NCBI GenBank assembly: GCA_022736495.1
Contig: DZCR01000008.1
Coordinates: 1 to 38,022 of the forward strand
Origin: Desulfobacca acetoxidans
Lineage (GTDB): Bacteria; Desulfobacterota; Desulfobaccia; Desulfobaccales; 0-14-0-80-60-11
Length of the DNA stretch: 38,022 bases
Direction: 5' to 3'
The position numbers and the translations under genes are program-made. Positions 1 through 38,022 of the stretch are shown in pieces; the first letter of the stretch is position 1; every line of letters begins with the position of its first letter. The notes under the pieces are model-generated. The model worked only from the letters and a program-made list of their open reading frames with translations. It searched no databases and was not told the DNA's origin.

Positions 1-1
1 A

Positions 2-70
2 TTGGCGGGCACGGAGGCCCGCCCCCCCGTTTTTATTGTTGCCGGTGGACCGGGCCTCCGTGCCCGCCAA
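2..70. repeat. Long inverted repeat at left edge
   Basis: Two perfect 20-bp arms (2-21 and 51-70, beginning TTGGCGGGCACGG and ending CCGTGCCCGCCAA) flank a 29-bp spacer. It lies just downstream of the last gene of the cobalamin run (cobD, minus strand). It could end that transcript or be a member of a dispersed palindromic repeat family. No T-run is visible inside the window, so a terminator role is not shown. Confidence 0.75.
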
Positions 71-109
71 CCAGATTTTTTCAGTTCTCTAAGCAGTCCT
101 GCATCATCC

Positions 110-1195
110 TTAAAAACTGCTTAGACATTCCTCCAGGGCCGTAAGCAGCCGCGTATTCTCCTCCCGGCCCCGAACTGCGATGCGGAAAAAGCGCTCATCC
201 AGCCCTCGGAAATTGCTGGCGTCGCGGATCACGATGCGGTGGCTCAGCATCTGCTCCCGCAGGTTAGCCGCGACCGCCCCCGGCCGGGTTAGCTTCACCA
301 AAAGATAGTTCACCGCGCTAGGAAACGGGGTGAGTCCCGGCAGCGCCGCCAGTTGGCCAAAGAGAAATTCCCGTTCCTGCACAATCAGGCTCCGGGTCTG
401 GGCCATGTACTCCTGATCGGCCAGGCAGGCCCGCCCCATGGCCTGGGCCATGGTGTTCACCGACCAGGGTTCCTGCGCCTCGGCGAGACGGGCAACCTCT
501 TCCGGCGCCCCTAACAGAAATCCCAGGCGCATCCCCGGGATGCCAAAAAATTTGGTATAGGAACGCAGGATCAGCAGGCGGGGAAACCGGCTGAGGTGGG
601 ACTTGAAGGAGGCCTCCTCCACGAAATCGATGAACGCCTCGTCCAGCAGCAGGTAAGTCCCCGCAGCGTCGAGACGCGCCGCCAGCGCCACAAGCAAGTC
701 CGGGGCAAGCAGCACTCCGCTGGGGCTGGCAGGGTGGGCCAGAAAGACCAGATCGCCGGACTGGGCTTGAAAGACCTCATGCAGGGCAAAATTGTGGGCT
801 TCGGAGGTGGCCTGAAATACCACCGGCACCCCGGCCACCGTAAGAGCATGCTCATATTCGCTGAACGCCGGGACCACAATCAAACCGCGCCGGGGTTTCA
901 GGACCCGAGCCAACAGATAAAGGAGCTCGGTGGAGCCGTTCCCCACCAGAATCTCCTCAGGAGTAAGATGGTGATAAGCCGCCAGGTCCTGGCGCAGCGC
1001 CAGACAACGGCGGTCCGGGTAATGGACGATCTCCCACATAGCCTCCTGCACGGCTTCGGTGAGCCCCGAAGGAAATCCCAGGGGGTTGATGTTGGCGGAG
1101 AAATCCAGGAGGTCGGCAGGATTAATCCCCAGGGTGCGGGCCAGATGATACACGTCGCCCCCGTGCAGGGGAGTCCTGTGAGGTAACTCGGTCAT
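110..1195 (-). CDS. cobD: L-threonine-O-3-phosphate decarboxylase (CobD-type, PLP fold I)
   Basis: This 361-aa protein belongs to the histidinol-phosphate aminotransferase-like family. It is expected to decarboxylate L-threonine phosphate to (R)-1-amino-2-propanol phosphate, which is joined to cobyric acid in the lower-ligand arm of cobalamin synthesis. The N-terminus reads HGGDVYHLAR followed by LLDFSANINPLG, typical of CobD. The PLP lysine lies in SYTKFFGIPGMRLG (about residue 215). The ATG overlaps the stop of cbiP by 4 bp (ATGA), indicating translational coupling at the end of the cbi run. HisC is the main alternative by family, but the N-terminal signature and operon context favour CobD. 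Confidence 0.9.
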   Translation of the reverse strand: MTELPHRTPLHGGDVYHLARTLGINPADLLDFSANINPLGFPSGLTEAVQEAMWEIVHYPDRRCLALRQDLAAYHHLTPEEILVGNGSTELLYLLARVLKPRRGLIVVPAFSEYEHALTVAGVPVVFQATSEAHNFALHEVFQAQSGDLVFLAHPASPSGVLLAPDLLVALAARLDAAGTYLLLDEAFIDFVEEASFKSHLSRFPRLLILRSYTKFFGIPGMRLGFLLGAPEEVARLAEAQEPWSVNTMAQAMGRACLADQEYMAQTRSLIVQEREFLFGQLAALPGLTPFPSAVNYLLVKLTRPGAVAANLREQMLSHRIVIRDASNFRGLDERFFRIAVRGREENTRLLTALEECLSSF

Positions 1196-2712
1196 TTTTC
1201 CGGTTGAATCATCCTTTTGATATGCGCCATATCCAGATGCCGCCGCAGCAAGTCGGCCAGGCGGTCCAACTGGGCTTCTTGAAATTTTTTGTAAGAAATT
1301 TCCGGCGGCGCCTCCTCTGGAACCGACCGGTTTTCCCGCAGTTCCTCCCGGAAGGCCCGACGAAACCCGTCATTGTCAAACAGGCCGTGGAGATAGGTGC
1401 CCCAAACCCGCCGGTCCGGGCTGACCCAGCCATCGGCCACCAGCAGGGATTTTCCGTTCCGACTGATGATCTCGAAGGCGGGCTGCCCCTCCCCCAGGGG
1501 TTCGCTCACCCCCATATGAATTTCGTAGGCCGAGAGCACCCCGTATTCCGTGCGTTCCGGCGACCGGGCCTCCGCCTGTGTGGTGGTCTTGGCTCCGGCC
1601 ATGGTGGTGATGAGCGGCAGGAGGCCCAGTCCCGCCTCAGTCCGGGGGTCGCCTTCCACCCCCAGGGGGTCCCGGACTTCCTGCCCCAGGATCTGGTAAC
1701 CCCCGCAAATCCCCACCACCCGGCCGCCCGTCCGGGCGTAGGCCTGAATCTGGGAAGAGAGGCCGGTGTCCTTAAGATAATGCAGATCGCTGATAGTGTT
1801 CTTGGTCCCCGGCAGGATCAACAGGTCCAGGCCATCCAGCTTATCCCGGTGATCCAAATAGCGCAGGGCCACCCATGGCTCCTGCTCCAGGGGGTCGAAG
1901 TCGGTATAATTGGCAATATGAGGCAGGCGCACCACACCGATCTTTAGGGCCCCAGCCTCCCCCGGGGTGTCCTCGCCGCGCTTTTTGCTCAAGGCCACGC
2001 TGTCTTCTTCGGGGAGCACCAGGTCGCGGTCGTAAGGCATCACCCCCAGGACCGGTCTTTTGGTGCGGGCCTCGATAATGGCCACCCCCGTATCGAACAG
2101 GGCCGCATCGCCCCGGAATTTGTTGATGATGAAGCCCTGAAGCATCCGGCGCTCGCTGGGCGTCAGGAGGTGAAAGGCCCCGATGGTAGCGGCGAAGACC
2201 CCGCCCCGGTCGATGTCGGCTACCAGGAGCACCGCGGCCCCGGCCCGTTTGGCCATGCTAAAGTTCACCAGGTCGTTTTGTTTTAGATTCAGCTCCACGG
2301 CGCTGCCGGCCCCTTCCAGGACGATGAGCTCATAAGCCTGGGCGAGGCGGCGGTAGCTCTCCATGACCTTGCGCACCAGCCGGGGCTTGACCCGATAGTA
2401 ATCCCGGGCCGGAAAATTCCCATACACGCGGCCGTGGACGATCACCTGGGACCCCACGTCGCTGCTGGGCTTAAGCAGGATGGGGTTCATGTCCACGTGG
2501 GGGGTGAGGCCCGCAGCCTGGGCCTGGACCACCTGGGCCCGGCCCATCTCCCCACCTTCCGGGGTGATGAAACTGTTCAGGGCCATGTTCTGGGCCTTGA
2601 AGGGCGCCACCCGGATACCTTCCTGGCGGAAAATCCGGCACAGCCCGGCCACCACGATGCTCTTACCGACGTCCGAGCCCGAACCCAGAATCATTAAAGG
2701 ACGGTATTTCAT
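1192..2712 (-). CDS. cbiP: Cobyric acid synthase (CbiP/CobQ)
   Basis: A 506-aa protein, usual for the family. It amidates the b, d, e and g side chains of adenosyl-cobyrinate a,c-diamide using glutamine and ATP. The N-terminal dethiobiotin-synthetase-like ATPase begins with P-loop GSGSDVGKS (about residues 11-19), followed by PFKAQNMALNSF. The C-terminal class I glutamine amidotransferase-like domain has the nucleophile Cys in VVGICGGYQILG (about residue 334) and a catalytic-type His in WGTYLHGLFDND. It starts at an ATG 11 bp after cbiH and overlaps cobD by 4 bp. Confidence 0.95.
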   Translation of the reverse strand: MKYRPLMILGSGSDVGKSIVVAGLCRIFRQEGIRVAPFKAQNMALNSFITPEGGEMGRAQVVQAQAAGLTPHVDMNPILLKPSSDVGSQVIVHGRVYGNFPARDYYRVKPRLVRKVMESYRRLAQAYELIVLEGAGSAVELNLKQNDLVNFSMAKRAGAAVLLVADIDRGGVFAATIGAFHLLTPSERRMLQGFIINKFRGDAALFDTGVAIIEARTKRPVLGVMPYDRDLVLPEEDSVALSKKRGEDTPGEAGALKIGVVRLPHIANYTDFDPLEQEPWVALRYLDHRDKLDGLDLLILPGTKNTISDLHYLKDTGLSSQIQAYARTGGRVVGICGGYQILGQEVRDPLGVEGDPRTEAGLGLLPLITTMAGAKTTTQAEARSPERTEYGVLSAYEIHMGVSEPLGEGQPAFEIISRNGKSLLVADGWVSPDRRVWGTYLHGLFDNDGFRRAFREELRENRSVPEEAPPEISYKKFQEAQLDRLADLLRRHLDMAHIKRMIQPEK

Positions 2713-2723
2713 AGTATTAGCTG

Positions 2724-3512
2724 TTAGCGATTACCCCTGACCCCTGAAACCTGGCAGCTGTATTTCTCGCGGTAGCCCCGGGGCGTAACCATATAAGGGC
2801 CATAGGCACGGGTCTGGGAATTGCCGATAATGACAATGGTTTGCATATCCACGGGGTTTTTTGTAAGGTCCTCGAGAGTCGTGACCGTGATATTCTGGTC
2901 CTGGCGCATGGCCCGGGAGACGATACCCACGGGGGTCAGCGGGTCTTTATGGCGCAAGAGCATCTCCTGCACCGCGCCCAACTGCCAATCCCGTTTCTTG
3001 CTCTTGGGGTTATAGAGCACGATGACAAAATCCCCCTGGGCCGCCAGTTCCAGCCGCTTGACAATGGTCTCCCAGGGAGTGAGGAGGTCGCTTAGGGAGA
3101 TGGCGACAAAGTCGTGCATCAGGGGCGCGCCCAACAGGGCCGCGCCCGCAGCCAGGGCCGGGACTCCGGGGATGACTTCCAGGTGGAAATCCACGTCCGC
3201 CTCGCCTTCGGGAGGGCCCACTTTGAGCCCCTGGGCGGCGCACATCTCCAGGACCAGCCCGGCCATGCCATAGATGCCGGCATCGCCGCTGGAGACCAGG
3301 GCTACCCTTTGGCCTGCCCGGGCCCGGTCCAGGGCCAGTTGGCAGCGCTGCACTTCGGCCTTCATGCCGGTGGCCACCACTTCCTGGTCGGCCAACAGGG
3401 GTCGCACCAAGTCGATGTAGGTCAGATAGCCCACCACCACCTGGGCTTCGGCCAGGGCATTTTTAGCCCGGGGAATGATATAGTCGGGAAATCCGGGACC
3501 CAGGCTCACCAC
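2724..3512 (-). CDS. cbiH: Cobalt-precorrin-3B C17-methyltransferase (CbiH/CobJ)
   Basis: A SAM-dependent tetrapyrrole methylase that methylates C17 and drives ring contraction. The protein opens with VSLGPGFPDYIIPRAKNAL, the standard N-terminal SAM-binding strand, and has SSGDAGIYGMAG further in. The frame stays open to 3695, but those 61 codons are Gly/Pro/Ser-rich antiframe of cbiG, not homologous sequence. I therefore choose the paired GTG codons at 3512/3509, directly after the cbiG stop (3517-3515), giving about 262 aa, the normal family length. No strong ribosome site is visible; coupling to cbiG termination is likely. Confidence 0.9.
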   Translation of the reverse strand: MVSLGPGFPDYIIPRAKNALAEAQVVVGYLTYIDLVRPLLADQEVVATGMKAEVQRCQLALDRARAGQRVALVSSGDAGIYGMAGLVLEMCAAQGLKVGPPEGEADVDFHLEVIPGVPALAAGAALLGAPLMHDFVAISLSDLLTPWETIVKRLELAAQGDFVIVLYNPKSKKRDWQLGAVQEMLLRHKDPLTPVGIVSRAMRQDQNITVTTLEDLTKNPVDMQTIVIIGNSQTRAYGPYMVTPRGYREKYSCQVSGVRGNR

Positions 3513-3514
3513 CG

Positions 3515-4561
3515 TTAGGCGACCCGGGCTACTGCCAGGGTGGCATTGGCGGCCTTGCGCTTGGGAACAATCAGCTCCACTCCCCCGGCTTTCAGGGCCG
3601 CCGCCTCGCTGACACTCACCACCCCCATGAGGCGGGCCACCCGGGGCGAGGGGTTCGGCGCCGGCATTGCTTCCAGTTCCTGTGCGGTAAACCATATAAA
3701 TTCGACTCCCAGACTCCGGGCGGCCTTCCGCAGCCCGGGCTCCTCCTTTTTGGCCTCGATGGTAGCCAGGGCCTTCAGGGACAAGAGGGATAACCCTTCC
3801 TGTTGAAATGTATATTCAATAAAATCAACGAGTTCTTTCTCAGGGGTCCCTTTATGGCAGCCCATCCCGGCCACCAGGTTCCGGGGCCGCAATCTCAACC
3901 AAGCAGCAGGCCAGGGGCGTTCTCGAAAGCCTACGTACACTGACGGGCCGGGAAGGCTCAAGGCCCGGTCCAAGTCAAGCTCCGGGGCAAACAGCTCCGG
4001 ATGTGCCGCTACCATCTCGGATAGAAAGCCATGCGGGTCCACCACCCGGACGGGCCGGCCTTCCAGCAGGGCCATGGAAATCACCCGGACCTCCGGCAGG
4101 TTTTCGATGGCCAGGCCATGCTCCACCGCCAGCAGGTCCAGCGCCGGCAGCCCCTGTAGGTCGGTGGCCGTGGTGATGACCGGGGTGCCTCCCAATGTCC
4201 GGGCCACTTCCCGGGCCAAGTCGTTGGCCCCGCCCAGGTGCCCTGAGAGCAGGCTGACGGCAAACTGCCCGGCCTCATCCACCACCACCACCCCGGGATC
4301 TGCAGCCTTGCTTTTTAAGAACGGGGCGATGCTCCGCACCACGATGCCCACGGCCATGATGCAAACCAGGCTTTGGCCCCGGGCAAAGGCTTCCCTGAGG
4401 GTCTGGGAGAGGCTGACGAAAACCAGGTCTCCCGGCTCCCCGGCCTGGGCCTGGGACAGCCAGCACTGCGCCCCAGGCAGGCTCCGACAGAGCCGCCGGG
4501 CCAGGACCGCACCCTTGGGCGTCAGGGCCAGAATTTTGATGGGATGGGCTGGCAAAACCAT
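3515..4561 (-). CDS. cbiG: Cobalt-precorrin-5A hydrolase (CbiG)
   Basis: About 348 aa. CbiG opens the delta-lactone of cobalt-precorrin-5A and releases acetaldehyde, a step specific to the anaerobic route. The central domain shows SLLSGHLGGANDLAR and VITTATDLQGLPALD. The C-terminal domain shows VAGMGCHKGTPEKELVDFI, a typical CbiG signature. The frame can extend upstream to a TTG at 4582, but ATG 4561 is preceded by GGTGACGAA and fits the family N-terminus (ikILALTPKGA). It sits between cbiF and cbiH, with a palindromic repeat in the 70-bp gap before it. Confidence 0.93.
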   Translation of the reverse strand: MVLPAHPIKILALTPKGAVLARRLCRSLPGAQCWLSQAQAGEPGDLVFVSLSQTLREAFARGQSLVCIMAVGIVVRSIAPFLKSKAADPGVVVVDEAGQFAVSLLSGHLGGANDLAREVARTLGGTPVITTATDLQGLPALDLLAVEHGLAIENLPEVRVISMALLEGRPVRVVDPHGFLSEMVAAHPELFAPELDLDRALSLPGPSVYVGFRERPWPAAWLRLRPRNLVAGMGCHKGTPEKELVDFIEYTFQQEGLSLLSLKALATIEAKKEEPGLRKAARSLGVEFIWFTAQELEAMPAPNPSPRVARLMGVVSVSEAAALKAGGVELIVPKRKAANATLAVARVA

Positions 4562-4607
4562 TTCGTCACCAATTTTTAACAACTATATAGAGCGGGGAGC
4601 GGACCTC

Positions 4608-4634
4608 TAGGGGCGGGTTTCAAACCCGCCCCTA
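4608..4634. repeat. Perfect 27-bp palindrome overlapping the cbiF stop
   Basis: Arms of 13 bp (4608-4620, TAGGGGCGGGTTT; 4622-4634, its complement) surround a single base. The cbiF TAG stop (4634-4632) is the outer end of one arm. No T-run follows, so it is better read as a dispersed repeat or mRNA-stabilising hairpin between cbiF and cbiG than as a terminator. Confidence 0.8.
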
Positions 4635-5420
4635 CGCCTTATTCCCGCCAGAGGCCCGAAATTCATGGGTAAAGTCCCGATCATAAAGCTTGGACCGGGC
4701 CTTCAATTGCCCTGCCCTGGCAGCCAGGGCTGGACCCACCATGATCAAGGCCTGGCGCTCAAGGCCCGTTTTTTTGACCAAAGCGGCGATGGTGGCCAGG
4801 GTGCCGCGGATAATCCGCTGGTCCGGCCAGCTCACGCGGTAGGCCACCACCACCGGGGTTTCCGGGCCGTAGGCGGGGGTGAGTTCGGCCACCACGGCAT
4901 CAATGAGTTTGATACTCAGATAGATAACCAGGGTGGCCCCATGCCGGGCCAGGCCGCCTAAGGCCTCCCCCGGCGGCACCGGGGTGCGCCCCGCCGCCCG
5001 GGTGAGAATGACGGTCTGGGTCACCTCCGGCAGGGTGAGCTCCTGGGCCAGGGCCGCAGCTGCGGCAAAGGCCGCGGTCACTCCGGGGATTACCTGGCAG
5101 GGAATCTGTTCCCGCTCCAAAACTTCCAGCTGCTCCTGGATAGCACCGTATAACGAGGGGTCGCCGGAATGGACCCGAACCACCCGTTGACCGGCCCGGT
5201 GCCCTGTTAGCATCCGGCCAACGATCTCTTCCAGGTTCAGGGGCGCAGTGTCGATGAGTTCGGCCCCGGGGGCGGCCCAGGTCAGGATGGCGGGCGACAC
5301 CAGGGACCCGGCATAGAGCACCAGATCCGCCGCGGCCAGGGCCTTTTGCCCCTTGACCGTAATGAGCTCAGGGTCGCCGGGCCCGGCCCCTACGAAGATA
5401 ACGGGATGACGCTCAGTCAC
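4632..5420 (-). CDS. cbiF: Cobalt-precorrin-4 C11-methyltransferase (CbiF/CobM)
   Basis: A 262-aa tetrapyrrole methylase transferring a SAM methyl group to C11. It has the family N-terminus FVGAGPGDPELITVKGQKAL, then LVLYAGSLVSPAIL and VHSGDPSLYGAIQEQ, which together mark CbiF within the methylase superfamily. The start is GTG at 5420, preceded by AAAGGA at good spacing. The gene lies 30 bp after cbiET. Its last codon and stop fall in the 4608-4634 palindrome, so the present C-terminal residues (GNKA) may be set by repeat sequence. Confidence 0.94.
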   Translation of the reverse strand: MTERHPVIFVGAGPGDPELITVKGQKALAAADLVLYAGSLVSPAILTWAAPGAELIDTAPLNLEEIVGRMLTGHRAGQRVVRVHSGDPSLYGAIQEQLEVLEREQIPCQVIPGVTAAFAAAAALAQELTLPEVTQTVILTRAAGRTPVPPGEALGGLARHGATLVIYLSIKLIDAVVAELTPAYGPETPVVVAYRVSWPDQRIIRGTLATIAALVKKTGLERQALIMVGPALAARAGQLKARSKLYDRDFTHEFRASGGNKA

Positions 5421-5450
5421 AAAATTATCCTTTTTCTGTTGTAGGCGCTC

Positions 5451-6704
5451 CTAGGTGTGCGCCCTCGGGCGGACACGCAGGTCCGGCCCTTCCCCCAAAT
5501 GACCCGTAACAATCCACACCGGATTCAACGCCTGCAATGCGGTCCCGCCGCCCAGGGCGTGAGAGCGGCTCACCTGGAGTTGGACCACTTCCACTTCCCA
5601 GCCCGGTTCGCTCAGGACGTTTCGGGCCGTCTCCAGGGTTTCCAGCAGCGCGGCGCTGATGACCACCCGGCCCCCAGGCCGGAGGCGTTTTATAGCATTC
5701 CGGACAATGGCCGCGACTTCCGGGCCGCCGCCCCCCACGAAGACCCGATGGGGGTCGGGGAGTTGCGCCAGGCACACCGGGGCCGGGGCGCAGAGCACTT
5801 CCAGGTTGTGCACCCCGAACTTGTCCCGGTTGGCGGCAATCTGGGCGGCCCGTTCCGGATGCCGCTCCACTGCATAGATTTTGCCACCGGGAAGGAGCAG
5901 GCTGGCCTCCAGCCCCACGGAGCCGCCCCCGGCCCCTACGTCCCAGAGGACCTGGCCGGGCAGAAGTTTTAGCTTGGCTAACACCACGGCCCGGGCCTCG
6001 GACTTGGTGATGAGTCCGGCGTGATGGGCCAAAACCTCTTCCGGGAGCCCCAGGTGGAGCTGGGGGCCATCGGCGAGCACCGCACCCGCCTCCGGCACCA
6101 CCACCAGGTTCAGAGGCGAAAAGTCTCGCCCCGAAGCCTCAGCCAAGTTCATCCAGGTGACCCGCTCCGTGTCCTGGCCCAGATCTTCCGCCACGCAGAC
6201 GCGGGCCTGAGGGAAACCATGAGACAGAAGGAACCCGGCGATCCCACGGGGGGTGTGGTCCGGGTCCGTATAGATGATCAAGGGACCCGGCCGGCCCAAG
6301 GCGGCCCGCAAAGGCTCCCAGGTGCGCCCGTGCAGGCTGATGATGCGCGCGTCCTGCCACGGCATCTTCAGGCGGGCGCAGGCGGCCTGGACCGCGGTGA
6401 GGTTGGGATGGATCACCACCTGCTCCTCCCCCAGGGCCTTTACCACCAGCGGCCCGATGCCGTAAAAATTGGGGTCCCCGGAAGCGAGCACCACCACCCG
6501 CTTGGTTTCGGCCAGGGCGGGGAGTTGCCTGAGTGTCCCTGCCGGGTCTTTGCCCAGGGGAATCTTCAGAGCCCGGAGCTCCGGGAAGTAATCAAGGAGG
6601 CGCCGGCCCCCCACCAGCACCTGGGCCTCCCGGATGATGTCCATGGCTCTGGGGCTTAAATCCGCTGGTGACATCCCCAAACCCACCACCTGCACCGGAA
6701 TCAT
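5451..6704 (-). CDS. cbiET: Fused cobalt-precorrin-7 C5-methyltransferase / cobalt-precorrin-6B C15-methyltransferase (decarboxylating), CbiET
   Basis: A 417-aa two-domain protein. Residues about 1-205 form a CbiE tetrapyrrole methylase (VVGLGMSPADLSPRAMDII, then VLASGDPNFYGIG). Residues about 225-400 form a CbiT Rossmann methyltransferase (LITKSEARAVVLAKL, then LWDVGAGGGSVGLEAS, a SAM-binding motif I). It methylates C5 and C15 and decarboxylates the ring C acetate. The fused arrangement matches CobL of the aerobic pathway and is common in bacteria. The ATG overlaps the cbiD stop by 4 bp (ATGA). Confidence 0.95.
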   Translation of the reverse strand: MIPVQVVGLGMSPADLSPRAMDIIREAQVLVGGRRLLDYFPELRALKIPLGKDPAGTLRQLPALAETKRVVVLASGDPNFYGIGPLVVKALGEEQVVIHPNLTAVQAACARLKMPWQDARIISLHGRTWEPLRAALGRPGPLIIYTDPDHTPRGIAGFLLSHGFPQARVCVAEDLGQDTERVTWMNLAEASGRDFSPLNLVVVPEAGAVLADGPQLHLGLPEEVLAHHAGLITKSEARAVVLAKLKLLPGQVLWDVGAGGGSVGLEASLLLPGGKIYAVERHPERAAQIAANRDKFGVHNLEVLCAPAPVCLAQLPDPHRVFVGGGGPEVAAIVRNAIKRLRPGGRVVISAALLETLETARNVLSEPGWEVEVVQLQVSRSHALGGGTALQALNPVWIVTGHLGEGPDLRVRPRAHT

Positions 6705-7873
6705 GCCGCCACCCCGTCGCTCCGCCCCTGCCAGAGGATGGCGCCGTCAAAATCGAGCACCACGGCGGTAAGTTTGGGAGCAGGCCCGGCGTTTTCCCGT
6801 AAGGCCTGCAGCATGCGCTCGCCCACCCGGGCCACCACCTGCCCGGCCTCGGCTCCGGAGAGGATCCCCAGGGCCTGCCGGGCGGTATTGGCCCGGGCCA
6901 CTGATTGGGCCAGGGCCGTATCGCCCGTCAGATGCAAAGTTAAGCGGCCTAATTCCTTTAAATCGGCCAGCCCCCGTGAAGCATGGGTGTGCCCGAACCC
7001 CTGGGCGATTTTCAGGGCTTTGCCGAAAAAGGCCGCCGCGGTGATCTCGGGAAAGCCCATACCCGCCGCCACTTTCAGGGCAAAGCGCACATAATCGCCC
7101 ATCTGGACAAAGGCCTCTTCCGGCAATTCAGGGAGAAACCCCTTGAGGCATTCCTCACTCTGGCCTCCGGTGCTGAAAGCGACGTGTTGAAGGCCCGCGG
7201 CCCGGGCGACCCGGAGGCTGGCGGCGATGGTGGCCCGGTAGGCCTGGTGGGAAAAAGGTTTCACCAGCCCGGTGGTGCCTAAAATCGAGATACCTCCTAC
7301 AATCCCCAGGCGGTGGTTGAGGGTATGGCGAGCCAGCTCCTCCCCCCGGGGCACGAAGATTTCCACCGCCAGGCGCAGGGGTCCCCCGGGACCGGCCTGG
7401 TCCCACACCTGCCCCAGGGCCTTTTTGATCATCCTGCGGGGCACCGGGTTGATGGCGGGTTCCCCTACGGCCACCGCCAGGCCCGGCTTGGTCACCCGGC
7501 CTACGCCATCTCCCCCCAACAGCATGATATCCCCTGCCGCTCCCGGGGATTCCAGGCGCCAAACCAGGGCACCGATCTCCGCTCCGTTGGTGACGTCGGG
7601 GTCATCGCCGGCATCCTTGATCACTACGGCCACACCCTTATTACCATTGCGGTCGCACCGGTGCAAGGGGACGGTGAGGCTGCCTCCCCCGGGCAACGGC
7701 ACCTCGACCCGGTCCGGGCAGGTCAGGCCCAGGAGTTCGTACAGCGCTCCCTGGGCCGCAGCCGCCGCGGCAGTGCCCGTGGAAAACCCCTGGCGCAGCT
7801 CCTTCCGGGGCCGGGGGGGCTTGAGCAGTTCGTCGTCCTCAGGGGCGTGCGAAAGATTGGATAATTTTTTCAT
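6701..7873 (-). CDS. cbiD: Cobalt-precorrin-5B C1-methyltransferase (CbiD)
   Basis: About 390 aa. CbiD methylates C1 in the anaerobic pathway and has its own fold. The key signature is RQGFSTGTAAAAAAQGAL near the N-terminus; LGTTGLVKPFS and FSTGGQSEECLK follow. I choose the ATG at 7873. A GTG at 7951 is also in frame and has a possible AAGG site, but the 26 residues it would add (AQAFQPVD and so on) translate a palindromic intergenic repeat and have no family counterpart. The gene follows cbiL and overlaps cbiET by 4 bp. Confidence 0.92.
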   Translation of the reverse strand: MKKLSNLSHAPEDDELLKPPRPRKELRQGFSTGTAAAAAAQGALYELLGLTCPDRVEVPLPGGGSLTVPLHRCDRNGNKGVAVVIKDAGDDPDVTNGAEIGALVWRLESPGAAGDIMLLGGDGVGRVTKPGLAVAVGEPAINPVPRRMIKKALGQVWDQAGPGGPLRLAVEIFVPRGEELARHTLNHRLGIVGGISILGTTGLVKPFSHQAYRATIAASLRVARAAGLQHVAFSTGGQSEECLKGFLPELPEEAFVQMGDYVRFALKVAAGMGFPEITAAAFFGKALKIAQGFGHTHASRGLADLKELGRLTLHLTGDTALAQSVARANTARQALGILSGAEAGQVVARVGERMLQALRENAGPAPKLTAVVLDFDGAILWQGRSDGVAA

Positions 7874-7917
7874 GCCAAACCAGAATGATGAATGAATAAC
7901 CTCAGGTGCATTATCCA

Positions 7918-7933
7918 CAGGCTGGAAAGCCTG
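7918..7933. repeat. Short palindromic repeat between cbiL and cbiD
   Basis: CAGGCT and AGCCTG arms around GGAA form a small hairpin in the cbiL-cbiD gap. It is the reason the frame upstream of the chosen cbiD start reads AQAFQPV. Confidence 0.5.
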
Positions 7934-7952
7934 CGCCACTGATAACAGCACT

Positions 7953-8675
7953 TCAATAGCCTTTGCCGTGCTTTTTGATGATGATCATGGAGAGATAGGG
8001 CAACTCCCGGCCTTTCAGGTCCCGGAGGTTTTCCACCACGGTTTCACCATCCAGGCCGCAACGGCTGATGCAGGTAGTCCGGTCCAGGAGGTCCATTGCT
8101 TCCAGGGTCTGATAGATTTCAGCAAAATGGCGATACGTTTTAAGAATAACAATATTATCAGACTTATCGATAACTTTCTTCAGCCTGGCCGCGCCCAGGG
8201 CCCCGGAGACCAGGTAAAAGGATTCCTCCCCTTCGGTGAGCGGAATGTGGGTCAGGGCCGCGGCGGCGCTGTAGGAGGTGATGCCGGGGATGGTGATGAT
8301 GCGTACTTCGGGGTGCAGGCGCTTGAGAGTCTTCAACAGATACCCGAAGGTGGAGTAGGTCAGGGGGTCGCCGAGGGTGACGAACGCCGCGTCGGAGCCT
8401 GCGCCCAGCACTTCCAGGACCCTCCGGGCGTTCTCCTCCCAGGCCTCTTGCAACACCTGGGGGTCCTTGCTCATGGGGAAAGGCAGGTGCTCGATGCCAG
8501 CGCCGTTGAGGTGACAGCGCACGATGCTCAGGGCCAGACTGTAGCTGTTTTTCGTCGAGCAGGCCGCAAAGATGTGGGGCACCCGATGGAGCACCTTGAC
8601 CGCCTTCAGGGTGATCAATTCAGGATCTCCCGGTCCCACGCCGATCCCGTATAGGGTCCCGGTTTTCGTGGTCAT
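7953..8675 (-). CDS. cbiL: Cobalt-precorrin-2 C20-methyltransferase (CbiL/CobI)
   Basis: A 240-aa tetrapyrrole methylase, the first committed methylation of the corrin branch here. The N-terminus is GTLYGIGVGPGDPELITLKAV. VTLGDPLTYSTFGYLL and ITIPGITSYSAAAA follow, both typical of CbiL. The start is ATG at 8675, overlapping the cbiA-cbiC stop by 4 bp (ATGA). An open upstream extension to 8774 is an out-of-frame shadow of cbiC and is excluded. Confidence 0.95.
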   Translation of the reverse strand: MTTKTGTLYGIGVGPGDPELITLKAVKVLHRVPHIFAACSTKNSYSLALSIVRCHLNGAGIEHLPFPMSKDPQVLQEAWEENARRVLEVLGAGSDAAFVTLGDPLTYSTFGYLLKTLKRLHPEVRIITIPGITSYSAAAALTHIPLTEGEESFYLVSGALGAARLKKVIDKSDNIVILKTYRHFAEIYQTLEAMDLLDRTTCISRCGLDGETVVENLRDLKGRELPYLSMIIIKKHGKGY

Positions 8676-10753
8676 GACGGCGTCTCCTCCAGGGCCATGA
8701 TGGCCAGGGCGTTGATGATGCTGGCCGCCACCGCGGAGCCGCCTTTGGGTCCCAGGGCGGTAATGTAAGGGCAATCCTGGCGGGCCAGGGCAACCTTGGA
8801 TTCGGCAGCATTGACAAAACCCACCGGCACTCCCACCACCAGGGCCGGCCGCGGGGCGCCGTCCGCCAGCAACTCCAGCAGACGCAGCAGGGCGGTGGGG
8901 GCGTTGCCGATGGCCACGATGCCTCCGGCCAGACTCGGCAAACTCCGCTCCAGGGCCACCGCGGCCCGGGTGGTGCCGCGGCGCTGCGCCTCTGTCGCCA
9001 CTTCCGGGTCGTCCATGAGACAGAAGGCCTCCGCCCCCAGGCGGCCCAGACGTCCGGTGGAGATGCCCGCCAGGAGCATGCGGGTGTCAGTGGCCACCGG
9101 ATTGCCCCGTTTCAAGGCCTCCACCCCGGCGGCGATGGCCTGGGGATGGATCCGGGCCGAGATGAGGTACTCGGGGTCTGCGGTGGTGTGGATCATGCGC
9201 CGGACCACGAACCAGACCTCGGGGGGCAGGTGGTGGGGTCCCACCTGGGCTTCGATGCGGCGGAAACTCTCGGCCTCGATCTCCGCGGGGAGACGGGGTT
9301 GCCAATCCATGTTTTCTCCTCTTTGAAGCAGTTTTTGAGGGGAGGACCGGGGGATGACAAATCCCCCACCCTCCCTCAAACTATCTTTAAACCTCCGGCA
9401 GCTTGCCACCAGGTTGCGGGCCACCTCGGGATTGCTGCCGAAGTGGAGGTGGACATAGCTGGCCAGGACGTTGTGTTCGCAGTAGCCCTCCGCCACAGTC
9501 TTGCCACCTTTCCGGGACGCGAGGCGGTAGAGGCGGGGTACGCCGGTGGGCTCGCCTACCATTTCGGAGTAATGAAACTCATGCCCACGAATCGTAGTCC
9601 CTGCCGAGCCCAGCAGACCGGCGGCCGCCATGGTCACCTCCCGGTAGCCCAATGCCTTGAGCCGGGGGAGCATCCGCACCGTGAAGGGAAAGACCCCTGC
9701 CATGGGGTGGGCCTGGCCCTCCAGGTCAAGAATTCCCTTGGCCAGATACATGAGCCCCCCGCATTCGGCGTAGATGGGGAGCCCGGCCGCGGCACGTTCT
9801 CTTATAGCCTTTCGCATATCTGAATTAGCGGCTAACTGTGCGGCGTAAAGCTCCGGGTAGCCCCCGCCCAGATAGATGCCATGCAGGCCAGTGGGCAATT
9901 CCCGGTCTTCCAGAGGGGAGAAGGGCACCAGTTCCGCCCCTGAGTCCGCCAGCAACTCCAGGTTTTCGGGGTAGTAGAAGCAAAAGGCCCGGTCCCGGGC
10001 GATCCCTAAACGCACCGTGGGCGGGGTGGCCTCCGGGGCAGGTTCCTCCGGCAGCGTCAGCCGCGGCAAGGCCTCAAGTAGCCCGTTCAGGTCCAGGTGG
10101 GCCTCCAACCAATCCGCCAGGTGATTAAGATACTCTTCTCCTAACGGGTGATCCTCGGTGGTGGTCAGGCCCAGGTGCCGCTCGGGGATGGCCAGTTCCT
10201 GATCCCGGGGCAGCCCCCCAAAGCAGCACACGCCCTTTAACGACGACAGGGCCTGTTGTAAATAATCCAGATGGGTCGCACTGCCGATGCGGTTAAAGAT
10301 CACCCCCGCCAGGGTGAGGTCCGGATCGAAGTCGGCGAACCCGTGGACCAGGGCGGCGGCGCTCCGGGCCAGGGCGCGGGCATCCACCACCAGCAGGACC
10401 GGCAGTCCCAGCCACTTGGCCATCTGGGCCGTGGATCCGGCCTCGCTTAACCCGTCATAGCCGTCGAATAGCCCCATGACCCCTTCCACCACCGCCACGT
10501 CGGCATTTTGGGCCTGGTGGCGAAACAGGGCGAGGTTGGCCTCCCGGGTCAACATCCAGCCGTCCAGGTTCCGGGAAAGCCTTCCTGCAGCCCGGGTGTG
10601 GTGGCCGGGGTCGATGAAATCCGGCCCCACCTTGAAGGGCTGCACTACCAAACCCCGCCGGTGCAGGGCCGCGAGAATGCCCAGGGTGACGGAGGTCTTC
10701 CCCACCCCGCTCTGAGTCCCGGCAATCACCAGCCCGCGCGTTTGGTTCGGCAT
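8672..10753 (-). CDS. cbiA-cbiC: CbiA-CbiC open frame: cobyrinate a,c-diamide synthase joined to cobalt-precorrin-8 methylmutase
   Basis: A 693-codon frame. Residues about 1-455 are CbiA: P-loop AGTQSGVGKTSV, PFKVGPDFIDPGHH, and the amidotransferase Cys in PIYAECGGLMYLA. It amidates the a and c acetates. Residues about 482-693 are CbiC: MDWQPRLPAEIEAESFRRIE, then VVRRMIHTTADPEY with the expected catalytic His. It moves the methyl from C11 to C12. The two are linked only by about 25 residues that translate a G/C-rich hairpin (9335-9379). An internal ATG at 9310 has a strong AGAGGAG site, so CbiC may also be made alone. The start is ATG at 10753. Confidence 0.92.
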   Translation of the reverse strand: MPNQTRGLVIAGTQSGVGKTSVTLGILAALHRRGLVVQPFKVGPDFIDPGHHTRAAGRLSRNLDGWMLTREANLALFRHQAQNADVAVVEGVMGLFDGYDGLSEAGSTAQMAKWLGLPVLLVVDARALARSAAALVHGFADFDPDLTLAGVIFNRIGSATHLDYLQQALSSLKGVCCFGGLPRDQELAIPERHLGLTTTEDHPLGEEYLNHLADWLEAHLDLNGLLEALPRLTLPEEPAPEATPPTVRLGIARDRAFCFYYPENLELLADSGAELVPFSPLEDRELPTGLHGIYLGGGYPELYAAQLAANSDMRKAIRERAAAGLPIYAECGGLMYLAKGILDLEGQAHPMAGVFPFTVRMLPRLKALGYREVTMAAAGLLGSAGTTIRGHEFHYSEMVGEPTGVPRLYRLASRKGGKTVAEGYCEHNVLASYVHLHFGSNPEVARNLVASCRRFKDSLREGGGFVIPRSSPQKLLQRGENMDWQPRLPAEIEAESFRRIEAQVGPHHLPPEVWFVVRRMIHTTADPEYLISARIHPQAIAAGVEALKRGNPVATDTRMLLAGISTGRLGRLGAEAFCLMDDPEVATEAQRRGTTRAAVALERSLPSLAGGIVAIGNAPTALLRLLELLADGAPRPALVVGVPVGFVNAAESKVALARQDCPYITALGPKGGSAVAASIINALAIMALEETPS
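9304..9323 (-). promoter_or_regulatory. Internal ribosome-binding site and start for cbiC
   Basis: AGAGGAG lies 5 bases before the ATG at 9310 inside the cbiA-cbiC frame. CbiC homology begins exactly at this ATG (MDWQPRLPA). This indicates cbiC was, and probably still is, independently initiated (8672-9310, 212 aa). Confidence 0.7.
9335..9379. repeat. G/C-rich hairpin repeat inside the cbiA-cbiC frame
   Basis: Arms 9335-9355 (TTGAGGGGAGGACCGGGGGAT) and 9361-9379 (ATCCCCCACCCTCCCTCAA) pair around a five-base loop, with a 2-base difference in arm length. It resembles the hairpin at 10775-10819 in the btuF-cbiA gap. It contains no stop in the cbiA frame. Confidence 0.75.
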
Positions 10754-10907
10754 AAGTAATCTCTGTGAGATTTTCTGAGGAAGGGGGCCAGGGGCGAGCG
10801 CCCCTGTCTCCTCCCTCAGACTCCCACCCCCAACCCCTTAAAGGAGGTTGGGAAGGGAAAATTAATAATATTGTTTGTGGCCACAGGCCTCAAATGGATT
10901 CACTTAA
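10754..10907. repeat. btuF-cbiA gap with two hairpin repeats
   Basis: This 154-bp gap holds a long imperfect palindrome (10775-10819; perfect inner arms AGGGGCG/CGCCCCT, outer CTGAGGA/TCCCTCAG) and a second hairpin (10830-10851, CCAACC/GGTTGG). No T-run follows on the minus strand, so transcription from the riboswitch promoter may continue from btuF into cbiA. I see no clear independent promoter. Confidence 0.6.
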
Positions 10908-11954
10908 CTAATGGCTTGGGTGTCCGTCGTTTTTTCTGACCCCTGTCCCCTGCTTTTCCCACGCCTCCGGGTGGAGAAACCGGGATAGTTCCGCCACTGC
11001 CTCCGCCGACCGCGGCCCCGGCCGGGAGTAGAGGCTCTCACTCACCACCAGCACCCGGTGGGCTTTCACCGCCTTAAGTTCCTGAAAATAGGGCCGGGTG
11101 TAAATATTGTCGGGGCTGCGGTTCATGGGTCCTTTCTGGATGATATAGACGTCCGGGTTGGCCTGCATAAGGGCTTCCAGGCTGTACAGGGTTAGTTTTT
11201 GGGGACTGGCGACCAGGTTGGCACCCCCGGCGCGGGTGATAATATCATTCACCAGGGAGCCCTGCCCTGCGGCCAACAGATTGAGTTCCCGCACTTCGAA
11301 AAAGACCCGGGGCTTGGGGCGTCCGGCCACCCGCTGGGCCACATCCGCCAGTTTGGCCTGCATGGACCGGTTTAGGGCCGCGGCAGCCTCCGTTTGGCCG
11401 CTCAGGGTCCCCAGCCGGGTAATGGTGCTGAACAGGCTGGCAAAATCATGGGGCGCAAACATGGCCACCGGCACGTGGGCCGCCTCCAGCCTTTTCAAGG
11501 CCGGTATGCCCTTGGCAACTCCCCCCTGCACCACCAAGTCGGGCTTTAAGGCCAGGATCATTTCTACGTTGGGCTGGAGATGGGTGCCCACAGTGGGGAT
11601 CCCCTTGATGGTTTCGTCTCCCTGGGTGCGGGCCACGATGCGGTTACCCACCCCCAGGGCGCTCAAGATTTCCGTCAAACCGCCGTAGAGGGAAATGATC
11701 CGCTGGGGCGGGGCGGCCAGGGATACGGTGGCGCCCTGGTCATCCGTAATCTCGGCGGCGCGAAGGTTCGGAGGCACACAAAGGAAGAACATCATCACCA
11801 AGCCGAAGAAAAAGAGCGCAGTCTTACGCCTTAATTTCCCTCCCCCTTGATGGGGGAAGGTTAGGGAGGGGGTGATCCGTTTCCCCCTCCCCCCAACCCC
11901 CTCCCACCAGTGGAGGGGGAGTTTGGCTGGACGGACAAAGAACTGCTGCTTCAC
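10908..11954 (-). CDS. btuF: Periplasmic corrinoid-binding protein of an ABC transporter (BtuF-like)
   Basis: A 348-aa protein of the BtuF/FecB family: ITDDQGATVSLAAPPQRIISLYGGLTEIL at the N-terminus of the mature part, and VEMILALKPDLVV typical of the family. It should deliver a corrinoid to BtuC, although sequence alone cannot exclude a siderophore. The GTG start at 11954 overlaps the btuD stop and has a strong AGAGGTGG site. Residues about 12-40 translate a palindromic repeat. A hydrophobic signal segment (TALFFFGLVMMFFLCV) follows at about 45-60, ending LRAAE. The secretion signal thus has an unusually long leader. Confidence 0.85.
   Translation of the reverse strand: MKQQFFVRPAKLPLHWWEGVGGRGKRITPSLTFPHQGGGKLRRKTALFFFGLVMMFFLCVPPNLRAAEITDDQGATVSLAAPPQRIISLYGGLTEILSALGVGNRIVARTQGDETIKGIPTVGTHLQPNVEMILALKPDLVVQGGVAKGIPALKRLEAAHVPVAMFAPHDFASLFSTITRLGTLSGQTEAAAALNRSMQAKLADVAQRVAGRPKPRVFFEVRELNLLAAGQGSLVNDIITRAGGANLVASPQKLTLYSLEALMQANPDVYIIQKGPMNRSPDNIYTRPYFQELKAVKAHRVLVVSESLYSRPGPRSAEAVAELSRFLHPEAWEKQGTGVRKNDGHPSH
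11836..11921. repeat. Palindromic G/C-rich repeat within the btuF 5' coding region
   Basis: Two adjacent hairpins: CCCTCCCCC-TTGAT-GGGGGAAGG (11838-11860), and a second between about 11883 and 11920 with C-rich and G-rich arms. The first matches the repeat at 20266-20288. The whole element is in frame in btuF and encodes about 29 residues rich in Gly, Arg, Trp and Pro. Confidence 0.7.
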
Positions 11955-12772
11955 AAGGCCACCTCTCGCCCTTCTTCAGCCTCCCCCACGGTTTCCGGCG
12001 ACAAGGGCAGCATTACCGCGTAGGGGCGCTGATGGCCGGGGTGCCACACGACCTCCATGGGTGTTTCGTAAACCTGCGCCAGGATCTCCGGAGTGAACAC
12101 CTGGTCCGTGGGGCCGTCCACGACGATCTTGCCCTCCTTGATGAACATGAGGCGCTGGCAATAGAGGGCCGCCAGATTCAGGTCGTGCATGGCGCAGAGC
12201 ACTGTGAGGCCCCTGGTCTCGCTCAAGTATTTGAGAATCTCAAAAATCTCCAGCTTTTTGCGCACGTCCAAAGACGAGGTGGCCTCATCCAGGAGCAGGA
12301 TTTCCGGGTCCTGGGCCAGGGCCCGGGCGGTCACCACCCGCTGGCATTCCCCGCCGGAGACCTCGGTGATGGTGCGTTCCTTGAGGTGCATCGTGGTGGT
12401 CCGGCGCATGGACTGGAGGGCCAGGACCAGGTCCGCGTCGGTCAGGGTCCCCAGGCGGCGCCGATGGGGATAGCGCCCCATGAGCACGATCTCCAGACAG
12501 CTAAACGGGAAGCGCACGTCGGTGCTTTGGGGCACCACCGCCAGAATTTGGGCTCGCAGGCGGCTGGGCAGACCGCCTAAGGCCTCAGACTTGATGACAA
12601 TGCGCCCGTGGAGCGGCTTAAGCAGGCCCGAAAGGGCGTGCAGCAGGGTGGATTTGCCGCTGCCGTTGGGGCCCAAAATGCCCACAAACTCACCCCGGTT
12701 CACCTGGAAATGTAGACCCTTAAGGACCAGACGGTCCTCGTAGCCCAAATCCAGCGCCTCAACCCGAATCAC
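11951..12772 (-). CDS. btuD: ABC transporter ATP-binding protein (BtuD/FecE-like)
   Basis: About 273 aa. Walker A is GPNGSGKST, the Q-loop region VVPQSTDVRF, the ABC signature EVSGGECQRV, Walker B EILLLDEATSSLD and the H-loop AMHDLNLA. It powers import through BtuC. The frame is open back to 13237, but that part is a shadow of btuC. The credible start is one of two GTG codons (12775/12772); 12772 has AGGGGG at better spacing and overlaps the btuC stop. A C-terminal tail of about 40 residues follows the core. Confidence 0.92.
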   Translation of the reverse strand: MIRVEALDLGYEDRLVLKGLHFQVNRGEFVGILGPNGSGKSTLLHALSGLLKPLHGRIVIKSEALGGLPSRLRAQILAVVPQSTDVRFPFSCLEIVLMGRYPHRRRLGTLTDADLVLALQSMRRTTTMHLKERTITEVSGGECQRVVTARALAQDPEILLLDEATSSLDVRKKLEIFEILKYLSETRGLTVLCAMHDLNLAALYCQRLMFIKEGKIVVDGPTDQVFTPEILAQVYETPMEVVWHPGHQRPYAVMLPLSPETVGEAEEGREVAL

Positions 12773-13875
12773 CACATCCCCCTGGAACGCCGGGATTTCA
12801 AGAGATAAAAGAAAAACGGCCCGCCCAAGAGCGCGGTGACAACCCCCACCGGCAGTTCCTGTCCGCTGCTCAGGAGCACCCGGGCCAGGACGTCGGACCA
12901 GATCAAGATCAGGGCGCCGGTCACGGCGGAGAGCGTTAACAGCCGCCCATGGGAAGGGCCGGCCAGCACCCGCACCAGATGGGGCACCACCAGGCCCACA
13001 AAGCCGATGACGCCGGAGACCGACACCGCCCCCGCAGTCAAGAGCGAGGCCCCCACCAGGAGGTGCAGCCGGACCTTGGATACGGCCACCCCCAGGTGGT
13101 GGGATTGCTCTTCCCCCAGGGCCAGGATGTCCAATTCCCGGTGATAGAGAGCGGCCAGAAACAGACCGGCGGCCAGGTAGGGCAAGAGAAACCCCACGTG
13201 AATCCAGCCCCGGCCGGAAAAACTCCCCATGATCCAAAAGACGATGGCCGACAGCGACTCCTCATCCAGGCTCTTGATCAGGCTGATGAGGGCGGAGAGA
13301 AAGGTGCTCACCACGATCCCGGCCAGAATCAGGGTCTCCTTGCGCATGCGGCCACCCTCCCGGGAGAGCACCAGGACTGCGGCCATGGCTCCCAGGGCCC
13401 CCAGCAGGGCTCCCAGCGGCAGGGGGCTCAGGCCCAGAAAACTGCCCCCCACCCCGGCCATGACCAACACCGCCACCCCGAAGGCCGCGCCGGTGGATAC
13501 GCCGATGGTAAAGGGGTCGGCCAGGGGGTTTAAGAGGATTCCTTGAAAGATGACCCCCGCCGCGGCCAAGGCCGCGCCCACCAGCCCCGAGAGCATCACC
13601 CGGGAGAGGCGGATGTCCCAGATAACCACATCCGTGGTACGGTCCACCACGCCAGTGTGAATACCCAACTTCTGCAACGCCACTGCCGCGATGGTTCCCC
13701 AGCCCAGATCCATGCGGCCGACGCCCGTGGCCAGGACCACCGACAGAATCAGTCCCAGGCTCAAAATAATGAGGGCGGCGGCAAAGCGGCGCGTCTCTGC
13801 CTGATGCCGGCTCTTGGCCTCCGTTAGATCCACGGCCCGGTCCAGATCAGACGCCGGGAGGGGAGTCACTTTCAT
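12769..13875 (-). CDS. btuC: Corrinoid ABC transporter permease (BtuC/FecCD family)
   Basis: A 368-aa multi-pass membrane protein. Hydrophobic segments begin at about residue 33 (AALIILSLGLILSVVLATGV) and alternate to the end, as in the ten-helix BtuC fold. Family signatures include DIRLSRVMLSGLVGAALAAAG, GVSTGAAFGVAVLV and GFVGLVVPHLVR. It forms the channel partner of BtuD and BtuF. It is the first gene after the cobalamin riboswitch, which supports a corrinoid rather than iron substrate. Confidence 0.92.
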   Translation of the reverse strand: MKVTPLPASDLDRAVDLTEAKSRHQAETRRFAAALIILSLGLILSVVLATGVGRMDLGWGTIAAVALQKLGIHTGVVDRTTDVVIWDIRLSRVMLSGLVGAALAAAGVIFQGILLNPLADPFTIGVSTGAAFGVAVLVMAGVGGSFLGLSPLPLGALLGALGAMAAVLVLSREGGRMRKETLILAGIVVSTFLSALISLIKSLDEESLSAIVFWIMGSFSGRGWIHVGFLLPYLAAGLFLAALYHRELDILALGEEQSHHLGVAVSKVRLHLLVGASLLTAGAVSVSGVIGFVGLVVPHLVRVLAGPSHGRLLTLSAVTGALILIWSDVLARVLLSSGQELPVGVVTALLGGPFFFYLLKSRRSRGMW

Positions 13876-13941
13876 GTTCTCAAGCTCTTCAGCGCCTCAT
13901 CCGGGTGATTCGGGGGAGGCTGGCCTCCCCGGGACCAGACG

Positions 13942-13974
13942 AAAAAAATCCTTAAGTCCCAATGGACTTAAGGA
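13942..13974 (-). terminator. Intrinsic terminator of the cobalamin riboswitch
   Basis: On the minus strand TCCTTAAGTCC, a short ATTG loop and GGACTTAAGGA are followed by seven Ts (13948-13942). It lies between the B12 aptamer and the btuC start, where a riboswitch expression platform belongs. It should stop transcription when cobalamin is bound. Confidence 0.92.
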
Positions 13975-14040
13975 TGCACCCAGCTTCTTATCCTTAGTGA
14001 GTAAGCCGCTTGTCCAGAACGGCCTCTGGTGCCTGGGCCT

Positions 14041-14220
14041 TGGTAACGCGCTTGGCTCCAGACCTCCGGGCAGGTCTTCTGGCTCCCGGATTCACCTACT
14101 CCCTGCGCCTTCCCATCCTGCTTCAGCGGAACAGTGGCCTTGTGCAGGTTTCGTCCCCGGTTACAGCGGCGGGACCGCGACGGCTCGGCCGTCTTCCCCA
14201 TTAAACCCCGAAGGGTACCC
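14041..14220 (-). promoter_or_regulatory. Cobalamin (B12) riboswitch aptamer
   Basis: Read on the minus strand, the leader contains the conserved B12 box AGCCAGAAGACCTGCC (14084-14069), preceded by GTGAATCCGGG. Further upstream are GCCACTG, the core segment CCGCCGCTGTAACCGG and TTAATGGGGAAG. Ends GGTA and TACC can pair as P1. This is the arrangement of the AdoCbl/cobalamin riboswitch class. It controls btuC-btuD-btuF and probably the cbi genes downstream by attenuation at the 13942-13974 terminator. The rest of the 13876-14254 leader holds only the expression platform and promoter. Confidence 0.95.
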
Positions 14221-14229
14221 GAATGATTT

Positions 14230-14258
14230 ATTATATAAAGTTACCGGGGCCCTGTCAA
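14230..14258 (-). promoter_or_regulatory. Consensus sigma70 promoter of the cobalamin regulon
   Basis: On the minus strand TTGACA (14258-14253) and TATAAT (14235-14230) are separated by exactly 17 bp. Transcription would begin near 14223, just before the riboswitch P1 stem. The hdrA stop TGA (14257-14255) lies inside the -35 hexamer. Confidence 0.88.
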
Positions 14259-15916
14259 CTGCGGCGGTTTTTCTCGTCATCAGACAGGAGTTCCTTACCA
14301 TGGGCAAGGGCGTCTAACAGGCGGATGACTCGGGCCGCCACCCCGCTCCCCTGGCAGACGGTCTCGGCGATGTCCCGGGGACCGTGGCAGGTGCCCGCCA
14401 GAAAGACTCCCGATACTGTGGATTCCAGGGGATGCAGAATGGGGTGGCGCTCCTGGTAAAAACCCAGCCTATCTTTAGCCGGGGCCTGGTCCACAAAGGG
14501 CAGCGCCTCTTTCGGGGCCTCCAGCCCCACGGCCAGCACCGCCATATCCACCGCCAACTGCTGACGGACGCCCCGTTCCTGGTCCTCAAAGCAGATGACC
14601 GGACGCCCGTCTTCGTCCTCAGCGATGCGGCCCGGCAGCCCCTTGATGAAGCGCACGCCCGCGGCCCGCGCCCGCTGGTAGAGCTCTTCGAAGCCTTTGC
14701 CGGAGGTGCGGATGTCGTTGTAAAAGATGGTGACCTCGGCCTCCGGCTCATGTTCCAGGGCCAACATAGCCTCCTTGATGGACGCGGTACAGCAGTAACC
14801 CGAGCAGTACGGCAAAAACCGCCGGTCCCGGGACCCTACGCACTGGATAAAGGCCAGGCGTTTAACCGGCTCGCCCCCGGGTGTCACCAGGCTCCCCTGG
14901 GTGGGGCCGGTGGCGCAGACGATGCGCTCGAACTCCAGGTTGGTCACCACTCCAGGGATGCGGCCATAACCATATTCGCTCTTGATGCCGGGGTCAAAGG
15001 GCAGGGCCCCGGTGGCCAACACGATGGCCCCTACCGTCAGGCGGCGCTGGCTGGGATGATGGAGGAGATTAATGGCCTGGTGTTCGCAGGCCTGGACGCA
15101 CATCTGGCAGTCGATGCAATAATCTTTTTCAATGGTGGCCCTGAGCGGCACCGCCTGGGCGAAAATAATGCGGATGCATTTCCGGGGCTTGAGGCCCAGG
15201 TTCCAGCGGCTGGGCACGATTACCGGGCAGACATTGGTACAGGTCCCGCACCCGACGCATTTGCTCATATTCACGTAGCGGGGCCGGAGGGTGACTTCCA
15301 CCTCAAACCCACCGGCGCCTCCCGCAATGCGGTTGAGGGTGGCATAGGTGAGCATTTCGATGTTGGGATGGGCCGCCACCTCCACCAGTTTTGGCCCCAG
15401 GATGCAGATGGAGCAGTCCAGGGTGGGGAAGGTCTTGTCCAGTTGGGCCATGGTGCCGCCGATGGAGAGCGAGGACTCGGCCAGATAGACCTTGAAGCCT
15501 GCATTGGCCAAATCCAGGGCGGCCTGGCAGCCTCCCACGCCGCCGCCCACCACCAGCACTTCCCGAGCAACTGGGCCCCTGGAAATTTCCGGTTGCTCCG
15601 GTGTTTGCAGAGCCAGGGTCAGGGCCCCCACCGCGGACTCCAGGTCGCCGCAGGAGCGCACATCCACCACCGGCAACAGTGCTTTACCGGCCACTCCCTG
15701 GAAAAAACCGGCGTGGATTTCCGGACCGCAGGCTGCCACCAGATAAGGCTTACCCTTCGTGGATGCGAGTTTCCGTAGCTGCGCCAGACCGTCGGGGGAG
15801 CAGAGAGGTGCCGTCAGTTCGGCCTTGACCCCCAACTGCTGCAGTCGGCCCGCCAGGTCCCGGCCAGCAAAGGACAGATCGGGGCAGGCGCACAGGAGAA
15901 TTTTACGTGGGGTCAT
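14255..15916 (-). CDS. hdrA: HdrA-like flavin/iron-sulfur protein (short form)
   Basis: A 553-aa HdrA homologue. The FAD Rossmann motif is VLVVGGGVGGCQAALDLANAG (about 122-142). An HdrA cysteine segment follows (LDCSICILGPKLVEVA), then an inserted two-cluster ferredoxin (CVGCGTCTNVCPV and CIDCQMCVQACEH) and the flavin-domain signature CVGSRDRRFLPYCSGYCC. It ends after GVFLAGTCHGPRDIAET, with no C-terminal ferredoxin. The N-terminal 100 residues resemble the HdrA leading domain, but CHCG is replaced by CACP. QmoA is another short HdrA, so relatedness to it is possible. It overlaps the preceding HdrA-MvhD gene by 14 bp and is the last gene of the Hdr locus. Confidence 0.85.
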   Translation of the reverse strand: MTPRKILLCACPDLSFAGRDLAGRLQQLGVKAELTAPLCSPDGLAQLRKLASTKGKPYLVAACGPEIHAGFFQGVAGKALLPVVDVRSCGDLESAVGALTLALQTPEQPEISRGPVAREVLVVGGGVGGCQAALDLANAGFKVYLAESSLSIGGTMAQLDKTFPTLDCSICILGPKLVEVAAHPNIEMLTYATLNRIAGGAGGFEVEVTLRPRYVNMSKCVGCGTCTNVCPVIVPSRWNLGLKPRKCIRIIFAQAVPLRATIEKDYCIDCQMCVQACEHQAINLLHHPSQRRLTVGAIVLATGALPFDPGIKSEYGYGRIPGVVTNLEFERIVCATGPTQGSLVTPGGEPVKRLAFIQCVGSRDRRFLPYCSGYCCTASIKEAMLALEHEPEAEVTIFYNDIRTSGKGFEELYQRARAAGVRFIKGLPGRIAEDEDGRPVICFEDQERGVRQQLAVDMAVLAVGLEAPKEALPFVDQAPAKDRLGFYQERHPILHPLESTVSGVFLAGTCHGPRDIAETVCQGSGVAARVIRLLDALAHGKELLSDDEKNRRS

Positions 15917-18299
15917 GAGTTTCTTTAGCCAGCTTACTTACCTTTCCGGCTTTTTCCCTTTCCGCCTTTTCGCCAATTTCTTCGGCCATCGCCTGGATCA
16001 CTTTTTGAAAGGACTTGCCTTCCGTGGCGGAAATCCACTCCAGACGCAGGCGCGCCGGGTCGATACCCTGCTTGGCCAGTTTCGGTTTGAGCTTCTCGAT
16101 CCGGGCCTGAGCCCTCAGATTCCCCGTTATGTAATGGCAGTCCCCTGGGGGGTGGCAGCCCGAGACCAGCACCTGTCCCGCGCCTTTGGCAAAGGCGTGG
16201 CGGATGAACTTGGGGTGGACCCTGCCGGCGCACATGGTGCGGACGATCCTGACCGCCGGCGGGTATTGCAGCCGGGACACCCCGGCGAAATCCGCCCCGG
16301 CATAGGAACACCAGCTACAGCAGAAGGCCAGAATCTTCTCCTCGGGACCTTCCGCCAGGGCCTCGTCGATCTGGGCCAGGATCATTTCATCGGTAAAACC
16401 CCGGGCGATGACCGCCCCGCTGGGGCAGGCCCCGGCGCACACCCCACAGCCCTTGCAGGCCGCTTCAATGATCCGGGCTTTCCGGGATTTCCCTTCTCCG
16501 ACCATTTCCACGGCCTGGAACGGACATTCCTGGTAACAGCTCTCGCAGCCGATGCACTTCTCCGGGTCAACGAAGCTCACCAGGCCGTCCAAGGTGATAG
16601 TGTCGTGGGCCATAAGGGCCAGAATCTTGGCCGCGGCGCCGGAACCCTGGGTGATCGACTCGGCCAGGTCTTTGGGGCCCTGGCAGGCTCCGGCCAGATA
16701 GATGCCGTCCAGCACCGTTTCCAGGGGCCGCAGCTTGGGATGGGCTTCCATGAAAAAGCCATCGGTCCCCACCGGCAGTTTTAAGACCTCTTTGAGGGCA
16801 ACATTATCGCCCGGCCTCAGGCCCACCGCCAGCACCGCCAGATCCACCCGATCCCGGCTGGCCCACTGCCCCAGATCCTGGTCCGCCTCGATTACCACCC
16901 CGCCCGCCGCATCGGCCCGGATATCCTTAACCCGGCTCCGCATAAACACGATACCCGCCTCCCGGGCCCGGGTGTACAAATCCTCCCACTCCTGCTTGAT
17001 AGTCCTCAGATCCCGGTAATAGACGCGGATGCGGGCAGCAGGCAGCAGGGCCTGCAGTTCCAGGGCCTGCTTTAGCGCCGTGGGGCAACAGATTCGGGAG
17101 CAATACTGGTTCCCCTCTTCCTCCCGGGAACCCACGCACAGGATAAAGGCGATATCCTGGGGTTCGGCAGCCATCCCAGGCAGCAGCACCCGCCCCCCGG
17201 TGGGTCCCGAGGGGGCCAGCAGGCGTTCCAGGGCTACCGTGGTGCTCACCTGGGGCAGGGCGGCCCAGGCTTCGTAACGGCTGCCTGACGGCTCAAAGGG
17301 CTGAAATCCGGTGGCCACCACCATGGCCCCCACCTCCAGGGTGTGTTCGATCTCTCCGCAGGCCTCCAGGTCTATGGCTTGCCGGGGACAGGCCGGCACG
17401 CAGAGGCCGCAGCGGTCGCAGGCTTGCGGGTCTATTACGTAGCGAGCCGGAAAGGCCGTGGGGGACGGCAGATAGATGGCGGACCTTAAACTTAGTCCCG
17501 CCTGCTGCACATCCGGGACCTTGATCGGGCAGATCACTGCGCAGGCGCCGCAGCGGTCGCAGGCCTCCAGCACCAAAGGCCGCTTCTGGCTGACCGTCAT
17601 CCGGTAACTGCCCAGGTGGCCGCTGACTCCGGTGACCGCGCTGTCAGTCAGCACCGTGATGCCCGAATGCAGCATCACCGCGGCCATCATGGGGTTGATA
17701 AGGCTCAGAGCGCTGTCGCCCCGGGGAAAGGTTTTTGAAAGCCGGTTGGCCATGCCGCCCAGCACCGGGGAGCGCTCCACCAGGGTCACGGGGATTCCAG
17801 CGTGGGCGATGTCCAGGGCGGCCCTCAGGCCCGCCGGGCCCCCGCCGATCACCAACGCCGCCCGGGTCATGGGCACCTGGCGCTCGGCTAAGGGCGCGGC
17901 GTCCCGTACTTTGGCCAACCCCATGCGGATCAGTTCCAGGGCTTTTTCGTAAGCCGCCTCCGGTTCCCTCGTGTGAACCCAAGAGCATTGCTCCCGGATA
18001 TTGACGATTTCCAAAAGATACGGATTGACGCCGCAGTCGGCCAGCAGCCGTCGAAAAGTGGATTCATGGAGCTTGGGGGAGCAGGCCGCCACCACCAGGC
18101 GATTCAGGCCGCACTCCCGGATATCCTTGGCGATATCCCGTTGGCCCGCCTCGGAGCAGGAGTACAGATGATCCCGGGACACCGTTACCCCCGGCAAATC
18201 GCGCGCGGCCGCCGCCAGGGCCTCAGGGCTGATCACCCCGGCGATATTGTGGCCGCAGTGGCAGATATAAAGACCGATGCGGGGGGGGGCGTTTATCAT
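15903..18299 (-). CDS. hdrA-mvhD: HdrA-MvhD fusion protein
   Basis: About 798 aa. The order is: leading domain with CHCGHNI; FAD motif VIGGGPAGLRAALDIAHAG; inserted ferredoxin (CDRCGACAVICP, CDRCGLCVPACP); flavin-domain CVGSREEEGNQYCSRICC; C-terminal ferredoxin (CIGCESCYQECP, CKGCGVCAGACP); then an MvhD domain (FCCSWCSYAGADFAG, MCAGRVHPKFI, GCHPPGDCHY). MvhD passes electrons between a partner enzyme and HdrA. The same HdrA-MvhD order is known in QmoB of sulfate reducers. I chose ATG 18299 over an upstream TTG (18317). The C-terminal tail is Lys/Glu-rich and coincides with a polypurine repeat. Confidence 0.9.
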   Translation of the reverse strand: MINAPPRIGLYICHCGHNIAGVISPEALAAAARDLPGVTVSRDHLYSCSEAGQRDIAKDIRECGLNRLVVAACSPKLHESTFRRLLADCGVNPYLLEIVNIREQCSWVHTREPEAAYEKALELIRMGLAKVRDAAPLAERQVPMTRAALVIGGGPAGLRAALDIAHAGIPVTLVERSPVLGGMANRLSKTFPRGDSALSLINPMMAAVMLHSGITVLTDSAVTGVSGHLGSYRMTVSQKRPLVLEACDRCGACAVICPIKVPDVQQAGLSLRSAIYLPSPTAFPARYVIDPQACDRCGLCVPACPRQAIDLEACGEIEHTLEVGAMVVATGFQPFEPSGSRYEAWAALPQVSTTVALERLLAPSGPTGGRVLLPGMAAEPQDIAFILCVGSREEEGNQYCSRICCPTALKQALELQALLPAARIRVYYRDLRTIKQEWEDLYTRAREAGIVFMRSRVKDIRADAAGGVVIEADQDLGQWASRDRVDLAVLAVGLRPGDNVALKEVLKLPVGTDGFFMEAHPKLRPLETVLDGIYLAGACQGPKDLAESITQGSGAAAKILALMAHDTITLDGLVSFVDPEKCIGCESCYQECPFQAVEMVGEGKSRKARIIEAACKGCGVCAGACPSGAVIARGFTDEMILAQIDEALAEGPEEKILAFCCSWCSYAGADFAGVSRLQYPPAVRIVRTMCAGRVHPKFIRHAFAKGAGQVLVSGCHPPGDCHYITGNLRAQARIEKLKPKLAKQGIDPARLRLEWISATEGKSFQKVIQAMAEEIGEKAEREKAGKVSKLAKETHDPT

Positions 18300-18335
18300 G
18301 ATAATTGAGCCCTGCAACCATAATTCGTGAAATAA

Positions 18336-18376
18336 GGGGGGCGAAAAGGCGAAAAGGCGAAAGGGCGAAAGGGGAA
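18336..18376. repeat. Polypurine GGCGAAAAGG tract, left of the S23 gene
   Basis: Repeated GGCGAAAAGGCGAAAAGG-type sequence on the plus strand between the HdrA-MvhD gene and the S23 gene. An inverted counterpart lies at about 18777-18805. Confidence 0.7.
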
Positions 18377-18396
18377 AAGAAAGAAATTTTTCATTT

Positions 18397-18750
18397 CTAA
18401 GTTGCTCTCAAGGATTTTATCTGATTGGCCAAGTAACGGCTCAGTTCTAACGCTGCCTGGCGCAAAGCCTCATATTGAAGCGGTTTCAGGTAGCCCAACT
18501 CGACTGCCACGGATAAAAGGCTTCTGACCTCGCCGGTGGAGCCTTTGGCAAAATTCAGAAAGTTGACGTATTCTTTGCGAGAGGCCCGCTCATACCCTTC
18601 AGCGATGTTGGTAGGAATAGAAATGGCCGCTCGCCGCAACTGATCCCGCAGAGCAAAATCCCGGCACAGCTCGCCCTCTCTGCTGATGAGATAGACTTGC
18701 TTGACCATCTCCATGCCCTTCTGCCAGACCAGGAGATCCTCAAATCCCAT
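18397..18750 (-). CDS. Four-helix-bundle protein (S23 / 23S rRNA intervening-sequence protein family)
   Basis: A 117-aa protein starting MGFEDLLVWQKGMEMVKQVY, with SIPTNIAEGYERASRKEYVNFL and GSTGEVRSLL, the hallmark motifs of the S23/IVP four-helix-bundle family. These proteins are found in rRNA intervening sequences and beside unrelated genes; their role is unknown. Here there is no rRNA nearby, and the gene interrupts the Hdr locus. I use ATG 18750; the upstream 19 codons from a TTG only translate a polypurine repeat. It looks like a recently acquired passenger. Confidence 0.85.
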   Translation of the reverse strand: MGFEDLLVWQKGMEMVKQVYLISREGELCRDFALRDQLRRAAISIPTNIAEGYERASRKEYVNFLNFAKGSTGEVRSLLSVAVELGYLKPLQYEALRQAALELSRYLANQIKSLRAT

Positions 18751-18776
18751 TACTTTTTTAGGCTTTTCCGTCACTT

Positions 18777-18836
18777 CCCTTTTCGCCTTTTCCCCTTTTC
18801 GCCCCAATCTTCTAACCCTTTTTCCCTTTTCCCCCT
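18777..18836. repeat. Polypyrimidine counterpart tract, right of the S23 gene
   Basis: CCCTTTTCGCCTTTTCCCC and related units on the plus strand, the reverse complement of the tract at 18336-18376. The two frame the S23 gene as an inverted pair. Confidence 0.65.
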
Positions 18837-19677
18837 AAATCTTTACCAGCTTTTCCACCGCCGTTGCCCAGGCCTGGGAAAACTCCCCAGGTTCGGCCAC
18901 CACTTCCTCCCGGACCAGGGTGATGGCTGCGTCATCGCAGATATTGACGCAGACCCCGCAGTAGGCGCAGTTCTCGACCTTTAGAAAAACCCGCTCGCCC
19001 TCCCGGACAATGGCCTTCACCGGGCACAACTCAATGCACTTCACGCAGTCCGCGGGGCACTTGTGGTCGTCGATCACCAGGCGGCCCCGGAATTGGGGGT
19101 TGACCAGGATGGCCTCAAACTCGCATACCGTCAGGCACTGAGTGCACCTTAAGCACAAGTCGGGCGTCGGCATGGTTTGGCCTGCGGTTTCATCCAGGAC
19201 GATGGCCTGGCGGGGGCAGGCTGCCAGGCACTTGTGGCAGTGTTTGGGACATTCCGCAAGCACGTTGGCCACCAGCTTTAGTTGCTGGCGGCACCAGTGT
19301 TCCTCCCCTTCGGGCTGGGGCGGGCACGGCAATGGGCAGCGACTCTTGTCCATGTCGATCTTGGGGAGAAACGGCGCCAGGCCCTGGTGGTCCGCCATGA
19401 TAGTCTTGACCTCGCCGTTGTAGCTCAGGGTCACTGCGGCCACCGGGCAGAAATGGGCGCAGATTTCGCACATCAGGCAAAGGCGGGGGTCGATGGTAAT
19501 GTCCAGGTCAGAATCCCCGGGAATGATCCGCACCGCCTCCCGGGGACATACGGAGGCACAGATGTCGCACTTGAGGCACAGCCCCTTGTCCAGGCGCAGC
19601 TCCACCGTATCGACGAAGAGCTGCAGCGTCAATTTTAGGTAGGTATCGGTTTCGCGTTTGATCACCCGGGGCTGCAT
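18835..19677 (-). CDS. FwdF-like polyferredoxin
   Basis: A 280-aa soluble protein with at least six [4Fe-4S] motifs: C34-C44 (CLKCDICASVCP), C67-C77 (CLMCEICAHFCP), C143-C154 (CPKHCHKCLAACP), C175-C185 (CLRCTQCLTVCE), C207-C218 (CPADCVKCIELCP) and C237-C247 (CAYCGVCVNICD). Extra cysteines at 114, 118 and 129 may help bind another. Serial dicluster repeats are seen in FwdF, the polyferredoxin wiring formylmethanofuran dehydrogenase to Hdr in methanogens. With FwdA/B-like genes upstream, a similar electron-wire role is likely. The start is ATG at 19677, with a weak ribosome site. Confidence 0.8.
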   Translation of the reverse strand: MQPRVIKRETDTYLKLTLQLFVDTVELRLDKGLCLKCDICASVCPREAVRIIPGDSDLDITIDPRLCLMCEICAHFCPVAAVTLSYNGEVKTIMADHQGLAPFLPKIDMDKSRCPLPCPPQPEGEEHWCRQQLKLVANVLAECPKHCHKCLAACPRQAIVLDETAGQTMPTPDLCLRCTQCLTVCEFEAILVNPQFRGRLVIDDHKCPADCVKCIELCPVKAIVREGERVFLKVENCAYCGVCVNICDDAAITLVREEVVAEPGEFSQAWATAVEKLVKI

Positions 19678-19760
19678 AAAAGTTTTCAGATATTAATCAG
19701 TCGCCTACCTTCGGTACAGATCACCGCACCGGTCTCAATCATTGCTTTACCCTTTTCGCC
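19678..19760. other. Gap upstream of the polyferredoxin gene
   Basis: The gap contains CCCTTTTCGCCCT at about 19750, another unit resembling the polypurine tracts. No promoter or terminator can be supported. Confidence 0.4.
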
Positions 19761-20180
19761 CTATCTCTTCTGCCCTTCCAGCTTCCGGTGATACTCCCGG
19801 GCTTTAAACTTCAATTGCCGCCGGAGCAGGTTGAGTTTCACATCCGGGAACTGTATCAGGAGCAGTTCGTATTTGTCGCAGGGCTCCAGGTCCGGACACT
19901 CGTAGCAGTGCTCCAGCCCCCGTTTTATGGCGCACAGGCGAATGGGGCAGTCTTTCAAGCCCCGCCCCTCTTTGCAGCCGGGGCAGTCGGTGTGGGCCAG
20001 GAACCACTCCAGGCCTTTTCTAAACTCCGGCAGGTTGAAACCATCCGGCCCGGGAAAACAGTGGACCCAGACATTGGCCCGCACCTGGTCCAGGTAGCTC
20101 TTCAACTGGGACACCGTTTCCAACAAACCGGGATTGCCCAGTTGGCAATCATCACACAGACCGCAATAACTCTCTCTCAT
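19761..20180 (-). CDS. DUF3795-type cysteine-rich protein
   Basis: A 139-aa protein with SYCGLCDDCQLGNPG at the N-terminus, then CPGCKEGRG, CPIRLCAIKRGLEHCYECPDLEPCDKYELL. This spacing of cysteines matches the DUF3795 family, which is common in anaerobes and probably binds a metal or Fe-S cluster; its function is unknown. The start is ATG at 20180, preceded by AGGAGAAAGG. It lies between the HdrA tandem fusion and the polyferredoxin in the same direction, so a maturation or accessory role in the complex is possible but unproven. Confidence 0.75.
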   Translation of the reverse strand: MRESYCGLCDDCQLGNPGLLETVSQLKSYLDQVRANVWVHCFPGPDGFNLPEFRKGLEWFLAHTDCPGCKEGRGLKDCPIRLCAIKRGLEHCYECPDLEPCDKYELLLIQFPDVKLNLLRRQLKFKAREYHRKLEGQKR

Positions 20181-20265
20181 GACCTTTCTCCTGCAAGAGC
20201 TTTCCTGTCAAATGTTAGCCATCAGCTCTGATAATAAATTGGGGTTTATTCACCCCCCACCCCAA

Positions 20266-20288
20266 CCCTCCCCCATCAAGGGGGAGGG
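20266..20288. repeat. Perfect G/C hairpin repeat in the gap after hdrA-hdrA
   Basis: Arms CCCTCCCCC (20266-20274) and GGGGGAGGG (20280-20288) around ATCAA. It belongs to the same family as 11838-11860 (loop TTGAT). The surrounding 241-bp gap (20181-20421) also has a CCTTTCCCCTCTTCGC tract near 20341. I see no gene there. Confidence 0.8.
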
Positions 20289-20421
20289 AAAAAGGCAGGC
20301 GTTTCTATGGGATGATACCCGCGTCAGGGGGCCAACTTGGCCTTTCCCCTCTTCGCTTTGCGCCCTTCCTTGTTGGGGCTGGTTAACCTTATTTTACTAT
20401 GCTTCAGCATTTTGCCGACCA

Positions 20422-23400
20422 TTAATCGTATTCTACCCTCAGACCTTCCCCAATCGCTGCCTCGATCTGGGCGGCCAACTCCGGTTCGGCGCCGCGGCTC
20501 ATCGTAATGGCCGCTGCGGGACACTCCGCCGCGCAGACCCCACACCCCCGGCAAACTTCGAGGTGCACTTCAGGCTTCCCATCGGCAACTTGCACCGCTC
20601 CGAAAGGGCAGAGCTGGACGCAGGCCAGACAACGACGGCATTTCTCCGGGGTGATCATGGCTACCACCTCGCCGGCCAGCAACTCTGTCTGGAACAGAAT
20701 CCCCGCGGCCCGGACCGCGGCGGCCTGGGCCTGGGCCACGCTTTCCCCCAAGCTCTTGGGATAGTGGGCCACCCCGCAGAGAAATACCCCCTCAGTGGCT
20801 GCATCCACCGGTCTCAGTTTCTGGTGGGCCTCCTGGAACCACCCGGACAGGGTTTGAGAAACCCGCAGTTGCCGGGCCACCTCCCCGCTTCCGGCCGCCG
20901 GTTCCACGCCAGCGGCCAGGACCACCAGATCCGCAGCCAAAGGCAGGTCCTGGCCCAAAAGCTCATCCGCTACCCAGACCGTCAGGGGCCGCCGTTTGGC
21001 GGCAGCTAGCCGGGGGGGGCGCGCCGCTTCGAAGGGAATAAACCGCACCCCCTTCTCCTTGGCCTTGACGTAGTAACTTTCCCGGAAACCATAGGCCCGG
21101 ATGTCCCGATAAAGGACGGTAATCTCCATCAAGGGGTAGCGCTCCTTGAGCAGCAGGGCGTTCTTGAGGGCCTGGGAGCAACACACGCGGCTGCAATCGG
21201 GGTGCTCCGGCTCCCGTGACCCCACGCACTGGATCATTACCACCTGCCGCACCTTGGGCAGGTCCGGGTCGCTAAAATTAATCCTCTCTTCCAACTGCCG
21301 CTGCGTGAGCACCCGTGGGTCTTCCCCGTAGAGAAAGCGCCCCTGGGGTTGAAACTCCCGGCCGCCGGTGGCCACGACGATGACGCCGTGGGAAAATTCC
21401 CGCTCCTGGTAGCCGTTCATGGTGAAGCGGCGCACCGTGCTTTTAAACTGCCCCACGTGTCCCCTGACCTGGGTCAATTCGGTCTGGATATGGACCTCGA
21501 TGTTGGGGTGGCTATAAACCATTGCCTGCATCTCATGGAGAAATTCCTGGGGATCCGGGCCTTCCAGGGTAAAAAACAAATTCCGGGCCAGGCCTCCCAG
21601 GGCGTTTTCCCGCTCCACCAGGTAGGTGTGAAAGCCCTGGTCCGCCAGGGTCAGCGCCGCGCTCATGCCGGCCACCCCGCCCCCCAGCACCAGGGCCCGG
21701 GGCGTCACCGGGATGTTCTGGGGTTGAATGGGCGTAAGCCTCGCCGCCCGGCCCACCGCCATGGCGACCAAATCCGCGGCCTTGGCCAGGGCCGCCTCCG
21801 GGTCCTCTTGATGGACCCAGGCGCACTGCTCCCGGATATTGGCCAGGGCGAAGTAGCCCGGATTCAGTCCCGCTCCCGCCAGGACTTCCCGGAAGACCCC
21901 TTCGTGCGTCCGGGGACTGCACGCGGCCACCACCACCCGATTGAGGCCCAGGGTCTTGATGGTCTCCCGCATCCGGCCGGTGGATTCCACCGCGCAGGAA
22001 AACAGGTTGTCCTCCACATGGACAACTCCGGGCAGTCCCGCCACCGCGGTAGCCAATTTGGCCAAGTCAATGGTCTTGGCAATATTGGTGCCGCAATGAC
22101 AGAGAAAAATTCCGATCCGGGGAGGAAAATCCGTCACTCGGCTGGGAACCGGCTTCGCCTTGGGAGCCCAACTCCGGTGGGCAGTGGTTAACAGGCGTGA
22201 CACCACCGCAGCCGCCGCGCTTGCTGTGGTCACGGATTCGGGGATATCCATGGGTTCCCGGGCGGCGCCGCATACCAACACTCCCGGCCGGGTGGTGCTC
22301 ACCGGGAGTAACGGCGAGGTGGCAACGAAGCCATGCTCATTTACTTCTAGCCCCAGGCGCCGGGCGGAGGTTGGCATGTGCAGGCCTGGCCTCAGCCCTA
22401 TGGCTAAGACCGCCATATCGAAGGGCTGCTCCTGGGGCCGGCCGTGGGCGTCAGTAAAGCGCACCAGGACGCCGCCAGCAGCCTGGGGGGTGACGGCGGT
22501 GACCCGGGAGCGCACCAGACTGACGCCATGCTCCCGGGCCTGTTCCAGGTAACCTTCATACCCCTTGCCCTGGGCCCGGATATCCATGTAGAAAATGGTG
22601 GAGGCTAGCCCCGGGGCGCTGATCTCCCGGGCCACCAGGGCCTCCTTGAGACTGGCCATGCAACAGAGGGCGGAGCAATAGGTGGCGCCGGCCTGGGGGT
22701 CCCGGGAGCCCACGCACTGGATAAAGGCTAACCGCCCGGGCGTGGTCTGATCCGACGGCCGCACCAGTTTGCCGCCGTGGGGACCGGTGGCGCTGAGCAG
22801 CCGCTCGAACTCCAGGCTGGTGACCACGTCGGGATGGCCAGAGCCCGGAAACTCCTTGGCCGGCGCCGGAGCTGCGCCCAGGGCCACAATGATAGCTCCC
22901 ACGGACTCCGTCCATTCCGCCGCGACGTCTTTCAGATTAATGGCCCCGGCCTGGCAGACCTTGACGCAGGCCCCGCACTTCTTCCCCTGAAAAACCCGGC
23001 AGGCCTCCGGGTCAATATAGGCCGCCTGGGGAATGGCTTGAGGAAAGGGCACGTGAATGGCCCTGGTCTGGCTGAGCCCGAGATTATAGGGGTCCGGGAG
23101 CCTGCCGGGGCAGACCCGGGTGCAGTCGCCGCAGCCGGAGCACCGGCTCACATCTACGAACCGGGGCTGGCGGCTCAAGAGGACCTGAAAATCCCCGGCC
23201 TGGCCCTGGACTTGTAGAACCTGGGTGGAAGTCTCGATGTTGATGAGGGGGTGACGGGCGATCTCCAGCATCTTGGGAGACAAGATACACATGGCGCAAT
23301 CGTTGGTGGGAAAGGTCTTGTCCAACTGCGCCATGAGACCGCCGATGGTGGGGCCGGCTTCCGTCAGGGTCACAGGCAGCCCCGCAGCCGCTACCTCCAA

Positions 23401-23484
23401 GGCCGCCTGCATACCGGCTATACCGCCGCCCACCACCAGAACTCGAGGGTGGGCCACCCGATCTAAGGGTCGGATAGAGGCCAT
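20422..23484 (-). CDS. hdrA-hdrA: Tandem HdrA-HdrA fusion protein
   Basis: About 1020 aa. Copy 1 (residues about 12-440) has FAD motif VLVVGGGIAGMQAALEVAAAG, CAMCILSPKMLEIA, inserted ferredoxin (CSGCGDCTRVCPG and CGACVKVCQ) and CVGSRDPQAGATYCSALCC, but no CHCG leading domain. Copy 2 (about 460-1020) has the leading domain (IGIFLCHCGTNIAK), FAD motif VLGGGVAGMSAAL and CVGSREPEHPDCSRVCC, with no inserted ferredoxin. It ends in two clusters (CRRCLACVQLCP, CRGCGVCAAECP). The halves are complementary. Double HdrA proteins are known, for example in the BamE class, but the family here is unassigned. ATG 23484 is chosen; an upstream TTG (23508) is possible. Confidence 0.9.
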   Translation of the reverse strand: MASIRPLDRVAHPRVLVVGGGIAGMQAALEVAAAGLPVTLTEAGPTIGGLMAQLDKTFPTNDCAMCILSPKMLEIARHPLINIETSTQVLQVQGQAGDFQVLLSRQPRFVDVSRCSGCGDCTRVCPGRLPDPYNLGLSQTRAIHVPFPQAIPQAAYIDPEACRVFQGKKCGACVKVCQAGAINLKDVAAEWTESVGAIIVALGAAPAPAKEFPGSGHPDVVTSLEFERLLSATGPHGGKLVRPSDQTTPGRLAFIQCVGSRDPQAGATYCSALCCMASLKEALVAREISAPGLASTIFYMDIRAQGKGYEGYLEQAREHGVSLVRSRVTAVTPQAAGGVLVRFTDAHGRPQEQPFDMAVLAIGLRPGLHMPTSARRLGLEVNEHGFVATSPLLPVSTTRPGVLVCGAAREPMDIPESVTTASAAAAVVSRLLTTAHRSWAPKAKPVPSRVTDFPPRIGIFLCHCGTNIAKTIDLAKLATAVAGLPGVVHVEDNLFSCAVESTGRMRETIKTLGLNRVVVAACSPRTHEGVFREVLAGAGLNPGYFALANIREQCAWVHQEDPEAALAKAADLVAMAVGRAARLTPIQPQNIPVTPRALVLGGGVAGMSAALTLADQGFHTYLVERENALGGLARNLFFTLEGPDPQEFLHEMQAMVYSHPNIEVHIQTELTQVRGHVGQFKSTVRRFTMNGYQEREFSHGVIVVATGGREFQPQGRFLYGEDPRVLTQRQLEERINFSDPDLPKVRQVVMIQCVGSREPEHPDCSRVCCSQALKNALLLKERYPLMEITVLYRDIRAYGFRESYYVKAKEKGVRFIPFEAARPPRLAAAKRRPLTVWVADELLGQDLPLAADLVVLAAGVEPAAGSGEVARQLRVSQTLSGWFQEAHQKLRPVDAATEGVFLCGVAHYPKSLGESVAQAQAAAVRAAGILFQTELLAGEVVAMITPEKCRRCLACVQLCPFGAVQVADGKPEVHLEVCRGCGVCAAECPAAAITMSRGAEPELAAQIEAAIGEGLRVEYD

Positions 23485-23508
23485 CGCACGCGCCTGCTCC
23501 TGAGACAA

Positions 23509-23610
23509 TCGCTATTTCCCTGTCTGGCCGGACCTGGGTGCCCGCCCTTTCTTCGGACCGACCCTTGGTAGGACGGTCCAGATATAATCATTTGAAAAAA
23601 AATTCCGGCC
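23509..23610. other. hdrC to hdrA-hdrA gap with imperfect hairpin
   Basis: A stem at 23555-23579 (GGACCGACC / GGACGGTCC, one mismatch) lies 5' of the tandem HdrA gene, preceded on the minus strand by a run of eight Ts (within 23595-23605). The T-run precedes the stem, so it is not an intrinsic terminator for hdrC. The purpose is not evident. Confidence 0.45.
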
Positions 23611-24078
23611 TTAATCCACATCACCAATTATCCGGGCCAGAGTGTCTTTAACCTCCCAGTCTTCATCTCCGGACAAAAGTTCGCCGATGAGGCGCTGCCT
23701 GAGTTCGGCGATCAGACGCTCTCCCTGCTCCAGTTGCGCCACCCGGGCGGAGCTGATCTTGCCGTCCCGGACCGCCAGGTTGCGCAATCCCTGAATAATG
23801 TCTAAGAAACGCACGTCCTGGGGGCACTGGAAGGAACACCGGGCGCAGCGGGCACAGTACCAGAGAGCCGGGGACCTCAGCAAGGCCTCGCGCTGGCCAT
23901 AAAGCACCTGGCGGATGATCTGGCTGGGGCTGAAGCCGGGGGTCAGCTCGCTCACCGGACAAGTCGCGGTGCAAACCCCGCAGGAAAAACAGCGCAAGAG
24001 GTGCTGACAGCCGGGTTCGGCGGCCACCTCGTCTTTAAACCGGGGGTCCAGATCCTGAAGGTGTACGGTTTCGCTCAT
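23611..24078 (-). CDS. hdrC: Heterodisulfide reductase subunit C-like protein
   Basis: A 155-aa protein with two classical [4Fe-4S] motifs: C30-C33-C36-C40 (CFSCGVCTATCP) and C75-C78-C81-C85 (CARCARCSFQCP). TPGFSPSQIIRQVLYGQ lies between them, as in HdrC. HdrC normally relays electrons from HdrA to the catalytic subunit HdrB. No HdrB (CCG-domain) gene is in this window. The start is ATG at 24078, with AAGG seven bases upstream. The next gene downstream is the HdrA tandem fusion. Confidence 0.88.
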   Translation of the reverse strand: MSETVHLQDLDPRFKDEVAAEPGCQHLLRCFSCGVCTATCPVSELTPGFSPSQIIRQVLYGQREALLRSPALWYCARCARCSFQCPQDVRFLDIIQGLRNLAVRDGKISSARVAQLEQGERLIAELRQRLIGELLSGDEDWEVKDTLARIIGDVD

Positions 24079-24145
24079 AGGGAACCTTCAGCTTTCAGTG
24101 TTCCAGCTACAGGGGCGAACCTTGGTGTCCGCCCTTATTTTGACG

Positions 24146-24589
24146 TCAAAACAACGTAATCGCCTCGGTGGGACAATACTCCGCACATTTGCTGCACTTC
24201 TCCGCCGCCTGGACCAGCCGGGTGCAGAGTTCCTGGTGCACCACCACCGCACTGCCGTTGATCATGCGAAAGACCACCTTATCCTGGGGCCGGGGACCCT
24301 TGCCCAGGCGGGCCGCGTCGCAGTTCCCCAAATGGAACTCACACATGGTCACACAGATGCCGCAGCCATTGCATTTTTCCGGGTCGATGCGCATCCCCGG
24401 GGCCACGGCCTCTAAAAGTTCATGCAGGGCCTCGATGAAGCCGGCATAATCGGGCTCGTGGAGGACCGGACAGTCCTCCGGGGCCGACTCCCGATTCACC
24501 AGCAACCCGGCGAACTCGGCACAGCTTAACCCGCACTGCCGGCAATCGCTGCCAGGCAAAAATTCCAGGATCTCTTCAATCGTGGCCAT
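24146..24589 (-). CDS. Small ferredoxin with N-terminal Fes-type four-cysteine region
   Basis: A 147-aa protein. The N-terminus IEEILEFLPGSDCRQCGLSCAEFAGLL, with a further Cys in DCPVL, resembles the four-Cys Fes domain of corrinoid Fe-S and CODH-associated proteins. A ferredoxin part follows: CNGCGICVTMCEF and a variant second site (C-x9-CSKCAEYCPTEAI). It probably carries two or three [4Fe-4S] clusters. Placed between the FwdA-like gene and hdrC, it is a likely electron carrier of the same complex, comparable in position to FwdG. The stop codon lies in the palindrome TTTTGACGTCAAAA (24138-24151). Confidence 0.7.
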   Translation of the reverse strand: MATIEEILEFLPGSDCRQCGLSCAEFAGLLVNRESAPEDCPVLHEPDYAGFIEALHELLEAVAPGMRIDPEKCNGCGICVTMCEFHLGNCDAARLGKGPRPQDKVVFRMINGSAVVVHQELCTRLVQAAEKCSKCAEYCPTEAITLF

Positions 24590-24634
24590 AGCTTGCGCTT
24601 TTATTAACCGAAAACTGAAAACGGAAAACCGTCT

Positions 24635-26008
24635 TTAAACCCCCACCCAGGGTCCGCCCAGCCCCTCGGCGACCCAGAGATTTTCCCAGCGGCAACTCTG
24701 AAACTGGCTGATTTCCCTCAGAATTGTCGTGGCCTCAGCGTCGGTTTGGCGGTAATAGGTGGCCCTGGCCACGTCCGGCTTCACCAGGCTGAAGTTGTCC
24801 ACCACCACTTCCCCCGCCTTGAGCAAAGTGCGACAGCAGCCCAGGTATTGCTGCCACTGGCCGGAGGGGGCATACGTCGGCACGTCATAGATAGCCACGT
24901 CGGCCCGGGCGCCGATGCTGAGCCGGCCGCGATCCTCCAGACCCAGCAGCCGGGCGGGCAGGGTGCGGGTGGCCCAGATCCACTCGGACAGCGCGTAGCG
25001 CCGGGCCCCCAAGTCATCATTCCAGTCCCGCCGGCGGGCCGCGTGGTCCCAGAGCCAGGAGAACAGCCGGGGGTATTCGGCCACCGGCGCCTGCAGCGCA
25101 TTTGCCCCGGAAAAAGCCACCGAGGAGCCCTGGCAGCACAAGACCAGGGCCAGGGCCCTCCGGCCGGCCGCCTCATTCACCGGCGGATTGAGGTCCAGGG
25201 GGTTAAACCAGCCCAGGTCTATCCGGACCGGCGGCGGAGCTGGCCCCGTCACACGGCTGGGGAGCATGAGTCCGAGATCCCCCGTGGCGCCTGCCTCCAA
25301 CTGGGCCAGAGCGGCCTCCACCAATTTATCATCCGTCAAGGCCGGGCCCAGGGCGGCCAGATGAAAGGCCTGGGGGTCCGGCAGACCGATCCGCAGCACC
25401 TCGGGGGAGGTTTCCAGGGCCAGGGGCAGCCAGGTTAGGCGGGCCAGGTCAGCCAGAATCGCCAGGGTCTTTTCCGTCTCGATGGCGCGGTGGGCATAAA
25501 AATCCTGCCGATACCGGACAAAAGGCTCCACCACCCGGAAATTAAGGGAACGGGTCGCCCCCAGCAAAAACTGGAGGGTTTCCCCCACTTCCGTCAAACG
25601 CTCCGGGGAGCCCAGGTACAAATCCAACTCCCGTAGGTTGAGGACCAAAGAGGCGGAGGTGTCCACCACCGGCAAAGCCGCTAACTGGCGCTGGACGTAG
25701 CCCGCGGTCCAGGCCGTCAAAAACGGTTCGTGGACGTGAGTATATCCCAGAAGGGCATAGCTCTCCCCCACCTTCGCCAGGGACGGCGCTCCGTTGCGCA
25801 AGCGCAAGAAGTCCAGGCCATAGGTAGCCACCTGACCCCGGAGTTCAATGCCCGCGGGCGTCACCACCTGACCCCGGGCCTCGATCACCCGGTCCACTTC
25901 GAGAAGCGGCGGCGCCAGGCGTCCGGCCTCGATGAACAGGTCGCCCACCTCTCCATCCCAGTCACAGGCTGGATCATAGAGGCGTCCCCCGGCAATTTTA
26001 AGGCGCAT
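24635..26008 (-). CDS. FwdA/FmdA-like amidohydrolase-fold protein lacking metal ligands
   Basis: About 457 aa. Against formylmethanofuran dehydrogenase subunit A (about 570 aa, from memory) it keeps the fold landmarks YALLGYTHVHEP (84-95), FLLGATRSLNFRVVEP (148-162), YPRLFSWLWD and YALSEWIWATRTLPARLLGLEDRGRLSIGARADVAIYD. The HxH metal motif after the MPGG-like turn is RGQ (57-59), the IKIVNP lysine is Arg158, and the later His and Asp ligand positions are also replaced. It is about 110 residues shorter. A structural, non-hydrolytic role is inferred. ATG 26008 is preferred over TTG 26026. The gap before it (26009-26124) holds G/C-rich repeat remnants. Confidence 0.75.
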   Translation of the reverse strand: MRLKIAGGRLYDPACDWDGEVGDLFIEAGRLAPPLLEVDRVIEARGQVVTPAGIELRGQVATYGLDFLRLRNGAPSLAKVGESYALLGYTHVHEPFLTAWTAGYVQRQLAALPVVDTSASLVLNLRELDLYLGSPERLTEVGETLQFLLGATRSLNFRVVEPFVRYRQDFYAHRAIETEKTLAILADLARLTWLPLALETSPEVLRIGLPDPQAFHLAALGPALTDDKLVEAALAQLEAGATGDLGLMLPSRVTGPAPPPVRIDLGWFNPLDLNPPVNEAAGRRALALVLCCQGSSVAFSGANALQAPVAEYPRLFSWLWDHAARRRDWNDDLGARRYALSEWIWATRTLPARLLGLEDRGRLSIGARADVAIYDVPTYAPSGQWQQYLGCCRTLLKAGEVVVDNFSLVKPDVARATYYRQTDAEATTILREISQFQSCRWENLWVAEGLGGPWVGV

Positions 26009-26124
26009 GGCTACATTCCAAACCAAAAGTCCGGCATAATGAATTCATAAGATCGTTATAGGGCGGCCCCTGGCCGCCATTCCAGGCACCCGAAACGGCA
26101 AAAAGACTCTCCTACCGGGGGTCA

Positions 26125-27402
26125 TTACGCTCCGATCAACCGCTGCAGGTCCGTAACCACCTGGTGGTCCGCAGGCAACTTCGACGACGCCACCGGCTTG
26201 AGGACCAAGGGCAACCCGTCCATCCGATAGGCCACCTCAGCGGTCTCAATGCCCGTCAGCGCCGACGGTAAAATGACCGCCGCCTGGCCGGTGGTCCGGT
26301 TGGCAAAGGGGCTTACGGCCACAATGGGCACCTGGCGCCGCTGCAAATCCTCCACCTGTTCCGCCGGCAAAAACCACAATAAATCCGCACCGATGACCAG
26401 CACCGCGTCCACCTCCCGGAACTCCACCGGGGTCAAGTGGGTCGCCACTGCCATCGGCCCAAAATCGGGCGCCCCGGCCTGCCCCACCTCATTGAGCAGC
26501 AGGTGGTAGAGCCCGCTGGAATTGAAGTCGCCGGACAGGGGGAACAGGAAAAACCTTTTCTCTTGATTGAGGAAGGCCACCAGGCGGGCCAGCCCCTCGA
26601 AGAGTTCCCAGGCCGGGCCGTAACTGACTCCCCGGCCGCAAAAGATGACGCCGCAGGTGGCCTTGGCAAGAAACTGAGCCAGCCGCCTGGTTCCGCGGAT
26701 CGGGGGACTGAGGATCGGCTCCCCGGTCAGGGTCGCGGCAATGCCCTGGAGCAGGTCCAGTTCCTGGCCTGGTTGAATCTTGATGAACAGGGGGCAGAAC
26801 CTGGTCAACTCGGTCTTATAAATATCCACCGCCGCCACCTGCCGGTCTTCCACGCCCCGTTCGGTAAAGCGGCCCCGGGCAAAAACGGCATGGCGCACCA
26901 CGTGCCGGGGAGCGGAGTGGATGGGATTGGCGCCCCAAAACAGCACTGCGTCGGCCTCATCCCGGATGACTTCCAGGGGGGCCCAGGTGACGCCATGCCG
27001 CTGAATGCTCTGGTAATAGGGGGCCTTGAAGGCTAAATCCGCCGGTTCCAACCGGGCCCGCAGGCTCCGGGCCAGTTTGAGCGCGGCCTCCTGAGCCCAG
27101 GAGCCGGAGTTGGTCAGCCCATAGATCAGCGGTCGCTTGGCCCGGCTGAGCAACCGGGCCGCCTCGGCCAAGGCGGCTTCGTAGGACACCGTTTGCCGAC
27201 GCCCCTGATGACGGACCTGGGGATCTTGAAGCCGGTGACGGTCTTTTTTCGGATGGAATTTCTTGGCGTGGAAGAAGCGGCTCACGCCCCAGAGGCAGAC
27301 GTTGCCGACCTCAACGATCCGGTCCCCTTCCAGGGTGACATCCAGGTCATCGCAGAGACAGCCACAGCCGGGGCAGATGATGGATTCGTGCCTGACTTCC
27401 AC
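26125..27402 (-). CDS. FwdB/FmdB-like molybdopterin-fold protein lacking the metal-ligand cysteine
   Basis: A 425-aa protein of the formylmethanofuran dehydrogenase subunit B family. The N-terminal [4Fe-4S] motif is kept (C10, C13, C17, C36; CPGCGCLCDDLDV). LFWGANPIHSAPRHVVRH (155-171) and the C-terminal ALTGIETAEVAYRMDGLPLVLKP are family signatures. The position of the W/Mo-ligating Cys or Sec (VCHG in archaeal proteins, by memory) falls at about residues 124-128 (AFKAP), with no Cys. It starts at GTG 27402 with TTAGGTG nine bases upstream, and is the first gene of the Hdr/Fwd-like run. No convincing promoter is seen in 27403-27480. Confidence 0.78.
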   Translation of the reverse strand: MEVRHESIICPGCGCLCDDLDVTLEGDRIVEVGNVCLWGVSRFFHAKKFHPKKDRHRLQDPQVRHQGRRQTVSYEAALAEAARLLSRAKRPLIYGLTNSGSWAQEAALKLARSLRARLEPADLAFKAPYYQSIQRHGVTWAPLEVIRDEADAVLFWGANPIHSAPRHVVRHAVFARGRFTERGVEDRQVAAVDIYKTELTRFCPLFIKIQPGQELDLLQGIAATLTGEPILSPPIRGTRRLAQFLAKATCGVIFCGRGVSYGPAWELFEGLARLVAFLNQEKRFFLFPLSGDFNSSGLYHLLLNEVGQAGAPDFGPMAVATHLTPVEFREVDAVLVIGADLLWFLPAEQVEDLQRRQVPIVAVSPFANRTTGQAAVILPSALTGIETAEVAYRMDGLPLVLKPVASSKLPADHQVVTDLQRLIGA

Positions 27403-27506
27403 GCTTTTTGCACCTAAGTTAATTTACGCGCGTACATCTTACCATTAATCTTCAGGAAAAGCCACACTGTGCCTGATAATTCCACAACGCGGCAGCCTAC
27501 CTGATA

Positions 27507-27515
27507 TGTTATAAT
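27507..27515 (+). promoter_or_regulatory. Extended -10 promoter for the radical SAM gene
   Basis: TGTTATAAT is an extended -10 element (TG-N-TATAAT). No good -35 is found 17 bp upstream, as is usual for extended -10 promoters. The start would be near 27522, about 36 bases before the ATG. The element lies in the divergent gap 27403-27557. Confidence 0.6.
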
Positions 27516-27557
27516 GAAATACAGAAAACTATTTTCCCAGGTAACCGATCCATTTCC

Positions 27558-28433
27558 ATGCGCTACGAAGGCCCCATTTACCGCCCCCCCAGTGAAGCCG
27601 ACAGTCTGCTCGTTCAGGCCACCGTGGGCTGCCCCCACAATCTCTGTACTTTCTGTATGGTATACAAGAACGGGGGCAAATTCAAGGCGAGGCCGGCGAT
27701 CGAGATCAAAGCGGACCTGGACGAGGCTGCGGCAACGTCTGGTACGCGGGTGCGCACCCTGTTTTTCCCGGCGGGCAACACCATCGCCATGGACACGGCC
27801 AGCCTGGCGGAAATTTGCCGATACAGCTACACCCGTTTTCCGCACCTTCAAAGGATCACGGTTTACGGTTCGTCCCACTATATACACCGCAAGGGGGCCG
27901 AGCAGCTCAACACCCTGGCCCAGGCCGGCTTAGGGCGGATTCACGTGGGGGTGGAAAGCGGCGATGACGTCATCCTGACCCGGATCAGAAAGGGCGCCAC
28001 CGCGGCGGACCACATCGCAGCCGGACAATTAGCCCGGGCTGCGGGGATTGAAATCAACGCCTATGTCATCTTAGGCATCGGCGGCCAGGAGCGGACCGGG
28101 TCCCATGCCCAACAGACCGCCCAAGTCATCAACGAGATGGAGCCGGACGTAGTGCGCCTCCGGACCTTTGTTCCCAAGGTAAACACGCCCCTGCTGGAAG
28201 ACGTGCAGGCCGGGCGCTTTCAGATGCTCAGCCCCCATCAGGTGCTGGCCGAAACCCTGACCCTGATATCGCAGATCACCATTGCCACGCTGGTGACCAG
28301 CGACCATTACACCAACTATCTGGACGTGGCCGGGCGGCTGCCAGAAGACCGGGGGGCCATGTTGGGGAAACTGCGCCAGGCCTTAAGCTGGGACGAGTCT
28401 GCCTTCCGGCCGTTTTTTATCGGTACCCAATAG
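27558..28433 (+). CDS. Radical SAM protein of unknown substrate
   Basis: A 291-aa protein. The cluster motif is GCPHNLCTFCMVY (about residues 29-41), CX4CX2C spacing instead of the usual CX3CX2C; this spacing is seen in an Elp3/MiaB-like radical SAM group. VGVESGDDVILTRIRKGATAADH and ILGIGGQERTGSH are typical of B12-independent radical SAM folds. The C-terminus ends without an accessory domain. It is divergently transcribed from the Fwd-like genes and followed by hpf on the same strand. A substrate cannot be named. Confidence 0.8.
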   Translation: MRYEGPIYRPPSEADSLLVQATVGCPHNLCTFCMVYKNGGKFKARPAIEIKADLDEAAATSGTRVRTLFFPAGNTIAMDTASLAEICRYSYTRFPHLQRITVYGSSHYIHRKGAEQLNTLAQAGLGRIHVGVESGDDVILTRIRKGATAADHIAAGQLARAAGIEINAYVILGIGGQERTGSHAQQTAQVINEMEPDVVRLRTFVPKVNTPLLEDVQAGRFQMLSPHQVLAETLTLISQITIATLVTSDHYTNYLDVAGRLPEDRGAMLGKLRQALSWDESAFRPFFIGTQ

Positions 28434-28480
28434 CCGCAAACCGTTAACGTCTGCGATCTGCAGCGGGCGGGCTCCCTCCA

Positions 28481-28509
28481 TTGACAGGCAGTCTCGTAAA
28501 CCTTACTAG
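28481..28509 (+). promoter_or_regulatory. Possible promoter of the hibernation factor gene
   Basis: A perfect TTGACA (28481-28486) is followed 17 bp later by a poor -10 (TACTAG, 28504-28509), upstream of the AGGAGGG site and ATG at 28545. The match is one-sided, so this is tentative. Confidence 0.35.
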
Positions 28510-28544
28510 AAAGTTAACCGGTTGAATTGCCCAGGAGGGAAGCC

Positions 28545-29069
28545 ATGCAGGATATTCACATTGAAGGCCGGCAGGTTGAGATTCTGCCTGAGTGGCGGGC
28601 CAAGATTGAGGCAGAATTGGCTCGCCTGCAAAAACACCACCACGATCCTATTCTTCATGCCCGGGTGGAAATTATCGGCACGTCCCATCACCGCCTCGGG
28701 GCCTTCGAGGTCCACGTGGTAGTTAACTTACCCGGCGACACCATTACGCTGGTCCGCCAGGGCGACCAAGTGATGCCCCTGGTGGCGGAGGCCTTCGACG
28801 TTTTGGACCGCCGTTTGCGTGTCCATGCAGAAGTGGTCCAAAAGGAGGTTAAAACCCATGCGGGGGCGGTTGAGCACGGGCGGGTAGTGCGCCTTTTCCC
28901 CGAAGACGACTACGGTTTTATCGAAAGCGATGCTGGCCAGGAGGTTTATTTTCATGCCCATGCGCTCAAGAAAGGCAAGTTCAGCCATCTGGCGCCCGGC
29001 ACGGCGGTAAAATTCGCCCAGGAGGCCGGGAACCAAGGCCCTCAGGCCATCTGGGTTCAGCCGTTGTAA
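28545..29069 (+). CDS. hpf: Ribosome hibernation factor (HPF/RaiA) fused to a cold-shock domain
   Basis: A 174-aa protein. Residues about 1-105 are an HPF/RaiA S30AE-type domain (DIHIEGRQVEILPEWRAKIEAELARL, ARVEIIGTSHH, RLRVHAEVVQ). Residues about 115-174 are an OB-fold cold-shock domain (HGRVVRLFPEDDYGFIES, VYFHAHAL, GTAVKFA). The first binds the ribosomal decoding region to idle ribosomes; the second would bind RNA. ATG 28545 has AGGAGGGA ahead and removes a six-residue TTG extension. It differs from the long HPF form, whose C-terminal domain dimerises ribosomes. Confidence 0.88.
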   Translation: MQDIHIEGRQVEILPEWRAKIEAELARLQKHHHDPILHARVEIIGTSHHRLGAFEVHVVVNLPGDTITLVRQGDQVMPLVAEAFDVLDRRLRVHAEVVQKEVKTHAGAVEHGRVVRLFPEDDYGFIESDAGQEVYFHAHALKKGKFSHLAPGTAVKFAQEAGNQGPQAIWVQPL

Positions 29070-29155
29070 GGAATTTCAGGGAGGGCCAGACGGTCAAGGA
29101 GCGGTAGCCGTTGCCGGTGTTTTATGCGCTTTTAGGGACTGCTGGCCACCGACAA

Positions 29156-30013
29156 CTATTTTTGCGCCACTGCCCAGATCATTTCGTAACTTACCGGGAT
29201 GGCGCCGTTTTTGGCGTAACCGGCCTGATACGCGGCGATCATGGCGTGCAGCAGGCGGGGCGAAAAGGGCGACGGCCGGGGATTGGTAGCCCCGGTGGCC
29301 TGGAGGGCTTTCAGGAAATCTCGCACCGACGGAAATTTCGTGGTGACCATTTTCCGGGCCAGCTGCACCTGGCGAAATCCAGCCTGGGACAAAAGGTCCG
29401 CCCAGGTAGAGCGGCCGCCAAAATCCTGAGCCGGAATCTTGAAAGAGTTTGAAAGGTTAAGACTCTCCGCGGCCTGGCCCAGGGCTCCAGCCAGTTCCTG
29501 AAACGTCTGGGGTCCCAGGGTGGAGAAAGCCAGAATGCCGCCGGGGGCAAGGCTCTGATAATAGTTGGCCAGCGTTGCTGCCGGGCGGGTGAACCATTGG
29601 AAGGTCGCGTTGGCGATGATCAGGTCATATGCGCCGCGCAAGGGAACTTCCCCGTCCGCCACCAGCCAGGCCACCCCGGCCGCCGCTCCCAGGCGCCGCC
29701 GGGCCGTCTCCACCAGGGACGCATCCAGGTCGAGGGCGAGCACATGGGCCTTCTGATTGGCCTGGCGCAGCAGTTGCGTGAGGTAGCCGGTGCCGCAGCC
29801 GATCTCCAAGATGCGCCGGGCCCGCTCCAACCCCTCACGGGTCACCGCCACCAGTCCGTGGGCCATGAGGCGTTGCATGCAGGCGTGCCGGTCATAGGAC
29901 CGCGCCCGCCGGGCAAAGTTGCGTCTGATCCCGTGCTTGACTTCCCTGCCATCCCGCTGGTAGAGGGCCGGCCCCAATTCAGTCTGCATCGTTAGTTCAC
30001 TCGGTTCAAGCAT
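29156..30013 (-). CDS. bioC: Malonyl-ACP O-methyltransferase (BioC)
   Basis: A 285-aa SAM methyltransferase. It has IRRNFARRARSYDRHACMQ at the N-terminus and motif I ILEIGCGTGYLTQLLRQ, then DLIIANATFQWFTRP and LAFSTLGPQTFQEL, a BioC signature. It methylates malonyl-ACP to start pimeloyl-ACP synthesis. The frame overlaps bioH by 22 bp from ATG 30013; ATG 29989, just after the bioH stop, is an alternative. It is the last gene of the biotin operon and converges on hpf across an 86-bp gap. Confidence 0.9.
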   Translation of the reverse strand: MLEPSELTMQTELGPALYQRDGREVKHGIRRNFARRARSYDRHACMQRLMAHGLVAVTREGLERARRILEIGCGTGYLTQLLRQANQKAHVLALDLDASLVETARRRLGAAAGVAWLVADGEVPLRGAYDLIIANATFQWFTRPAATLANYYQSLAPGGILAFSTLGPQTFQELAGALGQAAESLNLSNSFKIPAQDFGGRSTWADLLSQAGFRQVQLARKMVTTKFPSVRDFLKALQATGATNPRPSPFSPRLLHAMIAAYQAGYAKNGAIPVSYEMIWAVAQK

Positions 30014-30696
30014 TCCGCAATCATCCTGTTAAACCTCGGCGCCTGGGTCAAAAAGGGCAGATGCCCGGCGCCGGGCACTTCACATAATCTGGCCTCGGGA
30101 AGCTGGTCCCGCAGGACGCGCCCCTGGGCCGGGGGCACGATGCGGTCCTCCTGCCCCTGGATGATGACTGCTCCACGGGGCAAACCGGCGAGTAAGGGCC
30201 GGAGGTCACAGTTCAACAAATAATCGAGGCCTGCCGTCAGGACCCCGCAAGCCGGTAGGGAACCGAACGCCGCCAGCGCCTGGGAATGGTAAGCGGCCTC
30301 TCCCGGGGCCAGGCATTGTTCGGCAAACTCAGTCAACACCCGCCGGGGGTTGTCCTTGACGCCCCGGCGCATGGCCCGCACCACCGCAGGGGGCTGTCCC
30401 CAGGGATAATCCGGCCGCCGGGTAAAGACGGGGGCCACCCCCACCAGGACCAGCTCTGCGGGGGGCGCGCCCTGATGCCCACTGAGCGCCTCCACCAGCA
30501 GCATGCCTCCTAAAGACCAGCCCACCAGCACGCATTCGTTAAGGGGCAATTCTCTCAAGTATCCGGCTAGCCAATCTGCTTCCCAGGCCGGAATAGTGGG
30601 CGTCAAGACTGCCGCCCGGTCTTGGAACTCCACCGCCTGTGGTTGCCAAACGTCCCCGGCCGCCCCCCAGCCGTGAAGCAGGACCAGCGTGGTCAT
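29992..30696 (-). CDS. bioH: Pimeloyl-ACP methyl ester carboxylesterase (BioH-like alpha/beta hydrolase)
   Basis: A 234-aa alpha/beta hydrolase. It has HGWGAAGDVW near the N-terminus, nucleophile Ser in VGWSLGGMLL (about residue 61), and Asp in IIQGQEDRIVPP and His in VPGAGHLPFL for the triad. It removes the methyl group after pimeloyl-ACP is built, so biotin can be made. It lies between bioF (4-bp ATGA overlap) and bioC, which assigns the role better than sequence alone. BioG or BioV could do the same job, but the GWSLGG motif favours BioH. Confidence 0.85.
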   Translation of the reverse strand: MTTLVLLHGWGAAGDVWQPQAVEFQDRAAVLTPTIPAWEADWLAGYLRELPLNECVLVGWSLGGMLLVEALSGHQGAPPAELVLVGVAPVFTRRPDYPWGQPPAVVRAMRRGVKDNPRRVLTEFAEQCLAPGEAAYHSQALAAFGSLPACGVLTAGLDYLLNCDLRPLLAGLPRGAVIIQGQEDRIVPPAQGRVLRDQLPEARLCEVPGAGHLPFLTQAPRFNRMIAECLNRVN

Positions 30697-31865
30697 GACC
30701 CCAATCCGAAGGCCCGCGCCGTGGCCACGATGGTTTCCCGGGCCTGCCGCAAATCTTCCCGTGAGTGACCTGCGGACAGGGAGAAGCGCACCCGAGCCCG
30801 GCCCGGCGGCACTGTGGGAGGCCGCAGGGCCACGGCCATAAGACCCTGGTCCTTAAGGGCCGCCGCAAAGTCCAGGGTGCGACCGTTTTCTCCAACCAGC
30901 ACCGGGATGATCTGGGTTTCACTCCCCAGCAGGTTCAGGCCTGCCGCCTGCAAATCCTGGCGAAAAGCCTCGGATTCCCGCTGCAAAAAGCGCCGGCGCT
31001 CCGGCTCTTGCTCCACGATCTGCAGGGCCTGATCAATGGCCCCCAACACCATGGGCGCCAGGGCGGTGGAGTAGATGAACGACCGGGCCCGGTTGTGGAG
31101 GTAGTCCACCAGGCGGCGGTCACCGGCCACGTAGCCGCCTTGGGAGCCCAGGGCCTTGGAAAACGTGCCCATATGAATATCCACTTCCCGGGTGAGGCCC
31201 AGGGCCTCGGCCAGCCCCGCACCCTTCGCCCCCAGAACGCCGGTGGCGTGGGCTTCGTCAATCATCAGCCAGGCCCCGTACCGCGCCTTGAGGGCCACCA
31301 GGCCGGCCAACGGCGCGACGTCGCCGTCCACAGAGAAGACCGAGTCGGTGACGATCAGGCGCCGCCGGGCCAGGCCAGCCTGTTGGAGCAACTGTTCCAG
31401 GCGGTTCAGGTCCCGATGGGGAAACCGTTGCAGGGTAGCCCCGGACAGCTTGATGCCGTCATAAATGCTGGCGTGGTTGAGCCGGTCGCTGAAAATCACA
31501 TCCCCAGGCCCCAGGAGCGCCGAAATGGTTCCCACATTGGCCATGTAGCCGCTGGGGAAAATCACCGCGGCTTCGGCGCCTTTAAAGGCGGCGAGGCGGG
31601 CTTCCACTGCTTCGTGCAAAGCCAGGTGCCCCACCACCAGGCGGGAGGCCCCGGCCCCGGCGCCCCACTGCGCCGCGGCCGCCTGGGCTGCGTTGATGAG
31701 CCGGGGATCCTGGGCCAGGCCTAAATAATCATTGGACGATAAATTGAGGAGAATTTGCCCGGCCACCCGCACTTTGCCCCCGGGCAGCACCTCATCCACC
31801 ACCTGCAAGCGCCGCCTGAGGGAACGGGTCTCCAAAGCGTCCAATTCCTGGGTTAATGCGTCCAT
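30693..31865 (-). CDS. bioF: 8-Amino-7-oxononanoate synthase (BioF)
   Basis: A 390-aa PLP enzyme of the alpha-oxoamine synthase family. It condenses pimeloyl-ACP (or pimeloyl-CoA) with alanine. LNLSSNDYLGLAQDPRL, DEAHATGVLGAKGAG and the PLP Lys in MGTFSKALGSQGGYVAG (about residue 238) are all present. Length is normal. It lies 4 bp after bioD and overlaps bioH by 4 bp, so the genes are probably translationally coupled. Confidence 0.95.
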   Translation of the reverse strand: MDALTQELDALETRSLRRRLQVVDEVLPGGKVRVAGQILLNLSSNDYLGLAQDPRLINAAQAAAAQWGAGAGASRLVVGHLALHEAVEARLAAFKGAEAAVIFPSGYMANVGTISALLGPGDVIFSDRLNHASIYDGIKLSGATLQRFPHRDLNRLEQLLQQAGLARRRLIVTDSVFSVDGDVAPLAGLVALKARYGAWLMIDEAHATGVLGAKGAGLAEALGLTREVDIHMGTFSKALGSQGGYVAGDRRLVDYLHNRARSFIYSTALAPMVLGAIDQALQIVEQEPERRRFLQRESEAFRQDLQAAGLNLLGSETQIIPVLVGENGRTLDFAAALKDQGLMAVALRPPTVPPGRARVRFSLSAGHSREDLRQARETIVATARAFGLGS

Positions 31866-31869
31866 ACTA

Positions 31870-32619
31870 TTATTGTTCGAAGTCGCAATGCATTAGGAGC
31901 TGTGCGGCAAGGGGCCGCAGCGCCGCCAGGAAAACCTCCCGTCCCGCCGGCTGTTCCAGGTCCGGCACCTCCGGCAGCCTGCCTAGAATAGGCACCCCGG
32001 TGAGGGCCGCAATCACGCCGGGGTTAGTCTCTTCCGCCAGGCCCGGCCTCTCGGGATAACGGTTGAGGATCACCCCGGCCACCTGGATACCGGCCGCCAG
32101 CGCCGCTTTGATGGTCAAGACGGTGTGATTGATGGTTCCCAGGCCGGCTTTGGCCACCACTACCAGGGGCAAGCCCAGCCACCGGATCAGATCCAGGACC
32201 AGAAAGTTTGTGCCGATGAGGGGAACATAGAGCCCACCGGCCCCTTCCACCACCAAAAATTCATAGCGCGCCGCCAGGTCCCGAAAACCCGCAGCAATCC
32301 GCTCCAGGTCCACCTCCACCCCGGCTTGGGCTGCGGCCACCCCCGGCGCCAGGGGCAGGCGCAAAGCTATGGGAGTAAGAATTTCCAAGGGCTCCGTCAA
32401 CCCGGCCACCCGGCGGGCTAAGAGGGCATCCGTGGGAACAAGACGTCCTTCCTTAAGAGGGCAGCCACTCTGGATGGGCTTGAAATAAACGGCATTTAGG
32501 TCCTGTTCCTTAAACGCCGCGGTGAGCCCTGCGGCCACCCAGGTCTTACCCACGTCGGTATCGGTGCCGGTGATGAAAATGCCCCGGACGCAAGGCAATT
32601 GAGGAGGTGACAAGTTCAT
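31870..32619 (-). CDS. bioD: Dethiobiotin synthetase (BioD)
   Basis: A 249-aa ATP-dependent carboxylase closing the ureido ring of biotin. The P-loop is FITGTDTDVGKTWVAAGL; YFKPIQSGC and VVEGAGGLYVPL mark BioD. The ATG at 32619 is 11 bp after the bioB stop. It is somewhat longer at the C-terminus than the E. coli enzyme (about 225 aa), which is common in this group. Confidence 0.95.
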   Translation of the reverse strand: MNLSPPQLPCVRGIFITGTDTDVGKTWVAAGLTAAFKEQDLNAVYFKPIQSGCPLKEGRLVPTDALLARRVAGLTEPLEILTPIALRLPLAPGVAAAQAGVEVDLERIAAGFRDLAARYEFLVVEGAGGLYVPLIGTNFLVLDLIRWLGLPLVVVAKAGLGTINHTVLTIKAALAAGIQVAGVILNRYPERPGLAEETNPGVIAALTGVPILGRLPEVPDLEQPAGREVFLAALRPLAAQLLMHCDFEQ

Positions 32620-32630
32620 GCCTATTCTCT

Positions 32631-33599
32631 TTATGAAACTGCTTCCATCTGGTCAGCAATCCCGGAACCTTCCCGCACCAACTCCAACCCCAAATCCTTT
32701 AACATCTGCCGGTCCTCATCCGGCATGCGCCCCTTCGTGGTCAGGTAGTCTCCAGTCATCAGGGCGTCGGCCCCGGCCGCGAACAACAATGGGGATAGCG
32801 ACCGCAGGGTCATCTGGCGGCCGCCGCAGATGATCAGCGAGCGATCCGGGAATAAAAGTCGGAAAGCCATAACGATCTTTAAAGCTTCCAAGGGCGGGAG
32901 CATGGGGCGTTGCGCCAGCGGAGTGCCGGGCAAAGGGTGGAGAAAATTGAGGGGAATGGCGTCCACGGACAGCTTCTTGAGGACCTGGGCCATCTCCCAG
33001 CGCTGGGCCAGGGTCTCTCCCAACCCAAAAATCCCCCCGGCGCACACGGACAGGCCGGCTGCTTTGGCCGCCTCAATGGTGGCCAGGCGCTCGGCAAAAC
33101 TGTGGGTGGTGCAAATCGAGGGGAAGAATGACGCGGCGCTCTCCAGGTTATGGTGAAAGCGGTAAAGCCCCGCGGCTTTTAATTCCGTCAGAAAACCCCG
33201 GTCCACAATCCCTAAAGAGGCGCAGACCCGGATAGGCACGGCCTCCTTGATGGCTGCCACTACCTCTAAAACGGCGCTTTGATCCCGGGGCGACAGGAGA
33301 CCCCGGCCCGCGGTCACCAACGAGAACCGGGAAGCGCCCGCCGCCGCCGCTTGCTTTGCCGCATCTACCAATTCTTTCCGGGGGAGCAGCGGATAGTGGG
33401 GCACCCGGCTGGCCGCCCTGGCCGACTGGGAGCAAAAGGCGCAGTCCTCGGAACACATGCCAGACTTGGCATTAATAATGACACAGAAGCTGACCTGCCG
33501 CCCGCCACGCCGTTCCCGGACCCGGATCGCCTTCGCCAGCCCGTCCCATAACTCCGCCCCTTCCAGGCCAAAAATCTCTTCCCATTCAGAAAAGTCCAT
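32631..33599 (-). CDS. bioB: Biotin synthase (BioB)
   Basis: About 322 aa, a radical SAM enzyme inserting sulfur into dethiobiotin. The cluster motif is CSEDCAFCSQS (CX3CX2C). HHNLESAASFFPSICTTHSF and FGLGETLAQRWEMA follow. The C-terminal ALMTGDYLTTKGR is typical. ATG 33599 is chosen; a GTG at 33614 would add five residues. It is the first gene of the operon, 30 bp after the BirA-type operator. Confidence 0.95.
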   Translation of the reverse strand: MDFSEWEEIFGLEGAELWDGLAKAIRVRERRGGRQVSFCVIINAKSGMCSEDCAFCSQSARAASRVPHYPLLPRKELVDAAKQAAAAGASRFSLVTAGRGLLSPRDQSAVLEVVAAIKEAVPIRVCASLGIVDRGFLTELKAAGLYRFHHNLESAASFFPSICTTHSFAERLATIEAAKAAGLSVCAGGIFGLGETLAQRWEMAQVLKKLSVDAIPLNFLHPLPGTPLAQRPMLPPLEALKIVMAFRLLFPDRSLIICGGRQMTLRSLSPLLFAAGADALMTGDYLTTKGRMPDEDRQMLKDLGLELVREGSGIADQMEAVS

Positions 33600-33628
33600 C
33601 CATGAAAGGATCACTCAATGCCAGTCAA

Positions 33629-33660
33629 TTGTCAACCATTAATAACTTTATGGTTTACAT
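33629..33660. promoter_or_regulatory. BirA operator (biotin box)
   Basis: TTGTCAACC (33629-33637), 14 bp, then GGTTTACAT (33652-33660). The consensus for BirA, the biotin-protein ligase repressor, is TTGTAAACC-N14/16-GGTTTACAA, so only one base differs in each half. A TTGACA (minus, 33635-33630) overlaps the inner half, so binding would block the bioB promoter. No birA gene is in the window. Confidence 0.88.
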
Positions 33661-33766
33661 TAAAGGAGGCAACGCAGCGAAAGCTGGCAATTAGGGGGAG
33701 TGGAAGGTGCAAAGGTGGTGAGGATGCCTGCTTTAAGGCGGGGTATTGCCTTCCGGCCATACAAGT

Positions 33767-36055
33767 TTACCGCCGGGGCACGTAAACCTCCCGGGCCTTG
33801 ATGCCGTCGGAGGGGCCGATGAGGCCTTCTTTTTCCATGGTTTCGATCATGCGGGCCGCCCGGTTGTAGCCCACCCGCAGCCGGCGTTGCAGCATGGAAA
33901 TCGAGGCGTTCCGGGTCTCGGCCACCAGTTCCACTGCGTCGGCGTATTTTTCGTCCCTCTCGCCGTTTTCGGCGATCTCTTCTTCGTGCTCCTTCAAATC
34001 CGTAATGCCGGCCTCGTACTCCGGCGCTCCCTGGGCCTTCAAGTATTCCGCCACCCGGCTCACTTCCTCGTCGGAGACGTAGGGGCCGTGGATGCGCTTC
34101 AGGCGGGAGGTGCCCGGCGGCATAAACAAAAGATCGCCCTTGCCCAGAAGGCGTTCGGCCCCCATGGCGTCCAGGATGACCCGGGAGTCGGCCCGGGCCG
34201 AGACCTGGTATGAGACGCGGGTGGGGAAATTGGCCTTGATGAGGCCGGTGATGACGTCCACGGAGGGCCTCTGGGTGGCCACGATCAGGTGGATTCCCGA
34301 GGCCCGGGCCTTCTGGGCCAACCGGATCAGGTATTCTTCCGTGTCCCGGGATGACACCAGCATCAAGTCCGCCAATTCATCAATGACGATGACCAGGTAA
34401 GGCAGGGACCGGGGCAGGATGCCTTCCTCGATGCGGGGGTCCGGCTTCTTGACCCCGGCCTTCTGGTTGTAGCCCTCGATGTTGCGCACACTCAGATCGC
34501 TCAGCAGGGCGTAGCGCCGCTCCATCTCTCCCACGGCCCAATGCAGGGCGGTGGTGGCCTCCTTGGGGTTAAACACCACGGGGTGGAGCAGATGGGGGAT
34601 GCGCTCGTACATGGAGAGCTCGATGCGCTTGGGGTCCACCAGCAGGAACCGCACCTCCTGGGGGGTGGCCTTGAAGAGGATGCTCAGGATCATGGCGTTG
34701 AGACCCACGCTCTTGCCGCTGCCGGTAGCCCCGGCAATGAGGAGGTGAGGCATCTTCGCCAAATCGGTGACCACCGGGGTGCCCATAATGTCTTTGCCCA
34801 GGGCCAGGGTCAGACGGGAGGCGGATTTCTGGTAGGTGCCGTCCGCCAGGATATCCCGCAGGGCCACCACCTGGCGCTTGGGGTTGGGCACCTCGATGCC
34901 CAAGACCCCTTTGCCCGGCACCGGCGCCACGATACGGATGGACAAGGCTTTCAGGGCCAGGGCCAGGTCATCGGCCAACCCGGTGATCTTACTGATCTTG
35001 ACCCCCAGGGCCGGTTCGTATTCAAAGCGGCTCACCACCGGGCCGGTCATGATAGCGGTGACCCGGCCATCCACCCCGAAATGGCGCAGGGTGTCTTCCA
35101 GCTTTTGGGCCTGGGCCAGCATGGCGTTTTCCTGCACCTGGTGGTTCCAGGGAGGCGACGGGTCCAGGAGGTCCAGGCCGGGCTGGATAAAGACCCCGTT
35201 GGCTGCGGCTTTCCGGGACTTGGCGGGGCCGTCCGGGGCGGGGGTTGGCGGCGTCGTGACCGACGGCGTCACCACGGGCACTTCCGGCTCCCCCCCGGTT
35301 TGGGTCCCGCTCTGAGTAATGATCTGGCGTCCCACTTTGGGTCGCCGGGGGGTGTAAGGGGGCGCCTCCGGAAACTCCTCTTCCTCCGGAGGCCAGACCA
35401 GGTTCAAGGTCGACCGCAGCACCTGACCCAAAAGAGCCATGAGGCCCACAAAAGACAGGCGGGTGGCGCCCATGACGCCGATGAGCAGGGCCACGCCCAG
35501 GGCCAGAGCCGCGCCGCTCTGATTGAAGGCGGAAGTGAGCGTTGCGGCAATGAACTTCCCTATTGCCCCGCCGCCATAAATCAACTCCCCTCCCCATCTG
35601 ACCGCCGGCCACCCCAGGGACAGCAACCCCGCCGCGACCAGCAACACCCCCAGGCCTGAGACGGTCTGGGGCCAGCCCAGGTCTTCCAATCCCTCGTTAT
35701 GGGACTGCCAGGCCAGGCCCAGGAGCATAAGCGGCAGTAAGAATGAAGCCAGTCCCAGCCCCCAGATGAGGTAAGCGGCCAGCAGGGCCCCGGCCTTGCC
35801 CGCAGCATTGTGCACCGCCGCGGCCTTCCACACGGCCACCAGGCCCTGGGGGTCCACCGGCGCGGGCGCATGGGTCCACAACGCCAGGAGGAAAAACCCC
35901 GCCAGACCCAGCAACAACAAGGCCGCCATCTCCTGGCCCAACCGCCGAGGCCAGGAAACTTCGGGCGCAGGCGCGTGCTTAGGCTCTACCGCAGCCTTGG
36001 GCTTCCGGGAGCTGGTCTTTTTTTTCGGGGTGCTAAGTGTGTCGTTTTTGGCCAT
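33767..36055 (-). CDS. ftsK: DNA translocase FtsK
   Basis: About 762 aa. The first 30 residues are Lys-rich. Four or so membrane segments follow to about residue 200 (MAALLLLGLAGFFLLALW and LASFLLPLMLLGLAW among them), then a Pro-rich linker. The motor domain has Walker A AGATGSGKSVGLNAM and Walker B LVIVIDELADLML. The C-terminal winged-helix gamma domain is ISMLQRRLRVGYNRAARMIE, which reads KOPS. It pumps DNA at the septum for dimer resolution. ATG 36055 is used; an upstream TTG (36064) is in frame. The linker is short for the family. Confidence 0.96.
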   Translation of the reverse strand: MAKNDTLSTPKKKTSSRKPKAAVEPKHAPAPEVSWPRRLGQEMAALLLLGLAGFFLLALWTHAPAPVDPQGLVAVWKAAAVHNAAGKAGALLAAYLIWGLGLASFLLPLMLLGLAWQSHNEGLEDLGWPQTVSGLGVLLVAAGLLSLGWPAVRWGGELIYGGGAIGKFIAATLTSAFNQSGAALALGVALLIGVMGATRLSFVGLMALLGQVLRSTLNLVWPPEEEEFPEAPPYTPRRPKVGRQIITQSGTQTGGEPEVPVVTPSVTTPPTPAPDGPAKSRKAAANGVFIQPGLDLLDPSPPWNHQVQENAMLAQAQKLEDTLRHFGVDGRVTAIMTGPVVSRFEYEPALGVKISKITGLADDLALALKALSIRIVAPVPGKGVLGIEVPNPKRQVVALRDILADGTYQKSASRLTLALGKDIMGTPVVTDLAKMPHLLIAGATGSGKSVGLNAMILSILFKATPQEVRFLLVDPKRIELSMYERIPHLLHPVVFNPKEATTALHWAVGEMERRYALLSDLSVRNIEGYNQKAGVKKPDPRIEEGILPRSLPYLVIVIDELADLMLVSSRDTEEYLIRLAQKARASGIHLIVATQRPSVDVITGLIKANFPTRVSYQVSARADSRVILDAMGAERLLGKGDLLFMPPGTSRLKRIHGPYVSDEEVSRVAEYLKAQGAPEYEAGITDLKEHEEEIAENGERDEKYADAVELVAETRNASISMLQRRLRVGYNRAARMIETMEKEGLIGPSDGIKAREVYVPRR

Positions 36056-36152
36056 AGCGCTCAAAAATCAGGTTGTTTACAAAAAATCAACGGTCCCAAG
36101 TGGTGCGCAGACGATTCTCTACGCTTCTGCCGCAAGCTACTGTCCAGCCAAA

Positions 36153-36195
36153 ATTAATTGGTAAATCCTCTGATTCCAGGATGTTACCCATTAAT
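36153..36195. promoter_or_regulatory. Imperfect dyad (possible operator) upstream of ftsK
   Basis: ATTAATTGGTAAATCC (36153-36168) and GGATGTTACCCATTAAT (36179-36195) are near-complementary arms around 10 bp. They overlap a candidate ftsK -10. This is an AT-rich island in GC-rich DNA. I cannot name the regulator. Confidence 0.45.
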
Positions 36196-36209
36196 GCCTG
36201 AATTTTCAA
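36181..36209 (-). promoter_or_regulatory. Candidate ftsK promoter
   Basis: On the minus strand TTGAAA (36209-36204), 17 bp, TAACAT (36186-36181). Five of six and four of six consensus bases match. The leader to ATG 36055 is about 120 bases with no other structure seen. Confidence 0.45.
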
Positions 36210-36296
36210 TAAATTGCAATGAATTTTCTTAATTTTGCCTGGATTTGTCCATGGAGGCGCGAGGTTGAAACCCGCCTATTGCGCCACCGTGATATT

Positions 36297-36899
36297 CTAC
36301 TCTGATTCCACCGCGCCCACGAACTCCGGCGCTTCCGGTGCGGCGGTAGCCGCCAGGCGCCGCCGGGAAGTGATGCCCTCCAAGCTGGGCAGGATGAACT
36401 GCAGGGCCGCAGGCGTTATGGATAATTGCTCAAAGACCTCCAGGCCCGCCTCGGCCACCGCCTGCTGCCAAAATTGGTCCCGGGCCTTATCCTTGGAGCC
36501 ATAGGCCAGCTCGAAATAAACCCGCCTGATCTGGGCCGTGGCCAAGAGTTTAAGACACACGAAACAGGGCTGCAAAGTAACATACAACGTCGCCCCCTTA
36601 ATGGCCACGCCGTAGCGGGCCGCCTGGGCGATGGCGTTGGCCTCGGCGTGGGAGGCCCGGCAATAATTATACTTGTCCATATCGGCGATATTCAAGGCCC
36701 GCCGATGGCAGTAGGGGCTGCCGTCGGGCATGAGCTGGTCGGAGCAGTGGGGCGCGCCGGGCATGGAGCCGTTATAGCCCGTAGCCAGGATTTGCTTGTC
36801 CTTCACCAGCACCGCACCCGTGGGCCGGGAGTTGCAGGTGCTCCGCGTGCTCACCAGCTTGGCAATGAGCATGAAATATTCATCCCATGATGGTCGCAT
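36297..36899 (-). CDS. Deoxycytidylate (dCMP) deaminase family protein
   Basis: A 200-aa zinc deaminase. RPSWDEYFMLIAKLVSTRSTC and PTGAVLVKDKQILATGYNG at the N-terminus are typical of dCMP deaminase/ComEB. Zinc and proton-shuttle residues are in CRASHAEANAI (HAE) and LQPCFVCLKLL (PCxxC). It would deaminate dCMP to dUMP for thymidylate supply. About 45 C-terminal residues beyond the core are Ala/Glu-rich. ATG 36899 is chosen over TTG 36905. Confidence 0.88.
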   Translation of the reverse strand: MRPSWDEYFMLIAKLVSTRSTCNSRPTGAVLVKDKQILATGYNGSMPGAPHCSDQLMPDGSPYCHRRALNIADMDKYNYCRASHAEANAIAQAARYGVAIKGATLYVTLQPCFVCLKLLATAQIRRVYFELAYGSKDKARDQFWQQAVAEAGLEVFEQLSITPAALQFILPSLEGITSRRRLAATAAPEAPEFVGAVESE

Positions 36900-36916
36900 A
36901 ATCAATCACTATATCC

Positions 36917-37852
36917 TTAAACATTACTATTCAAAAAAGCCTTGATGATCCGAACTGTCTCCCCCGGCTCCTCTTCCGGCGGCATATGGCCGGTCTTCGG
37001 CAGGATGACCAATTGCGAGTCCGGGATGTCCAGCTTGAATTTTTTTCCAACCGTAAGCGGTACCACTTGATCCTGCTCCCCCCAGATAATCAGGACCGGC
37101 ACGCTGATGGTCTTATACTGGGCGATGAGGGCGTCGATGTCGTCCGGCATGATCTGCTTGGCGGTTTGCACCAGCGCCTCCCGGGCCCCCGGCAGGCTGC
37201 CGTAATAGGCATAGGTATTAATCTGCTCCTCGGTAATTCTCTCATCATCATAATAACATTTTCTCAGCACCAGGTAGGCGGCAAACCACGGCGACATTAG
37301 CCGGCCTCCTACGGAACCGATCACCGGCAGCTTCGCGAGCCTGATGAACCAGGGCATCTTCTGGGGATAGCCGGCGCTGTCGATGAGCACCAGGCTCTTG
37401 ACCCTGGCAGGGTGGTCATCCCGCACCTGCAAGTAGGTCATCAGGGTCACCCCGCCGCCCATGGAATGACCCATAATGACCAAATCGTGCAAGTCCTTGC
37501 TACGGATGAAGGCCGCCACCATGTCGGCCTGGTCGCGCACGGCGTATCTGCCATCCGCGGGCTTATCCGACAAGCCGTAGCCTTTAAGGTCAATGGTAAA
37601 AACCCGATGATCTTCGGCCAACGCCGGCGCCAGGAACCGCCAGGAGTAAGAACAGCCTCCGAAGCCGTGCAAGAGGATGATGGGCGGCCCCTGCCCCGCT
37701 TCGTAGTAATTGATCTTGACGCCTTGATAGTCGAAGGTTTTCTGCTGGCCTAACGACTGTTCCAGATTAACCGTCGGCGCCGGTACGCGGGCACAGCCGG
37801 CTAACAAGGGGAGCAACAAACAACCGATCAGGGATAGTTTAATTGACCGCAT
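36917..37852 (-). CDS. Alpha/beta-hydrolase lipoprotein
   Basis: A 311-aa protein. The N-terminus is a lipoprotein signal (MRSIKLSLIGCLLLPLLAGC; lipobox LAGC, Cys at about 19), so it is probably tethered to a membrane outside the cytoplasm. The hydrolase has ILLHGFGGCSYSW (oxyanion hole), Ser in IMGHSMGGGVTL, Asp in WGEQDQVVPL and His in LPKTGHMPPEE, a complete triad. The substrate is unknown; esterase, epoxide hydrolase and haloalkane dehalogenase are all in this family. No ribosome site is evident; a TATAAT ends one base before the ATG. Confidence 0.8.
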   Translation of the reverse strand: MRSIKLSLIGCLLLPLLAGCARVPAPTVNLEQSLGQQKTFDYQGVKINYYEAGQGPPIILLHGFGGCSYSWRFLAPALAEDHRVFTIDLKGYGLSDKPADGRYAVRDQADMVAAFIRSKDLHDLVIMGHSMGGGVTLMTYLQVRDDHPARVKSLVLIDSAGYPQKMPWFIRLAKLPVIGSVGGRLMSPWFAAYLVLRKCYYDDERITEEQINTYAYYGSLPGAREALVQTAKQIMPDDIDALIAQYKTISVPVLIIWGEQDQVVPLTVGKKFKLDIPDSQLVILPKTGHMPPEEEPGETVRIIKAFLNSNV

Positions 37853-38022
37853 GATTATATATTTAACAATTCCACCAAAGTCGTTTTGCTTGCTTAAGAA
37901 GCTATTTCACAATCAGCCCCAGGGAGGAAGTTAGTGAGATTCCAGATTTAATCGCCTATCTCTTGCCGACTTAGCGGGGGACCAAAAGCCATCCCAACTC
38001 GGATCATATGTCCTTGCATACG
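37853..38022. other. Right-edge gap
   Basis: 170 bp with no gene I can support. It is the upstream region of the lipoprotein hydrolase. The only notable feature is the TATAAT abutting its ATG. Confidence 0.4.

What the first reader, a model, noticed from the sequence alone, without database searches (positions are those of the whole stretch)
14255..27402. Candidate undescribed Hdr-MvhD-Fwd-like electron-transfer complex in a bacterium
In one 13-kb co-directional run the sequence shows a FwdB-like and a FwdA-like protein, a small ferredoxin, HdrC, a double HdrA, a DUF3795 protein, a FwdF-like polyferredoxin, an HdrA-MvhD fusion and a short HdrA. In methanogens Hdr, Mvh and Fwd form a supercomplex joined by a polyferredoxin (established). 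Here the same scaffold appears in a likely desulfobacterotal background without methanofuran enzymes. I infer a flavin-based electron-bifurcating or confurcating hub, with four HdrA-type flavin domains and at least 18 [4Fe-4S] motifs.
Basis: partly seen in the sequence, partly recalled or inferred. Interest (0 to 1): 0.88.

Follow-up and report, generated by a model that had tools for sequence, protein, structure and literature searches.

The report
Disarmed Fwd–Hdr electron-transfer complex
Some sulfate-reducing bacteria carry a conserved set of genes in which a methanogen-type CO2-fixing enzyme appears to have lost its active sites and sits with four flavin modules and many iron-sulfur clusters, probably as a new electron-sharing machine whose substrate is still unknown.

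Summary
Nine redox or linked genes plus one probable passenger lie co-directionally at 14255-27402 (-): FwdB-like, FwdA-like, a small Fe-S protein, HdrC, double HdrA, DUF3795, FwdF-like polyferredoxin, an S23/IVP protein, HdrA-MvhD and short HdrA. A divergent gene bounds one end; a perfect promoter and a cobalamin riboswitch bound the other.

The set is conserved as two modules: FwdBA-smFeS-HdrC-dHdrA(-DUF3795) and polyferredoxin-HdrA/MvhD-sHdrA. Their order differs between lineages, and in four genomes they are unlinked. In 297 genomes of the phylum, 21 of 27 pseudo-FwdB carriers have the polyferredoxin, against 1 of 270 others.

None of 117 FwdB-like rows has the tungsten-ligand Cys. In FwdA the H-x-H, Lys and Asp metal ligands are replaced. 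Both proteins are under purifying selection. FwdC passes its cut-off in 0 of 28 carriers; Ftr is found in 0 of 12. About 29 [4Fe-4S] sites are predicted.

Most likely this is a soluble, HdrA-based multi-flavin electron-transfer complex of sulfate reducers with a dead Fwd core as scaffold. Assembly, bifurcation and partners are inferred. My searches listed no published description. New variant of a known kind.

The parts
26125..27402 (-). pseudo-FwdB: FwdB-fold protein, 425 aa, Cys for one [4Fe-4S] (C10, C13, C17, C36), W-ligand Cys118 replaced by Phe125
   Evidence: TIGR03129 E 4e-85; 5t5i_B E 3e-61 with Cys118 aligned to F125; AlphaFold model pLDDT 78.7, best hit 5t5i_B TM 0.89; 0 of 117 rows have Cys there, one row is a gap
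24635..26026 (-). pseudo-FwdA: amidohydrolase-fold protein, likely start at 26008 (457 aa); H-x-H, Lys and Asp metal ligands replaced by R, Q, R, A; one His kept; a further His stretch missing
   Evidence: TIGR03121 E 2e-29; model pLDDT 90.6, best hits FhcA 6s6y and FwdA 5t5i_A; ligand columns
24146..24589 (-). smFeS: small Fe-S protein, PF04060 four-Cys motif plus Fer4, about three [4Fe-4S] by my count
23611..24078 (-). HdrC-like, two [4Fe-4S]; no HdrB partner in the run
   Evidence: TIGR03290 E 5e-21, below cut-off; all nine Cys in 17 of 17 rows
20422..23508 (-). double HdrA (1028 aa): two FAD modules; second copy lacks the inserted ferredoxin domain and keeps the C-terminal one
   Evidence: NF040770 939 bits, three stretches; alignment to 8rvu_a
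19761..20180 (-). DUF3795 Cys-rich protein, found with module 1 in Desulfobaccales-type loci
   Evidence: PF12675 E 1e-11; loci; 11 Cys in 9 of 9 rows
18835..19677 (-). FwdF-like polyferredoxin, 27 Cys, six to seven [4Fe-4S] by my count
   Evidence: NF042909 E 9e-26; 9sfi_T and 5t5i_F; 27 Cys in 20 of 20 rows
18397..18807 (-). S23/IVP four-helix protein, probably not part of the system
   Evidence: PF05635 E 1e-33; at this place only in L002/L178 and L177
15903..18317 (-). HdrA-MvhD fusion (804 aa), FAD, about six [4Fe-4S] plus one [2Fe-2S]
   Evidence: NF040770 922 bits, FlpD E 9e-47, 5odc_A E 4e-170 and 5odc_D E 2e-38
14255..15916 (-). short HdrA (553 aa), FAD, about four [4Fe-4S], without C-terminal ferredoxin domain
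   Evidence: NF040770 516 bits; 8rvv_A E 9e-126
14230..14258 (-). sigma-70-like promoter (12 of 12) of the NEXT unit; marks the end of the run
14052..14237 (-). cobalamin riboswitch of the next unit (boundary, not part of the system)
   Evidence: RF00174, 100.7 bits, E 3e-24

Best explanation
The run encodes a soluble multi-flavin, multi-cluster electron-transfer complex built on HdrA. Shown by sequence: a formylmethanofuran-dehydrogenase core (FwdB plus FwdA) has lost the residues of its active sites but is kept under purifying selection, and is co-inherited with three HdrA proteins carrying four FAD modules, a [2Fe-2S] MvhD domain, HdrC and Fe-S proteins that include a FwdF-like polyferredoxin. 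Inferred: the dead Fwd core keeps a scaffold role and its one [4Fe-4S] cluster, and wires the small Fe-S protein and the polyferredoxin to the HdrA flavins much as FwdF does in methanogens. At least one HdrA flavin splits or joins electrons between a low-potential ferredoxin pool and a higher-potential partner reached through HdrC or MvhD, in the service of sulfate respiration.
For: Gene identities. Gene set conserved in two arrangements. polyFd in 21 of 27 pseudo-FwdB carriers against 1 of 270 others, Fisher 8e-26. Cys kept: 27 of 27 in polyFd (20 rows), 9 of 9 in HdrC (17 rows), 30 of 33 in dHdrA (17 rows) (some rows are the same genome fetched twice). Active-site losses in the close family. 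dN/dS 0.12-0.27 for orthologue pairs of the system. FwdC and Ftr not found. aprA in 13 of 13 window-type carriers of the phylum sample against 117 of 297 overall. No hydrogenase, separate NAD- or F420-type subunit or HdrB family among the ten genes.
Against: No biochemical or expression data. No substrate-reducing site is visible, so the acceptor is unknown. Six of 27 carriers lack polyFd; G007 has module 1, but its HdrA matches (best 4e-78) are to other HdrA frames, not to an HdrA-MvhD. Six of 21 HdrA-MvhD rows lack the inserted-ferredoxin Cys. A weak promoter-like and a terminator-like site lie in the gap between the modules. The aprA link is confounded by shared ancestry, and seven of 28 carriers have no full aprA. 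CdhC shows no clear excess (12 of 13 against 201 of 297, p 0.07). Loss of the FwdB Cys is not special to this group: 26 of the other 57 loci also lack it.
Confidence: 0.5

Rival explanations
1. The FwdB-like subunit still binds a pterin metal cofactor without a Cys ligand (as arsenite oxidase does, recalled) and catalyses a new reaction, with the Hdr part supplying electrons.
For: The pocket region (RLEPxDLxFxAPYY, WGANPxHSxPRH, ERGxEDR) is strongly conserved, perhaps more than a pure spacer would need; the model keeps the FwdB fold.
Against: No FwdD-type (molybdopterin-binding, PF01568) protein among the ten genes; FwdC over cut-off in 0 of 28 carriers. FwdD elsewhere in the genomes was not searched. 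The model is least sure (pLDDT under 50) at residues 14-16, 46-54 and 160-184, so the pocket cannot be judged.
Confidence: 0.2
2. Two independent electron-transfer systems that happen to be neighbours in some genomes: module 1 (FwdBA-smFeS-HdrC-dHdrA-DUF3795) and module 2 (polyFd-HdrA/MvhD-sHdrA).
For: They are unlinked in four genomes (G223, G120, G002, G175); a 241-bp gap with a weak promoter-like and a terminator-like site lies after dHdrA.
Against: Strong co-occurrence across the phylum even when unlinked; in other lineages the modules are joined in the opposite order.
Confidence: 0.15
3. A CO-dehydrogenase-linked system: pseudo-Fwd exchanges electrons with a divergent CdhAB-like enzyme, as two relatives suggest.
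For: CdhA-like and CdhB-like genes follow FwdA in L115 and L117; the six genomes of that clade hold two or three long CdhA-like matches each.
Against: The other 22 of 28 carriers searched, among them all 19 HdrC-dHdrA-linked (window-type) genomes, have no CdhA-like protein, only short ferredoxin-domain matches in nine.
Confidence: 0.05
4. A genuine, active formylmethanofuran dehydrogenase or Fhc-type formyltransferase/hydrolase.
For: Fold and sequence similarity.
Against: Cys118 lost, H-x-H, Lys and Asp of FwdA lost, FwdC and Ftr not found in relatives; FwdB places outside the Fwd/Fhc group of the tree.
Confidence: 0.03

Closest known systems
Hdr-Fdh-Fmd supercomplex of Methanospirillum (7bkb) and the Hdr/Fwd/polyferredoxin entries 9sw6 and 9sfi
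   Same: HdrA, MvhD-type chain, FwdB/FwdA folds and FwdF-type polyferredoxin occur together in these entries (chains)
   Different: No HdrB, hydrogenase or Fdh, no FwdC or FwdD among the ten genes; FwdB and FwdA active-site residues lost; MvhD fused to HdrA; four HdrA FAD modules, two in one chain
Fhc formyltransferase/hydrolase of methylotrophs (6s6y)
   Same: A FwdB relative that has lost its tungstopterin (recalled) and a FwdA-type subunit; FhcA is the top fold hit of the FwdA-like model
   Different: FhcA keeps its metal site (recalled); here FwdA lost H-x-H, Lys and Asp, FwdB keeps its [4Fe-4S] Cys, and Ftr and FwdC were not found in relatives
QmoABC
   Same: Short HdrA plus HdrA-MvhD pairing, in sulfate reducers (recalled)
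   Different: No membrane QmoC among the ten genes; G223 has a separate 422-aa HdrA-type frame next to aprA, so a Qmo-like unit probably exists beside this one
MetVF/HdrABC-MvhD, FlxABCD-HdrABC and the Bam complex of class II benzoyl-CoA reductase
   Same: HdrA plus MvhD modules attached to different enzymes in anaerobic bacteria (recalled; Flx and MetVF mentioned in passages seen)
   Different: None has FwdA, FwdB or FwdF relatives (recalled); no Met, Flx or Bam family among the ten genes
Complex I NuoG and QrcB
   Same: Molybdopterin-oxidoreductase folds reused for electron transfer or structure (recalled; both are weak matches)
   Different: Different partners; there the system works with a quinone (recalled)

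Membership tests
Formylmethanofuran dehydrogenase (Fwd/Fmd) | W/Mo-ligating Cys (or Sec) in FwdB | tested here: not met
   F125 in place of Cys118; 0 of 117 rows have Cys, one is a gap
Formylmethanofuran dehydrogenase (Fwd/Fmd) | FwdB [4Fe-4S] cysteines | tested here: met
   C10, C13, C36 in 117 of 117, C17 in 116 of 117
Formylmethanofuran dehydrogenase (Fwd/Fmd) | FwdA metal ligands (H-x-H, Lys, Asp and further His; list recalled) | tested here: not met
   Window R, Q, R and A at H-x-H, Lys and Asp; H222 kept; a second His stretch missing
Formylmethanofuran dehydrogenase (Fwd/Fmd) | FwdC subunit | tested here: not met
   0 of 28 carrier genomes over cut-off; 25 of 28 have weak matches, mostly inside long frames of about 700-1500 aa; G096 and G061 (not window-type) have 248- and 259-aa frames at 1e-15 and 1e-12. 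Control: over cut-off in 2 of 14
Formylmethanofuran dehydrogenase (Fwd/Fmd) | Ftr, next enzyme of the pathway | tested here: not met
   0 of 12 carrier genomes; control rings in two methanogens
Formylmethanofuran dehydrogenase (Fwd/Fmd) | FwdD subunit | tested here: inconclusive
   not among the ten genes; genomes not searched for it
Heterodisulfide reductase HdrABC | HdrA with FAD and ferredoxin domains | tested here: met
Heterodisulfide reductase HdrABC | HdrB with CCG domains and non-cubane clusters | tested here: not met
   no such family among the ten proteins of the run; elsewhere in the genomes not tested
[NiFe]-hydrogenase MvhAGD | MvhA and MvhG | tested here: not met
   only the MvhD domain is among the ten genes
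Qmo | membrane subunit QmoC | tested here: not met
   the 155-aa HdrC-like protein matches positions 4-97 of the 360-position qmoC model, 58.5 bits against a cut-off of 300
Flavin-based electron-bifurcating enzymes | crossed-potential flavin and two acceptors | not testable with these tools
   needs spectroscopy and assay

The most novel reading that the evidence does not exclude
A new bioenergetic complex of sulfate-reducing Desulfobacterota: a methanogen-type CO2-reducing core stripped of both active sites and reused as the scaffold of a four-flavin, about 30-cluster electron bifurcation or confurcation machine that links ferredoxin to the sulfate-reduction pathway.
Probability: 0.35. Interest if true: 0.85.

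Novelty: new variant of a known kind. Interest (0 to 1): 0.68.

Why it matters
How sulfate reducers that oxidise acetate balance very low-potential ferredoxin with the mild potentials of sulfate reduction is still debated (recalled). A conserved soluble hub with four HdrA flavin modules in such organisms is a concrete, testable candidate. It also shows a formylmethanofuran dehydrogenase whose active-site residues were lost while the proteins stayed under selection. Many relatives are named 'formylmethanofuran dehydrogenase subunit A' or 'B' by the sources listed, which could mislead pathway reconstruction.

Tried and rejected
Active Fwd or Fhc: rejected on residues and on partners not found. 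CODH-like link: a strong lead from L115 and L117, rejected for the window because 22 of 28 carriers, including all 19 HdrC-dHdrA-linked ones, lack CdhA-like proteins. Acetyl-CoA synthase link: 12 of 13 against 201 of 297, p 0.07, not convincing. The cyclophilin gene between FwdB and FwdA in seven loci and the IVP gene are taken as passengers. HdrC as a co-occurrence probe was uninformative: 241 of 297 genomes match at 1e-12. In dN/dS two rows picked a paralogue because the orthologue lies off the stretch (L177 dHdrA, L002 sHdrA) and were dropped. Four FwdB fragments were dropped before the tree. Papers: searches listed no description of this gene set; seen were passages of PMC7082340, PMC6085437, PMC7325909 and PMC4543118 and one section of PMC7082340; all other papers as listings only. 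Multimer modelling was not available.
Full report
WHAT IS THERE. The window (38,022 bases, 62.6% GC) holds ten minus-strand genes at 14255-27402. Family scans name them pseudo-FwdB, pseudo-FwdA, a small Fe-S protein (smFeS), HdrC, double HdrA (dHdrA), DUF3795, polyferredoxin (polyFd), an S23/IVP four-helix protein, HdrA-MvhD and short HdrA (sHdrA). Gaps between genes are 27-116 bp except 241 bp after dHdrA; the last two overlap by 14 bp. One end abuts a divergent radical-SAM gene. The other end is set by a 12-of-12 promoter match and a cobalamin riboswitch that open the next unit, with FecCD, ABC and binding-protein genes. Inside the run four weak (9 of 12) promoter-like sites occur; with the 12-of-12 site the region has 5 against 2.9 expected by chance. 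One of the weak sites (20418-20391) and a 5-pair terminator-like hairpin (20256-20241) lie in the 241-bp gap, so one transcript for the whole run is not proven.

CONSERVATION. A scan of genome contigs with the FwdB-like alignment confirmed 94 stretches and kept 80 loci. In L001-L016 (Desulfobaccales-type) the order FwdB-FwdA-smFeS-HdrC-dHdrA-DUF3795-polyFd-HdrA/MvhD holds as far as the stretch reaches in 12 of 16; in L005, L010 and L014 the run stops at DUF3795, and in L012 at HdrC. L111, L112 and L113 also stop at DUF3795. In other Desulfobacterota (L017, L019, L020 = Desulfacinum hydrothermale, L024, L032, L124) the second module comes first: polyFd-HdrA/MvhD-sHdrA-FwdB-FwdA-smFeS-HdrC-dHdrA, as far as the stretches reach. 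In G223, G120, G002 and G175 module 2 was found at another place of the genome. G223 is a single 3,282,536-base contig, which by recall is the size of the Desulfobacca acetoxidans DSM 11109 chromosome; a MAG titled D. acetoxidans (L010) also carries module 1.

CO-OCCURRENCE TEST. In 297 genomes of the phylum of D. hydrothermale (G011), 57 match FwdB at 1e-3 and 30 at better than 1e-20. The 27 weaker ones were treated as other molybdopterin enzymes. Leaving out G191, G217 and G261, which keep the Cys and fall in other clades, 27 are counted as pseudo-FwdB carriers; for G023 and G179 the Cys position could not be read because the matches are partial. The polyFd, at 1e-30, is in 22 of 297 genomes: 21 of the 27 carriers and 1 of the 270 others (G198); Fisher 8e-26. 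Carriers without it: G007, G023, G052, G061, G088, G125. Shared ancestry inflates the p-value, but the unlinked cases make the pairing more than synteny.

THE FWD CORE LOOKS DISARMED. In FwdB the residue aligned to Cys118 of 5t5i is F125 (Cys118 is called catalytic in a passage of PMC7325909; that it ligates W is recalled). Of 117 rows (query plus 116 of the 120 listed of 443 hits; shorter than 400 aa dropped) none has Cys: F 104, L 6, Y 5, S 1, gap 1, while the [4Fe-4S] Cys are kept. Among the 80 loci the Cys is absent in all 23 of L001-L021, L024 and L032, kept in 31, and absent in 26 others, so its loss also happened elsewhere. In FwdA, the positions of H-x-H, Lys and Asp (ligand list recalled, columns taken from L126) are R, Q, R and A; over 110 rows R63 and R164 are invariant, A308 is 108 of 110, H222 is kept in 110, and a further His stretch of L126 is missing. 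L115 and L119 keep H-x-H, Lys, H-x-x-H and Asp but also lack that stretch; their FwdB has lost the Cys. This fits a stepwise loss, FwdB first, if the tree is read that way. The tree (95 rows, four fragments dropped) puts pseudo-FwdB in a 38-row group (99/95), apart from 22 rows of Fwd/Fhc type and from 35 archaeal and bacterial rows, 15 of which have a CdhA-like gene in the stretch held. The root is at the midpoint for drawing only and some branches are long.

FOLD AND SELECTION. The FwdB model (pLDDT 78.7) is closest to 5t5i_B, TM 0.89; the FwdA model (pLDDT 90.6) to FhcA 6s6y and FwdA 5t5i_A. Against the close relative G001 dN/dS is 0.19 for FwdB and 0.27 for FwdA, and 0.12-0.21 for the others (0.27 for a truncated HdrA-MvhD pair). 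Both are maintained, not decaying, proteins.

REDOX PARTS. The Cys lists give, by my assignment: FwdB 1, smFeS 3, HdrC 2, dHdrA 7, polyFd 6 or 7, HdrA-MvhD 6 plus one [2Fe-2S], sHdrA 4: about 29-30 [4Fe-4S]. Four GxGxxG motifs lie at FAD-domain starts (a fifth, at dHdrA 314, does not). sHdrA and the first copy of dHdrA keep the KTFPTxDCxxCILxPK stretch of solved HdrA; HdrA-MvhD and the second copy of dHdrA do not, which suggests different jobs for the flavins (inference). Six of 21 HdrA-MvhD rows lack the inserted-ferredoxin Cys; rows include some genomes twice (L002/L178, L010/L113, L008/L130).

SETTING. aprA passes its cut-off in 21 of 28 carrier genomes; G173 and G010 have partial matches, and G243, G118, G153, G096 and G061 only weak ones. 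In the phylum sample it passes in 13 of 13 window-type (HdrC-dHdrA-linked) carriers against 117 of 297 overall, Fisher 4e-6. CdhC/ACS: 12 of 13 against 201 of 297, p 0.07. The carriers fall in few lineages, so this is a setting, not proof of a role. Ftr 0 of 12. FwdC 0 of 28 over cut-off, with weak matches in 25 of 28.

A LEAD THAT DID NOT APPLY. In L115 and L117 CdhA-like and CdhB-like genes follow FwdA; L118, with about 4.9 kb held beyond FwdA, has none there. In L026, L030 and L127 a FwdB with FwdD-like and smFeS sits with CdhA-like and CdhB-like genes, in L026 and L127 also with chelatase-type, ParA/CooC-type and CdhC-like genes; eight Archaeoglobi loci have smFeS-FwdB-CdhA-like. CdhA-like proteins are absent from 22 of 28 carriers, among them all 19 window-type ones. 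I take smFeS plus FwdB as an adaptor used with more than one enzyme system (inference).

MECHANISM. Shown: gene content, co-inheritance, loss of catalytic residues, kept cluster Cys. Inferred: assembly into one complex, the Fwd core as scaffold and single-cluster relay, electron splitting at HdrA. Not known: donor, acceptor, direction. No separate NAD-, F420-, hydrogenase-, HdrB- or QmoC-type subunit is recognised among the ten genes, so exchange probably goes through ferredoxin and a protein partner.

NOVELTY. Seven searches of the open PMC library listed no paper describing this gene set; most subscription journals are not covered. The nearest statement I saw concerns a bacterial fwdABCD-ftr cluster of Hakuba actinobacteria (PMC7325909, passages), which is a different thing. 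I rate this a new variant of the Hdr-based electron-transfer complexes.

Noticed in passing
L026, L030, L127, L129, L128/L074; Archaeoglobi L045, L048, L049, L069, L073, L075, L076, L079: A separate cluster in bacteria and archaea: CdhA-like, CdhB-like, CdhC-like (313 aa in L127), AAA and VWA chelatase-type, ParA/CooC-type, FwdB, FwdD-like and smFeS in various subsets. The CdhA-like protein has G-S (L115) or G-P (L127) where 8riu has C-C, so its metal site may differ from CO dehydrogenase. Function unknown to me.
   Followed up: partly
L115, L117, L118, L119, L120 (G050, G118, G086, G221, G243) and L116 (G173): Relatives whose FwdB lacks the Cys while FwdA (read in L115 and L119) keeps H-x-H, Lys, H-x-x-H and Asp; these six genomes have two or three long CdhA-like matches each.
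   Followed up: partly
L115:7427-11501: Reverse-transcriptase-type and other genes, retron- or defence-like by eye, between sHdrA and smFeS.
   Followed up: no
rows with '1 TGA' in several carrier genomes: Many HdrA relatives are listed with a single TGA inside, which may be selenocysteine; the window's own frames have none.
   Followed up: no
window 8672-10753 (-): One frame fuses a CbiA/CobB-type amidotransferase with CbiC (precorrin-8X methylmutase) inside a cobalamin gene run.
   Followed up: no
window 13948-14258 (-): Consensus promoter, cobalamin riboswitch and a 12-pair terminator-like hairpin ahead of FecCD, ABC and binding-protein genes: looks like a regulated B12-uptake unit.
   Followed up: yes
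seven loci, e.g. L004:11311-11865, L016:7784-8323: A cyclophilin-type peptidyl-prolyl isomerase gene lies between FwdB and FwdA in seven relatives, not in the window.
   Followed up: partly
window 18397-18807 (-): S23/IVP family gene inserted between polyFd and HdrA-MvhD, seen at this place only in two close relatives.
   Followed up: partly
G096:C86:6585-6920, G061:C47:5562-5966: Two carriers of the FwdB-smFeS-FwdA type have 248- and 259-aa frames with sub-cut-off FwdC matches; not read further.
   Followed up: no
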